Under the pieces are notes generated by a model, which was not told where the DNA came from, did no database searches, and was given only the letters and a program-made list of their open reading frames with translations. From a virus: a DNA stretch of 54,110 nucleotides. The DNA lies in IMG/VR virus record IMGVR_UViG_3300042484_002120, positions 1 through 54,110 of that record. The stretch is one strand, 5' to 3'. Below, piece by piece: positions 1 through 54,110 of the stretch. The translations under genes and the position numbers were made by a program. How positions within the stretch are numbered: the stretch's first letter is position 1; every line of letters starts with the position of its first letter.

Positions 1-377
1 TTAGGTGGGCACACCAGGTCCTAAAGAAGACATTTGCAGAAAACTTCACATCACAGGGGCTTCCTGTTGGTGGATGGTCCCCGCTTGACGCTGAATACGC
101 CTCATGGAAGGCCAGGGAGCTCCCAGGGAGACCAACGCTTGTCCGTAGCGGAGAGTTGTTTAAAAGCCTCTCCGAGCTATCTGACCCCTCTGTGAACCAA
201 ATAAACAAACTAAGTGCTACGTTTGGAACTGGAGTGAAATATGCTCCGTTCCATCAGACCGGAACACCAAACATGCCAAAACGCCAAATTCTTTTTATCC
301 CGCAATCCTTTGTCAGTGAATTTGCAGAAAAACTAGCAAACTACATTGTTGAAGGTAATGAAGGGTTGACAGCATAA
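1..377 (+). CDS. Phage virion morphogenesis / tail completion protein (gpG/gpS-like), 5' partial
   Basis: The reading frame is open from base 3 (arg-trp-ala-his...) to the stop at 375-377, so the start lies outside the window; a TTG at 156 is internal. The visible 124 residues contain the pattern W-S-P-L-D near residue 26, Y-A-S-W-K, a Gly-Arg-Pro-Thr-Leu stretch and S-G-E-L-F-K-S-L. This is the usual layout of the phage virion morphogenesis family (Mu gpG / P2 gpS type), which acts in tail completion or head-tail joining. The position just before a probable terminator and the sheath supports that. The stop overlaps the next ATG (TAATG at 375-379), implying translational coupling. The family call is by eye. 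Confidence 0.75.
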   Translation, partial: RWAHQVLKKTFAENFTSQGLPVGGWSPLDAEYASWKARELPGRPTLVRSGELFKSLSELSDPSVNQINKLSATFGTGVKYAPFHQTGTPNMPKRQILFIPQSFVSEFAEKLANYIVEGNEGLTA

Positions 378-997
378 TGCCTACAGTTCCTGGATATCCA
401 TTAATGCATGGCGCTCAGTTTGCCAAGCAGTATGTAAACAATTACCTTTCAGAAGATGTTCCTGTAAGAATTATTGATTACCGTAACGGTTGGAATGTTG
501 ACGACATAACCCTCCCTACTCCTGAGGGGTTCACAACATACGAGCCGTTTGCTATCGATACATGGCCCCTTGTCATCACTGTGGTTATCTCTTCTACGGC
601 TTTTAACCGTATTGGATTTGATGGCCCAGACCCTCTTTACAGGGTTTCATACTCAATGCGCACCTATGTTTGGGTAAAAACAGAAGGCTCAGAAGAGTGC
701 ACAATAATGCGAGACAGGTTAACAACCGTTCTTAGGTCGGCCCTTCTTGATTACCCATGCCTCAAGGCTTATGACGAAAGAACATCTTTTAGGGCAATGA
801 TTGACGAAGGTTCAATTCGTGAAGAGTTTTCCGATTTAACACTGCTTAAGGGCGACAGAATCATGGCTGGGGCATATATTTCCTACAATATGGAGATAGA
901 TGAGGTAGTTTCTCGCAAGCCAATCGGCGTTGTGTCAAGCATTGATTTAGAAATAGAAGCCAGTGGAGATTCATCCGCGCCACTTCCTATTTTGTAA
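377..997 (+). CDS. Putative tail terminator / head-tail joining protein
   Basis: A 206-residue soluble protein whose ATG overlaps the stop of the gene before it. I see no catalytic motif. It is mixed alpha/beta with a central stretch (about residues 60-110) of alternating hydrophobics, F-D-G-P-D-P-L-Y-R-V-S-Y-S, that looks like beta strands. It sits between a gpG-like completion protein and the tail sheath, the slot in contractile phages usually held by the tail terminator or neck protein. That role is inferred from position only. A 125-bp gap with a promoter-like element follows, so it may end a transcription unit. Confidence 0.45.
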   Translation: MPTVPGYPLMHGAQFAKQYVNNYLSEDVPVRIIDYRNGWNVDDITLPTPEGFTTYEPFAIDTWPLVITVVISSTAFNRIGFDGPDPLYRVSYSMRTYVWVKTEGSEECTIMRDRLTTVLRSALLDYPCLKAYDERTSFRAMIDEGSIREEFSDLTLLKGDRIMAGAYISYNMEIDEVVSRKPIGVVSSIDLEIEASGDSSAPLPIL

Positions 998-1067
998 CTT
1001 GTTATGTCGTATTCTATTTATACAGCATTCTTTTTAACAGTTGCAATAATCAACACGAAATCATCTG

Positions 1068-1073
1068 TACAAT
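1068..1073 (+). promoter_or_regulatory. Possible -10 box (TACAAT) upstream of the sheath gene
   Basis: The 125-bp gap between 997 and 1123 is AT-rich and holds TACAAT 50 bp before the sheath ATG. No good -35 lies at the usual distance; TTGCAA lies 21 bp upstream, which is too far. The same hexamer occurs upstream of the endolysin at 47624. Sheath and tube are made in high copy, so a promoter here would be sensible. Weak evidence. Confidence 0.25.
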
Positions 1074-1122
1074 ATAAACCGTTGGCGGCATTGTCACTCA
1101 ACACGAACCACAGGAAGGTCTT

Positions 1123-2643
1123 ATGCCAGGCGTAGTAATCTCCACAGCAGTCAGAACAGGCCCATCTTCCGCGACAGTGCGCGAATCTTCGCAGCTTTTT
1201 GTTGTCGGATTAGCAGAACGAGGAGCTGTTGGCGAAGCAGTTTTAGTTCAGAGCCTTGCAGAATTTGAACACATGTTCGGCGGATACGTTTCGTATTCGT
1301 ACCTCCACCCAACAGTAGAAACCTTCTTTGAAGAAGGCGGCACTCAGGCTTATATCTCCAGAGTTGTCGGTGCTGACGCAGAATCAGGAACACTTGTTCT
1401 TGAAGATTCTGACGAAGACCCCGTATTGACAATTGACGCAAACGGTGCAGGCGCATGGAGCTCAGATGTTGAAGTTACTGTTACTCAGCCAACAGGAACA
1501 ACCTTTGCAGTTATCATCTCTTACCAAGGTGACCCTGTGTACAACACCGGCAACGTAACTTCTGTAGCACAAGCTGCTGGTCGCATTAACTTGAGCTCAA
1601 TTGCTTCTCGCTACGTAACAGCAACGGCTGTTGTTGGCGCAACAACAAAGCCAGCAGTTCTTTCAGCAACAAACCTCTCAGCAGGAGATGACGACCTTGC
1701 ACAGGTTGACGACGACTCACTGATTGCCGCCCTTGAAGTCTTCAATGACTCGCTCGGTACCGGTGCAGTCTCAATCCCAGACGCAGAAACGGCAACTCGC
1801 CTTTCCGTTGGTGGACCAGTTACTGACTACGATGGCACACTAAAGGCCACTCAGGACGTTTCTACTGCTCTTATTGCTCACGCAAATGCAAATAATAGAA
1901 TTGCTATCCTGCACGGAGGCGCTGCCGATACTGTTGCTAACGCAATCTCGAAGGCAGGAGAACTTAAGGTTCTCACAGAAACCGAGCATGCGGCTATGTA
2001 CTTCCCGTGGGTTAACGTTCCAACAACGATTGCTGGTGTATCAAGGCTTATACCGCCAGACGGCTATGTTGCCGCCAAGCGTGCACAGGCTCACAACCAA
2101 GGTGGAGCACATGTTCCAGCCGCTGGTCTTATCTCTACAGCAAGATTCGTTACAGGTACTGCTCTTGATATCAACAAGACATCTGGTGACCAATTGGATG
2201 ACGAGCAAGTCAACTCAATTAGAATCATTCAAAACTCTGTAAGAATCTACGGTGCTCGTTCATTGTCAATTGACACTGAGAACTTCCGCTACATCACGAC
2301 CCAAGAAATCATCAACCATATCGTTGTTGCTTCTCAGCGGTCTCTCGAAGACCTTGTCTTCGGTGTAATCGACGGACGTGACACCATCTTCTCTGCAATT
2401 ACATCACGATTGATTGCAATTCTTGCTCCATTGCGCGAAGAAGGCGCTTTGTTCCAAGCATTTGATGTCAACGGAAAGAAAGTCGACAGTGGCTACACAG
2501 TTCGTTGCGACTCCTATCTGAACCCAGTCAGCCAACTAGCAGGCGGTACTGTCAAGGCTAAAGTTGGTGTTCGCACCAGCAGTGTCGGCGACAAAATTGA
2601 AGTCGACATTATCAAGTCGAATCTAACCGCTAGCGTCGTCTAA
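1123..2643 (+). CDS. Tail sheath protein
   Basis: A 506-residue protein. The N-terminus (M-P-G-V-V-I-S-T...) runs into a hydrophobic strand F-V-V-G-L-A-E-R-G-A-V-G-E-A and a F-G-G-Y-V-S-Y...T-V-E-T-F-F-E-E-G-G pattern at residues 50-75, the recognisable start of the contractile-tail sheath family (T4 gp18 type). The C-terminal third (about 370-500) has the N-S-I-R-I...Y-G-A-R-S-L and A-F-D-V-N-G-K segments that pack on the tube. It polymerises around the tail tube and contracts at infection. It is preceded by a strong AGGAAGG ribosome site at about 1111 and followed 14 bp later by the tube gene. This gene makes the phage a myovirus. Length is normal for the family. Confidence 0.9.
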   Translation: MPGVVISTAVRTGPSSATVRESSQLFVVGLAERGAVGEAVLVQSLAEFEHMFGGYVSYSYLHPTVETFFEEGGTQAYISRVVGADAESGTLVLEDSDEDPVLTIDANGAGAWSSDVEVTVTQPTGTTFAVIISYQGDPVYNTGNVTSVAQAAGRINLSSIASRYVTATAVVGATTKPAVLSATNLSAGDDDLAQVDDDSLIAALEVFNDSLGTGAVSIPDAETATRLSVGGPVTDYDGTLKATQDVSTALIAHANANNRIAILHGGAADTVANAISKAGELKVLTETEHAAMYFPWVNVPTTIAGVSRLIPPDGYVAAKRAQAHNQGGAHVPAAGLISTARFVTGTALDINKTSGDQLDDEQVNSIRIIQNSVRIYGARSLSIDTENFRYITTQEIINHIVVASQRSLEDLVFGVIDGRDTIFSAITSRLIAILAPLREEGALFQAFDVNGKKVDSGYTVRCDSYLNPVSQLAGGTVKAKVGVRTSSVGDKIEVDIIKSNLTASVV

Positions 2644-2657
2644 AGAAGGATATAAAC

Positions 2658-3137
2658 ATGTCAAAAGTATCTCAGCGCCAAGTACTCGCCTCGGTCGTGC
2701 CGGTTGATGCTGGCAAACACCCGAAGTGGACAGGTTTTTACTTTGCCCAGGTTTCTGGTGGAGAAATTACTGCATCCGTAGAAAAGATTTACGAAGGCGG
2801 CAAGCTCCGTCCAACCGTTCTCTGTGCCCCATCTGAAGTTGGCGATATTACGCTGACCGCTCACTATGATGACGACAGAAACCAAGCAGACGGCCCTACC
2901 GGAATTGCAGAAAAGATTGCAACACTCCGCCCATTGGTTGGCCGTGCTTCATACGACATCACAATCGAGACTTTTGACTGCGACCTCAAGGTTCCAGGCA
3001 CGGACCGTGTGTACTCAAAGGCCCTTTTGGTTGGCATCACAGAGCCAGACGGTGACTCATCTTCTGGTGCTCCTGCGACTTTCTCGCTAACATTTGCCAT
3101 CTCGGACGTTGAGTCCGGTGCTGGCGCAGCTGGCTGA
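2658..3137 (+). CDS. Tail tube protein
   Basis: A 159-residue beta-rich protein directly after the sheath, with GAAGGA ribosome site 9 bp before the ATG. Size and position match the inner tube protein of contractile tails. The sequence contains E-I-T-A-S-V-E-K-I-Y-E-G-G, G-D-I-T-L-T-A-H-Y-D and I-T-I-E-T-F-D-C-D, alternating strands expected of the tube fold, and a flexible Gly/Ala-rich C-terminus. No enzyme motif. A hairpin follows the stop and may set its transcript level relative to downstream genes. The assignment rests mainly on gene order and length. Confidence 0.8.
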   Translation: MSKVSQRQVLASVVPVDAGKHPKWTGFYFAQVSGGEITASVEKIYEGGKLRPTVLCAPSEVGDITLTAHYDDDRNQADGPTGIAEKIATLRPLVGRASYDITIETFDCDLKVPGTDRVYSKALLVGITEPDGDSSSGAPATFSLTFAISDVESGAGAAG

Positions 3138-3158
3138 TAAATCTTCTCTTCTGAGTTC

Positions 3159-3178
3159 CATCACGGCCATGCGTGATG
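3159..3178 (+). terminator. Hairpin between tube and tail assembly chaperone genes (attenuator candidate)
   Basis: A perfect 7-bp stem (CATCACG / CGTGATG) with a 6-nt loop lies 21 bp after the tube stop and is followed by GGTTTTCTCTT. It sits between the two structural genes needed in most copies and the low-copy chaperone. A partial intrinsic terminator that lowers downstream expression would fit. The following T-run is short, so it could also act as an mRNA-stabilising end. Confidence 0.4.
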
Positions 3179-3194
3179 TGCTAGGTTTTCTCTT

Positions 3195-3734
3195 ATGACA
3201 GAAAACTCTGAACTCTATACAACATCCACAGAAGATTCTTCCCCTAAAGCAAAGCAAGTCAAGGCTGCTGTTGCTGCAGAAGAGACACCGCTTCAAAAGC
3301 TTACGGGCATTGTCAAGCGCAAGGTTGAACGCTCAGTTGTTCTAATCCCTGTTCCTGAACGCCCTGGTGTAAAAATCAAGATTAGCCCGAACATTACCCA
3401 GAACCAAATGAAAAACTGGCGTAAGCAAGCTGGTGAAGATACCCGCAACGGTATGGATGGAACACGTTTTGCTTGTTCAGTTATTGGCCACACCACTATC
3501 GGTATCTTGTTTGATGACGAAGAAGTATTCGATGATGCTGGCAATGAGCTGACATTTGCTTCTCCAGTTATTCTTGAGATGACAAACACAACTCGCCCAC
3601 TTCCTGACTGTGTTAAGGAATTCTTTGGAGTTGACCCTCATATTGAGGCTGCTGCCCTCTCGATTCTTGACGCTGCTGGATACTCTGATTCGGTGGACGT
3701 TGAAGACCCTACGAAGGGGTCTTCGACGAACTAG
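3195..3734 (+). CDS. Tail assembly chaperone, short (G-type) product
   Basis: A 179-residue protein between the tube and the tape measure, the fixed position of tail assembly chaperones. The N-terminal 45 residues are polar and probably disordered. The core contains P-E-R-P-G-V-K-I-K-I-S-P, an N-x-x-Q-x-x-N-W-R-K-Q pattern and E-M-T-N-T-T-R-P-L-P-D-C-V-K-E-F-F-G near residue 150. The ribosome site is poor (AGG 11 bp upstream). The end of the gene overlaps a second frame that continues the protein (see next entry), as in lambda G/GT. The product binds and scaffolds the tape measure and is not in the virion. I infer the role from position plus the frameshift arrangement. Confidence 0.75.
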   Translation: MTENSELYTTSTEDSSPKAKQVKAAVAAEETPLQKLTGIVKRKVERSVVLIPVPERPGVKIKISPNITQNQMKNWRKQAGEDTRNGMDGTRFACSVIGHTTIGILFDDEEVFDDAGNELTFASPVILEMTNTTRPLPDCVKEFFGVDPHIEAAALSILDAAGYSDSVDVEDPTKGSSTN

Positions 3735-3898
3735 TTGAAGACCCTTTAGTCATCTCGGCAGCAAGATTAGGCGAACTGTTCGGGACAGACCCAGTAAGAC
3801 TTTTAGATTCAACAGAAACTGAATGGCTAATAAGGCTTGCTTGTGCTAAAGTAATAAGTAACGACCGCGAAGAGCAGGAACGCAAATCTAGGCAATAA
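3195..3898 (+). CDS. Tail assembly chaperone, long (GT-type) product by -1 frameshift
   Basis: Frame 0 stops at 3732-3734. The -1 frame is open only from 3704 (after a TGA at 3701-3703) to TAA at 3896-3898, and adds about 60 residues (V-F-D-E-L-V-E-D-P-L-V-I-S-A-A-R-L-G-E-L-F-G-T...). The only good slip point in the shared window is AAG-GGG-T at 3714-3720: a tRNA on GGG (3717-3719) can re-pair perfectly with GGG at 3716-3718, after which GTC is read. No start codon with a ribosome site precedes the extension, so separate translation is unlikely. Programmed -1 frameshifting at this position is well established in tailed phages. The exact slip site here is inferred. Confidence 0.72.
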
Positions 3899-3922
3899 GC
3901 CAGATTTGTTCCTACACTCACG

Positions 3923-3940
3923 CGATTTTCCCAAAAATCG
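3923..3940 (+). promoter_or_regulatory. Hairpin just upstream of the tape measure start
   Basis: CGATTTT (3923-3929) and AAAATCG (3934-3940) form a perfect 7-bp stem with a 4-nt loop. Flanking CTCACGC and GCGTGTGAG can extend it with a bulge. The structure ends about 10 nt before the GTG start of the tape measure at 3965 and could pair away its start region. It may limit translation of a protein needed in few copies. Structure is seen, function is inferred. Confidence 0.4.
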
Positions 3941-3964
3941 TAAATGAGCGTGTGAGGTCTAAAC

Positions 3965-6900
3965 GTGGCCAGGGCTGAAGGTACAGTCAATATTGAGGTA
4001 AAGGGTGCCGCTCAGGGCGCTCTGGAAGTAAAGACCCTTGACAAAGCTCTTGATAGGCTTGACGCTAAATCACGCAGACTTTCGTCTGGACAAAGAGCCG
4101 CCGCTGCCAGTACAAATTCACTTGGTACCAGTGTATTAAAAGCCAAAAAGTCTTTTGACAGCTTTGATAAAGGCGTAAAAGCGGCAGGAATGGGCCTGTC
4201 AAAATTTCTTGGACTAGCAATAAAGGGAGCAATTGCTAACTTTGCTCTTCTTTCTGTCTCGCTGATGGGCGTTCATGCTCTTTTTGTCGCAGGAAAATGG
4301 CTACACAAAGCTTATGCATGGGGAATGACTGCTATGGCCGGCGCGGCCGCCAGCGCAGCAGTAGCTTTAGGAACCGCTGCTGCTGCAGTCCGTGAACAAC
4401 AAGCAGCAATGTATGCGTTTACAAAGGGCGGAGCTGGAGAGTTCCTTACCGGAACAAACCAAGTTCGCAACGCAATGAGAACTCTTCAGGCTGACTCTCA
4501 GCTAGCAGGTCTTGGAGTTGCTGCACTGAACAAAGCCTACGCAGCAATGGCTAAGTCTATGAAGTCTTCGCAGATTGCACAAAGCGGTGGGTTGATGAAA
4601 AACCTCATGGACTTTGGTGCAGCCGGACAGGACCCTGCAGCAGCAGCAGACAAAGTTGGCGCGTTAATTGAAGCCCTTAATAACTCAAAAACAAGCATGT
4701 CTAAGGTTAAAGAAGCAGCAAAAGCTCTTGGCCCACAAATGGAACAAGCTCTTAAAAAAGCAAAGGTAACCAGCAAGAAACAGATGAAAGAACTCATCAT
4801 GTCTGGTGAGCTTGCTAAAGCCGGTGGTGTTGCTGGGCAGTTTGAGGCAGTTAACTCAACCCTCATTGGTCAAGCAAAAGCTTTCTTCACTCAGATAAAA
4901 GGTGAATTTGCAGACTTTGGTCAACAGTTTCTTGAACCAGCAAAAGTTGCAATGCAAAAAATCTTCAGGGTCATAAGAACCGACCTTTTGCGTGTCAGTG
5001 GTTCTTTGGGCGAATTTGGAAAAAACGATTTCTTTGATGGGCTTGTTACTTCTGTCGAAAAAGTGTCAAACTTTTTTGTAAAACTGATGAGAGAATGGTT
5101 GCCAAAAACTGATGGTTTTTTCAGAAACATGGGCAACGGTTGGGAAAAATTTGCTAGATGGTTCAGGATTTCGAAAGAACAACTTAAACCGTTCATAGAT
5201 GGCGCTAGAGCTATTGAAGGAATGTTCAAGCCGGTGTTTAATGCGGTAAAAGATGGATTTGTTGGGATGATGAAAGATTTCAACGTCCATGCCCAAGACC
5301 AGTCAGCAACTTTTGAAGAATTTGGAGAAAGAATTGCTGGAGTTGTAGAGCAGCTTTTTAATCTATTAAGAACAATGGAAGATATTCGAAGGAAAGCAAT
5401 GCCTTTCCTTAATGATGTTCTTGGGGGTCTTACCGAAGTATTCAAAATGCTCAACTCTATGGTTGGAAGTATTGGTGGAATGTTTGGCGGCAGCGGCGGT
5501 GGACTGATGGCCTTGGGTCTTATCGCTAGACAAATGAAAAATACCAAGGGCGGACTAATGGCCCAGGTTCCCAAAAATACTCAGACCATGAACGTAACTG
5601 CTGGAACTGTAAATCTTGGTGGACCAGGACAAGCCCCAGGAGGAAGATTGTCTTCTGGTGCTACAGGAGGAGGAATGCCCGGTCCTCCCCTTCCTGGTAG
5701 CCCAAGGATGTCTACTGGGCAACAGGTTGCTGGGGGCGGCGGTGCGGGTACTGCAGGTCAAGCAAGATACTTAGGTGGGAACCAACCTGGATATGCGTCT
5801 CTATGGGAAAGAGGACTATCAAGGTTCGGCGCAAGAAGCAGTGCGCCACCGGATTTCGTAGGACACGGCGGATACGACAGAAGGTCAAACGGTGCTATTC
5901 CTAGGCGCTTTAGGGACTGGCGCATGGGTCGAAGCATGGACAGACACAATGTAAGGATGTCTGCTGCATATGACCAAACACATGCGGGGGCAGGTCCTTT
6001 CCCACCTACGCATGGAGCCCTTTCTGGAGGCGGGGCAAGCTCTTCCTTGTTAGACCATCGAGTAAACGCCATGGATGTTCAGGGACTCCGGGCAACAGGG
6101 CAAATACCTGCAGGAATGACCAATGCTGAATATATGGCTGCCAGAAACGCTACGGTCCAAAACGTGCAAAATGGGCGAGTGAGGGCTGCCGATGAGCAGA
6201 TACGTAGAAATGGTGGCGGGTGGAATGTTGGCAGAACCCCAAGAGCAAGGTATCAAAATGGAAATCTTGTTCGTCAGTTTGGTGCAGGCGTAAGAGGTTT
6301 TAGCGGAAGAGGAGCCAGGTCCGCTCGTGGAATGATGGGCAACATCATGACTGCTGCAAACTCGCAGGTTGACAGTGCCCCAGGATTCCTGCAAAGTTCC
6401 ATAACAGGACGACAGATGGGCATAGAAAGGCTTCATGGACCTACCGGTGCTATAGAAGTTCTTCATCCGAAAACAGGAAATGTAGTCGCTGGTCTCGACC
6501 AGCAATCAGGAAAATTCAAAGGCGCAACATTCAGAAATTCCGGTTTTGGGCTTAAAAGAAAACTTATGGCCCACAACATGCGTCAAACCAGAAGCAGCAG
6601 ATTGGGTTCCGCAATCCTGGGTAATGACGAGAAAAAAATAGGTGGCGTAAACCGCAGCATGGGCGCAAAGATGGCCGTTGGTATGGGCATGGGAATGCTC
6701 TCTCAAAAAATGGCTCCAGAAGCACAGGGGGCAATGGCGCTTGGTGGGATGGTTGGTCAGTTCAACCCACTGGCTGGACTCGCAGTTGGTTTTGGTGGAG
6801 CAGCACTTAAATCTAGAACAGCAAAAGGTGGAGCAGCAACCGGAGCCATGGCTGGTGCGGCAATCGGAACAATGATTGCTCCAGGCGTAGGTACCGCAGT

Positions 6901-9091
6901 TGGTGCTGCCCTTGGTGCTATTACCGGCGCACTTGCTGGTTGGTATGGCGGAATGAAGCAAAGGGCAAAGGAAGCCAAAGCGGCAGTTAATTCATTCTTG
7001 GATGCTGTGTCTTTTGCCGAATTTAAAAAAGCTGGAATTCAATTAAAGAGAAACGAAGAAGCTGCAGCAAGAGGGGAAAGTCTTGCTGGACGAAGTGGAG
7101 CACTTGAAAACGTTGCTTCGAATACTGCCGAAAAATACAGAAATGTTGGTGCCAGATTTAAGGGCATCGATATGGACTTTCAAAAACGAAATGACCAAAA
7201 AGCGCTCAATTTCAGTCAGTCTGGAAATTCGTGGACAAAAGGGTGGAAGGGCGCTCTTACTGGACAATCAAGGTGGGGCAGAAGACTAAACCCACTTGGA
7301 TGGCTTACAAGCGCAGCTGGAGGAGTCACCCGTGGGGTTTCTCAGCTGATGGGCGGCCTTGGGAATATTCCAGGAATGGACACTGTATCAAAAGTTCCAG
7401 GATTAGGTTTCCTGGGCGGAAACAACGCCATAAACGACGACCAAAAGAAAGCTCTTGAACAAATAGAGTTATTGCGTAAAGACCCTGCATTTAAGGGGAT
7501 GATTAGTGACGATGAATACAAAGCCATAAAAGCTAGCCCCACTAAAGGTTTAACAGAAATTGGTAAAAAACTTCCAGAGCGCATAGAAGCAGCAACGATG
7601 GTTGGCGACCAATCAGCAAAGCGCATGGAAATGCTCAAAAAGATGTCTGGTAAATCCGGAGCGGAACTTGAATTGTTAGCCAAAAAAATGGGCGTCAACT
7701 TGTACGACTCCACTATGAGAATGTCAGACATGGTTGAAAAACTTGGCCTCAACATGGTTAGAACAACCGAGGAAATGAAAAACCTAAACATTGACTCATT
7801 CGTAAAGGGTATTTCTGATGGATTTGATGAAGCAATAAAAGCAGCAAAAGCCCCAGAAATTTATGACGAGCGGGGTCGTCAGGTTTTCGACGTTGTAAAA
7901 GGCGGAGGCAGCACTGCATCGGTCCTTGAAGCGTTAAAAGGTTTCCAGGAATCGTCTGCATCAATGGGCAAGGGGGCTATTGACTCCTTCTATGGCCAGA
8001 AAGAACAAATAGGAACAGCCGCTGACCCAGGAAAACTGTTTGGACCTGGTGGTGCATGGGCAAAAATGGACCCAGCAAAGTTCTTTACACCCGCAGTTGT
8101 TAAGGCACTTGCAGCTCAAGATGCAAGTACGGAAAAAGGATTTATTGGGGGCGCGTCCGAACAAATAACAGGAATGCTTGCAAACTCCGGAATGATGGGC
8201 AATACCTCGCAACTATCGGCTGTAATCAGCTCCATGGATGCTCCAAATAGGGAAAAATTCCTCAAAGATGTTGAGTCTGGCACTTTTAACATAACTGACC
8301 CTTTTGCAAACAAGACCGATGAGGAAGCAAAGAAAATATACGAAGCTAAGGGTTTTGATAGCAAAGAAGAGTACATGCAAAATGTGCTTTCTGACAAGTT
8401 TGGCGCATACGGTGCTACTCAGAAAAACTTTGAAATAGGGTCAATAGACAAAGACACCAATGCTGTAGCTGACAAGATGTCCACTGCTTCAGACACCTTT
8501 AAAACAGCGGTAGAGAACTTCAACGACAACATGGCCAGCTACTTCACTGACTCTACTGGAAAACCCGAATGGTGGTCGAAAGATGCCATGAAAGAAATCA
8601 TGAAGGATGACACAAATACTCCTCGTGGTGGGGTTGTTGGCGACACAACTTCTTCAAGACTCAGCCAGACTATGGCTAGACACAACTCCATTAATGGCTC
8701 CATTGCTGGAAAGAGGTCAATAACGTCTTCCTACAGAACCTACGGTCTTGGCTCCCTAAATTCGGACCATGTCACAGGCAGAGCAATTGACATTGTTGGG
8801 CAAAATCTTGGCTCTTATGCCGTAGCAACACGCAACGCTGGTGGATTTGCCGAGTTCCACGGAAGTGGTCGTGGAAGGCATCTTCATGCAGTTCCGGGAG
8901 CTGGAGCAATTGGTGACACATTGACCCCATCTTCTAACCAAATGGGCGTACCAACTAGCGCTACTGTTTCCTCAGGAACTAACTCGTTTACATTCCATAT
9001 CAATGGTGGACAAAACAATCCTGAAGAGATAGCAAACATGGTTATGGCAAAGATAAAAAATACTGAGCAAAGAGTAAGAGAGAGAACCTAA
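3965..9091 (+). CDS. Tape measure protein with C-terminal M15-type peptidase motif
   Basis: A 1708-residue protein, by far the longest in the tail operon, starting at GTG 3965. It begins with an alpha-helical region, then hydrophobic segments at about residues 75-135 and 955-997 (Ala/Gly-rich, possible membrane insertion during DNA entry), and a Gly/Pro-rich middle (about 500-760). Near the C-terminus is S1600-D-H1602-x-x-G1605-R-A1607-I-D1609, followed by H1639-L-H1641. This is the zinc-site signature SxHxxGxAxD...HxH of the M15 D,D-carboxypeptidase/endopeptidase group. The protein sets tail length, and the peptidase part probably opens peptidoglycan at entry. Its stop overlaps the next ATG (TAATG). 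All expected zinc ligands are present. Confidence 0.88.
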   Translation: MARAEGTVNIEVKGAAQGALEVKTLDKALDRLDAKSRRLSSGQRAAAASTNSLGTSVLKAKKSFDSFDKGVKAAGMGLSKFLGLAIKGAIANFALLSVSLMGVHALFVAGKWLHKAYAWGMTAMAGAAASAAVALGTAAAAVREQQAAMYAFTKGGAGEFLTGTNQVRNAMRTLQADSQLAGLGVAALNKAYAAMAKSMKSSQIAQSGGLMKNLMDFGAAGQDPAAAADKVGALIEALNNSKTSMSKVKEAAKALGPQMEQALKKAKVTSKKQMKELIMSGELAKAGGVAGQFEAVNSTLIGQAKAFFTQIKGEFADFGQQFLEPAKVAMQKIFRVIRTDLLRVSGSLGEFGKNDFFDGLVTSVEKVSNFFVKLMREWLPKTDGFFRNMGNGWEKFARWFRISKEQLKPFIDGARAIEGMFKPVFNAVKDGFVGMMKDFNVHAQDQSATFEEFGERIAGVVEQLFNLLRTMEDIRRKAMPFLNDVLGGLTEVFKMLNSMVGSIGGMFGGSGGGLMALGLIARQMKNTKGGLMAQVPKNTQTMNVTAGTVNLGGPGQAPGGRLSSGATGGGMPGPPLPGSPRMSTGQQVAGGGGAGTAGQARYLGGNQPGYASLWERGLSRFGARSSAPPDFVGHGGYDRRSNGAIPRRFRDWRMGRSMDRHNVRMSAAYDQTHAGAGPFPPTHGALSGGGASSSLLDHRVNAMDVQGLRATGQIPAGMTNAEYMAARNATVQNVQNGRVRAADEQIRRNGGGWNVGRTPRARYQNGNLVRQFGAGVRGFSGRGARSARGMMGNIMTAANSQVDSAPGFLQSSITGRQMGIERLHGPTGAIEVLHPKTGNVVAGLDQQSGKFKGATFRNSGFGLKRKLMAHNMRQTRSSRLGSAILGNDEKKIGGVNRSMGAKMAVGMGMGMLSQKMAPEAQGAMALGGMVGQFNPLAGLAVGFGGAALKSRTAKGGAATGAMAGAAIGTMIAPGVGTAVGAALGAITGALAGWYGGMKQRAKEAKAAVNSFLDAVSFAEFKKAGIQLKRNEEAAARGESLAGRSGALENVASNTAEKYRNVGARFKGIDMDFQKRNDQKALNFSQSGNSWTKGWKGALTGQSRWGRRLNPLGWLTSAAGGVTRGVSQLMGGLGNIPGMDTVSKVPGLGFLGGNNAINDDQKKALEQIELLRKDPAFKGMISDDEYKAIKASPTKGLTEIGKKLPERIEAATMVGDQSAKRMEMLKKMSGKSGAELELLAKKMGVNLYDSTMRMSDMVEKLGLNMVRTTEEMKNLNIDSFVKGISDGFDEAIKAAKAPEIYDERGRQVFDVVKGGGSTASVLEALKGFQESSASMGKGAIDSFYGQKEQIGTAADPGKLFGPGGAWAKMDPAKFFTPAVVKALAAQDASTEKGFIGGASEQITGMLANSGMMGNTSQLSAVISSMDAPNREKFLKDVESGTFNITDPFANKTDEEAKKIYEAKGFDSKEEYMQNVLSDKFGAYGATQKNFEIGSIDKDTNAVADKMSTASDTFKTAVENFNDNMASYFTDSTGKPEWWSKDAMKEIMKDDTNTPRGGVVGDTTSSRLSQTMARHNSINGSIAGKRSITSSYRTYGLGSLNSDHVTGRAIDIVGQNLGSYAVATRNAGGFAEFHGSGRGRHLHAVPGAGAIGDTLTPSSNQMGVPTSATVSSGTNSFTFHINGGQNNPEEIANMVMAKIKNTEQRVRERT

Positions 9092-10728
9092 TGCCTGCAG
9101 TTACTCAACCTATTCAAAATACTTATTTTTATAAAGAAGTTCGCAAAACACAACCAGGAGCAGGCGTTGTTTACCCCGGTTATCCTATTTATCATCTATA
9201 TAGAAATGTTACAGGCGATAACCCAATCAGGCTTGACGAGATTGAGTACTGGATGCCTCTCCCTGGGTTGACAAAGTACAAAGAGTATACGGCTGGAGAT
9301 GAAAATGTTCTTGCCACAAGGGTCAAGTACGAACCTCGCCTAGAAAGTCTGGTTAAAAAAGTTCCAAGATATTACACCGATAGGTATGCCGTTTATACAC
9401 ATAAATACTGTGGGACTAAACTGTTTGTTGCTACAGGAAGAACAAAACTGTACCCACTCTCTCCTTCAACCAACCCTTATTCTTATAGAAATATCCAGAT
9501 TTGGGTTGAAAGTAAAGAAACATACACAAATACTTACGACAGCTACGGAACACTGATTGTTCCTTCTTATTGGTATCACCCTTTTAAAAACGAGTTTTAC
9601 CCATTTGGTAATTTGCAAACTTTTGGAATTACTGATACTCAATACCTTATTGACACAATTTTCTCAAGGGATACATCTGGTCAAAGCAACGAGTCCCTTA
9701 TGGCTAACGCTGTTGAGTCAATAAGAATTTCTCAAGTTTACGAACTTATATCTCAAGGCAAGTCACGAGAAGAAGCAGTTGCGTTAATGAACGCTCAAGC
9801 ACAGAGGTCTTTGGCTGTAAGAGAATCCGAGTCTTTAATTACTCCAAAAGCAAGCACCGCAAGGCAAGTTGCAAAAAGCAAAAATATATCTGTCACCTTA
9901 AATACGGTTAAAAAAAATGGCATTTCAGCGACTTCGGTTGCTGCATCGCAAACACCCAAACTTGTTCAAACAACAACATCAGGACAAACACCGCTTGTTT
10001 ATGAATTTGTTCATAGGCCAAATCAAATAACCTATTCAAGTCTTGGCTCTGATTGGACCCCAATTGATAGAGCAGCAAATAGGCCAATGGTTGACTGGAA
10101 GTCATACAAATTAATGAGTGTTTCTTTTAGCTTTATTGTTGCCTCGGATATTTCTGGCAATCTAGACAATGCTCTTGATAACAAAGTAATAACAACAAGT
10201 GTTGATGAACAACTTAAAAATCTACGCCAAATGGCCTCAAGTCCGTTTCCTGTTGTATTTATGGGTTTTGACAAATTGCTGTCGGAGCCAGTTAGGTATC
10301 CGTTTAACAATGACTCTGCAAGCAAAGGCTCTTTGTTTGTTATTGCCGACCTGAATGTTAGCTCTATATATAGAAGCTCTACTGGAGCAATAAGCAGGGC
10401 TTCGTGCGACATAACGCTGACCGAATACCCTCAAGAACTAATAAAACTTATTGAATTTCCAAAACTTAAACCAATTCCCGAGGTTCCACCACCACCCCCT
10501 GGAGACAAGGGATTATGTGACAACTCAGCAGCAAAAAACACTTGGAGTAGAGAAAACTACACATCAAATGATATTGCATGGCTAAGGTCACTAGCTAAGG
10601 GAATAGTAAATTATGACGCATCCTGCAAGTCTGTAATCGTTCTTGACCAGGCCGCATACGACCTTGCGTCCAGACGCCGAACCCAACCTATTGGAATGTT
10701 GGGTGTCCGTGACATTTTTGGACCATAG
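9091..10728 (+). CDS. Tail/baseplate adaptor protein (possibly XkdP/gp53-like)
   Basis: A 545-residue protein that starts on the stop of the tape measure. The N-terminal 200 residues are rich in Tyr, Pro and Thr. The middle (about 305-450) has F-V-H-R-P-N-Q-I-T-Y-S, D-W-T-P-I-D-R, P-M-V-D-W-K-S-Y-K and S-F-S-F-I-V-A, which resembles the domain of baseplate proteins that often carry LysM in related phages. A proline run (P-E-V-P-P-P-P-P at about 460) separates a 75-residue C-terminal domain (W-L-R-S-L-A-K-G-I...). Between tape measure and hub protein, such genes link tail tube and baseplate. I do not see a clear LysM repeat, so the exact family is uncertain. Confidence 0.5.
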   Translation: MPAVTQPIQNTYFYKEVRKTQPGAGVVYPGYPIYHLYRNVTGDNPIRLDEIEYWMPLPGLTKYKEYTAGDENVLATRVKYEPRLESLVKKVPRYYTDRYAVYTHKYCGTKLFVATGRTKLYPLSPSTNPYSYRNIQIWVESKETYTNTYDSYGTLIVPSYWYHPFKNEFYPFGNLQTFGITDTQYLIDTIFSRDTSGQSNESLMANAVESIRISQVYELISQGKSREEAVALMNAQAQRSLAVRESESLITPKASTARQVAKSKNISVTLNTVKKNGISATSVAASQTPKLVQTTTSGQTPLVYEFVHRPNQITYSSLGSDWTPIDRAANRPMVDWKSYKLMSVSFSFIVASDISGNLDNALDNKVITTSVDEQLKNLRQMASSPFPVVFMGFDKLLSEPVRYPFNNDSASKGSLFVIADLNVSSIYRSSTGAISRASCDITLTEYPQELIKLIEFPKLKPIPEVPPPPPGDKGLCDNSAAKNTWSRENYTSNDIAWLRSLAKGIVNYDASCKSVIVLDQAAYDLASRRRTQPIGMLGVRDIFGP

Positions 10729-10730
10729 TT

Positions 10731-12334
10731 ATGGCTAACACAGACAACAGGGTCCCAATTGAATTATGGAAACAAATTCCACGCTCCCTTGAGCGTCAGT
10801 ATGGTGGCGTCCTGTTTTTTATGGACGAAAAAAGAGAAGAAATTGCTGAAGTAAGAGAAAGACTTATAAGCGTAAACGTTCAATACACAATGAATATGTC
10901 TAGTGAGTTATCTTTTACCGTTCTTGATGAAGACCTTAAAATGATTTCTAAAAACTACTTCAACATGGGTCGCGTTGTTGCTTACCTCAGTGAGACGTTT
11001 GGAACAATAGAAAAAACAACACTTCCAGACATATCCCAAAGACAGCTCCAATTGTTTGAAATAGCAAATGTTGGGGTGTCTCAGGGGCCAGGAGAAAACC
11101 CTACCGTTACGGTAACTTGTTATTCTCGCGCCATACAGCAAATGAAGAGAGATAGAAAGCCAGGAACTGTTGGAGGTTCCGGTACGGAGTTCGTTAAAAG
11201 AGCTGCAAAAAAATATGGTCTAAAATTTTGGGGTGAAACAACTTCAAAATCGCAAAGCATAAACAAAGCTACTGCTGGAAGCAAAGCCGAGTCATTATGG
11301 AGCGTAATCGACAGTCTTGCTAAAACAGCAAAATTTGTTGTCTACGAAGTAGACGGGTATTTAATATTTGCATCTGAAAAATATATTCTCAAAAATTGGG
11401 GAACCCACGAAGCTAAATTAACAGAAGCTCAAATCAAAAGTAAAGACAAAAAAGCAAAAACTAAGAACAAATACATTCCACTTACATGGAAAAACAAAAA
11501 ACTAGATTCTGCCGACCTGAGAGAAGACCTTCAGCTCATGGAGATTCCAAGCATCAGCATGACGGAGAACAACCCATGGGATGCTTCTGGTACTGCTGTA
11601 TTAGATAGATTTAACGCTGTTCGGTTAAGACCTGGAATGACAATAAAACTTGGTGGGATGTCCGATTATAATGGTTACTACCTAATAGATAATGTTTCTT
11701 TTCCCGACATATCACCAGACCCGGTAAGTATTTCTTTTAAAAAACCACAAAAAGAAGACAAAGAAATCAAAGATTTGCCAATTGGTGAGCGAGGACCGCA
11801 GGTTATAGACATCACCGACCAAGATGGCGTAACTAGCCGAACAATGACGTACGACGTGACTCGCGCTGGCTCAAAGTTTTTTAAACAAAGAATCTATAAA
11901 GGCATATTTCCGTTACCGGACGGTGACCACAGATTTGACCGTTACCCAATCCCAACCAAAGGCGTATTTGCAACAGGGAATGTAGACCTATATGGAAGGC
12001 CGATAATTGTAGTTCCAGGTTCAGACGTAAAAACAACTTATTCACTTACTATCTACCCATGGACCGAAGCAGGAGTCAATAACGGTAAACCATTTTCACT
12101 GCTTCTTACTCCAATATGGACCGTTGGTGGCGTCCCTGTTGAATTAACCCAAAACCAAGCTATTGCTAAGTATGAATCAGACGGAAAATTTTTAGCAAAG
12201 GTAAGGGGAAAATCCAAGCAAGAGTCTATTTATAATGCTGGTGCTTACGGAGCTTTAATAAGTGGCCAACAATATGAAATAGTAGTTAAAAAATTTCCTG
12301 ACGGAAAATATGTAGATACTCCTGGTAGCGAATA

Positions 12335-12335
<1 letters not shown>
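10731..12335 (+). CDS. Baseplate hub protein (XkdQ / gp27 / gpD-like)
   Basis: A 534-residue protein 2 bp after the gene before it. The region [21 protein letters not shown] (residues 43-63) is typical of the hub family seen in PBSX XkdQ. It is followed by a long middle segment with [12 protein letters not shown] and V-T-V-T-C-Y-S-R-A. Hub proteins form the ring that holds the spike and connects to the tube. The stop overlaps the start of the spike gene (TAATG at 12333-12337), consistent with the hub-spike pair being made together. The C-terminal 150 residues (from about 370) look like an extra beta domain. Confidence 0.7.
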
Positions 12336-14023
<1,688 letters not shown>

Positions 14024-14029
14024 GACCCC

Positions 14030-14317
14030 ATGAATATTTTTACAGTAACACTTACAGACGCAGAACTTAAAGCATTGGCCCATGTTGCTTACGAGCCTCA
14101 AGACTGGATTGACAACGTTGTCCATGAGAGATGTCGTATTGCAATGGAGGAAATCTTTGCAGTAGAGGTGGCCCGAATGGTTGCAGACCCGACCACGACC
14201 TCAATACCTGCCGACCGTGAAGAAGTTGTTCTAGCGGCGGACATCAAGACAGCTAAAGAAATACACGAAGAGAACATGCTCTCCCCCGTCACACAAACAC
14301 CAGACCCTATGGGATAA
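14030..14317 (+). CDS. Small conserved tail-operon protein, function unknown
   Basis: A 95-residue acidic, probably helical protein (L-T-D-A-E-L-K-A-L-A-H-V-A-Y-E-P-Q-D-W-I-D-N-V-V-H-E-R-C-R) 6 bp after the spike, preceded by GGA before ATG. The sequence begins like small proteins found beside tail fibres and baseplates in several phages. I cannot assign a function. Position between the spike and the gp25-like wedge suggests a baseplate accessory or chaperone role. Confidence 0.5.
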   Translation: MNIFTVTLTDAELKALAHVAYEPQDWIDNVVHERCRIAMEEIFAVEVARMVADPTTTSIPADREEVVLAADIKTAKEIHEENMLSPVTQTPDPMG

Positions 14318-14323
14318 TTGAAT

Positions 14324-14620
14324 ATGGACACTATTAAATTCCCAATTAAATTTGACACGTCTGGCGTCCAGAAGCTACCTGACGGTACTTATGATTTCTA
14401 CTCTCAACTATTAACAGTGGCCCTACTCACTGAACCTCAAAGCCACCCGTTTACCCCGAGGTTTGGCGTAAGCGACCCAACTTTCACAACCGTAGACAAG
14501 GGTCTATTTGTTCTTAACGCTTCTCGTTTTGTACCAGAAGTTGAAATAACATCACTTAACATATCGGAAGATAATGGGACAATAGGTGTTCAGTTTTCTT
14601 TTGTAATAACGGAAGAGTAA
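14324..14620 (+). CDS. Baseplate wedge protein, gp25 / GPW-like
   Basis: A 98-residue protein from ATG 14324; an in-frame TTG at 14318 directly abuts the upstream stop and is a less likely start. The pattern I-K-F-P-I-K-F...G-V...L-P-D-G-T...L-L-T-V-A-L-L-T-E-P...P-F-T-P-R-F-G matches the gp25/GPW family of baseplate wedge proteins. In contractile tails this small protein anchors the inner wedge to the sheath initiator. It is followed 5 bp later by baseplate J, the standard order. Confidence 0.75.
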   Translation: MDTIKFPIKFDTSGVQKLPDGTYDFYSQLLTVALLTEPQSHPFTPRFGVSDPTFTTVDKGLFVLNASRFVPEVEITSLNISEDNGTIGVQFSFVITEE

Positions 14621-14625
14621 ATCCA

Positions 14626-16071
14626 ATGGCAGCAGATTTTTCACAATACGTAGACATTACCGTCTATGACAAAGAGCCAGGAGACATGTACCTGGAAGCC
14701 ATAGAGATGGCGCGCTTGACGCTGCCAGAATTCACTCTGAGGACAGGCACCGTAGAGGACGCCATGTTTCAGGCAATGGCCTGGATTGGGTGGGTTAACG
14801 CGACTGCCATAAATAGAATCCCAGACAGGTTAATGGCCGGCATTCTTTCAATGATGGGCGTCACCATCAATCTTTCTTCCCCTGCTCAGATGTCGGTTGT
14901 TGTAGAAGCCGACTCCTATGAAGGTGCAACAATACCTGTAGGTACGTTTTTTGGTTATACAAGCGTTTTTGAAGATGAAGTAATTGAATACGTTTTCATG
15001 ACGGTTGAGTCTCTGGAGATTGCTGCCGACGAGTCCCCCAGCCCTGGTGACCCGTTCCCGTCGGGTACCGTTCTCACTGAGTGTTTTACCCCAGGAGTAA
15101 TTCCATCAATTACACCAGCTACGCCACTTAGCCTTCTTACGCCTTCTACTTCTATTTTTAGTGCAGAAGCCGGAAGCTATTTCCAAAACGGCGTAAACGA
15201 TGAAAACTCTTCCGCTTTCTTGTCTAGGGCAGTTTCTTATCTATCGTCCCTTACTTCGACACTTGTAAAAGCAAGTCAAGTTGACTCGTTTGTTGCTAAT
15301 ACTTATTCTGGTCTAGTTGGACGAGTTCGCACCTATGACTTAACTGACGGTGACCCAGATACGGGGGACATAGCAACAAGCAAAACTAGGGCGATTACAA
15401 ACGTGTCTAGAAACTCCTCAAACGAAGCAACAGTTACAATTGGTTCCGGCCATCAGTTCCAAGCAGGAGATAATGTCACCATTACTGGTTTAACGAACAA
15501 TGCATACAACGGAGAGTACGAATTAATATCAACTGATGCAACAACTATATCTTATGCAAATACTGGTTCAGCCGGTTCCTCCGCTGACTCAGGAACAGCA
15601 ACTAAAGGAATAGAGGCCGTCGGAAATATTGCTGTTTTTGTTTACGGAAATGGTGACTTCGTAGACACCCTGATTCAAATACCAGACATACAAAGCGCAA
15701 TTGTCGACAAAGCACTTCCTGGTCTTATAGTAAACGTAAGCAACTTTGAACTTCTTTCTGCCGCGATTACAGCAGCTGTTGTGCTTGACTCCAACTACGA
15801 CCAAGAGCCACTAGAGCAGACAATAGAAAACTCGATTATCGAATACCTGAGCCCTGGTGTTTACCCAACATCAGAAGACGTTCTGAGAGCTAATCAAGTT
15901 ATTGCTTTGATTAGCGCAATACCCGGTGTTAGGTATGTTTCTTCACTAACGCTTAGCCCTAATGGCTCAAACTGGCTTCCCCAGATTGATGAAAACTTAG
16001 AACCAGCAAACAAGGGGTGGGCTCCAAGAATTACGCCTGATGATTTAACTATCTCATACACGGTGGTATAG
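14626..16071 (+). CDS. Baseplate J-like protein (gp47 / gp6-like)
   Basis: A 481-residue protein. The N-terminus has an acidic helix followed by R-T-G-T-V-E-D-A-M-F-Q-A-M-A-W and G-V-T-I-N-L-S-S-P-A-Q-M-S-V, typical of the J family. About residues 255-320 carry an inserted small beta domain (V-T-I-G-S-G-H-Q-F-Q-A-G-D-N-V-T-I-T-G...Y-N-G-E-Y) like those often inserted in phage structural proteins. The C-terminal part (P-G-V-Y-P-T-S-E-D-V...I-P-G-V-R-Y-V-S-S-L) is the J core that dimerises in the wedge. Gene order gp25 - J - gpI is classical. The product is a main wedge component of the baseplate. Confidence 0.8.
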   Translation: MAADFSQYVDITVYDKEPGDMYLEAIEMARLTLPEFTLRTGTVEDAMFQAMAWIGWVNATAINRIPDRLMAGILSMMGVTINLSSPAQMSVVVEADSYEGATIPVGTFFGYTSVFEDEVIEYVFMTVESLEIAADESPSPGDPFPSGTVLTECFTPGVIPSITPATPLSLLTPSTSIFSAEAGSYFQNGVNDENSSAFLSRAVSYLSSLTSTLVKASQVDSFVANTYSGLVGRVRTYDLTDGDPDTGDIATSKTRAITNVSRNSSNEATVTIGSGHQFQAGDNVTITGLTNNAYNGEYELISTDATTISYANTGSAGSSADSGTATKGIEAVGNIAVFVYGNGDFVDTLIQIPDIQSAIVDKALPGLIVNVSNFELLSAAITAAVVLDSNYDQEPLEQTIENSIIEYLSPGVYPTSEDVLRANQVIALISAIPGVRYVSSLTLSPNGSNWLPQIDENLEPANKGWAPRITPDDLTISYTVV

Positions 16072-16073
16072 CC

Positions 16074-17777
16074 GTGGCTAAGACTTTTAATAGGCTTTCT
16101 CAGTACAACGCCCTAGAGACGACCAACCGACTTACCGGGATATCTATACCACTGACAAGTAACGGCTACCCAGTTGCTCAGTGGTCGATTGACGAAGACG
16201 TATCCTATGCAAAAAACCACCTAGTTTTAAAGGTTCTTAAAACTTACTTACCAAGCATTGACGACCCGATAACTGTCTCGGGGATAGCGTTCGACGACGT
16301 TGATGGTTACACCCCAACCTCTACGGACCCAAACCCAGTAGCACTAAACGACAACTACAGAATTGTTGACATAACCTCGGACGCCACCTATTACTACCTT
16401 CATTGTGAAACCGACTTAGATTGGTCCATGGGTGAAATATTTTCTACGACCCATCCCACTTATGCTGTGTCTGTCTATTTTTTATACCCTCAAAGGTGGG
16501 AGTGTGACGGTGGGACAATTTCCACAGTTGCGGATACGTTTGACGTTAAATCTAGATATGCAATAAAAATAAACCCGGGTACGTCTGGACCCGTAACCTT
16601 AAGACTCGTAGGGCATAGTCCCATGCTTCTTGGAGACAATGGTAAAGATTTTTCTTTCAACGGGAAGATTTACTGCACAGAACAAACCAATGTTGCATGC
16701 ACTTTGGTTTACTCGGAGTGGGTAGGAATAGAGTCCGTAGAGCCTGTTGTTTCGACTATATATCCAGGAAGATTTGCCGCATTTAGAAGCAACGTAGAAA
16801 TGCTTCCGATGTCAGAAGAAGAAACTTACGGTTTTGACATATTAATTACGCTAACAAATCACGGCGGGCAGGTTTTATACCTAACCTCGCCCCACCTAAT
16901 AGAAGACTTTGCTTACTATTCAAACCCTTATGTTTACAGCGCTCTTAGTTCAATGCCTGATTTTTATTGGGAAATGGACTCAAATCAAACAAACCCATCG
17001 GCACCACTACATAGACTTATCGACTGTTTGATGACTGGAGCCAGAGGTGTTTATGAAGAATATTTACGTGTTTATCACTATGAGCCTGGACAGCTCGGAA
17101 CACTTGCAGAGCAGCATGAATCCAACGACACCCATAGCACTTTGGTCAATCCCCAATACGTTGATTCAAGGTACGCACCATGGCTTTCCCAATTCAACGG
17201 CCACAGACTAAAGAAGAACATTGCGTATTTTTATAACGGCTTAACAGACACGACATACGCAACTCCGCAAGACATGTTTGCTTCCACTGGGGCAGTTGAT
17301 TCTTATACTAGGTGGCAGCTTTCCAATGGGTATTATGGGCGCGCTGCTGGGACAACCGAGGCAATTAGGGAAGCCGTCAAGCAGGTACTTCACTATACAA
17401 AGGACGGGGAAAATTCAACCTACTTTGTATCGATAACCGCTCACTACGACAGCGACCCTTTCAAGATTTTGGTTCGGACCCTGCTGAACGAGACCTTTGA
17501 CTGTGAATCAAACGGTGACGAAAGTTACTCAATACTTGACGCTGTAGAAATGGCAAAACCTATGGGGTATAAAATTTACCACCAGGCTGTAGATGTTGTT
17601 GAATTCAGGATTGGTGACATTATCCCGGGAACAAAAACAGATGGAACGGTTGTCCCAGGAAACCCATTAGGCAATACTGCTGACGGTATTTACCCATTAG
17701 GAAACGTTGTCCCCAACAACGCAACTGGAACACCTGCATTGAATCTTGACGGTGCTACAGGGATAAGTCTTACATAA
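16074..17777 (+). CDS. Baseplate / tail protein with gpI-like C-terminal part
   Basis: A 567-residue protein starting at GTG 16074. The first 300 residues form beta-rich domains without a known motif. From about 300 it has helical segments, D-S-R-Y-A-P-W-L-S-Q-F-N-G and W-Q-L-S-N-G-Y-Y-G-R-A-A-G-T-T-E-A-I-R-E-A-V-K-Q-V-L, which resemble the tail protein I family that follows J and links baseplate and fibres. Called mainly from synteny. The C-terminal 60 residues are Gly/Asn/Pro-rich and include two P-L-G-N repeats, possibly the fibre attachment tail. Confidence 0.6.
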   Translation: MAKTFNRLSQYNALETTNRLTGISIPLTSNGYPVAQWSIDEDVSYAKNHLVLKVLKTYLPSIDDPITVSGIAFDDVDGYTPTSTDPNPVALNDNYRIVDITSDATYYYLHCETDLDWSMGEIFSTTHPTYAVSVYFLYPQRWECDGGTISTVADTFDVKSRYAIKINPGTSGPVTLRLVGHSPMLLGDNGKDFSFNGKIYCTEQTNVACTLVYSEWVGIESVEPVVSTIYPGRFAAFRSNVEMLPMSEEETYGFDILITLTNHGGQVLYLTSPHLIEDFAYYSNPYVYSALSSMPDFYWEMDSNQTNPSAPLHRLIDCLMTGARGVYEEYLRVYHYEPGQLGTLAEQHESNDTHSTLVNPQYVDSRYAPWLSQFNGHRLKKNIAYFYNGLTDTTYATPQDMFASTGAVDSYTRWQLSNGYYGRAAGTTEAIREAVKQVLHYTKDGENSTYFVSITAHYDSDPFKILVRTLLNETFDCESNGDESYSILDAVEMAKPMGYKIYHQAVDVVEFRIGDIIPGTKTDGTVVPGNPLGNTADGIYPLGNVVPNNATGTPALNLDGATGISLT

Positions 17778-17826
17778 CGAATGAAATTACCTTAGATGGT
17801 AAAATTAGAGCAATAACGGAGGAAAA

Positions 17827-18702
17827 ATGGCTGGCGCAGGAATAAAAAAATTTACGGTGGGGGAAACCCTTTCAGATGTTGAGGTTAATGAATACCTCAT
17901 GGACCAGACTGTCCCTGTTTTTGTAAACGCCGCTGCCAGAGACTCGGCCTTTGGTGGAGCTGGAGAGCCAACGCTTTCCGAAGGTCGTCTTTGCTACCTA
18001 CAAAGCACCAAGGTGGTTCAGTACTACAACGGCGTTACGTGGTCCGACTCTGGACAGTTCACTGTTGCCGATGACGCTATTACTGCAGCCAAGCTCGCCG
18101 ACAGCGTAAGCGTTGATTTAGACAGAGCCGTAACAACAAACCACATCAGGAACAGTGCCGTTACTACGGACAAACTTGACGGAACCGTTGGTTCCGAGGC
18201 TGTGACTGAAGCAAAAATCAGAGCAGGCGCTGTTACTTCAGGAAAGCTTGCATCCAGTCTCACTCTTGCTGGAACCACAACACTTTCTGGAACTGGAAAG
18301 GTCCAGCAACTTTTGGAAAAAGCCTCTGTCTACACAGCCGTTGGCGGCCTAAATGGTCTAGTACCAATAAACGTAGACAATGGAGCTATCTATTATTACA
18401 CTGCTGATTCATCAGCAGACTTTCAAATAAAAATTACAGTTAGTAGCTCTACGCTAAATGCCTTGATGTCCACGCAGGAAGCAATGACCATTGTTGTGTT
18501 TGCAACACAAGGTTCTTCTGCAAAAAAACTAACCGCTATAACAATAGACTCGCTTACCACTGGAGTAAACGTTCGCTGGTTTGGTGGAGTTCCCTACCCA
18601 TCAGGTAACGCAAGTTCTGTTGATGCTTACACAATCACTGTTATCAAAACTGGGAACAACGCATTTGACGTATTTGCCAGCCAGTCTTCATTTAAGGCGT
18701 AA
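17827..18702 (+). CDS. Tail fibre protein
   Basis: A 291-residue protein with a strong GGAGG ribosome site 5 bp before the ATG. The N-terminal part (K-F-T-V-G-E-T-L-S-D-V-E-V-N-E-Y-L-M-D-Q-T-V-P-V-F) looks like an attachment domain. Residues about 85-145 hold short triple-stranded-type repeats (I-T-A-A-K-L-A-D-S-V, A-V-T-T-D-K-L-D-G-T-V, A-V-T-E-A-K-I-R-A-G-A-V, T-S-G-K-L-A) typical of phage tail fibre shafts. The C-terminal half is beta-rich. It probably binds the baseplate at its N-terminus and contacts the host or the next protein at the C-terminus. The stop is followed 2 bp later by the Fn3 protein. Confidence 0.7.
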   Translation: MAGAGIKKFTVGETLSDVEVNEYLMDQTVPVFVNAAARDSAFGGAGEPTLSEGRLCYLQSTKVVQYYNGVTWSDSGQFTVADDAITAAKLADSVSVDLDRAVTTNHIRNSAVTTDKLDGTVGSEAVTEAKIRAGAVTSGKLASSLTLAGTTTLSGTGKVQQLLEKASVYTAVGGLNGLVPINVDNGAIYYYTADSSADFQIKITVSSSTLNALMSTQEAMTIVVFATQGSSAKKLTAITIDSLTTGVNVRWFGGVPYPSGNASSVDAYTITVIKTGNNAFDVFASQSSFKA

Positions 18703-18704
18703 CA

Positions 18705-20798
18705 ATGCCTCTTATTGGAGCTAGGGCTACAGCCTCAAGGGGTTATTTTGGCGGAGGCACTAAACCTGGTGCGCCTGTAATAACCAGTTCAACGCAGGGC
18801 GTCTCTTCGCTGTCTATTGCTTTTACTGCTCCAGTTTTTAACGGCGGCCTTTTGATTAGCAGATACGAATACGCTGTCTCAATAAACAACTCAACATGGA
18901 CCACGTTTGCTACTGCTACTTCAGGAACAAACCCACCAACGTCTCCGGTGACTATTTCTGGTCTTACTAATGGTCAGGCTTACTACGTAAAACTTAGAGC
19001 AGTAAACGGTCTTGGTTTTGGACCAGAGTCCAATGTTTGGAGCACGACAACTACTCCAAGAACAACCCCCGATGCACCAACATTAACCTCTGTTACTCGT
19101 GGGTACAGAAGACTCACTGCGGCATTTACTGCTCCAGCATTTGATGGCGGAAGTGAAATACTTGACTACGAGTATTCAATAAACGGTGGTTCAACATGGG
19201 CACCCATGGGTCAGGCAACAACTACGGATTACGCAATTACCGGCCTTACAGACTTTACGGAATACAACGTCCGAGTAAGAGCCGTAAACATAGCTGGCGG
19301 TGGGGCACACAGTGCTACGGTGTCCGCATACACGGCTGGTGTAACCAATGCTCCAACTTCTTTAACCGCATCTTCCAATGGCGTATTTCAGTCAGTTCTT
19401 ACATGGACGGCCCCAGACTCTAATGCTTCTGCAATAACGGACTACGTAGTTCAATACTCACTAAATAACTCGACATGGACAACTTTTTCTGACGGGGTAT
19501 CTGCAACGACCGGCGCTACAGTCACGTCCCTCAGTGCGGCAACTACGTACTATTACAGGGTTGCTTCAATAAATGCTGTTGGGCAAAGTGGATGGTCAAA
19601 CGTTCCATCTGCTGCAACAGCAGGAGTTCCTTCACAAGTTGATACACCAACAAGCTCATCTGGGGATAGAAGTTTTACAATTTCATGGTCAGCACCAGGA
19701 ACTGGCGGAAGCGCAATAACTAGCTACTCTGTTCAGTATTCAACAAACGGCGGGTCAAGTTGGTCTACCGCAGAAACATTTACGTCTGCAAATACTGAAT
19801 TTACCAACCGTTCAAAAACATGGGCCGCAACTAACGGAACTTCGTATACTGGTAGGGTTTTGGCGACAAATGCTGTAGGTAGTGGTGCATATAGCGCCGC
19901 ATCAACAGCGCGAACTCCGACATTTGCAGCCCCATCATTGACTGCCAACGGAAGCTACACATCTTCCGGTTCTCCAGGAACAAGAAGAGTCACATGGAGC
20001 ATAGACCCAACTGATATTTCTGGTTCTACAGCTACTACGGGAACAACAACTTATGTTTATTTACAGTGGACCCGGACAGCCAGCAATACAGACCCGGGAA
20101 CAGCAGAAGAGCTAATTGGAACATATACAGGAAATCAAGCCGTCAATGGAGAATACCTAACCTACATCCCAGGCACAGGTACCGTTATACCGAAGGAAGG
20201 GTATCGCCTTCGTGCCGTTCAGTACGACGGAGCACACGCTGTTGGAACTGCATGGGTATCAATAGACATTGCTGACTATGTTTATTATGACACTTTCTCG
20301 TGGCAGGATAATGGGGCAGTAGACCTGTACACGACTGGAACATGGACGTTAACAAACAATGGTTATGACGGGGTAGCAAAGAGTGGGCACGTTTCTGGTT
20401 CCTCAATGCCCGGAGTCTCGACAGATACTGAAGGAAGTGTTCAGTACAACTGCACAAGCATAAAGATATTTGTAAGTAGCTCGGCTTCGGCCTCGACAAC
20501 GACTAGATATTTTGTAGTCGATTTCAGTGGTACAAGCACGACACTGGACAGTACAGCAACACAAACAATGACCGGTGTAGCTAATACATCAAGCGCAAGC
20601 CATACCTGGACCGGTGCTGGCAACACATCAATGGAGTATACATGGACCGCTCCAAGTCTTGACTATGGGAATCCGGGGGCAGGAAGAGTTAGGGTCAGAA
20701 AGCTTGGTTCCAGTACATCGCCGTCAATTAGTGTATACATGACTGCCAAAGGGAACAAACGAACCCGTATAAGAAACATAAACGGCGGTTCCTACTAG
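18705..20798 (+). CDS. Tail protein with four fibronectin type III domains
   Basis: A 697-residue protein. Four Fn3-like repeats are visible, starting at about residues 22, 120, 210 and 305. Each has a P-x-x-x-x-x-T/S start, a W/F-x-A-P core, Y-x-V-x-Y-S and a T-x-Y-Y-x-R-V-x-A-x-N-x-x-G signature. The C-terminal 170 residues (F-V-V-D-F-S-G-T, W-T-A-P-S-L...G-A-G-R-V-R-V-R) match the C-terminal domain of the protein encoded at 26916-28502 on the other strand. Fn3 domains on phage tails are thought to bind cell-surface carbohydrates weakly. Probable virion surface adhesin and last gene of the + strand tail operon. Confidence 0.75.
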   Translation: MPLIGARATASRGYFGGGTKPGAPVITSSTQGVSSLSIAFTAPVFNGGLLISRYEYAVSINNSTWTTFATATSGTNPPTSPVTISGLTNGQAYYVKLRAVNGLGFGPESNVWSTTTTPRTTPDAPTLTSVTRGYRRLTAAFTAPAFDGGSEILDYEYSINGGSTWAPMGQATTTDYAITGLTDFTEYNVRVRAVNIAGGGAHSATVSAYTAGVTNAPTSLTASSNGVFQSVLTWTAPDSNASAITDYVVQYSLNNSTWTTFSDGVSATTGATVTSLSAATTYYYRVASINAVGQSGWSNVPSAATAGVPSQVDTPTSSSGDRSFTISWSAPGTGGSAITSYSVQYSTNGGSSWSTAETFTSANTEFTNRSKTWAATNGTSYTGRVLATNAVGSGAYSAASTARTPTFAAPSLTANGSYTSSGSPGTRRVTWSIDPTDISGSTATTGTTTYVYLQWTRTASNTDPGTAEELIGTYTGNQAVNGEYLTYIPGTGTVIPKEGYRLRAVQYDGAHAVGTAWVSIDIADYVYYDTFSWQDNGAVDLYTTGTWTLTNNGYDGVAKSGHVSGSSMPGVSTDTEGSVQYNCTSIKIFVSSSASASTTTRYFVVDFSGTSTTLDSTATQTMTGVANTSSASHTWTGAGNTSMEYTWTAPSLDYGNPGAGRVRVRKLGSSTSPSISVYMTAKGNKRTRIRNINGGSY

Positions 20799-20820
20799 TA
20801 TCTGATGATAATATTTTGTC

Positions 20821-21039
20821 ATGCGTGAACAAATAGGCAAAAATCAAAAATCTAGCCCTGCTGACTTTTTGAAATCAGACACGGAATTTGCACCAACTGC
20901 ACTTCAGCGTGAGCGTTACTCAATCTGTAAGGAATGTCCAGAACTTACAAAAGTTACAAAACAGTGCAAGCAGTGTGGTTGCTTTATGAACCTTAAAGTG
21001 AAACTAAATCACGCAGTCTGCCCACTAGGCAAGTGGTAG
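20821..21039 (+). CDS. Small zinc-ribbon protein
   Basis: A 72-residue protein with C-x2-C (I-C-K-E-C-P), a second C-K-Q-C-G-C set and a last Cys in A-V-C-P-L-G-K-W at the C-terminus. This arrangement of about six cysteines with a terminal C-P-L-G-K-W is a recurrent small phage protein seen near tail genes. It likely binds one zinc ion. Function unknown. The last 15 bp overlap the end of the convergent glycosyltransferase gene. Confidence 0.6.
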   Translation: MREQIGKNQKSSPADFLKSDTEFAPTALQRERYSICKECPELTKVTKQCKQCGCFMNLKVKLNHAVCPLGKW

Positions 21040-22095
21040 TTCTAGCTCGTAGAAGCCCTTGCCCCAAAGCCCTTGCAAACGGGTGAAGTACTTCTCGTAC
21101 ATTAAGCCAACAGCGTCTAACCCGTAGCGGTCTTTTGAGTATTTACTTATTAAAGACCTATCAAGGGTCTTGACTTTCTCAGTTGCATCTGCAAACTCCT
21201 GCATTGTATGGCACCGGAATCCGGTCACTCCGTCAATGACGGTTTCAGTGAAAGCGCCCCAGTCTGTGGAAATAATCGGAGAGCCACAAGCCATAGCTTC
21301 AATCGCTACGGTCCCAAAAGGCTCAACGTAAATAGTTGGGGTAAAAGTAGCAATTGCCCCACCCATGAGTCTGGCTCGCTCCTCGGTTCCCACAACGCCA
21401 ACATACTCGCCATAGTCGGGCGCAGAACCCTGTCCAGCGACCACCAGACGCTTTCCTAGGGCCTTACAGACGTCAACTGCAATCTGATAGCCCTTGCGCT
21501 CAATAAGACGTCCTATGAACAAATAATAGTCATCTGGCGTTTCTTGTAAAGGGAAATCTTGAATATCAATATAACTTGGGATTACCGTGTCGTAGAACTT
21601 ACCGTCAAGGGCGTGTGGGTCGGTCACCTTGGAGCCGTAGCAGGAGTGCATCCAGGCGTAGGACTCAAAAACCTTGTAGTTGGCAAACGAGCCACCATAG
21701 CCAATTCCAAACTCTACGCTCAACTCATCGGGGAACGCATCGGCAATCGGCTTGGAAGCAAATCCAGCGATAAGGCAAATGAAGTCCTTGTGTTCTAGGC
21801 GCTCTTGGATTCCTTTAATTGCATTGCCATTGAACTCAACCCAATGTGGAAGGTTCCAGTCAAACGAGGCGGCCGAGTAATGATTATTACCAACAGCCTC
21901 TAAGCGCTGTTCTTCCGTAATACAGGTGATGTGCTCATCGCAGGGAGCCTCGTTGAACTCTCCACCGTAAAGAAACACGGTATGCCCGAGGTCTTTCATC
22001 ATGATGCAGAACTTACGGACTTTTTCCGTGTAGGCACAAGCCGTGAAGTCTTCAGTGGTGTTCGTGTGAGGCAGGGAAACTACATGAAATCTCAT
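21025..22095 (-). CDS. Family 4 (GT-B) glycosyltransferase
   Basis: A 356-residue protein. The C-terminal half has Y-L-F-I-G-R-L-I-E-R-K-G at about residue 192 and E-P-F-G-T-V-A-I-E-A-M-A-C-G-S-P-I-I-S-T at about 262, which is the E-x7-E nucleotide-sugar motif of GT4 retaining enzymes. Length is normal for the family. It transfers a sugar from a nucleotide donor; acceptor unknown. It stands at the start of the fibre array, next to collagen-like proteins rich in Gly-Pro-Thr. Threonines in such repeats are O-glycosylated in some bacterial collagens (BclA of Bacillus). So it may glycosylate fibres; alternatively it alters the host surface. No membrane segment is visible. Confidence 0.85.
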   Translation of the reverse strand: MRFHVVSLPHTNTTEDFTACAYTEKVRKFCIMMKDLGHTVFLYGGEFNEAPCDEHITCITEEQRLEAVGNNHYSAASFDWNLPHWVEFNGNAIKGIQERLEHKDFICLIAGFASKPIADAFPDELSVEFGIGYGGSFANYKVFESYAWMHSCYGSKVTDPHALDGKFYDTVIPSYIDIQDFPLQETPDDYYLFIGRLIERKGYQIAVDVCKALGKRLVVAGQGSAPDYGEYVGVVGTEERARLMGGAIATFTPTIYVEPFGTVAIEAMACGSPIISTDWGAFTETVIDGVTGFRCHTMQEFADATEKVKTLDRSLISKYSKDRYGLDAVGLMYEKYFTRLQGLWGKGFYELELPLA

Positions 22096-22120
22096 GCCGA
22101 GATACTAGCAGGATTGCTAT

Positions 22121-22984
22121 TTAAATTGTAAATCTTACTGTACCCGTAACTGAGGTTGTGCCGGTAATAAACAAAGTTGTCGTCTTTGTGTTGTCAACCG
22201 TTGATGTTGTAGCCGTCCACGAACCAGTACTAGATAAAGTGTATGCGCTTGAATACTGCAACATCACAAGCCCGCTACCACCGGCCCCACCCAAAAGCAG
22301 GGAACTTATTGTGGAGCCTATGCCTCCCCCTCCTCCGCCTCCGCGCCCATCAGTCCCAGCGTTAGCAGAAGTTGAAGAAGTTGCACCACGCCCACCAGTA
22401 GAGGTATTGGAAGGTACGTTTCCAGGCGAACCGCCGCCGCCATAACGTACAGAACTAAAGGTAAAGGAGTTGTCTATTCCGGAACCACCAGGGACACCTG
22501 TATCACCGCTACCGCCAAGTCCACCGCCACTACCCGCGCTGGCAGTGCTTGAACTGCCGCCAAAACCACCGCTATCACGATTACCCCCCGTGTATCCGCT
22601 TGTACCAAATGTTCCAGCGCCGCCTCCACACCCACCAAACAGTCCGGTGTTGGAGCCCGCGTTAACGCCAGAGCCTGCCCCTCCTCCACCCGTGGCTGAT
22701 TGTCCGTTAAATACGCTTGCCTTCCCATTGCCGCCTCTTCCGCCGCCCTGCCCAGAAACAGGAGCCCCTCCTCCACCAACAGTAACCGAGTAATTGGTGT
22801 TTATATAAAAAGTACTACTATTGATAATCAATCCTCCGGCACCTCCCCCGCCGCCCTTAAACGTTGTTGTGGTGTTGAGACATGACCCTCCGGCACCTCC
22901 GCCACCGAGAAGAAAATACGACATCGTGAAATAAGGCAGGTAAGAAGAACTTGACGAAGCAACGGTACCTAGAGAGCTTGGCAT
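22121..22984 (-). CDS. Glycine-rich tail adhesin-like protein
   Basis: A 287-residue protein with about 200 residues of Gly-rich repeats (G-G-G-G-A-G-G, G-G-G-R-G-G-N-G, G-G-G-G-G-G-G-I-G) framed by beta segments. Such sequences form stacked polyglycine-II helices in some phage receptor-binding proteins (for example gp38 of phage S16). The end of each Gly run carries short variable loops that could contact receptors. It lies 2 bp after a collagen-like fibre gene, so it may sit at the fibre tip. Specific binding target unknown. Confidence 0.65.
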   Translation of the reverse strand: MPSSLGTVASSSSSYLPYFTMSYFLLGGGGAGGSCLNTTTTFKGGGGGAGGLIINSSTFYINTNYSVTVGGGGAPVSGQGGGRGGNGKASVFNGQSATGGGGAGSGVNAGSNTGLFGGCGGGAGTFGTSGYTGGNRDSGGFGGSSSTASAGSGGGLGGSGDTGVPGGSGIDNSFTFSSVRYGGGGSPGNVPSNTSTGGRGATSSTSANAGTDGRGGGGGGGIGSTISSLLLGGAGGSGLVMLQYSSAYTLSSTGSWTATTSTVDNTKTTTLFITGTTSVTGTVRFTI

Positions 22985-22986
22985 TT

Positions 22987-26861
<3,875 letters not shown>

Positions 26862-26901
26862 GATTACCTAGTTTACTCTATGTGTAATGGGGCATCCAGA
26901 A

Positions 26902-26922
26902 CTACTAAAAGCTGATTAGTAG
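26902..26922 (-). terminator. Hairpin at the end of the Fn3 fibre gene
   Basis: A perfect 7-bp stem (CTACTAA / TTAGTAG) with a 7-nt loop straddles the stop codon of the Fn3 gene on the - strand, 40 bp upstream of the next fibre start. No long T-run follows, so it is more likely an mRNA end or processing structure than a strong terminator. Confidence 0.3.
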
Positions 26923-28501
26923 GTGTAAGTGTCTGTCCTGGAATCGGGAACAGTTCGCGGTGCACTACTGACGTTCCATCGCTGCTGGTTGCCATTCATT
27001 TCGACTATTACCCTGATTCTCTGGTCCGGAGATGTGGACCACGTGCCAACAGAGCCTGCGCCTCTTACTCGCACTCTTCCTCCGCCTGCACCCGAACCTA
27101 TAGGTACGCTTGGTGCAGTCCAGTTAAGACTTTGCTGTGCTGTTCCTGAGCTGTTCGAAAATGGGGGAGTCAGACAACTTATGCTTGCGGCCGTGCTTGC
27201 TGACGTGCCTGTATTGGAGAAATCAACAATAAAGCTTCTAGAAGAAGTGCAAATAGTGACACCACTAATTACTAGGTTAGCCCTAATGGTCAAAGATGCA
27301 ACCGAGTATCTTCTTGTTCCATCAGGGCAACCAGGACATGTGCTCCCAGTCTGCGAGACTCCAGGAATAGAATAACCAGACGTTTGAGTAAACGAGTTTC
27401 CTGTTACCGTAAACGTTCCCGTAGAATCATTATATGCCTCGTTGCCACCCCAGGAGCTCGTGTCATCATAGACGGTATATGAAGTATCAACAACGACGTT
27501 ATAGGACTGGGTTGCCGTTGTTACAACAGAAGCTTCCGCACTATCTACATAGTCACCGTCAGTGTTCCATGTTCTTGTGAATACATAGTATGTTTCACTT
27601 GCCAACAATGTTCTGTATGAACCCCAGGACGAAGAATAAAGCGTACTGATTGTCCACGTTTTTCCAGCAGCTGAGTTTGTTGTATTTAAATAAGCACTGT
27701 TGGCGTTGTAGCTATACGCGTAACCGGAAAGTTTTATGTACGTTTCTGTATTGGAAAACCCACTACAAGCAAGAGGATTGTAAGTTACCGAGAACTGTCT
27801 AGCTCCCGAACCGTTCCCAGATGCTGGCTGAGTAGGTGAAATAGCTGCAAGAGTTGGTGTTGCTGGAGTGCCAAAGTTTGGAGTAACCGAACCAGAAGTA
27901 GCAACAGTTCCAGCACCTACAGCATTGTTTGCAGTAACCCTAATTTTATAGGAACGAGCTGTAGCCGCAGAGTTGTTTCTAACCGTAAAGGAAACACCGC
28001 TTGTTTGAGAGCCTCGATTTACCCATGCCTCGGCATTTAATTGGGTTTCCACTGTGTACGAACTTACTGCAGTGCCTCCATCGCTTGTTGGCACAGACCA
28101 AGTAGCAGTTATGGTTCTGTCGGATGCAGTTGCAGAAAGGCTCGTTACCGCACTGGGGGTAGTTACCGGAATAACTGACGAGGATATTGACGAGTACTGA
28201 CTCGGCCCTACTGCATTTACTGCAGCTACTCTAAAATAATAAGTGGTGCTGTTTGTTAAACCAGTAACTGTTGTTGAAGTACTCGACGAAACTCCATCAC
28301 TAAACGTTGTTACCGAAGACGCGAAAGTGGCAGAGGTTGAATACTGGACTGTGTAGTCAGTTATGTCTGTGTATCCAGTAAAAGCTGGAGCAGTCCACGA
28401 AAGAGAAACTTGAGCATTGCCAGCAGTTCCAGCAACAGAAGTAGGGGGTCCTGGAGCTGTGTAAAAAACGCTACTAGCTGCGATTCCTCGGCGGATAGCC
28501 A

Positions 28502-28502
<1 letters not shown>
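26916..28502 (-). CDS. Fibronectin type III tail protein
   Basis: A 528-residue protein with two Fn3-like domains (about residues 16-112 and 113-205, each with W-T-A-P or W-S-V-P, Y-T-V and Y-Y-F-R-V-A-A-V-N-A-V-G type motifs). A middle beta region follows (210-330), with a C-terminal domain (F-I-V-D-F-S-N-T, W-T-A-P-S...G-G-G-R-V-R-V-R) that matches the end of the + strand protein at 18705-20798. Its ATG overlaps the stop of the upstream fibre gene (TAATG at 28502). Probably a virion surface adhesin. It looks like a divergent paralog of the + strand Fn3 protein with fewer Fn3 copies. Confidence 0.7.
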
Positions 28503-29500
<998 letters not shown>

Positions 29501-29533
29501 GTGGGTAATTATACCCCAAGATGCTTGAGGGGC

Positions 29534-29821
29534 CTAAAACCACCAGAAGTGTTTAAGGATTGAAAGGCTAGCCAGAATTACCCACAGCACATTGAAGAGA
29601 ATGATTGTGGGGAGTGTCTTTTTCGTAGATGTCCAAATCAGGGCGACGCTGGAGATGATGGCGAAGATGTAGAGCCACCAGAACTGCTTGCCTAGTAAAA
29701 GGCCAGGAAAGATGATGGCAATCTTGGTGGAGAAACCCCATGCTTCAACAATGTTGACTCGTGTCCAGTATTCTTTGGAACTCATTGTTTTTACTGCTGA
29801 AATGATTTTCTTAAAAAACAT
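29534..29821 (-). CDS. Small three-helix membrane protein
   Basis: A 95-residue protein with three hydrophobic segments (about residues 32-48, 50-64 and 72-90), rich in Trp, and a charged N-terminus (M-F-F-K-K-I-I-S-A-V-K). I do not recognise a family. Its ATG is separated from the P450 ATG on the other strand by only 16 bp, which hold a palindrome with possible -10 boxes for both genes, and it has no ribosome site. It could be co-regulated with the P450 and might be a membrane partner, but no function can be stated. Confidence 0.55.
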   Translation of the reverse strand: MFFKKIISAVKTMSSKEYWTRVNIVEAWGFSTKIAIIFPGLLLGKQFWWLYIFAIISSVALIWTSTKKTLPTIILFNVLWVILASLSILKHFWWF

Positions 29822-29837
29822 GTCTAGAATCTAGCAT
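29822..29837. promoter_or_regulatory. Overlapping divergent leaderless promoters around a CTAGA-A-TCTAG palindrome
   Basis: The 16-bp gap between the two start codons is nearly filled by CTAGAATCTAG, an 11-bp palindrome with one central base. Read on +, it gives TAGAAT (five of six matches to the -10 consensus) at 29825-29830, 7 nt before the P450 ATG. Read on -, it gives TAGATT 6 nt before the ATG of the membrane protein. Neither gene has a ribosome site. This is the geometry of leaderless mRNAs, which are common in Actinobacteria. No clear -35 is seen. Confidence 0.5.
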
Positions 29838-31070
29838 ATGCCCATAAACGTAAACAACCTTGAAATGCCTTTCTTAAACTCTCGTGTAGAGATGAAGAAC
29901 GAGGACTATTCCCGTGAGGACTTTTTTAACATGGCTCGGGATGTGGCAGACAAGTCATGGATTGCCCGTAGCGCCGTAGGGTACAACATTTTTCATCATG
30001 ACGATATTTCTGCAATCATGAGAGATAGACGCTGGCATAGTGCTTTAGGCATTTTGGCTGATTTGAACCCATTCACAACACCTGATTTTAAACGCCGCCG
30101 TAAAACATCAATTATTGCAATTGACGGTGAGGAACATAATCGTTTAAAGCGCCTGCTTACCCCTCACTTCAGCCCATCTATCGCAGATGACCTTCGCCCA
30201 TTTATGCGTGATGTAGTTAATGAACTAGTAGATAAATTTATTGGAAATGGAGAAGCGGATATCGCAGCAGATATTTCACGGCAATATCCAGTAAGAATAA
30301 TTTGCCACCTCCTTGGCATACCACACGATGACTTGGATAGATTTAGCAAATGGGCAGTTGACATGTTGAGAAATTTTGACATGAACTATGAAAAATCTAC
30401 AGAATCAATCCTTCAGTCCCAAAAAGAGATGGATGAATATGTAGAAGGATTCATTGAACTTCGCAGAGCAAACCCACAAGATGACCTCATCTCCATGTTA
30501 GTCAACGCTGAAGATAATGGTGATGTTCTTTCTAATGAAGAAATAATGACACTAATTGAAGCGCTAATGATTGCAGGGATTGACACAACACAGAACCAGT
30601 TAAGTACTGCCGTTTCTATACTTATAGATAACCCAACAGCATGGTCACTTCTTTCCGAAGACCCCAGTAGTGCCAAATTTATCGTGGAGGAACTGATGCG
30701 TATGAACGGTTCAGTATCCAATACGGGGAGAATTGCCGCAGAGGACATTGAATACAGGGGAGTATTATTTCCTAAAGGAACAATAATGTTCGTCAATCTG
30801 GCTGTAGCCAACTACGACATGTCTACATTTGTGAACCCTGACGAGTTTATTCATAATCGTAGAGAACTTGAATCAATGCATATGTCTTTTGGGATGGGGC
30901 TTCACTACTGCCTTGGGGCACCAATTGCTCGTGCCGAAATACAAGAAGCGCTTATCATTATTGCAAACAGGCTAAAAAACATTCAGCGCAATGGTGAAAC
31001 TATTTATAAAGACGAAAACTCTGCCGTGTACGGCCCTGTTTCGCTCCCGGTAACATTTTCTAAATACTGA
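29838..31070 (+). CDS. Cytochrome P450
   Basis: A complete 410-residue class-I-type bacterial P450. All hallmarks are present: H100-N-R in the C-helix region (G-E-E-H-N-R-L-K-R), the I-helix oxygen-activation motif A246-G-I-D249-T250-T251, the E285-L-M-R288 pair (ExxR), and the haem loop F351-G-M-G-L-H-Y-C358-L-G with the thiolate Cys358. It should be a soluble cytoplasmic haem monooxygenase that needs a ferredoxin and reductase; none is visible in the window, so host partners are implied. Substrate unknown. It is the only long + strand gene inside the - strand fibre array and converges on the halogenase operon. P450 genes are rare in phages. I see no frameshift or missing residue. Confidence 0.95.
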   Translation: MPINVNNLEMPFLNSRVEMKNEDYSREDFFNMARDVADKSWIARSAVGYNIFHHDDISAIMRDRRWHSALGILADLNPFTTPDFKRRRKTSIIAIDGEEHNRLKRLLTPHFSPSIADDLRPFMRDVVNELVDKFIGNGEADIAADISRQYPVRIICHLLGIPHDDLDRFSKWAVDMLRNFDMNYEKSTESILQSQKEMDEYVEGFIELRRANPQDDLISMLVNAEDNGDVLSNEEIMTLIEALMIAGIDTTQNQLSTAVSILIDNPTAWSLLSEDPSSAKFIVEELMRMNGSVSNTGRIAAEDIEYRGVLFPKGTIMFVNLAVANYDMSTFVNPDEFIHNRRELESMHMSFGMGLHYCLGAPIARAEIQEALIIIANRLKNIQRNGETIYKDENSAVYGPVSLPVTFSKY

Positions 31071-31141
31071 AGTTCTTCCTCTGACATCACTATGCCAACC
31101 TGAAGAAGCATGGCTTTGAGCTTCTCTAAACGTTCATCCAT
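31004..31141 (-). CDS. 45-residue protein overlapping the 3' end of the P450 gene
   Basis: A short frame, M-D-E-R-L-E-K-L-K-A-M-L-L-Q-V-G...E-E-E-L-Q-Y-L-E, starts at 31141 on the stop of the 222-residue gene (TAATG) and ends at 31004, so its last 22 codons lie antisense to the P450 end. The translational coupling and a helical, charged N-terminus support a real gene, but the antisense part may be passive. Function unknown. It would be the last gene of the - strand halogenase operon. Confidence 0.45.
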   Translation of the reverse strand: MDERLEKLKAMLLQVGIVMSEEELQYLENVTGSETGPYTAEFSSL

Positions 31142-31809
31142 TATAGTTCGTCCATAATCTGCTCAAATGACTTTTCTGGGTAGTCAATTGTCAATTGGGT
31201 AATCCAGTCTTTAAATTCTTGAGACGCTTCAGGGTATGGATGAGGAATCGACTTATAGTTTTCTTCACCCTTTAAGAACTTGGCCAAATGCATATCGGGC
31301 AATGCGTCTATTTCTTCAAGAATCGATTGTGGAATATCGAGAGTTTCAAAAACCAGTTTAGAATATGCGGCCATTGGGTGGTCTGAATTGAATGGCTCTT
31401 CTGCCATGAATGACCATTCGCGCATGTTTTTGAACAATTGAAATATTGACTTGGCGCCCCACATTGTTGACGGCGTGGGGTCAGTCTCCGAGTCATGCCA
31501 TTCATTCATCTCTAGGTAACCAAAAAGGAATTTAGGGTGTAAAACTATTGGAAATGCAAACTTGGCAACTTTAAGTACTTCCAGCTTGACTTCAGAAACT
31601 ACTGTTTTGTCATACCAAGAATGGGCGTGGTTAGCATATTCTGTTCCTTCTGATACGAGAAGGCCTGTGTATGTAAGATTGTCGCACCGGTCTAAACTTG
31701 AGTTTTTGCCGGTGTTTGTTCCCTCTTGTAAAAATTCACTTTTTAATAAAATAAAAACACCCTTTAAAGAAGGGTCCGAACTGCGGAGAAGTATTTCTGG
31801 TTCAAGCAT
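31141..31809 (-). CDS. Unknown protein of the halogenase operon (222 aa)
   Basis: A soluble 222-residue protein with an AGGAG ribosome site. Its start overlaps the end of the 79-residue gene by 8 bp. It is rich in aromatics and His (H-A-H-S-W-Y-D at about 62, E-W-H-D-S-E-T-D at about 104, H-P-K-F-L-F-G-Y at about 92). The first 100 residues look like beta strands and the rest is helical. I do not recognise the family. Several His/Asp/Glu residues might form a metal site, but no pattern is diagnostic. Its tight linkage to halogenase and oxygenase genes suggests it serves the same pathway, perhaps as another oxygenase or a substrate carrier; this is a guess. Confidence 0.6.
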   Translation of the reverse strand: MLEPEILLRSSDPSLKGVFILLKSEFLQEGTNTGKNSSLDRCDNLTYTGLLVSEGTEYANHAHSWYDKTVVSEVKLEVLKVAKFAFPIVLHPKFLFGYLEMNEWHDSETDPTPSTMWGAKSIFQLFKNMREWSFMAEEPFNSDHPMAAYSKLVFETLDIPQSILEEIDALPDMHLAKFLKGEENYKSIPHPYPEASQEFKDWITQLTIDYPEKSFEQIMDEL

Positions 31810-32041
31810 TTTCTAGCTCCTGAATTTTATTTACTATAACAATCATTTGTTTACATCTTTTTTCTAATTGACCACTGTGCGACAATATAGGAGAATTGGG
31901 AATTGCCTCAAAAGAAGAGTAGTCAAAAACATCAGGGTCTAAACCGCAGCGAAAACAAAGTTTATACACCTCAACTGATATCGCTTTTTTCATTTCATAA
32001 AGCGCAGAAATCTTACTTTCTACTTCGCTGAATTCAGACAT
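31802..32041 (-). CDS. Small GLDPD protein A (79 aa)
   Basis: A 79-residue, mainly helical protein with a central C-G-L-D-P-D-V-F-D-Y motif (about residues 33-41). It is clearly related to the 76-residue protein at 35346-35576: both share E-x-K-x-x-A-L near the N-terminus, then an I-x-x-x-x-Y helix, R-x-G-L-D-P-D-x-(F/Y)-D and a helical C-terminus. The two paralogs bracket the halogenase operon. Four cysteines are present but not spaced like a zinc finger. Function unknown; a small helical chaperone or partner protein is possible. Confidence 0.6.
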   Translation of the reverse strand: MSEFSEVESKISALYEMKKAISVEVYKLCFRCGLDPDVFDYSSFEAIPNSPILSHSGQLEKRCKQMIVIVNKIQELENA

Positions 32042-32048
32042 GTTTGTC

Positions 32049-32846
32049 TCATCTCTGCTTATTGATTAACCTAGCAATTATACCTTGCTTGTCATTTTGA
32101 TTTTCTAATTGCTTGTCTACACGGATTCGCTCCCTGCGGTAAGGTGCTGCCGTTCCATCACGTGGAGCAACGTGGCCCATCCCAAACCCAGTAGTAGCAA
32201 CGTATTTAAAGTAAGACTCGTCATTGAAGTCTATTTTTTCAAAATCTGCGTTGCGTTTAAATGGGACTAACTGGACTAGAGGGGTTCCGTGTTTTATCCC
32301 AAAAGGGCGGTCTGTGGTTATGTTTAAAACCACATTCGCTAGGTGATAGAAGTCCGTATGAACCACAGCTGGAACTACCGTATAGTTCTCGTTAGGTTCC
32401 CAGTAGACCGGGAGAATCATTGTTGACCAGCCTGGTGCAGTCTCAAACCTCCATGGATTCACTATTTTGGGATACTGTCCTGTTTCCAGTTTTCTTACGC
32501 TCGTCATAGGGCACTCACCTGTTGACTCATAACCAAAACCTGAAATATTAGCTATTCCGGCTTCAGGACTAAATTCATCAGCACCGTGTTCCCAGCCACC
32601 TGCGCCATCTGGCCTAAATCTAAAATTGGTCCACGCTGGCAAAGTGACTCCAGCAGATAAAAAATCTATAGTTCCAGCACACTTACGCAAGGAGCCTTGA
32701 TGTTTTCCAATTTGCCTAAACCACTGAGGTGGCTGAGAAATAGAATTTACAGTTGGCGGAGATTCCATCAAGCGATTATCAACAGGAGTAAACCTAATAA
32801 CCCCAGGCTTCACCTTTGGTAATTTTTTCATTTCATTGCCATTCAC
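32049..32846 (-). CDS. DUF6065-like protein next to the halogenase
   Basis: A 265-residue protein whose ATG lies 14 bp inside the end of the halogenase gene; an in-frame ATG at 32831 is a possible later start. The stretch W-R-F-E-T-A-P-G-W-S-T-M-I-L-P-V (about residue 131), the H-T-D-F-Y segment and H-G-T-P-L-V-Q-L-V-P-F-K-R (about 189-201) resemble, from memory, the uncharacterised DUF6065 family (cupin-like beta fold), but this was not checked. It is tightly coupled to the halogenase, so it may bind or deliver the substrate, or be a second modifying enzyme. Confidence 0.6.
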   Translation of the reverse strand: MNGNEMKKLPKVKPGVIRFTPVDNRLMESPPTVNSISQPPQWFRQIGKHQGSLRKCAGTIDFLSAGVTLPAWTNFRFRPDGAGGWEHGADEFSPEAGIANISGFGYESTGECPMTSVRKLETGQYPKIVNPWRFETAPGWSTMILPVYWEPNENYTVVPAVVHTDFYHLANVVLNITTDRPFGIKHGTPLVQLVPFKRNADFEKIDFNDESYFKYVATTGFGMGHVAPRDGTAAPYRRERIRVDKQLENQNDKQGIIARLINKQR

Positions 32847-34341
32847 TGTCTGTGTATCTGATTTCCCTCAAAGCCTCTGCGTGGTCAACAAGTTCGTGCG
32901 CATGTCTACTGTGACGTATTTCGTCAATTTTTTTATTTACTTCTTGTCGCAAATTGGTTGTGTTAAGAGCTCTAACGCATCCAACAACACCTATCAAGCC
33001 TTGACCTTGTGCAACATGGGCCATGTGAGGGGTTAAAAACATCTCGCCTGAAGTTGAATCAAAGTCGTATCTAGACGGAGGCACTTCAGCCCACAAATCT
33101 ATGATTGATTGAAGTTCTTCATTGATTGGCATGTGGGACATTGTTTCCCAAAATTTAGAATCAGTACGGTCAGAATAATAATGAAGCCTAATCATGGAAA
33201 GAATATTATTCATCATTTTCGTAAACTTCGCATTAAAGTGTTTTTGCGAAGCATGATTAGACGGCATGTACGAAGCAATGTAAGGCAGCATGAACCGCAC
33301 TTGTTGAATTGTTGAACCTATGCTTGTTGCTTCTAGTGGCTCAACAAATGAGGAAGCTAAACCAACGGCACAGCAATTATTCACCCAGCATTCTTTTAAA
33401 TGCCCTGCATCAAACGAAATGACGCGAGGATTTTCAATTTTGTATCCGGACATTTCTTCGGCTTCATGTATAGCCTCGTCTTGGCTAATAAATTGAGAAG
33501 AAAAAACATACCCGTTACCGCGACGTTCTTGTGTTGGTATTTCCCACATCCAGCCAGCACTTGCTGCTCTAGCGCGAGTGTATGGTCTTATCCTGCCGTT
33601 TGGGTCGCTTTCTGTTGGGAACGGAATCGCGGTGTCGCACAAAAGGTATTTGTCAAAAGAAACCCACTCATCCGCATCTAGTTCTTTCATTAAAACACGA
33701 TTAAAACCGCTTGCATCAAACCAGAAGTTTGCACTGACAGTGTCTCCGTGGTTTGTTTCAATAGATTCAATATTGCCGTACGTACTGTCTCTGGTCACTT
33801 TCTTGACCTCGGCATCCACGAACTTAATATTTCTCTTAAACGCTAGTGACGTAAAGTAATCGTTAAGTTTGTTTGTATCAAAATGAAACTGATTTGTAGA
33901 TTTGTGCAAATTTTGTCTATTGATTTTATCTTTTACCAGACCTACGCTTGTTGTCTGGGTCGTAAACAGTTTGTTTTTTTCTACCATTCCCATATAGGTC
34001 GCATAAAGCCCAAAAGCATAGATGTCGTCAATTTCACCAACGCTGTGGAAATAGTCCTTAGTGTGGGTTGACCAATTTTCAAACCTTAATCCGTACTTAT
34101 GCGTAGCGGCAGTGGCTTCAATCATCTCTTCCAATGGAATCTCGCACAAGTCCATGAACGTTTTCCAGTGCTCAGTGCTTCCTTCTCCAACGCCAATGAT
34201 GCCAATCTTGGAGGATGAAACAATTGTTATTTCAGCCCACGGAAAAGACTGCCTAAGTATCAGTGCTGTTATTAGTCCTGCAGTTCCTGAGCCAACGATT
34301 CCAAAAACTAGAGGCCTATTTAGTTCGGTATTTTCGTTCAT
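32833..34341 (-). CDS. Flavin-dependent halogenase (tryptophan halogenase family)
   Basis: A 502-residue protein. Residues 14-22 hold the FAD dinucleotide motif G-I-V-G-S-G-T-A-G. The catalytic lysine that forms or positions hypohalous acid is K82 (T-H-K-Y-G-L-R-F-E-N-W, aligned to K79 of PrnA). The halogenase signature G-W-x-W-x-I-P is at 263-269 (G-W-M-W-E-I-P). E337 in E-P-L-E-A-T matches the second catalytic acid. Length is normal. It should oxidise halide with FADH2 and O2 and halogenate an electron-rich substrate; a flavin reductase must come from the host. A cyanophage halogenase of this family (VirX1) iodinates diverse substrates, so substrate class cannot be read from sequence. No ribosome site is seen; TAGTAT lies 6 nt before the ATG. 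Confidence 0.93.
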   Translation of the reverse strand: MNENTELNRPLVFGIVGSGTAGLITALILRQSFPWAEITIVSSSKIGIIGVGEGSTEHWKTFMDLCEIPLEEMIEATAATHKYGLRFENWSTHTKDYFHSVGEIDDIYAFGLYATYMGMVEKNKLFTTQTTSVGLVKDKINRQNLHKSTNQFHFDTNKLNDYFTSLAFKRNIKFVDAEVKKVTRDSTYGNIESIETNHGDTVSANFWFDASGFNRVLMKELDADEWVSFDKYLLCDTAIPFPTESDPNGRIRPYTRARAASAGWMWEIPTQERRGNGYVFSSQFISQDEAIHEAEEMSGYKIENPRVISFDAGHLKECWVNNCCAVGLASSFVEPLEATSIGSTIQQVRFMLPYIASYMPSNHASQKHFNAKFTKMMNNILSMIRLHYYSDRTDSKFWETMSHMPINEELQSIIDLWAEVPPSRYDFDSTSGEMFLTPHMAHVAQGQGLIGVVGCVRALNTTNLRQEVNKKIDEIRHSRHAHELVDHAEALREIRYTDSEWQ

Positions 34342-34357
34342 TATTGAATACTAACAC
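34342..34357 (-). promoter_or_regulatory. Possible leaderless promoter of the halogenase gene
   Basis: On the - strand, TAGTAT is followed by 6 nt and the halogenase ATG, in the short gap after the oxygenase gene. No ribosome site is present. The same TAGTAT, 6 nt, ATG arrangement stands before the winged-helix gene at 50650. TAGTAT matches four of six bases of the -10 consensus, so this is suggestive only. Confidence 0.35.
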
Positions 34358-34942
34358 CTATTTAAACCAAGAGACAAGAGAGTATTTCGTACCCTGAATA
34401 ACAGGGTGAGCGATATGGAGGTAAGGAAAATTGCTTGGGAACAAAATTACAGAACCTAATTTTGGTTCAACCGTTACGCCAAATGTTGGGAATTCCAATT
34501 CTCCACCTAATTCAGGTTCACCAAGTATTGTCACAACACTAAAAACTCGCGAGTTATCTCTAAAGTGGTCATAATGAGCATGATACTCAGAGCCTGGAAG
34601 ATACTTCAAAACAGAATAAGGCTCGTGAAAGCCATTTGGCAACATGTGTTCTTCTGAGTAATCCCTTATCGCTTTTTCCATTGGAAGGCGAACAGCAGAA
34701 TCAAACAAGCGAGACAAGTCGGTTGGCTCATACGGCTTCATTAGTGGAATTAATCCGCACTCTAATGAAGTTCGGTAGGAAGTGACCGACCCTCCTTCTC
34801 CAACCCCAGAGTTCCCCCAAGTGAGTTCACTCCACTCATTTTCTGCTTCTGTATTTAAACAGTCTATGAAATTAGCAACACTTGACGGGTCTAGCATCTC
34901 TTCATAAACAGAAATGCATGTTGCTGGGGATACGTGATTCAT
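34358..34942 (-). CDS. 2-oxoglutarate/Fe(II) oxygenase, prolyl 4-hydroxylase-like
   Basis: A 194-residue protein with the jelly-roll oxygenase signature. H123-Y-D125 (A-H-Y-D-H) supplies two iron ligands, H179 (H-P-V) the third, and K186 after H-P-V-I-Q-G-T-K binds 2-oxoglutarate. P-x-x-G-S-V-I-L-F-P at about 160-169 is the usual strand before the distal His. Length fits the stand-alone P4H-like group. It would hydroxylate a protein side chain or a small molecule using O2 and 2-oxoglutarate. The genes around it encode many Pro-rich collagen-like fibres, so these prolines are one candidate substrate; a small molecule shared with the halogenase is the other. The start overlaps the upstream gene by 4 bp. 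Confidence 0.88.
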   Translation of the reverse strand: MNHVSPATCISVYEEMLDPSSVANFIDCLNTEAENEWSELTWGNSGVGEGGSVTSYRTSLECGLIPLMKPYEPTDLSRLFDSAVRLPMEKAIRDYSEEHMLPNGFHEPYSVLKYLPGSEYHAHYDHFRDNSRVFSVVTILGEPELGGELEFPTFGVTVEPKLGSVILFPSNFPYLHIAHPVIQGTKYSLVSWFK

Positions 34943-35349
34943 ATTGCCTCAAATTCTCCTGAATAATACCGGTTTCCATCAGGAGAGCAAACGATAAAAG
35001 TTTTTTTGCCAGGAGTCGTTATACGAGGCCTAAATCTTATTATGTGATTTTCTCTTAATCTAGGAACAAAAACTTCAGTACCGTTGTTTCCTGTAATGCG
35101 CAAAGTGGTTTTTTTATTAAAAACTACAAACTCATTAGTAATGTCAATACTGTAAATAAATCCAGTTTTTGCGGTTTGTTTAAATTCAATATTATTCACT
35201 TCTGGAGTTGAAATAATGGAGATTTTATTAGCAAAAATACCATCTTCTTGATTGCCGTATCTTATTTGCAGACCAGAAAGTTTTGCTAACTTTTCTGCTT
35301 CACCGGCTTCATTAGTTATATTCCAGGGAATATAAACAAATCGCTTCAT
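34939..35349 (-). CDS. Unknown beta-rich protein of the halogenase operon (136 aa)
   Basis: A 136-residue protein with no recognised domain. The sequence (F-V-Y-I-P-W-N-I-T-N-E-A-G-E-A-E-K-L-A-K...F-V-V-F-N-K-K-T-T-L-R-I-T-G...T-F-I-V-C-S-P-D-G-N-R-Y-Y-S-G-E-F) suggests mostly beta strands. It overlaps both neighbours by 4 bp (ATGA), so it is made together with the oxygenase. It may be a partner or a structural protein. Codon use looks like that of its neighbours, rich in A and T. Confidence 0.55.
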   Translation of the reverse strand: MKRFVYIPWNITNEAGEAEKLAKLSGLQIRYGNQEDGIFANKISIISTPEVNNIEFKQTAKTGFIYSIDITNEFVVFNKKTTLRITGNNGTEVFVPRLRENHIIRFRPRITTPGKKTFIVCSPDGNRYYSGEFEAI

Positions 35350-35576
35350 GACAATTCGGCTATTTTGCTTTCAATTAAATCAAGAGACGAAATCAAGGTG
35401 TTTACCCTGGTGCGCTCGCCAACAAAAGAATCAATTGGGTCACTTGCCAGCAAAGGGTCATAAGCATCAGGGTCTAGGCCCATGCGAATTAATTGAGTGT
35501 AGATGTCTGTTTGAATTCCACTTTTAACAGAATTCAAAGCCATCAATTTTTGTTCATTTGTAAGACCAAGGTCCAT
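35346..35576 (-). CDS. Small GLDPD protein B (76 aa)
   Basis: A 76-residue helical protein with R-M-G-L-D-P-D-A-Y-D (about residues 31-40). It is a paralog of the 79-residue protein at 31802-32041: the central helix-GLDPD-x-aromatic-D block aligns without gaps. It starts the halogenase operon and lies 9 bp after the His-rich fibre gene start region, so it may be transcribed with the fibres from upstream. Function unknown; small size and two copies suggest a binding or chaperone role. Confidence 0.6.
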   Translation of the reverse strand: MDLGLTNEQKLMALNSVKSGIQTDIYTQLIRMGLDPDAYDPLLASDPIDSFVGERTRVNTLISSLDLIESKIAELS

Positions 35577-35585
35577 CTTTTTCTC

Positions 35586-37592
35586 CTAAATATTTATAAG
35601 AACGTATGCTGACCCAGAAGAGGCAGCAAAGTTGTCTGAATCTGCTGTTAGACCTGCGCGAGTGTCGTATGTAATTGTACCCGCTACCGAGTCACTAACT
35701 ACGAGAATAGCACCTCCGCCACCTGCGCCGCCTCGCTTGCCGGTTGTTCCCGTACCGCCTGAGCCACCTGCTCCGCCTGTGCCACCTGCTCCTCCGGAAC
35801 CTCCGGAACCGCCTGCTCCTCCTGCTCCGCCTGCTCCTCCTGCTCCTCCTGCTCCTCCTGCTCCGCCTGCTCCGCCTGCTCCTCCTGCTCCTCCTGGATA
35901 AACGGTTGGAGGGTTTGCTACTGAAGTTGGAGCATTGGGGTGGTGGGACCACGTGTTGGTTCTGGTTGGGGAGTGAGAATGCGCACCATGAGCGGGCGTG
36001 TGGGCGTTGGGATGAGTGTGATATTCATGGGTTGAATGAGGTGTCCAATGATTATCGTGACCTATGAATCTCCCGTGATACCTACGGTCGTCGTGTCCAC
36101 CCTCACTGCTGGGATGACTGTGTCCGCCATGTCCGTTTGGCTTTGCATGGTAATGAGGGAATGGATAGTGATGACTTAACTGAAAGTAAGCATGCCACCA
36201 GTGAGGGTTCCAGTGATGCGAGCCACCATGGGGGCCATCATTGTGCGGATGGTGTTCATGTCCATTGTGATGATGATGTGGATTTGCGTGGTGATGCGGA
36301 GTTCCTCTATGAAAGTGATGAGGGGTCGCGTGGGCATAATGGTGACCCTTGATATCTGAAGCATGTACGTGTTCCTGAACGTTTTCGTGCTGTTGAGTAT
36401 GGGCTCTTGTGGCATGACCATGAAAGTTTGAATGATTTGTGTAGTGGTGATGATGGGATGGATTATGTGTTGCAGCATTTGGGTGCGTATGTGGCGCGTT
36501 GTGAACACTCAATGATGGAGCGGAGCCTCCAGGACTTCCAGTAGCACCAGTGCTTCCAGATGCCCCAGCAGCGCCAGCGGCTCCAGATGCTCCTACCGCT
36601 CCAGATGCTCCAGATGCCCCAACAGGACCACTCGCTCCAGATGAACCCGTTGCTCCTGATGAACCTGATGAACCAGTTGTACCCGAAGAACCTACGGAAA
36701 TAAACTTTCCTGACCCAATAATGTGTTTAGCGACCACACAGACGATTCCTCCACCAAGACCGCCTGCTCCTCCAGCGCCGCCTGCTCCTCCTAAACCAGG
36801 GGAGCCAGTTGCGCCAGGACTACCAGAAGAACCAGGACTACCAGAAGAACCAGGGCTTCCGCTTGCTCCACTGCTTCCAGTTGCCCCAGCAGTACCCGAC
36901 GCTCCGACAGAACCAGGATTACCCTGTCCGCCAGAAGCACCAACTGTTGTTGCTGACGGTCCATATGAACCTGTTGCTCCAGGGGAACCTGTTGCACCAG
37001 CAGAACCAGGACTACCAGTTGCGCTAGCGGGCGTACCAGTTGCTCCAGCAGAGCCAGTTGCTCCAGGGCTTCCTGTGGCACCTGCGCTTCCTGTTGCTCC
37101 AGGACCTGTTGCTCCAGAAGGGCCTTGTGAACCAGATGCGCCTTTAGACCCTCCACCAATAGGAATCATCCCTGTGGTGTGCATGAACACTCCACCAGAC
37201 ATTGCGTTGATGTCTTTGTATAGATATTCAGGAAGTGCGGTTATTCCAGGGCTAGTTCCGCCTCCACCTTGTCCACCAGCACGATAAGTAATCGCGGATT
37301 GAGAATGGCCTTTGACTGTTCCGTCAGAAACGGTAGATGCGGCTTCACCAACTGTCCCAGAAGAGACAGAACCAATTCCGATGTAGCCATTATTTGTAAG
37401 AGTGTTCTTAACAAAGACTCGGTAGCCATTTGTATTGAGGAAAACGTCTGCATTAATCACCAGATTGTTATAGAACATGTCTGACGTAATCGCTGTGTTT
37501 GATGTTACGACTACGTCGCCGTCCCCACCATGTCCGTATATTTCGTCATTAGCAGCACGAGCAACGCTTTTTTCAATTCTAGAAATAGCCAT
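35586..37592 (-). CDS. Collagen-like and histidine-rich tail fibre
   Basis: A 668-residue protein with an AGGTG ribosome site. Residues about 15-75 form a module shared with the 254-residue protein encoded upstream (Y-G-x-G-x-D-G-D...G-Y-R-x-F-V-K). Then come collagen-like Gly-Ala-Thr/Ser tracts (150-265 and 303-358), a Gly-rich core with G-G-G-I-V-C-V-V-A-K at 280, and residues 362-555 containing 58 histidines in 194 residues with many HxH and HHH clusters. A long G-G-A tract and a C-terminal strand G-G-G-G-A-I-L-V-V-S-D follow. The His domain should bind divalent metals. It looks like an insertion into the simpler scaffold of the neighbouring gene. Probable virion fibre. Confidence 0.75.
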   Translation of the reverse strand: MAISRIEKSVARAANDEIYGHGGDGDVVVTSNTAITSDMFYNNLVINADVFLNTNGYRVFVKNTLTNNGYIGIGSVSSGTVGEAASTVSDGTVKGHSQSAITYRAGGQGGGGTSPGITALPEYLYKDINAMSGGVFMHTTGMIPIGGGSKGASGSQGPSGATGPGATGSAGATGSPGATGSAGATGTPASATGSPGSAGATGSPGATGSYGPSATTVGASGGQGNPGSVGASGTAGATGSSGASGSPGSSGSPGSSGSPGATGSPGLGGAGGAGGAGGLGGGIVCVVAKHIIGSGKFISVGSSGTTGSSGSSGATGSSGASGPVGASGASGAVGASGAAGAAGASGSTGATGSPGGSAPSLSVHNAPHTHPNAATHNPSHHHHYTNHSNFHGHATRAHTQQHENVQEHVHASDIKGHHYAHATPHHFHRGTPHHHANPHHHHNGHEHHPHNDGPHGGSHHWNPHWWHAYFQLSHHYPFPHYHAKPNGHGGHSHPSSEGGHDDRRYHGRFIGHDNHWTPHSTHEYHTHPNAHTPAHGAHSHSPTRTNTWSHHPNAPTSVANPPTVYPGGAGGAGGAGGAGGAGGAGGAGGAGGAGGSGGSGGAGGTGGAGGSGGTGTTGKRGGAGGGGAILVVSDSVAGTITYDTRAGLTADSDNFAASSGSAYVLINI

Positions 37593-37593
37593 A

Positions 37594-38357
37594 TCACACC
37601 TGTGACATATAGTAGACGGTTCCTGGGTTTTGTCCAGTTACATCAGTGGTTATTCCAGGAGCCAATACTTCAGCAGAAGAAACGATGAGAATTACTCCTC
37701 CGCCTGCAGGGGCAGTTCCCGGCGCTTTGATGTAAGCCGTGCCTGACGCTGGTCCAGAAATGTAGCGAGCAGCAATGATAACTATTCCGCCCCCAACTTG
37801 ACCTAGTCCGCCAGCACCTCCACGCAAAAAGGTAGGACCACCTGCAGCAGTGACGGAATAACCAGTAATTGCTTGTCGTGGAATTCTGAAGTAGTTAGCG
37901 CCACCCATTGATGAGTGGGGAACAGTTGCCAAGACGCCAGTCGCGGCTCCACCTAAAGAATGAAGTACTGGTTCCAGTATTCCTCCGCCCTGGGCGATAG
38001 AGCCAGCGGTTGCAAAACCGGTCGTGTAACCAATCGTTGAGTTGGTTCCCATGAACTTTAATGTGCCCTTAACGAAGATTCTGTATCCGTCGGGCTGTAG
38101 GCGGCAACTCGTATTGATGGTCAAATCGTTGAAGTACATATCGCGCGTCATTGTATAGACACTCGCAGACGGAGCCATGCTTAGGACTGTCGTGGTTCCG
38201 TCAAGTACAGCATCGCCGTCAGCGCCTGTTCCATAAACAGAGTCAACGGATTCGTTAAAGTAGGCATTCCAGACTGTTCCATCAAATTGCCAACTCTTAG
38301 AGCCGACAGTAAATATTTGATTTACATACGGAGAAGCAGGAAAAGTAATCGCTGGCA

Positions 38358-38358
<1 letters not shown>
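37594..38358 (-). CDS. Tail fibre scaffold protein, paralog of the His-rich fibre
   Basis: A 254-residue protein. Its N-terminus (P-A-I-T-F-P-A-S-P-Y-V-N-Q-I-F...W-Q-F-D-G-T-V-W) recalls the N-terminal module of the collagen fibres. Residues about 39-105 (Y-G-T-G-A-D-G-D-A-V...D-L-T-I-N...G-Y-R-I-F-V-K-G-T-L) and the end (G-G-G-I-V-I-I-A-A-R-Y-I-S-G ... G-G-G-V-I-L-I-V-S-S) match the first and last parts of the His-rich protein, without its collagen and His domains. It starts on the stop of the 49-residue gene (TAATG). A minimal fibre head is likely. Confidence 0.6.
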
Positions 38359-41935
<3,577 letters not shown>

Positions 41936-41948
41936 TCAGGGCCAAGCA

Positions 41949-42137
41949 TTAAGCTTTCTTGCCGAATGCTTTATCGTTTGGATTCAGGTAACGCATGATA
42001 ACAGGGAGACCAGCTGCCCAGAGAGCATTTGCTGCCATCTTGATGTCTCCTGTTGAAACGTAAACCGCGACTGCTGCACCAAGGACGCTTCTTGCGTACG
42101 ATGCTGCCATTGCTTTTTGTTCTGCTGTGATTTTCAT
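41949..42137 (-). CDS. Small membrane protein, holin-like (62 aa)
   Basis: A 62-residue protein with a ribosome site (AGGAAA) and two moderately hydrophobic stretches (about residues 13-28 and 33-48, ...A-R-S-V-L-G-A-A-V-A-V-Y and A-L-W-A-A-G-L-P-V-I-M-R-Y-L), ending in N-P-N-D-K-A-F-G. Similar short proteins with an R-Y-L-N-P-N-D-x-A-F-G ending occur in tail or lysis regions of several environmental phages. It lies between two fibre genes and far from the lysis cassette, so holin is only one option. Confidence 0.5.
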   Translation of the reverse strand: MKITAEQKAMAASYARSVLGAAVAVYVSTGDIKMAANALWAAGLPVIMRYLNPNDKAFGKKA

Positions 42138-42145
42138 GTTTTTTC

Positions 42146-43483
42146 CTATCCAGTTACGACGATGTGGAAATCGTCAAGACCAATTAATGAGCCATTAATT
42201 GTTACTACGACTGCGTCTAGGCTTGAACGAACAACATCGCAGTTGACAGTTTCTCCAGTAGACACTTGATAAACCTGAACAAGGACATTCTTTGTATTGA
42301 ATTTGTGCGTGACGGTCGTGACCGAAGTAGTGCCAGAAGAAGCAGCACATGGCTGATGAGCAACACGGGCAAGTACTGAAGGGTCTGTAGTTACAGCACC
42401 AGCGCTTGTTTTGATACCGAGGGCTAAACGAGCATCTGCGGCAGTTGAAGAACCAGTACCACCATGCTCTACGGCAACATCTGTGGCCGCCCATGTTCCT
42501 GTTGCGATTGTTCCAAGAGTTGTAATTGATGTTTGACCAACATAGTCAGCATGAATGTCAATTGCGTCTGAGGTGATTTGTGTTCTGTTGGCAGTTACGT
42601 TGACATTGATTGTATTTCCGTTTTGAGAAATACCATCTCCGGCAGTAAATGAGCCGGCACCAGAAAACTGGGTCCACGCAATGCCTGTTGAGTCAATTGT
42701 GATTGTTCCGTTTGTGGAGACAACAAATCCCTTGTCGGAGTTGACAGAACCTTCTTCAACAAAGGTAAATGTTCCAGGCTTTAGTTCACCAGTATCGACT
42801 GTTCCGTTTGCGTCAGAAGAACGAAGTGCGGTACCAGAAGCAACGGCTACGTAAATACCGTTTTCGGCTGCGGCACCACCAATTTGGTTTTTTACAAGTA
42901 CACGGTCGCCAGCAACAAGCTCTACGCCGTCGATTTCGTCGCCAGCCTGAAGGTCTGCTGTTAGGTCAACTGCAGCAGTAGTTGCAACTCTTACTGACTG
43001 CTTGACGTCAAGACCCTGACGAGCGGCGTCTACATATGCCTTTGTGGCAATATGTGCATCCAGTGTTGGGGTGGCAACCTTGGCCCGGCCGCTCGCGTCA
43101 CGAATTATCAGTTTGTCTGCGGTTGCTTCGGCAGTAGCATCACCAAGTTTTGTAAAATCTGCTGCAGTTAAAAGACCCGCAATTGATGATGTCGCAAGTT
43201 CTGGCGTGATAGTTATCTGGCCATTTGACTCATTTATTGTAAGAGCGGTAGCGTTTGGCCCGCCGGAAACTACAGCATTAGCAGCCCCACCAGTTTGACC
43301 AGTTGACGCAAGAAGCGTTCTCCACGCAGTGCCGGACCAAACCTTGATGACGTCTTCGGCCGTATTGTAGATTGTGCGACCTTCAAAGTTACCAGACGTT
43401 GGGTCTATAGCCCAGAACTCAAATTTGGCATTAACCAGTTCGTTCTGATTTAGGTCAATATTTGTAAGAAATTTTTGTGCCAT
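42146..43483 (-). CDS. Tail fibre / structural protein with beta-propeller-like head
   Basis: A 445-residue protein starting M-A-Q-K-F-L-T-N-I-D-L-N-Q-N-E-L-V-N-A. This start and the following I-Y-N-T-A-E-D-V-I-K-V-W-S-G-T-A-W-R segment are typical of cyanophage-like structural fibres. Then come D-F-T-K-L-G-D-A-T-A type repeats, A-I-D-I-H-A-D-Y-V-G and a terminal beta domain (V-L-V-Q-V-Y-Q-V-S-T-G...G-L-D-D-F-H-I-V-V-T-G) resembling the one in the adjacent 105-residue protein. No collagen. A virion fibre or shaft is likely. Confidence 0.65.
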   Translation of the reverse strand: MAQKFLTNIDLNQNELVNAKFEFWAIDPTSGNFEGRTIYNTAEDVIKVWSGTAWRTLLASTGQTGGAANAVVSGGPNATALTINESNGQITITPELATSSIAGLLTAADFTKLGDATAEATADKLIIRDASGRAKVATPTLDAHIATKAYVDAARQGLDVKQSVRVATTAAVDLTADLQAGDEIDGVELVAGDRVLVKNQIGGAAAENGIYVAVASGTALRSSDANGTVDTGELKPGTFTFVEEGSVNSDKGFVVSTNGTITIDSTGIAWTQFSGAGSFTAGDGISQNGNTINVNVTANRTQITSDAIDIHADYVGQTSITTLGTIATGTWAATDVAVEHGGTGSSTAADARLALGIKTSAGAVTTDPSVLARVAHQPCAASSGTTSVTTVTHKFNTKNVLVQVYQVSTGETVNCDVVRSSLDAVVVTINGSLIGLDDFHIVVTG

Positions 43484-43495
43484 TTTTACTCTACC

Positions 43496-43813
43496 TTACG
43501 TGAGATATGCTTTACCAGAAAACGCCGCAGAAAACGTCACCGTAATCCGAGTATTACTATTGTATTGTACCTCACCAAATACATGGGTATCTGCAGAATC
43601 CACGATGGTTACCTGTGGCCTGCCCCCAAGTGTGTGGTCTATTACCCAAGTTTCCGATGCTGAGCCTTGAACAAACTCAAGTCGTCTGGTGTTTGCCGAA
43701 GTTCCGCCAATTCCACCGCCCCTGACCAACACCTGGTTTGGTGAGTCTTGATTAATTAAAACCTGGTTTGGCGTATCCTCGTTGATGTTTACTTGGTTTG
43801 GGACATTGCTCAT
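43496..43813 (-). CDS. Small tail-associated protein with PNQV repeats
   Basis: A 105-residue protein. The N-terminus holds four short repeats of the type P-N-Q-V-(N/L)-(I/V) (about residues 5-30), three of them in the form P-N-Q-V-x-I-N-x-D. The rest is a compact beta domain (W-V-I-D-H-T-L-G-G-R-P-Q-V-T-I-V-D...T-V-T-F-S-A-A-F-S-G-K-A-Y-L) like the end of the neighbouring fibre. The ATG overlaps the stop of the preceding gene (ATGA). Probably a structural accessory that caps or attaches a fibre. Function not certain. Confidence 0.5.
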   Translation of the reverse strand: MSNVPNQVNINEDTPNQVLINQDSPNQVLVRGGGIGGTSANTRRLEFVQGSASETWVIDHTLGGRPQVTIVDSADTHVFGEVQYNSNTRITVTFSAAFSGKAYLT

Positions 43814-44181
43814 CTAGTAACTTCCTCGGACAGAGTAAAGCTTCCTTGTACAACCCTAGACACCACGCCTTCAAGACTTACTATTTCTAAGTCATAAACT
43901 CCGCTACTAGTTATTCCTGCGGTTACTGTTGCGCTCATTATTAAAATAATTCTTCCATCTTCTGCAACTATTTCTATACGGCCGTTTGCTGTAGTCAGTT
44001 CTACGATTGTCGTAGTTGAAGTGACAGTTCTTCTGACTTGCATTCTTGCAGTGAAGCCCTCGAGGTCATATGGATGAAAAATGGTTGGGTCTACAGGGTC
44101 GGGGTACTGAAGGTCGATAATTCTAGAGAAGGTCGCCCCTTGTTGACAAAATATGTTGTATACGCCTGCAATCATGGCCAA
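43810..44181 (-). CDS. Tail or baseplate structural protein (123 aa)
   Basis: A 123-residue beta-rich protein with an AGGAG ribosome site. It begins M-A-M-I-A-G-V-Y-N-I-F-C-Q-Q-G-A-T-F and has P-Y-D-L-E-G-F-T-A-R-M-Q-V-R-R, G-R-I-I-L-I-M-S-A-T-V and G-V-Y-D-L-E-I-V-S. This pattern recurs in a family of small phage proteins before fibre genes and looks like an adaptor domain. It starts the - strand fibre array and is divergent from the secreted 1010-residue protein. Family name uncertain. Confidence 0.5.
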   Translation of the reverse strand: MAMIAGVYNIFCQQGATFSRIIDLQYPDPVDPTIFHPYDLEGFTARMQVRRTVTSTTTIVELTTANGRIEIVAEDGRIILIMSATVTAGITSSGVYDLEIVSLEGVVSRVVQGSFTLSEEVTR

Positions 44182-44253
44182 CTCCTAGAGATTCTTCAGT
44201 ATTCATTGTAGTTGAGAGAAAACCCTTCAATAGCAAGTAAATAATGGTCTTGA

Positions 44254-44373
44254 CCCCAAACTAGCACAAAGAATTCAAAGTCTATGATTTTTGCTGTTTG
44301 TCAAAATGGTAAAATTGTTTTGTCTTTGGGGCAACGACTATCGCATTTGGGGAAATAGGTGTCATTTTTGGGG
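44254..44373 (+). repeat. Phased TTTGGGG repeats upstream of the secreted protein gene
   Basis: TTTGGGG occurs at 44325, 44346 and 44367, spaced exactly 21 bp apart, which is two turns of DNA. An inverted copy (CCCCAAA) lies at 44254-44260. The set fills the divergent gap (44182-44358) and the third copy lies 8 bp inside the GTG start. TAAAAT at about 44311 could be a -10. The geometry looks like a regulator binding array rather than coding sequence, as an in-frame TAG lies between copies. Confidence 0.55.
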
Positions 44374-47300
44374 AACACTAGAATAAAAATTAGAAAATCG
44401 GCTTGGATAAACATGCCGGTGATTCTTCTATCTTTATTCACTTCTGTTTTTAGTGTTGGAGCTTCGGCGTCAACAGTTATTACGAATGGCGGCTTTAATG
44501 GCTCTAACGGCTGGACCATAGTCCAGAACGGTGGAAGCGGGATGGCCTTCAATAGTGCCCTCCAGTTTTCTTATGCAACGGGAGAAGTCAGCCAGTCTTT
44601 CACCGTAAGCCCAAATGAAACTGTAGAAATCTCGTTTACTGTTGACAACTCAACCACAAACAGTGTTGGTCAAGGGGCGATTGCAGATGCATGGAACGCC
44701 ACACTTACTGCTGGTGCAACAGTAGCAAGCGTGGGAAGGTCGACGGCCCACAATCAAGAAACCTTTACATTGTCACTAAGCGTCCCAACTGGAGTATCTT
44801 CTGCGACCTTGAACTTCAGCGGTGTGGACAATGGGTTCTGGTCGGGAGTCTATGGACCCATAATCGACAGTGTTTCAGCCAACATAACGCCAGCACCCTT
44901 TGTTGCGACAGGATACCCAGCAGACCAACAGTGGGAAGCTGTCACTTACGGCGCTGGAAAGTTTGTGGCTGTTGCTTCTTCTGGTGACGGCAATCGTGTC
45001 ATGACTTCAACAAATGGTAATTATTGGACCTCAAGAACGTCTGCCTCAAATAGTAACTGGCAGGGAATTACGTATGCAGATAACCAGTTTGTTGCAGTTG
45101 GCTCAAATGCCGTAATGACCTCGCCTGATGGAATTACATGGACATCAAGAACTGCACCAAACGGCGAGTGGCAGGCAATCACAAACTGCGGTGGTCTTTA
45201 TGTTGCTACTGCAACATGGGGAAGCAATTACGTTATGACTTCTACTAACGGTTCCGACTGGACCATTAGAACACCTGCACATGCGTGGTCACATGATGCA
45301 GTGGCCTGTAGCGCAGAAGTTCCACGATTTGTTTCCGTGTCTCAGTTTGGTAGAGGTTGGTCGTCAGCAGACGGAATTTCTAATTGGTCTATTCAAAATC
45401 CAGGCGCAATCGTAGACATAAGAACGGTTGCGTTTGGTGCTGGTCGTTTCTCGTGGCTTGAATACAGCACAAATTCAGGAAATAGATATGGTGCGTACTC
45501 TACAAACGGAGTTAACTGGACAAACACAGCAAGCGCCCCAGCCAACCAGTGGAAATACATTACATATGGTGGAAACAAGTTTATTGCCGTAGCAGAAGGT
45601 GGAGTTAATTCACGCTCTGCTTATTCAACCGATGGTGCAAACTGGACGCTTGGTTCTGGAATTCCAAACAACTCATGGCAGGGTGTTGCTTATGGGGCAG
45701 GAAAATACGTTGCGGTAGCAAACTCTGGGACAGGGAACAGGGTTATTACCTCTGCTGATGGTCAATCATGGGAAAGCCTTTCTGTTAGTTACCTTAACCC
45801 GGTACAAAATTTAACTGCGACAGCAAACAGTGACGGAAGCGTAAGTCTTGATTGGGATGCTCCAGAGGCAAGTAACACTGAAATATACGGATACTCAATC
45901 AACTTTGTTGACTACGACGATGGTGTTGAGCGTGGTGGATGGGGTATCTGGACAGTTGCTGCGAATACGTCTTATTTACTTAATGATTACATGTTTACTG
46001 GAAGCAACCCGGTTACTACTGGGTACGGCCCTGTCCGTTTCAAGGTATACGCAATGACTGGTCCGTGCGCAGGTGTTGGAAGTGGTTCCTGCATGTACGG
46101 CCCAAGCACCAGTGCGGATGCAGATGTTGTCGAACCTGTTCCGTCTACAACTACAAGTAGTAGCAGCACTACTACAACTACTGAACCGGAAGTCGTTCCT
46201 CCGCCTATTGAAATACCTCCAACAGATAACACCACTGTCTCAATTCCAGAACTAGAAACACCAATTTCCCCAACCACAACAACCGTTATTGAAACAATAT
46301 TTAACCCACCAGTGGAGGTAACCCCAGTTGAGACACCCACGAGCGAAGGTAACGCCGAAGGTGATGGACCCGCCGCCTCGGTACCACAATATGCCCCAGA
46401 ACAAGAGACAACAACACAAACGGATGAACCGGCGATAGTTGTTCCAGCAGATACCCAAGATGCAGCTGATGCTGCAGTTGCGGATATTTTTGACGGCCCT
46501 ATGTCTGATGCAGGACTTGCAAATGCAGTTGACGATTTGGTTGCAGATGCCGGAACACCAGAACAATTAACCGCCGTAGTTAATTCACTTCTTGACCAAG
46601 AACTAACAGACACGCAATTTTCTACAGTTATTGATTCGGTGTTTGATGGACCTATGTCTGACGAAAACTTTTCTGCTGCAGTTGATGCCGTCTTCGCAGA
46701 TACTTCAGTATTGAGCGACGAACAGTTTGACACCGCGGTGCAAGCAGTGTTTGATGGTCCTTTGTCAACCGAACAGTTTGGCGATGCTCTTGAGGCTGTT
46801 TTTGACGAACCGATTTCTGATGAAAAGTTTGATGCCATTATTGATGCCGTTTTAGATGAACCACTTTCTGACGAACAGTTTGAAGAACTTGTTGGTGTCC
46901 TGGAATCAGACGCAGTTACAGAAGAACAAGTAGCTGCTGCGGTTGATTCGGTTATCGAAGGCGGCGTTACAGAAGACCAAGCTACAGAACTTGCTACCAG
47001 CGAAAAGGTTTTGGAGAGTATCGACGGCGAGCAAGCAGCAGAAATCTTTGATGCTGTGGATATCTCAAATGTAACACCAGAAGAGGCTGCGGCTTTAGTT
47101 GAAGCTGTTCAGGGGGCACCAACCGAAGTTAGAGAATCAATGGAGTCTGAAATTAACGTATTCGATGGGGCCATCGACACGTATGTGCCACTTGGTTCTG
47201 CTGTCGACGTTGGAACACGAAGAGTTGTTGTAGCAGCAGCGACTGCTGCAATGGGTATGACCATGGCAGGTGGAGCTCCATCTGCGCCGTCTGCACCAAG

Positions 47301-47391
47301 CGGACCAAGCGGTAGTGGTGGAGGCGGCGGCGAAGGCGGCGGTGGACCATCTGAAAATAAAAAAACTTCTAATAGGAGGAGAATAAAGTGA
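44359..47391 (+). CDS. Secreted surface protein: propeller repeats, Fn3, helical repeats, C-terminal anchor
   Basis: A 1010-residue protein. The GTG start gives a basic N-region (K/R at 8-13), a hydrophobic core (about 19-33) and an A-S-A cleavage site near residue 37: a Sec signal peptide. Then a carbohydrate-binding-like beta domain (38-180), about six propeller-type repeats (185-480; W-x-x-I/V-x-Y-G-x-x-x-F-V-A-V-A, S-T-N-G-x-x-W-T), one Fn3 domain (about 480-590), a Thr/Pro/Ser linker (590-690) and helical repeats of about 22-24 residues (700-890; S-D-E-Q-F-D-x-A-V-x-A-V-F-D-x-P). A hydrophobic segment (about 948-965) and a basic tail (K-K-T-S-N-R-R-R-I-K) end it. It looks like a host envelope protein and may alter the infected cell surface or be virion-borne. 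The stop overlaps the holin candidate (GTGA). Confidence 0.7.
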   Translation: MSFLGNTRIKIRKSAWINMPVILLSLFTSVFSVGASASTVITNGGFNGSNGWTIVQNGGSGMAFNSALQFSYATGEVSQSFTVSPNETVEISFTVDNSTTNSVGQGAIADAWNATLTAGATVASVGRSTAHNQETFTLSLSVPTGVSSATLNFSGVDNGFWSGVYGPIIDSVSANITPAPFVATGYPADQQWEAVTYGAGKFVAVASSGDGNRVMTSTNGNYWTSRTSASNSNWQGITYADNQFVAVGSNAVMTSPDGITWTSRTAPNGEWQAITNCGGLYVATATWGSNYVMTSTNGSDWTIRTPAHAWSHDAVACSAEVPRFVSVSQFGRGWSSADGISNWSIQNPGAIVDIRTVAFGAGRFSWLEYSTNSGNRYGAYSTNGVNWTNTASAPANQWKYITYGGNKFIAVAEGGVNSRSAYSTDGANWTLGSGIPNNSWQGVAYGAGKYVAVANSGTGNRVITSADGQSWESLSVSYLNPVQNLTATANSDGSVSLDWDAPEASNTEIYGYSINFVDYDDGVERGGWGIWTVAANTSYLLNDYMFTGSNPVTTGYGPVRFKVYAMTGPCAGVGSGSCMYGPSTSADADVVEPVPSTTTSSSSTTTTTEPEVVPPPIEIPPTDNTTVSIPELETPISPTTTTVIETIFNPPVEVTPVETPTSEGNAEGDGPAASVPQYAPEQETTTQTDEPAIVVPADTQDAADAAVADIFDGPMSDAGLANAVDDLVADAGTPEQLTAVVNSLLDQELTDTQFSTVIDSVFDGPMSDENFSAAVDAVFADTSVLSDEQFDTAVQAVFDGPLSTEQFGDALEAVFDEPISDEKFDAIIDAVLDEPLSDEQFEELVGVLESDAVTEEQVAAAVDSVIEGGVTEDQATELATSEKVLESIDGEQAAEIFDAVDISNVTPEEAAALVEAVQGAPTEVRESMESEINVFDGAIDTYVPLGSAVDVGTRRVVVAAATAAMGMTMAGGAPSAPSAPSGPSGSGGGGGEGGGGPSENKKTSNRRRIK

Positions 47392-47561
47392 AAGCTTTAA
47401 AAAAAATAGCAAAAGAATTTCATTCACTTGCATGGACACTCGCTGGTGCAGTAACGGTTTTAATAACCCTTTCTGGCGACACAAGAACAATGGGTATGTG
47501 GATATCTGGAGTTGCGTTAGCTGTTCACTTGCTTGGAATCGTATTCAAAAAAAGTGAATAA
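47388..47561 (+). CDS. Holin candidate with two membrane helices (57 aa)
   Basis: A short frame from GTG 47388, overlapping the stop of the secreted protein (GTGA), with AGGAGGA ribosome site 7-8 bp upstream. The product begins M-K-A-L-K-K-I-A-K-E, has hydrophobic helices at about residues 15-30 and 36-52 separated by a short polar turn (S-G-D-T-R-T), and ends in K-K-S-E. Size and layout match class II holins, and the endolysin gene follows 124 bp later. It could also be a membrane partner of the secreted protein. Confidence 0.6.
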   Translation: MKALKKIAKEFHSLAWTLAGAVTVLITLSGDTRTMGMWISGVALAVHLLGIVFKKSE

Positions 47562-47685
47562 ATAACCGCAAGTATTTACACCCCACATAGGTGCGCCTTT
47601 TATTTTGCCGCATTTTAATGAGGTACAATGTTGAAACGTTTTTGTAATACAAAACGGTCGCACAACCATACGCACGGAGACTTTT
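47562..47685 (+). promoter_or_regulatory. Region before the endolysin: -10-like box and hairpin
   Basis: The 124-bp gap holds TACAAT at 47624-47629, the same hexamer as before the sheath, and a hairpin with CGTTTTTGT (47637-47645) against ACAAAACG (49-56), one bulged T. The endolysin has a GGAG site before its ATG at 47686. Either may limit lysis expression. No clear -35 is seen. Confidence 0.3.
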
Positions 47686-48216
47686 ATGCCAAGAAAATAT
47701 TCCTATTATCCAAGTTTTGACGGAAAAAAAGCCCAAGAGGGCACCCTAAAACTCGTTGAACTCTGTGGAAAAAGATGGAAAGCCACCAATATGGGGATTT
47801 ATTCCCCAAGATTGATGAGGAACTCTCACACTGCCGGCAAGAAGATTGGCGACCCTGGCATGGAGAAGTACCTCAGCGTTCACGCCACTGGAGCCGCATG
47901 TGACGTTGGTTACACAGACCGCAAGGTTGGTGTTGAAATGTGGAACTGGCTTCTCAAGTACACCAAAGAACTCGGGATTGAAGAGATTCATGACTATGCA
48001 TTTGATGCTGATAAGTCGGACAAGAATGTTGGCTATGGTCGCGGCTTCAGGTGCTCAAGAGGAGAAAACGAGGCTGGGGTAAAAATTTTCACCGAAAAAG
48101 ATAATGCTGGAAGTTTTGGCGGTAAGTGGTTGCACATAGAACTTTCTCCAGAGATGGCAAAAGACGCTGCAAAGTTTGAAGCAGCATGGCGTGCCCTTCC
48201 TAAGCCTGGTGCATGA
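47686..48216 (+). CDS. Endolysin, M15-type peptidase
   Basis: A 176-residue soluble protein. S64-V-H66-A-T-G69-A-A-C-D73 and W-L-H150-I-E form the zinc-site signature (SxHxxGxAxD, then the third His) of the M15 peptidases that cut peptide links in peptidoglycan. The likely activity is L-Ala-D-Glu or D-Ala-x endopeptidase; the exact bond is not readable. No signal peptide, so export needs a holin, and holin candidates flank it. No cell-wall-binding domain is present, which is short for a phage of Gram-positive bacteria. The motif is similar to that at the tape measure C-terminus but the two sequences are otherwise different. Confidence 0.85.
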   Translation: MPRKYSYYPSFDGKKAQEGTLKLVELCGKRWKATNMGIYSPRLMRNSHTAGKKIGDPGMEKYLSVHATGAACDVGYTDRKVGVEMWNWLLKYTKELGIEEIHDYAFDADKSDKNVGYGRGFRCSRGENEAGVKIFTEKDNAGSFGGKWLHIELSPEMAKDAAKFEAAWRALPKPGA

Positions 48217-48222
48217 TTCAGA

Positions 48223-48450
48223 ATGGAAGCAATCACAGTTGCTCTCATCACTTTAGTCGGTGCCGTACTAGTTGCCCTTGTAGAAAAGGGACGACGTGAA
48301 AACAAATCTGACCATGGAGTTGTTTCAGAAAAGCTTGACATTATTGGCAAAAGTCTTGGAAGGTCAATCGACCGTGTTGAAGAGACCGTTGTTCGTAACG
48401 AAGTAAAGCTTGACCAACATATTCGTGACCATGTAAAGGGAGATGTCTGA
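48223..48450 (+). CDS. One-helix membrane protein with coiled coil (DUF2746-like)
   Basis: A 75-residue protein with an N-terminal membrane helix (A-I-T-V-A-L-I-T-L-V-G-A-V-L-V-A-L-V, residues 3-20) followed by K-G-R-R-E-N-K and an amphipathic helix (S-E-K-L-D-I-I-G-K-S-L-G-R-S-I-D-R-V). This is the layout of small lysis-region proteins grouped as DUF2746 in mycobacteriophages. It lies 6 bp after the endolysin and overlaps the next ATG. A holin accessory or antiholin is plausible. Confidence 0.55.
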   Translation: MEAITVALITLVGAVLVALVEKGRRENKSDHGVVSEKLDIIGKSLGRSIDRVEETVVRNEVKLDQHIRDHVKGDV

Positions 48451-48698
48451 TGGCCGGTAAAAAACCAGCAAAAGTAATGGCAAGCCAGACAAAACAGATT
48501 GTTCTGGACCCAGCAATATATGGAATCTCTGTCAAGTATTTTGGAACAAAAAACTCACCAATGGTTTGTCCAAATTGCAAAAGAACTTCCGTAAGAGGGA
48601 TGATTAGAGTTCGTGGAGAAGAAATGCTTTGTTCACTGAGATGTGCCGAACAATCATCTAAAATTAGTACACAAGATTCAGGAGATGAAGCAAAATGA
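48450..48698 (+). CDS. Small zinc-finger protein
   Basis: An 82-residue basic protein. Residues about 44-47 have M-V-C-P-N-C and about 66-70 have L-C-S-L-R-C, a C-x2-C...C-x3-C zinc ribbon with the second pair 18 residues later. The N-terminus is basic (A-G-K-K-P-A-K-V). It might bind nucleic acid or a protein. The start overlaps the end of the previous gene and the stop overlaps the next start by 4 bp. Function unknown. Confidence 0.55.
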   Translation: MAGKKPAKVMASQTKQIVLDPAIYGISVKYFGTKNSPMVCPNCKRTSVRGMIRVRGEEMLCSLRCAEQSSKISTQDSGDEAK

Positions 48699-48964
48699 GC
48701 GAAAGTCCACTATTTAAGGCACGTCAAGCAGAGCTGGCGAAGCGCGGCGTATCTCGTACTGCTGTAAACGTACAAGAAATTATTGCTGAAAAAGAAGAAC
48801 AGATGAAGGCCTTCAAGGAAGAAGCAAAGAAAGCCAAAAAAGCTGCAGAAACCGCCCAGGAATCAGAAGTTCCAAAAGAAGTTTTTCCTCCAGTTCTAGA
48901 GAACAAAGCAATCCAGCCTGAGGAAGTAAAAGAAGAAATCAAGGAAGATGAGGAAATGCTGTGA
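48695..48964 (+). CDS. Charged coiled-coil protein (89 aa)
   Basis: An 89-residue protein of almost only Lys, Glu, Ala and Gln after residue 24 (E-K-E-E-Q-M-K-A-F-K-E-E-A-K-K-A-K-K-A), predicted to be a long helix or coiled coil with an acidic end. It overlaps neighbours by 4 bp on both sides. No enzyme motif. Similar low-complexity proteins next to holins are hard to assign. It probably acts with the 72-residue protein encoded next. Confidence 0.45.
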   Translation: MSESPLFKARQAELAKRGVSRTAVNVQEIIAEKEEQMKAFKEEAKKAKKAAETAQESEVPKEVFPPVLENKAIQPEEVKEEIKEDEEML

Positions 48965-49179
48965 GAAAGCTAAGCCCAGAAGAAAGAGCAGCAAAGAAGG
49001 CAGCCGAGGCAGCCGCACCTGTTTCTCAGCCTGTTGAAATCAAAGAAAAGCCTGCAAAGAAGAAGAAGCAGGAAGAAGAGCCAGTTGCTGAAGAGCCCAA
49101 GGTTGAGGAAGCACCTGCAGAAGCAGAAGCTGCCGTAGAGCCTGAAGCAGAGAAAGCTGAAGAGACTCCTGAGTCGTAA
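48961..49179 (+). CDS. Lys/Glu/Pro/Ala-rich protein (72 aa)
   Basis: A 72-residue protein from GTG 48961 (GTGA overlap). It starts with R-K-L-S-P-E-E-R-A-A-K-K-A-A-E-A, then K-P-A-K-K-K-K-Q and a long acidic tail (E-E-P-V-A-E-E-P-K-V-E-E-A-P). Low complexity and probably disordered. The stop overlaps the next ATG. I cannot give a function. Confidence 0.4.
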   Translation: MRKLSPEERAAKKAAEAAAPVSQPVEIKEKPAKKKKQEEEPVAEEPKVEEAPAEAEAAVEPEAEKAEETPES

Positions 49180-49493
49180 TGAAGAAAGAACTGTTTCTTA
49201 ACGTTCTTCTTCGTATATTTGCAACATTTGCAGCCTCCGGTCTCGGGGTTGTAGGCGCTGGCGCAATCGCTGGCGTAAGCATGACCAAAGCCATACTTAT
49301 GGCTGGCATCGCCGGGGTTGCTACCGTTATCGAGGGACTGTCTCGTGCATTCCTTGACGACGGCAAGTTGACATTAAACGAGATTAACTCCGTATTCACT
49401 CGCTTTGACAAAAAAAGCGCAGTAGCGGATTCAGAAGTAGCCAAAACCACAACTCGTAGGGCTGCAAAAACTACAACAACACCTAACGCCTAA
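49179..49493 (+). CDS. Holin candidate (r1t-like)
   Basis: A 104-residue protein. Two hydrophobic helices (about residues 8-31 and 36-52) are followed by L-S-R-A-F-L-D-D-G-K-L-T-L-N-E-I-N-S-V-F, a polar C-terminal segment found in r1t-type holin-like phage proteins, then a Thr/Lys/Ala-rich tail. The start overlaps the previous gene (TAATG). It closes the lysis region. With the 57-residue candidate at 47388 there are two possible holins; one may be an antiholin. Confidence 0.65.
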   Translation: MKKELFLNVLLRIFATFAASGLGVVGAGAIAGVSMTKAILMAGIAGVATVIEGLSRAFLDDGKLTLNEINSVFTRFDKKSAVADSEVAKTTTRRAAKTTTTPNA

Positions 49494-49583
49494 AAACACG
49501 TATTAGTGCTATTTTGTAGTTAGCTCATGACTGATGTTAAGAGCTGAGCTAAAAATTTCAAATTTATCCAAACGAGAGTATTC

Positions 49584-49943
49584 ATGGCACTTGACGAAAT
49601 GATGTGGCACAACGATGGCCACAAACTAATTCTCAAGATTGTTAAATCGGAGATTGAAATAGAGTCCGTCTATTGTCCCCATGGGAATGACGGGGAATGC
49701 TTTATTCAGGATTACGGCTGTGCGGTGCGCTGGTTTGCAGACCGTTTTGGTATGGAGTGCAATGTCGGTACATGTTACGCAGACAAGTCGTTTGATATCT
49801 GTTGGACACTGGTAGGTAGCCCTAGAGACATTGAATCATGTCAGGTCTGGTTTATGCCGTTGGCTGACGATGTATTCAGTGCCTGGTTAGTTAGTCTCGG
49901 AGTTCAGGCTTCCCCACCTGATTCTTTCGACCAATTGACATAA
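49584..49943 (+). CDS. Unknown Cys-rich protein (119 aa)
   Basis: A 119-residue protein with Cys at about residues 31, 39, 46, 59, 64, 73 and 86 (C-P-H-G-N-D-G-E-C-F-I-Q-D-Y-G-C, N-V-G-T-C, D-I-C-W). No standard zinc or Fe-S spacing. Rich in Trp and Asp. It follows a 90-bp gap and its last 53 bp overlap the end of the convergent winged-helix gene. It is a conserved-looking soluble protein, but I do not recognise it. Confidence 0.5.
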   Translation: MALDEMMWHNDGHKLILKIVKSEIEIESVYCPHGNDGECFIQDYGCAVRWFADRFGMECNVGTCYADKSFDICWTLVGSPRDIESCQVWFMPLADDVFSAWLVSLGVQASPPDSFDQLT

Positions 49944-50184
49944 TAACTTCTAAGCCCTTTTTGGTCAGTTTGTACACATCACCAGAAGAATGAACCACGC
50001 ACCCATCTCGCTCTAGTAGTTCAGCTGATTTACGGGCTTTATTCTTGTCCTGAATTTTCCCCTTAAACAGGCTTGAGGCCATTGTTACGTCAGCTGAGCC
50101 ACCCTTAAACTTGATGTACTTAAGCACATAGTGGGTTCTGGAATTCTCTTTGAAGCTAACAGAGATGTTGCTATCTAGTTTCAT
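49891..50184 (-). CDS. Winged-helix-like DNA-binding protein (97 aa)
   Basis: A 97-residue protein. The pattern Y-V-L-K-Y-I-K-F-K-G-G...A-S-S-L-F-K-G...A-R-K-S-A-E-L-L-E-R-D-G-C-V-V...Y-K-L-T-K-K-G-L-E-V-I (helix, helix, recognition helix, wing, strand) resembles winged-helix regulators. It follows another wHTH gene by 13 bp on the same strand, so both may be transcribed together. The DNA-binding role is inferred. Confidence 0.55.
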   Translation of the reverse strand: MKLDSNISVSFKENSRTHYVLKYIKFKGGSADVTMASSLFKGKIQDKNKARKSAELLERDGCVVHSSGDVYKLTKKGLEVIMSIGRKNQVGKPELRD

Positions 50185-50197
50185 CCCAAAATTCTAT

Positions 50198-50650
50198 CTA
50201 GAAAACGGATTCTTCCACGTTTTTGCCCCCAGATTTGACACTAGTCACACCAAAGAGGCCAGATATAGCCTCTTTTAGGTGCTGTATATCAGGGTGTTTT
50301 TTTACTTCTTCAATATTCACTTTGTAAATATTTTGTCGTTGTGTTTTTGTCTTTGTAATAAAGTTATTTTGTATTAATAATTTGACCGTTTTGTCAATCA
50401 TTGTTTCACTTAAATCTAAATAAACCGATAAAGCCCGTTGCGTCATGGTTGGGTCCTCCATCAAAGCAATTAAAACCCTCCCAGCTGTAGATATTAGATT
50501 TATTGCATTCTCGTTGTGGTAGCGGAAAACCTTCTGTTTATCGAGCGTTTTAAGAACTGCCTCCACTAGGAAATCAGCGTCTTTTGACTCAGAAGAATTA
50601 AGGGCTTCTTCTAGCGCTCTCTTTACTTCTACTGACTTGTCGACCTTCAT
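50198..50650 (-). CDS. Winged-helix transcriptional regulator (150 aa)
   Basis: A 150-residue protein. The N-terminal 40 residues are helical; residues 57-115 (I-A-L-M-E-D-P-T-M-T-Q-R-A-L-S-V-Y-L-D-L-S-E-T-M-I-D-K-T-V-K-L-L-I-Q-N-N-F-I-T-K) show a classic helix-turn-helix followed by a wing, of MarR/ArsR type. It has no ribosome site; TAGTAT lies 6 nt before the ATG, as before the halogenase. The 90-bp gap upstream holds an inverted repeat and two direct repeats, its likely operator, shared with the divergent gene at 50741. Confidence 0.7.
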   Translation of the reverse strand: MKVDKSVEVKRALEEALNSSESKDADFLVEAVLKTLDKQKVFRYHNENAINLISTAGRVLIALMEDPTMTQRALSVYLDLSETMIDKTVKLLIQNNFITKTKTQRQNIYKVNIEEVKKHPDIQHLKEAISGLFGVTSVKSGGKNVEESVF

Positions 50651-50740
50651 GAGGTAATACTACATCAACCTGTGGACATAGTGTAGTATTCCTGTTGACA
50701 TAGATGATGCCTTTGGTGTCGTAACCGCGTTGGAGGAAAT
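50651..50740. promoter_or_regulatory. Operator/promoter region between divergent genes
   Basis: AATACTACA at 50656-50664 and TGTAGTATT at 50682-50690 are perfect 9-bp inverted arms. CCTGTGGACATAG (50669-50681) and CCTGTTGACATAG (50691-50703) are direct repeats with one mismatch. The second contains a consensus -35, TTGACA at 50695-50700; no strong -10 follows at 17 bp. GGAGG precedes the GTG of the + gene. The - gene has TAGTAT 6 nt before its ATG inside the left arm, so a bound regulator would block it. Confidence 0.6.
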
Positions 50741-51025
50741 GTGCTTAAAGATGCACTAAGAGCTGTAGCCCAGGGCGAAAGCAAAAAGACATGCAAGTTT
50801 GGTTCCATAACCACTTCGCTGGATAACGAAACCAGAGAGGCACTTATTCTTGCTATGGCAAGCGAAGCGTCCACTATGGATATTACAAGAGCACTTTGTT
50901 CTGACGGTCACTCCATAGGGAGAGATGTTGTTGGCGTAAAAAGGGCATGTTTCAAGGACCCGTCCTTCAACTGCTGTATCCGTGAAACTATCGATAGCTG
51001 TATAGCAAAGAACGAAGGTAAATAA
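50741..51025 (+). CDS. Small HTH-like protein (94 aa)
   Basis: A 94-residue protein starting at GTG 50741 with GGAGGA ribosome site. Residues about 30-62 (T-R-E-A-L-I-L-A-M-A-S-E-A-S-T-M-D-I-T-R-A-L-C-S...I-G-R-D-V-V-G-V-K-R) look like a helix-turn-helix, and five cysteines are present (residues 18, 53, 70, 77-78 and 87 or nearby). It overlaps the metallophosphoesterase start. Possibly a DNA-binding partner of it. Family not recognised. Confidence 0.5.
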   Translation: MLKDALRAVAQGESKKTCKFGSITTSLDNETREALILAMASEASTMDITRALCSDGHSIGRDVVGVKRACFKDPSFNCCIRETIDSCIAKNEGK

Positions 51026-52215
51026 TGTCCGCAAAGAAAGAAACTCTCTCTTCAGCCTTGGGGTCCATGGCTAAGGAAAAGAAGAAATCTGAAGAAAACA
51101 AGAAGGTCCTGGAGTCAATTGCAGAAATGCTCCGACTTAAAGACATTAGTCTCGACGATGTTGGTGATATTAAAAAGATAACAATTAACCAGTCTTCTAC
51201 CCAAAACCCAGAAAACCCTTCTGAGACAAGGGAATCAGCTCGTGTAGCAATCCAGTTTTCACCCAAATGGGACAACGGCCCAGAGTGGCCAATAGTCCAA
51301 CAAAGTAAGCCCATACAACTACAAAAGACAACGACAAAACCCAAAGCATCAACTGGGTTCAAAACGTGTGTTGTGGTCCCTGATATACAGATAGGTTTCT
51401 TCCGAAATAAAGACGGAGAACTAGAGCCATCACATGATGACAAGGCTATCGACATCGTTTTGGCGATGATAAAGAAGCTTCAGCCGGAATTAATTGCCTG
51501 TGTTGGGGATAACTTGGACCTTCCAGAGATGGGCAAGTATGTCACTTATCCTGCATATGCCCAAACCACCCAAGCTTCGATAGATAGGGCCGCAATGTTT
51601 TGCGCTCAAATGCGAGCCGCAGCCCCAAATGCCAGAATTGTCTGGCTGGCTGGTAACCATGAAGAAAGAATGCCCAAGTATCTAGTCCAAAATGCTGGAG
51701 CAGCCTATGGATTAAGAAAAGGCAACACCCCAGAATCCTGGCCAGTACTTTCAGTCCCTTATCTTTGCCGAATGGAAGACTATGGAGTTGAGTACAAGCC
51801 CGGATATCCGGCAGCCGACCTGTGGATAAACAAGAAATTACGAATTATTCATGGAGACCGTGTTAAGTCTTCTGGCTCAACTGCCCATGTATATCTAAAC
51901 AATGAGAAACATTCTGTCATTTACGGCCATATCCACCGTATTGAGACAGCTTTCAAGACCAGAGAAGATTTTGACGGTGCCCGTACCATCATGGCTGCTT
52001 CACCTGGATGCCTTTGTCGTACAGATGGGGCGATTCCGTCCACTCGTGGAGGCGTAGACCTTGATGGTCGCCCTCTCACAAGGCATGAAAACTGGCAACA
52101 AGGCGTTGGAGTAGTCACATACGAAGATACCGGCAAGCACAAGTTCTCCTATGAAGTAGCACCGATATACAACGGCTGGTGCATGTTCCGTGGAGTAGAG
52201 TACATCGCGGAATAA
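51025..52215 (+). CDS. Calcineurin-like metallophosphoesterase
   Basis: A 396-residue protein. From residue 115: V-V-V-P-D120-I-Q122 (DxH motif with Gln in place of His), G161-D162-N163, G210-N211-H212-E213, H276-G and G301-H302-I-H304. This is the full set of metal ligands except the first His; the DxQ variant is common in phage copies. The N-terminal 110 residues are charged and helical with a Pro/Thr linker, perhaps for DNA or protein binding. It probably cleaves phosphodiesters (nuclease or phosphatase); the substrate is unknown. The stop overlaps the next start (TAATG). Confidence 0.85.
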   Translation: MSAKKETLSSALGSMAKEKKKSEENKKVLESIAEMLRLKDISLDDVGDIKKITINQSSTQNPENPSETRESARVAIQFSPKWDNGPEWPIVQQSKPIQLQKTTTKPKASTGFKTCVVVPDIQIGFFRNKDGELEPSHDDKAIDIVLAMIKKLQPELIACVGDNLDLPEMGKYVTYPAYAQTTQASIDRAAMFCAQMRAAAPNARIVWLAGNHEERMPKYLVQNAGAAYGLRKGNTPESWPVLSVPYLCRMEDYGVEYKPGYPAADLWINKKLRIIHGDRVKSSGSTAHVYLNNEKHSVIYGHIHRIETAFKTREDFDGARTIMAASPGCLCRTDGAIPSTRGGVDLDGRPLTRHENWQQGVGVVTYEDTGKHKFSYEVAPIYNGWCMFRGVEYIAE

Positions 52216-52856
52216 TGACTACTATCGTCGGAATCCAGGGTGATGGCTTTGCCGTAGTGGGATGCGATACCCGCATCTCCTCCTTTGGCGACTCCGGAGA
52301 TGCGTACCAGATATCTACTCTGGGCAATGGCTCAAGCAAAATCGCCGCAAATGGCAAATATTTGCTTGGTGCAGCTGGCGAAATGCGAGCAATTAACATA
52401 TTGCACCATGTATTCCAACCCCCTCCTGTTACTCCAGGACTAAGGGGAAAGAAGCTTGATGCCTTTATTACGGGTAAATTTATCCCAAGTTTACGAGCTT
52501 GCTTTGATTCCCAAGGGTATTCCCCTCCTGATTCCGGTGACTCTAAAGAGCACAGAGCAGAACAAGGCTCCTCGATTGTTGTTGTGATAAACGGCGTAAT
52601 CTACATTATTGAGTCAGACTATAGTTGGACAGCAGAGGCTAATTACCTTTACTCCGTAGGGACAGGTTCTTCTTATGCTCTGGGTTCTTTACATTCCCTA
52701 CTAGGGAATAAACGCCCAACCCCAACTCAAGCTAGGTCTGCCTGCACAAAGGCTCTGACCGTGGCTTCCAAGTTTGACCCTTATACGGGTGCTCCTTTAC
52801 AGACTTTCGTCCAAGAAGCCCCCAACCGGAAGTCTTCAAATAAAGACCCTGAATAA
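52215..52856 (+). CDS. Proteasome-beta-like Ntn hydrolase
   Basis: The ATG at 52215 (TAATG overlap) gives 213 residues; an upstream frame start at 52179 would hide the active site. After removal of Met the N-terminus is T1-T-I-V-G-I-Q-G-D-G-F-A-V-V-G-C-D17-T-R-I-S, the pattern of proteasome beta and HslV, with the nucleophile Thr1 and Asp17 in place. K41-I-A-A-N-G-K-Y-L-L-G-A-A-G-E takes the place of the K33 segment, with about 8 more residues in the loop. Residues 70-105 hold an insertion relative to the family. It should be a threonine peptidase, cytoplasmic, in a ring or alone. Actinobacteria have a 20S proteasome, so it could interfere with or mimic it. Confidence 0.75.
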   Translation: MTTIVGIQGDGFAVVGCDTRISSFGDSGDAYQISTLGNGSSKIAANGKYLLGAAGEMRAINILHHVFQPPPVTPGLRGKKLDAFITGKFIPSLRACFDSQGYSPPDSGDSKEHRAEQGSSIVVVINGVIYIIESDYSWTAEANYLYSVGTGSSYALGSLHSLLGNKRPTPTQARSACTKALTVASKFDPYTGAPLQTFVQEAPNRKSSNKDPE

Positions 52857-52926
52857 CAAACGGCCCCTTCTTCAAGAGGCTATGTAGTTTCGAAAACCCT
52901 AGGAATCCCCATAGGGGAGAAACAAC
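52857..52926. terminator. Hairpin between convergent genes
   Basis: CCCTA and TAGGG flank GGAATCCCCA in the 70-bp gap where the Ntn hydrolase and the - strand gene converge. It could terminate both ways, but no T-run is clear. Weak evidence. Confidence 0.3.
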
Positions 52927-53172
52927 CTACTTAGCTAGAGACCGTATGTCTGAGTAACAAGCGTGGAGTGCCTCAGCAACGGTTTCTTTCGTTCCCGAAC
53001 CAGATACTAATACTGAGTTCTTCTCTCGTGACCATGCGTTACACATCCAGCTATTACCGATATGTAGTAACTCAAAGTCCATGTTCATTAACTGAAACCA
53101 CTTTGTGTATTGGTTTATGTCATTAGAGGAACTGGTTATTGGTTCTTGTGGGTGTCCGTAGATAACTGGCAT
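52927..53172 (-). CDS. Unknown small protein (81 aa)
   Basis: An 81-residue protein (V-I-Y-G-H-P-Q-E-P-I-T...W-F-Q-L-M-N-M-D-F-E-L-L-H-I-G-N-S-W-M-C-N-A-W-S-R...T-V-A-E-A-L-H-A-C-Y-S-D-I-R) with a beta hairpin and a C-terminal helix. It stands alone and divergent from the WhiB gene. The shape (beta strands, then helix) is like small phage proteins of unknown role. No motif recognised. Confidence 0.5.
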   Translation of the reverse strand: MPVIYGHPQEPITSSSNDINQYTKWFQLMNMDFELLHIGNSWMCNAWSREKNSVLVSGSGTKETVAEALHACYSDIRSLAK

Positions 53173-53182
53173 AACTCAAGTA

Positions 53183-53269
53183 TTACACAAATGAGTTTAC
53201 TAATACCGTATCAAGGTTGTGTATTTAAGTGTGCTGTAATTAATGCAAATCTATTTAAAGGATACACAA
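53183..53269. promoter_or_regulatory. TACACAA repeats in front of the WhiB gene
   Basis: TTACACAA (53183-53190), TTGTGTAT (53217-53224) and ATACACAA (53262-53269) lie in the divergent gap; the last two form a perfect 8-bp inverted pair, and the last ends 2 bp before the GTG start. AAAGGAT is the ribosome site. Possible binding sites of WhiB itself or of a phage regulator. Confidence 0.4.
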
Positions 53270-53271
53270 TA

Positions 53272-53604
53272 GTGGCCAAAGAAAAAACTACCAATAATAA
53301 TAGTCAACCGTTAGAGGGATTGTATATTGGCAGAAAAGACTGGTTTCCCTATGCTGCTTGCAAAGGATTAACCAACCTAATGTTCCCCAAAGAACATAAG
53401 GACATTACCTATATAGCGGAAGCTAGAAGGATATGTAGTAATTGCCCTGTTAAGCCTCAGTGCTTGGAGTATGCACTTGAGTTTCCGGCAGCCGATATGC
53501 ATGGAGTATGGGCAGGATTGACTAGTAGACAGTTGGCTGCAGAGCAGAGGCGAAGAGGGGTAAAGCCGACTAGGCCGACTCTTGCACAGATGTGGGGGCA
53601 CTAA
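53272..53604 (+). CDS. WhiB-like iron-sulphur transcriptional regulator
   Basis: Starting at GTG 53272, it gives 110 residues. Four Cys (C30, C55, C58, C64; C-x24-C-x2-C-x5-C) bind a [4Fe-4S] cluster, and G78-V-W-A-G-L matches the G-V/I-W-G-G turn. The basic C-terminus (R-R-R-G-V-K-P-T-R) binds DNA. The family is limited to Actinobacteria and their phages, so this gene identifies the host phylum. It may act on host promoters with the sigma factor, as phage WhiB proteins do. A longer reading from 53110 is open but lacks a ribosome site. The stop overlaps a 23-codon gene. Confidence 0.9.
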   Translation: MAKEKTTNNNSQPLEGLYIGRKDWFPYAACKGLTNLMFPKEHKDITYIAEARRICSNCPVKPQCLEYALEFPAADMHGVWAGLTSRQLAAEQRRRGVKPTRPTLAQMWGH

Positions 53605-53675
53605 TGGTTGACAAGATAATGGTCGCAGTAGTCGCTTTGTTAATCGTGTTCTTGTTTGTTATTACGGGCTACTGA
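53604..53675 (+). CDS. 23-residue membrane peptide
   Basis: A frame of 23 residues whose ATG overlaps the WhiB stop (TAATG at 53602-53606). The product is M-V-D-K-I-M followed by a single hydrophobic helix (V-A-V-V-A-L-L-I-V-F-L-F-V-I) and T-G-Y. Translational coupling argues that it is real. Function unknown. Such small peptides may modulate a membrane enzyme or act in lysis or exclusion. Confidence 0.4.
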   Translation: MVDKIMVAVVALLIVFLFVITGY

Positions 53676-53952
53676 ATGCAAAGGCCCACCCAATAGACAA
53701 CCGTTAGCAATTCAGCCTTTTTGTGTGGTGAATTAGAATCTACTGGATGGGCGAGTAGAAGTATAGGGAGAGGTTTCCTGACTGGCAACTTGCAGGTGAG
53801 GATTATTTGGGACTGGATAGGGGTGCGAGATTTTCAGAATTCCGATTTATTGTTTCAGAGCTCTGGGGTTTCTGGCCCTGAACGTTCTTGAAAAAGGGCC
53901 GAAAAACTTCTTTTCGCGGCACATTTTCAGATTCCAAAAATACAAATACAAA
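53676..53952. other. Non-coding stretch with possible RNA structures
   Basis: 277 bp without a convincing gene. Two structures are seen: GCCCACCCAATAG (53684-53696) pairs with CTACTGGATGGGC (53740-53752) at 11 of 13 positions, and GGCCCT (53874-53879) pairs with AGGGCC (53895-53900), followed by GAAAAACTTCTTTTCG, which can form another small hairpin. No tRNA shape. It may be a 3' UTR, a terminator for the WhiB unit, or a small RNA. Confidence 0.35.
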
Positions 53953-54110
53953 TTACAAAATGCGAATGTTGCAGGTGGTGCAGAAACTCATGCCATCTAA
54001 TTCGGTTAGTTGTCTTTCGCAACTCACTTGTCCACAGGGCTGCAGCAAGGTCTCGCCCTTCATATAGGCGACAATAGACTCCTCCATCGTGGGGAGGGAG
54101 AACTGCGGGG
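53953..54110 (-). CDS. Small zinc-finger protein, 5' partial
   Basis: A frame on the - strand is open from the window edge to TAA at 53953. Without an ATG with ribosome site (the only ATG, at 54087, follows a C-rich stretch), the start is probably outside. The last 44 residues end L-L-Q-P-C-G-Q-V-S-C...F-C-T-T-C-N-I-R-I-L, a C-x4-C...C-x2-C pattern of a zinc ribbon. Function unknown. Confidence 0.45.
   Translation of the reverse strand, partial: PQFSLPTMEESIVAYMKGETLLQPCGQVSCERQLTELDGMSFCTTCNIRIL

Follow-up and report, generated by a model that had tools for sequence, protein, structure and literature searches.

Within the 54,110-nucleotide stretch of viral DNA analysed here (the window), a predicted flavin-dependent halogenase (HAL), a P4H-like 2OG-Fe(II) oxygenase, and a 265-residue protein modelled with a dUTPase-like beta-clip fold (D265) belong to a block of conserved gene order located directly behind one His-rich tail-tip gene, suggesting that the enzymes finish the phage's own attachment protein and are not random cargo. 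We infer, with the chances about evenly balanced, that this fibre-linked cassette is expressed late and tailors the putative tail-tip adhesin through hydroxylation and halogenation, a cytochrome P450 serving as an accessory.

The open reading frames were found at the coordinates given in a preliminary description of this DNA, and its report of an intact flavin halogenase, a P4H-like 2OG oxygenase, and a P450 among the fibre genes of an actinobacterial phage holds. The window is an actinobacterial myophage fragment with a WhiB-like gene and a tail sheath closest to those of Gordonia, Arthrobacter, and Brevibacterium phages; the cassette-bearing group apparently consists of phages of freshwater actinobacteria. 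On the minus strand, FIB254, a Gly-rich fibre protein (37594 to 38358), lies directly upstream of the His-rich fibre with Gly/collagen repeats (35586 to 37592), which we propose as the substrate. The small protein s76 (35346 to 35576) starts 9 bp after the fibre end, and the following genes overlap or nearly do so, encoding the conserved protein u136 (34939 to 35349, with its cluster present in 65 loci), the 2OG oxygenase (34358 to 34942), HAL (32833 to 34341), D265 (32049 to 32846, with a start at GTG 32846 or ATG 32831), the small protein s79 (31802 to 32041), and the conserved 222-residue protein u222 (31141 to 31809, with its cluster present in 53 loci). The fibre and the enzymes behind it appear to form one transcription unit on the minus strand. 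This operon call is based on spacing and strand, since promoter and terminator scans gave scores within about 1 standard deviation of those of shuffled sequences.

The eight-gene operon proposed earlier, with spacings of 16 bp or less, is shortened to the seven genes from s76 to u222, which are spaced by -8 to +16 bp. The eighth gene, TM95 (29534 to 29821, minus strand), encodes a small hydrophobic protein of 95 residues, is usually the last gene of the module (cluster present in 45 loci), and lies 1,319 bp from the other seven, with the P450 gene in between. The P450 gene (29838 to 31070, plus strand) does converge on the operon at u222, as had been described, and diverges from TM95. The paralogues s76 and s79 fall into one protein cluster, found in 73 loci. 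Neither Foldseek nor VIA-align found a confident PDB match for the AlphaFold2 (AF2) model of u222 (pLDDT 90), a result that does not amount to evidence for a new fold. No match to the cassette region was found in a nucleotide search of 50,697 phage records.

The His-rich fibre of the window contains 9.3% His, 15 HxH motifs, 18 Tyr, and 5 Trp, and it matches the Collagen model (PF01391) with an E value of 5e-8. The His-rich fibres share the conserved core GHxHHPHNDGPHGG, with a median of 10.5 HxH motifs per fibre, and in all 38 dereplicated IMG/VR loci whose flanks are complete, one of them adjoins the HAL/D265/2OG oxygenase core. The upstream fibres have a median His content of 8.9% (56 of 59 are above 4%), compared with 0.6% for the other fibre proteins in the same loci (n = 151), and the sole other fibre above 4% also lies close to the module, encoded on the opposite strand. 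The association holds at HAL identities of 45 to 100%, while the fibre sequences change strongly. Because the whole His-rich fibre domain as a query found only close relatives, we scanned DNA for the motif HHPHNDGPHGG, a search seeded by the fibre alone that serves as a reciprocal test of the linkage; it returned 35 contigs, with HAL 1.8 to 3.1 kb downstream wherever the stretch was long enough. FIB254 has homologues in 56 IMG/VR loci, and a close homologue with enough sequence after it is always followed by a His-rich fibre and then by HAL-D265. One locus, L064, has an actinophage-type HAL standing without the cassette.

The linkage search in metagenomic phages suggested earlier thus finds the core of HAL, D265, and 2OG oxygenase conserved in relatives, in the same order in dozens of loci with HAL identities of 45 to 95%. 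The claim of a pathway rather than scattered morons has good support for this core, which extends to T4-like cyanophages, and in part for the P450. The fibre locus could otherwise be a hotspot where independently useful cargo gathers beside fast-evolving fibre genes with no common pathway, in line with the optional P450, located on either strand, and with the variable gene content between the P4H-like oxygenase and HAL (c6, c12, c19, and a long u222). Against this, HAL-D265 and the 2OG oxygenase stay together in conserved order across that identity range, and D265 occurs with HAL again in Syn10, syn9, and P-TIM40. We consider a hotspot improbable and, given the conserved order and linkage, reject the independent-cargo reading for the core; the earlier suggestion of a cargo-gain site between fibres leaves unexplained why gene order is fixed next to one specific fibre.

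HxH motifs are found in tail tips, and His-rich iron-binding fibres include T4 gp37 and that of alterophage R22Y (PMC11705849). The cassette fibre shares the tail-tip HxH motifs with these but has more His, is a Gly/collagen-repeat protein, and has an enzyme cassette attached. It may just bind metal through HxH, with no modification needed, and the fibre linkage could reflect selection for late expression alone.

HAL matches PF04820 with an E value of 7e-101 (338.7 bits, cut-off 21) and PHROG 2928. The K82, GWMWEIP, and E337 noted earlier are all present, with K82 and E337 conserved in 81 of 81 sequences, and the GxGxxG, catalytic Lys, WxWxIP, and catalytic Glu positions are kept in 80 to 81 of the 81. 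Family model and motifs identify HAL as a flavin-dependent halogenase, with activity predicted. It has the fold family, GxGxxG, catalytic Lys, GWxWxIP, and catalytic Glu in common with PrnA, RebH, and the bacterial halogenase 6frl, which we take to be of the BrvH type, but it sits in the cassette and not in a biosynthetic cluster. The Trp-binding residues of PrnA are H101, F103, and a C-terminal Tyr/Glu/Trp set, with F103 among the residues that sandwich Trp. In the HAL/PrnA alignment, the His of H101 is kept, F103 is replaced by Val, and the C-terminal substrate region of PrnA lies outside the match.

This replacement and the unmatched C-terminal Trp residues bear on a rather unlikely alternative, in which HAL, the 2OG oxygenase, and the P450 produce or alter a diffusible compound in the infected cell (an indole, a phenol, a siderophore-like ligand, or a pigment) and their place beside the fibre serves only for late expression. 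They count against free Trp only, but the annotated cassette genes include no recognised scaffold-making enzyme, and the constant adjacency to a His-rich fibre is left unexplained. A small-molecule pathway would agree with the P450 and FDH families being typical of natural-product tailoring, with some phage halogenases sitting away from fibres (no recognised fibre gene adjoins those of S-PM2, Syn1, P-SSM2, S-MbCM6, and S-H38), and with the phage halogenase VirX1 halogenating many small free aromatics in vitro (PMC8407142). Between the two substrates named earlier, a small molecule or the fibre, the linkage data favour the fibre. Within it, Trp is unlikely as a universal target, since the fibre of locus L083 has none and all 58 fibres counted have at least 6 Tyr.

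The 2OG oxygenase matches PF13640 with an E value of 2e-13 (51.4 bits, cut-off 27), and its best PDB relatives are bacterial prolyl 4-hydroxylases. The residues proposed earlier are correct for H123, D125, and K186; the distal Fe ligand is not H179 (His in 61 of 99 sequences) but H176 (His in 97 of 99), giving the pattern HxD...H...K with Fe ligands H123, D125, and H176 and 2OG-binding K186. The 2OG-FeII_Oxy_3 domain, the Fe and 2OG ligands, and the proximity to collagen-like proteins are shared with bacterial P4H (PDB ID 3itq and 5hv0) and the P4H of Chlorella virus PBCV-1, but the match to the PDB P4H is only 33 bits, and prolyl specificity is putative. The PBCV-1 enzyme is cited in PMC9301287 as making 4-hydroxyproline in viral proteins.

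D265, previously described as DUF6065-like, matches PHROG 7084 (9e-24) and is not a DUF6065 protein: PF19541 gave no match at an E value of 10 or below, although the model matches in 3 control genomes. Its AF2 model (pLDDT 89) matches dUTPases in Foldseek (E value 6e-5), and the VIA alignment (Z 10.3, rmsd 4.2, 125 aligned) covers model residues 8 to 204, indicating a predicted dUTPase-like fold. The putative D265 equivalent of the catalytic Asp in the VID motif, matched by eye, is His or Asn in most of the family.

The P450 matches PF00067 above the cut-off (E value 3.5e-29, 102.3 bits) and TIGR04538 with 2.4e-53, below the cut-off of that model. The heme Cys, C358, noted earlier, is conserved with the EExxR region in 7 of 7 sequences aligned, and the I-helix acid-alcohol pair AGxDT is conserved too. 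Separate occurrence in relatives, absent for the core, is partly seen here: the P450 is present in 8 of 53 dereplicated loci, and in nine related contigs lacking it in the cassette a search found none elsewhere. Ten other loci have homologues at this site, with varying strand, and seven contigs have a P450 of 37% identity within the operon at that position, which points to an optional accessory and not stray cargo. The IMG/VR homologues found all sit in this cassette; tblastn against the 50,697 phage records (E value of 1e-5 or below) gave no match, and a search of genome contigs gave a single one, at 25%, in Poseidonocella. Mycobacterium phage Adler, another actinobacteriophage, is also reported to encode a P450 (PMC9405906), although the cassette P450 differs in these search results.

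A second, distant phage group shows linkage with Gly-rich adhesins. In cyanophages Syn10 and syn9, genes for Gly-rich adhesins and two halogenases are accompanied by a D265 homologue (PHROG 7084, 1.8e-71), and 2OG oxygenases follow, including a JmjC_2 protein (PF08007), a family whose known members include protein His/Arg hydroxylases. VirX1 (PDB ID 6qgm) is CPUG_00131, the second halogenase of the Syn10 pair, and the adhesin genes, halogenases, D265 homologue, and 2OG oxygenase are contiguous on one strand. In contrast to the window, the VirX1 locus has no recognised P450 and no collagen-like fibre equally rich in His. The cyanophage halogenases form a clade well separated from the cassette HAL, pointing to repeated assembly of this context or to its retention from an ancestor. 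The iodination preference of VirX1 comes solely from in vitro work on surrogate substrates.

In the proposed adhesin tailoring, the 2OG oxygenase would hydroxylate the fibre during or after synthesis, at Pro of the collagen-like repeats or at loop His or Asn, and the halogenase, fed with host FADH2 and halide, would halogenate exposed fibre aromatics, with Tyr or His likelier than Trp. Host redox partners are assumed, since neither the flavin reductase model PF01613 nor the Fer4_15 ferredoxin model matched the record, itself a fragment. D265 probably acts as a non-hydrolytic partner that binds the halogenase or the substrate, s76 and s79 may help in assembly, and the P450, where present, would add a further oxidation. 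The adhesin would thereby be altered chemically, and its stability, metal binding, or receptor affinity would change.

The fibre region also encodes glycosyltransferases, among them a GT1-type enzyme (21025 to 22095, minus strand; PF00534, 7e-18) found in 19 loci and frequently encoded shortly after the module. This would suit enzymes that modify a host surface structure or a host protein instead of the virion, for instance in superinfection exclusion or the evasion of defence. With no secretion signal or host-target link identified, and no explanation for why the enzymes are so closely coupled to a single fibre gene, we regard a host target as highly improbable.

Phage halogenases and 2OG oxygenases have long been listed as unexplained metabolic cargo, and the cassette of adhesin, halogenase, dUTPase-fold protein, and oxygenase offers one concrete candidate substrate, including for VirX1. 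It is plausible, though somewhat short of an even chance, that at least two distant phage groups tailor their own receptor-binding tip by hydroxylation and halogenation, plus P450 oxidation in some, and that this is the native role of VirX1. Such enzymatic tailoring would be a kind of virion protein modification absent from the literature searched and, if real, would make host recognition depend on post-translational chemistry and not on the adhesin sequence alone.

The 54.1-kb window carries contractile tail genes for the sheath (PHROG 23) and the tube, and the sheath is nearest to those of Gordonia, Brevibacterium, and Arthrobacter phages, which, together with a WhiB-like gene, makes an actinobacterium the likely host. 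The right end (51025-53604) encodes a metallophosphoesterase, an HslV-like peptidase, and a WhiB-like regulator. On the minus strand, fibre genes of the Gly-X-Y and Gly-rich types form an array. Two fibre proteins (28502-29500 and 38504-41905) have one near-identical segment in common, which points to fibre-gene duplication or recombination. A His-rich fibre, the putative tail-tip adhesin (35586-37592, minus strand), is followed after a 9-bp gap by the genes for the small protein s76, the conserved protein u136, a P4H-like 2OG oxygenase (34358-34942), the flavin-dependent halogenase (32833-34341), the PHROG 7084 protein D265 (32049-32846), the s76 paralogue s79, and the conserved protein u222 (31141-31809). 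The preliminary description had assumed an eight-gene minus-strand operon; the seven genes from s76 to u222 are indeed closely spaced (-8 to +16 bp), but the small hydrophobic protein TM95 (29534-29821) is cut off by a plus-strand P450 (29838-31070) standing between it and this run.

The IMG/VR search with the halogenase yielded 80 loci, leaving 53 dereplicated loci after gene calling and clustering, the window counted, with halogenase identities to the window of 45 to 100%. Among the 38 loci with full flanks (upstream ≥4.5 kb, downstream ≥3.5 kb), where genes were called by a simple longest-ORF rule that may overlook small ones, gene calling recovered D265 in 36 and P4H in 37, and tblastn showed the gene in the remaining loci (L048 and L074 for D265, L038 for P4H). 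The frequencies are 33/38 for u136, 35/38 for s76/s79, 22/38 for u222, and 4/38 for the P450 (8/53 of all dereplicated loci). A search seeded with the neighbouring Gly-rich fibre (37594-38358, minus strand) agrees with this picture and adds two variants without P4H that carry other genes (L110 and L111). Together, these results argue for a core of halogenase and D265, which a 2OG oxygenase nearly always accompanies, the remaining genes being modular. The conserved linkage sought in metagenomic phage genomes holds for these three, and only in part for the P450. One locus has a lone actinophage-type halogenase (L064:3517-4959), apparently relocated, with no D265, P4H, or fibre in the available L064 sequence.

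The fibre adjoining the module exceeds 4% His in 56 of 59 cases (median, 8.9%), compared to 0.6% in the 151 further fibre proteins encoded at these loci, percentages that are not independent trials, as the loci share descent. The sole other fibre above 4% is an opposite-strand fibre near the module in L059 to L062; counting it, a fibre of >2.5% His lies within reach in all 38 full-flank loci. Fibres of close relatives have the core GHxHHPHNDGPHGGxHHW(D/N)xHxWHA in common, and those of distant loci keep the His-rich composition with a quite different sequence (e.g., the HNPTGHAHNPPGH repeats of L069). A DNA scan for the core motif, independent of the halogenase, found 35 contigs, with a halogenase 1.8 to 3.1 kb downstream in every long-enough stretch; the stretches without one end too early to reach it. 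The pairing outlasts strong sequence change in both partners, which speaks for a function. By analogy with the metal binding proposed for HxH fibres (PMC11705849), the His-rich fibre might bind metal, with or without modification.

Two P450 subfamilies, 37% identical and both with an N-terminal NVN(D/N)L(E/K) motif, occupy one site. The gene is co-directional in L031 to L037 and L002 (following u222 by 8 bp in each of four checked loci) and reversed in the window, L011, L082, and L083. The L002 halogenase is 95% identical to that of the window, yet its P450 belongs to the other subfamily, suggesting that one subfamily replaced the other. A P450 profile search gave no match in nine related contigs without a cassette P450 and matched the positive contig; the P450 can be regarded as an optional accessory.

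The D265 model (pLDDT 89) matches dUTPase by Foldseek (E 6e-5) and VIA (Z 10.3, rmsd 4.2, 125 residues). The position of the catalytic Asp, judged by eye, reads His or Asn, from which we infer a binding role. A second D265-like protein (PHROG 17480, weak PHROG 7084) occurs beside extra 2OG oxygenases in several distant loci (e.g., L069:8104-8850). The confident AlphaFold model of u222 has no confident match among PDB structures; in other loci, longer homologues of about 370 residues are encoded between the P4H and halogenase genes. TM95, usually the last gene of the module, often reaches 75 to 98% best-segment identity among relatives, far above the enzymes, and has a possible membrane or lysis role.

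Cyanophages syn9 and Syn10 share adhesins, halogenase, a D265 homologue, and 2OG oxygenases with the window, but have two halogenases. Their order, also found in P-TIM40, runs from the Gly-rich adhesins gp38 and gp39 through gp40, two successive halogenases, gp43, and gp44 to a 2OG oxygenase array (a JmjC_2 protein, PF08007, 1.3e-16, and several 2OG-FeII_Oxy_3/5), where gp43 is a D265 family member (PHROG 7084, 1.8e-71; family HMM, 9e-20). The second Syn10 halogenase is VirX1 (PDB ID 6qgm, full-length match, 1271 bits). Since VirX1 uses free aromatics in vitro (PMC8407142), a small-molecule pathway is retained as a less likely role of the cassette. S-SZBM1, S-WAM1, P-RSM6, and S-RIM44 combine adhesins, halogenase, and oxygenases with no D265 recognised, and pelagiphage HTVC008M has, amid structural genes, a halogenase gene overlapped by that of a dioxygenase. 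The halogenases of S-PM2, Syn1, and S-MbCM6 are located away from fibres. In the halogenase tree, with syn9 representing Syn10, the actinophage clade is sister to the P-SSM2/S-H38 types and distant from the syn9/VirX1-type clade, so the common adhesin-halogenase context would be either ancient with losses or assembled more than once. Cyanophages S-RIM4 and Sf-CH8 have a D265 homologue (L137:7839-8633 and L138:7863-8657) and no halogenase within the fetched region, suggesting that D265 may also serve without a halogenase.

An action of viral P4H on collagen-like fibres was suggested earlier (PMC9301287). The Dishui Lake actinophage DSL-LC01 has a halogenase, and the passages of PMC10611076 on it contain no adhesin context. 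The open full-text literature, which many journals lie outside, yielded no report of halogenase-adhesin linkage or phage adhesin halogenation; with this partial coverage, novelty of the linkage is provisional. All readings of the cassette are based on sequence, and the one we favour, giving it about an even chance, is that its enzymes would tailor the adjacent adhesin.

Follow-up and report, generated by a model that had tools for sequence, protein, structure and literature searches.

Cytochrome P450 genes carried by viruses have been published for giant viruses, for a herpesvirus and for Mycobacterium phage Adler, as reported in PMC9405906. For freshwater actinophages no report of a P450 was identified in the literature searched, most subscription journals lying outside of that search, and the passages considered from PMC9405906, PMC10452541, PMC12607003 and PMC10611076 contain none. 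A complete P450 gene is regarded as rare among bacterial viruses and as almost unheard of in phages. The work reported here concerns a P450 gene that was noticed in the letters of an uncultured virus, its relatives in other viral contigs, its bacterial source and the possible use of its chemistry by the phage.

A P450 gene among phage genes

The window, i.e., the whole stretch of DNA that was analysed, is the IMG/VR virus record IMGVR_UViG_3300042484_002120 and comprises 54,110 bases. The features required for the following description are:

1123..2643, + strand, tail sheath, with phages of Actinomycetota as top matches
29534..29821, - strand, gene for a 95-aa hydrophobic protein, bordering the P450 slot whether or not a phage carries the P450
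29756..35580, no strand given, block replaced between the window and contig G405
29838..31070, + strand, cytochrome P450, phage type A (open reading frame, PF00067, PDB matches and motifs)
30573..30590, + strand, I-helix motif AGIDTT, P450 residues 246-251
30687..30701, + strand, ExxR motif within E-E-L-M-R, P450 residues 284-288
30888..30917, + strand, heme-binding motif FGMGLHYCLG with Cys358, P450 residues 351-360
31141..31809, - strand, 222-aa phage-only protein g222, adjoining the P450, without known family or PDB fold
32049..32846, - strand, 265-aa phrog_7084 family protein, function not assigned
32833..34341, - strand, flavin-dependent (tryptophan) halogenase family protein, catalytic motifs present
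34358..34942, - strand, 2OG-Fe(II) oxygenase
34939..35349, - strand, 136-aa cassette protein, family search empty

The P450 reading frame starts with ATG, encodes 410 aa and possesses a single stop at its end, lying exactly at 29838-31070 (+), where the original prediction had placed it. The profile search identified PF00067 with an E-value of 3.5e-29 (102 bits as compared to a cut-off of 22.8), while phmmer matched 586 distinct PDB chains at E<=0.001, the best of these with 8e-60 for residues 53-405; the top solved relative, though distant, is PDB 3wvs, described as a 'putative monooxygenase' (205.8 bits, residues 53-405). AGIDTT, EELMR and FGMGLHYCLG, which had been predicted to be intact, are all so in the window and are retained in the relatives of the protein, and the domain-wide profile match along with the signatures FxxGxHxCxG, ExxR and the I-helix (A/G)GxDT identifies a member of the P450 superfamily. 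With PF00067 being the sole domain of its 410 aa, the protein is a stand-alone heme domain that lacks a fused reductase, as is characteristic for class I. The gene is, on sequence grounds, confirmed to be a genuine P450, and with relatives of 84% and 78% identity in two other viral contigs and a dN/dS of 0.048-0.090 it lies far beyond what chance would yield.

Tailed-phage genes are located on either side of the P450, the hallmarks of the window comprising the tail sheath (phrog_23), tail-fibre and baseplate-J matches and collagen-like fibre genes flanking both sides. That the gene resides on a phage, as originally predicted, holds for this virus record with its tail, baseplate and fibre genes around the P450, and the gene thus shows the position expected of an auxiliary metabolic gene, within a phage genome and between phage genes. 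The type A P450 is convergent with the 222-aa gene and divergent from the 95-aa gene, with 16 bp separating the two start codons.

On the minus strand, the P450 is adjoined by a cassette consisting of g222, the phrog_7084 protein, the flavin-dependent halogenase, the 2OG-Fe(II) oxygenase and the 136-aa protein. The AlphaFold model of g222 is good (pLDDT 84.6); the structure search revealed its fold to be common to three uncharacterised phage proteins only, without a PDB fold match at E<=0.001, and g222 has no match among 50,697 phage records. The model of the phrog_7084 protein is poor (pLDDT 40.7), and a dUTPase-like identity was considered for it and rejected, as the profile match was weak and not significant (E 0.17). 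The halogenase matches PF04820 with 7.1e-101 and shows gsgtag, athkyg and wmweip in the alignment, as expected for this family; GxGxxG, the catalytic Lys and WxWxIP are what we take to be the catalytic motifs of flavin-dependent halogenases.

Further observations were made elsewhere in the window. Collagen-like fibre proteins are encoded around the oxidative cassette, which includes the 2OG-Fe(II) oxygenase, at 12335-14023, 22987-29500 and 35586-41905, and a glycosyltransferase gene is located at 21025-22095. A 1708-aa reading frame (3965-9091) with a Gly-zipper match below cut-off probably encodes the tape measure protein. The reading frame at 52179-52856 has a weak proteasome/HslV-like match (Pfam Proteasome 4.9e-6, above cut-off; NCBIfam HslV 4e-4), adjoins a metallophosphatase reading frame (51025-52215) and is possibly a proteasome-fold phage protease. 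A promoter scan of positions 28000-36000 returned 18 matches as compared to 15.2 in shuffles, i.e., no excess, and TATAAATA, which we take to resemble the T4 late promoter, occurs 66 times in the whole window with <=1 mismatch, where 39.2 occurrences are expected from shuffles.

A family of phage P450s in three kinds of setting

A first query of viral contigs with the P450 identified the two relatives mentioned above, and a query with g222 returned 34 loci. At 10 of these 34 (tblastn), a P450 is found between g222 and the 95-aa gene or, at a contig end, directly after g222. Three of the ten belong to type A, lie on the strand opposite to g222 and are 84, 78 and 52% identical to the window P450; the other seven belong to type B, are codirectional with g222, starting ~11 bp after it, and are 35-37% identical to that of the window. 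At least 16 of the 34 loci have the 95-aa gene coming after g222 with no P450 in the slot. A PF00067 search of 18 records revealed a further P450 far from g222 on a 93,785-bp contig, which led to type C, for which the gene is located between SNase-like and pyrimidine-dimer glycosylase genes (15 contigs), with class II RNR, ThyX and DnaB nearby where the contig extends that far and also with glycosyltransferases in the vicinity. Type B' was found with the type B query, is 60% identical to type B and stems from contigs of 104,067 and 267,766 bp, in the latter of which a helicase and a subtilase are located upstream of the P450. The family hence comprises at least 29 viral contigs, the window included, with four subtypes (A, 4 contigs; B, 8; B', 2; C, 15) and three kinds of genomic setting, a count which is a lower bound as the scans were pattern-based.

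A length above 350 aa together with a stop is found in 25 copies (16 distinct proteins), 24 of which have 398-415 aa, and the remaining four of the 29 end at contig ends. Each of the 26 copies that are long enough to show both the heme and the I-helix motif has the two of them, with Tyr replacing the first Phe of the heme motif in B'. One type C copy (L163, 4917-5981, 355 aa) underwent an in-frame loss of ~43 codons in the C-helix region and is either in decay or wrongly assembled.

Among 50,697 phage records the type A query gave one weak match (23.5% identity) and the type C query gave none. The statement that P450s are rare in phages agrees with this, to the extent that a search blind to unrelated P450s can speak to it; in uncultured viruses the family is more widespread, with 29 contigs carrying the gene.

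Probable origin from freshwater Acidimicrobiia

A first scan of bacterial genomes with alignment A1 returned no relative, and a second scan yielded 105, the best 80 of which are 40-48% identical to the phage P450 and mostly derive from MAGs titled Acidimicrobiia, Ilumatobacteraceae or Actinomycetota; a few titles (e.g., Bifidobacterium breve, Acidobacteria) look like mislabelled MAGs, and this sampling, too, was pattern-based. In nine of nine such genomes, 277-342 bits were reached by the best match to the type B query, with the next paralog not exceeding 190.

The careful tree (60 rows, near-duplicate phage rows and bacterial rows >85% identical having been thinned) was rooted on 13 paralogs and grouped A with B (100/96), the L045 row being sister to this clade (100/98). 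When A or B was removed, the remaining type still joined L045 (A 99/95, B 96/83). Addition of B', of C and of further L045-group rows resulted in a rooted tree of 58 rows, from which all but two outgroup rows and two type B rows were left out, and here all 12 phage rows grouped in a single clade (100/99), present in 100% of 200 bootstrap trees and sister to four bacteria of the L045 group; the phage branches are long and their amino-acid make-up is odd, which may inflate this clade. AU tests, for which the groups were named after the tree was seen, rejected A, B and C each alone with L045-group bacteria (p 0.0008, 0.0011 and 0.0003, respectively), which disfavours separate captures of the three types from the sister bacterial group. 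A recent capture from one host species was ruled out by the rooted trees and the AU tests.

The rooted trees show the phage copies to be one clade nested in a freshwater Acidimicrobiia P450 family. As all copies fall into this one clade, a single old capture is suggested: the P450 was apparently captured once, long ago, from bacterial hosts, and would thereafter have diverged and moved between phage genomes. In the original prediction a clade of viral P450s was to indicate an old phage lineage and a position within one host species a very recent capture; an old phage lineage was found, without placement within one host species. The identity and the origin of the P450, taken alone, are held with high confidence.

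The sister group is formed by freshwater Acidimicrobiia/Ilumatobacteraceae P450s (L045, L048, L051 and L054), which over the whole protein are 45-46% identical to the phage P450 and have the RWH and heme motifs in common with it, whereas the I-helix reads GGTDTT in the bacterial consensus and AGIDTT in the phage P450. In 51 of 80 loci of the bacterial ortholog an aldehyde dehydrogenase is matched, often together with an ABC transporter, an alanine dehydrogenase and a luciferase-like monooxygenase, and this locus context suggests that the bacterial ortholog may be involved in the breakdown of a small and perhaps nitrogenous molecule. In the annotated phage loci, the P450 is not adjoined by any of the bacterial neighbours considered. 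Type A retains 10 of the 13 bacterially conserved positions in SRS1, 8 of 18 in the I-helix region and 5 of 8 in SRS5, and the phage copies keep 8-10 of 18 in the I-helix region and 3-5 of 8 in the SRS5 region, the SRS regions being placed approximately, where we presume them to lie. As the substrate-recognition regions are only partly common to bacteria and phage, a changed substrate is possible.

Matches of the tail sheath are in 94 of 99 records phages of Arthrobacter, Gordonia, Streptomyces or Brevibacterium; those of baseplate-J, covering a fifth of the protein, are Gordonia phages in 14 of 14 cases; and the RNR of type C shares 80% identity with its counterpart in Actinomycetia phage DSL-LC01, a phage assembled from a lake metagenome with Actinomycetia as its predicted hosts (PMC10611076). 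These matches, along with the P450 donor, point to a freshwater Actinomycetota host, and the phage probably infects freshwater Actinomycetota, with Acidimicrobiia being likely. The phage marker g222 was absent from all 395 genomes searched that belong to the class of G001, so that the link to the host is an indirect one.

Selection and electron supply

Following Nei-Gojobori, dN/dS values of 0.080, 0.048 and 0.090 were obtained among the type A copies of the window, L002 and L003, one dS of these pairs being 3.36 and hence near saturation. Among type B copies the values amount to 0.043-0.059, with more distant pairs, saturated or nearly so, left out and those of L005 versus type B being higher (0.35-0.47). 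The dN/dS of 0.04-0.09 in the usable pairs argues for strong purifying selection, and the substitution pattern thus shows the phage P450 to have been kept intact under it. The original view that selection has kept the gene agrees with this low dN/dS, with the uniform length of the full copies and with the motifs retained throughout. Being host-derived and kept by selection, the gene also in this regard resembles an auxiliary metabolic gene.

According to PMC9405906, viral genomes encoding P450s had yielded no redox partners up to the date of that report. Searches for Fer4_15, Fer2, Pyr_redox_2 and Flavodoxin_1 were each empty in ten of ten P450-phage records, which may be fragments and include the one of 267,766 bp; the search covered these four named families, Fer4_13 lying outside, and the same searches were positive in 5, 12, 14 and 10 of 14 known genomes, respectively. 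An own ferredoxin was also sought by a loose motif scan, which gave chance-like matches only, and was rejected. The earlier remark that no ferredoxin or reductase is seen was thus extended from the window to ten records and four families. As a consequence, host electron donors are likely to be used, while the earlier wording, by which the use of host redox partners is a must, goes too far for a window that is a fragment.

Exchange of the oxidative cassette

The original prediction does not mention the halogenase/2OG oxygenase cassette, the exchange of which between close phages was not visible from the window alone. The type B contig G405 is largely collinear with the window, most of it, apart from the replaced block, being covered by stretches with mostly 91-96% identity at the nucleotide level; some fibre regions drop to 66-85% or are unaligned, and the tail sheath proteins share 99% identity. 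A 5.8-kb block (~29,756-35,580) is replaced in G405: three stretches align with 65-73%, the P450 does not, and the block holds a different P450 in the orientation opposite to that of the window. Comparison of another contig (L009) with the window revealed 93-95% identity for the halogenase, the 2OG oxygenase and the 136-aa proteins and 88% for the phrog_7084 protein, as compared to 37% for its type B P450 and 60% for g222. This near-identical halogenase side next to a divergent P450 and g222 indicates exchange also within the block.

The halogenase was found in 8 of 12 records tested, among them all three type C contigs >90 kb, where it is far from the P450; none was found in the two shorter type C contigs and the two B' contigs tested, which are fragments. 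In three loci (L034-L036) g222 is ~5-8 kb away from the halogenase cassette, which is hence not always contiguous. A strict co-evolving pair of P450 and g222 was considered and dropped, as their identities do not track each other. Block replacement and halogenase distribution support the view of exchangeable modules, while a shared pathway stays unproven.

Possible functions of the phage P450

The function that we consider rather probable is that of a phage-resident, host-derived P450 monooxygenase, an auxiliary metabolic gene product which would draw electrons from the host and act on one of its small molecules. During infection the soluble, class I-type P450 would obtain electrons from host ferredoxin and reductase and would hydroxylate a small molecule made by the host, the substrate probably being close to that of the host ortholog, which is encoded beside aldehyde dehydrogenase and transporter genes. 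Host metabolism would thereby be altered in favour of the phage, the P450 being an auxiliary metabolic gene. The three kinds of genomic setting suggest a role independent of any one neighbour.

A different function, which we regard as possible yet rather unlikely, would tie the P450 of types A and B to its cassette, whereby the P450, the halogenase, the 2OG-Fe(II) oxygenase, the phrog_7084 protein and g222 would oxidise and halogenate one product, be it a small molecule or a part of the virion surface such as the collagen-like fibres, with versions being swapped for variation. The recurrence of the P450 in the g222/95-aa slot or after g222 at contig ends (10/34 loci), the ~11-bp, same-strand arrangement of type B, the replacement of the 5.8-kb cassette as a block between flanks of mostly 91-96%, the catalytic motifs retained by the halogenase (the motifs as we presume them) and the halogenase on the three type C contigs >90 kb, with the P450 elsewhere, are consistent with this. 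However, type C sits in a replication/nucleotide region away from the cassette, the halogenase is absent from the two B' and the two shorter type C contigs tested (fragments), at least 16 of the 34 g222 loci have the cassette but no P450 in the slot, the type A P450 is on the opposite strand, and the identities of g222 and P450 do not rise and fall together. It is correspondingly improbable that the P450 serves as the variable part of an oxidative-tailoring island that is located among collagen-like fibre genes and swapped in different versions by close phages; if true, such an island would represent a phage-owned pathway for serotype-like variation of a halogenated or hydroxylated virion surface or of a secreted small molecule.

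Glycosyltransferase activators derived from P450s usually lack the heme Cys, and the phage protein might likewise be a non-catalytic fold, i.e., a helper devoid of oxygenase chemistry. The glycosyltransferase at 21025-22095, the glycosyltransferases near type C and a match to NCBIfam TIGR04515 (119.5 bits) would fit with this, but the match is far under the cut-off of 343 for activator membership, the window protein retains the heme Cys, the D-T pair and ExxR, and heme and I-helix motifs persist in 26 of 26 testable copies, rendering such a function very unlikely. Least plausible, and already contradicted, is that the gene is a stray, recently acquired from a host, or an assembly chimera, with no function for the phage: the location in an exchangeable region and the in-frame loss in the L163 copy would be in line with it, but several contigs share the same slot with phage genes on both sides, dN/dS is low, and the phage clade is well apart from bacteria, the best bacterial identity being 48%.

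Comparison with known phage enzymes

For the host-derived monooxygenase, Mycobacterium phage Adler is among the closest described cases, being likewise an actinobacteriophage with a P450, and at that time no redox partner had been found in viral genomes (PMC9405906). The window query did not match the Adler P450 in the 50,697 phage records, the two sequences not having been compared directly; if present in that collection, the Adler P450 is thus not a close relative. What is unusual here is a phage-borne P450 clade with a resolved donor lineage, an order of events, i.e., capture followed by diversification, signs of selection and a pattern of exchange; with four related enzymes and a host ortholog at hand, the question of how phages use P450 chemistry becomes directly testable. 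Halogenase matches are present in 65 phage records as compared to one with a P450 match (the two lists were not cross-checked), phage S-H38 being the best phage match to the window halogenase (36.8%). The latter belongs to the same flavin-dependent family as VirX1 of cyanophage Syn10 (PDB 6qgm, 144.6 bits), and the swapped halogenase/P450 block may help to explain the purpose of phage halogenases.
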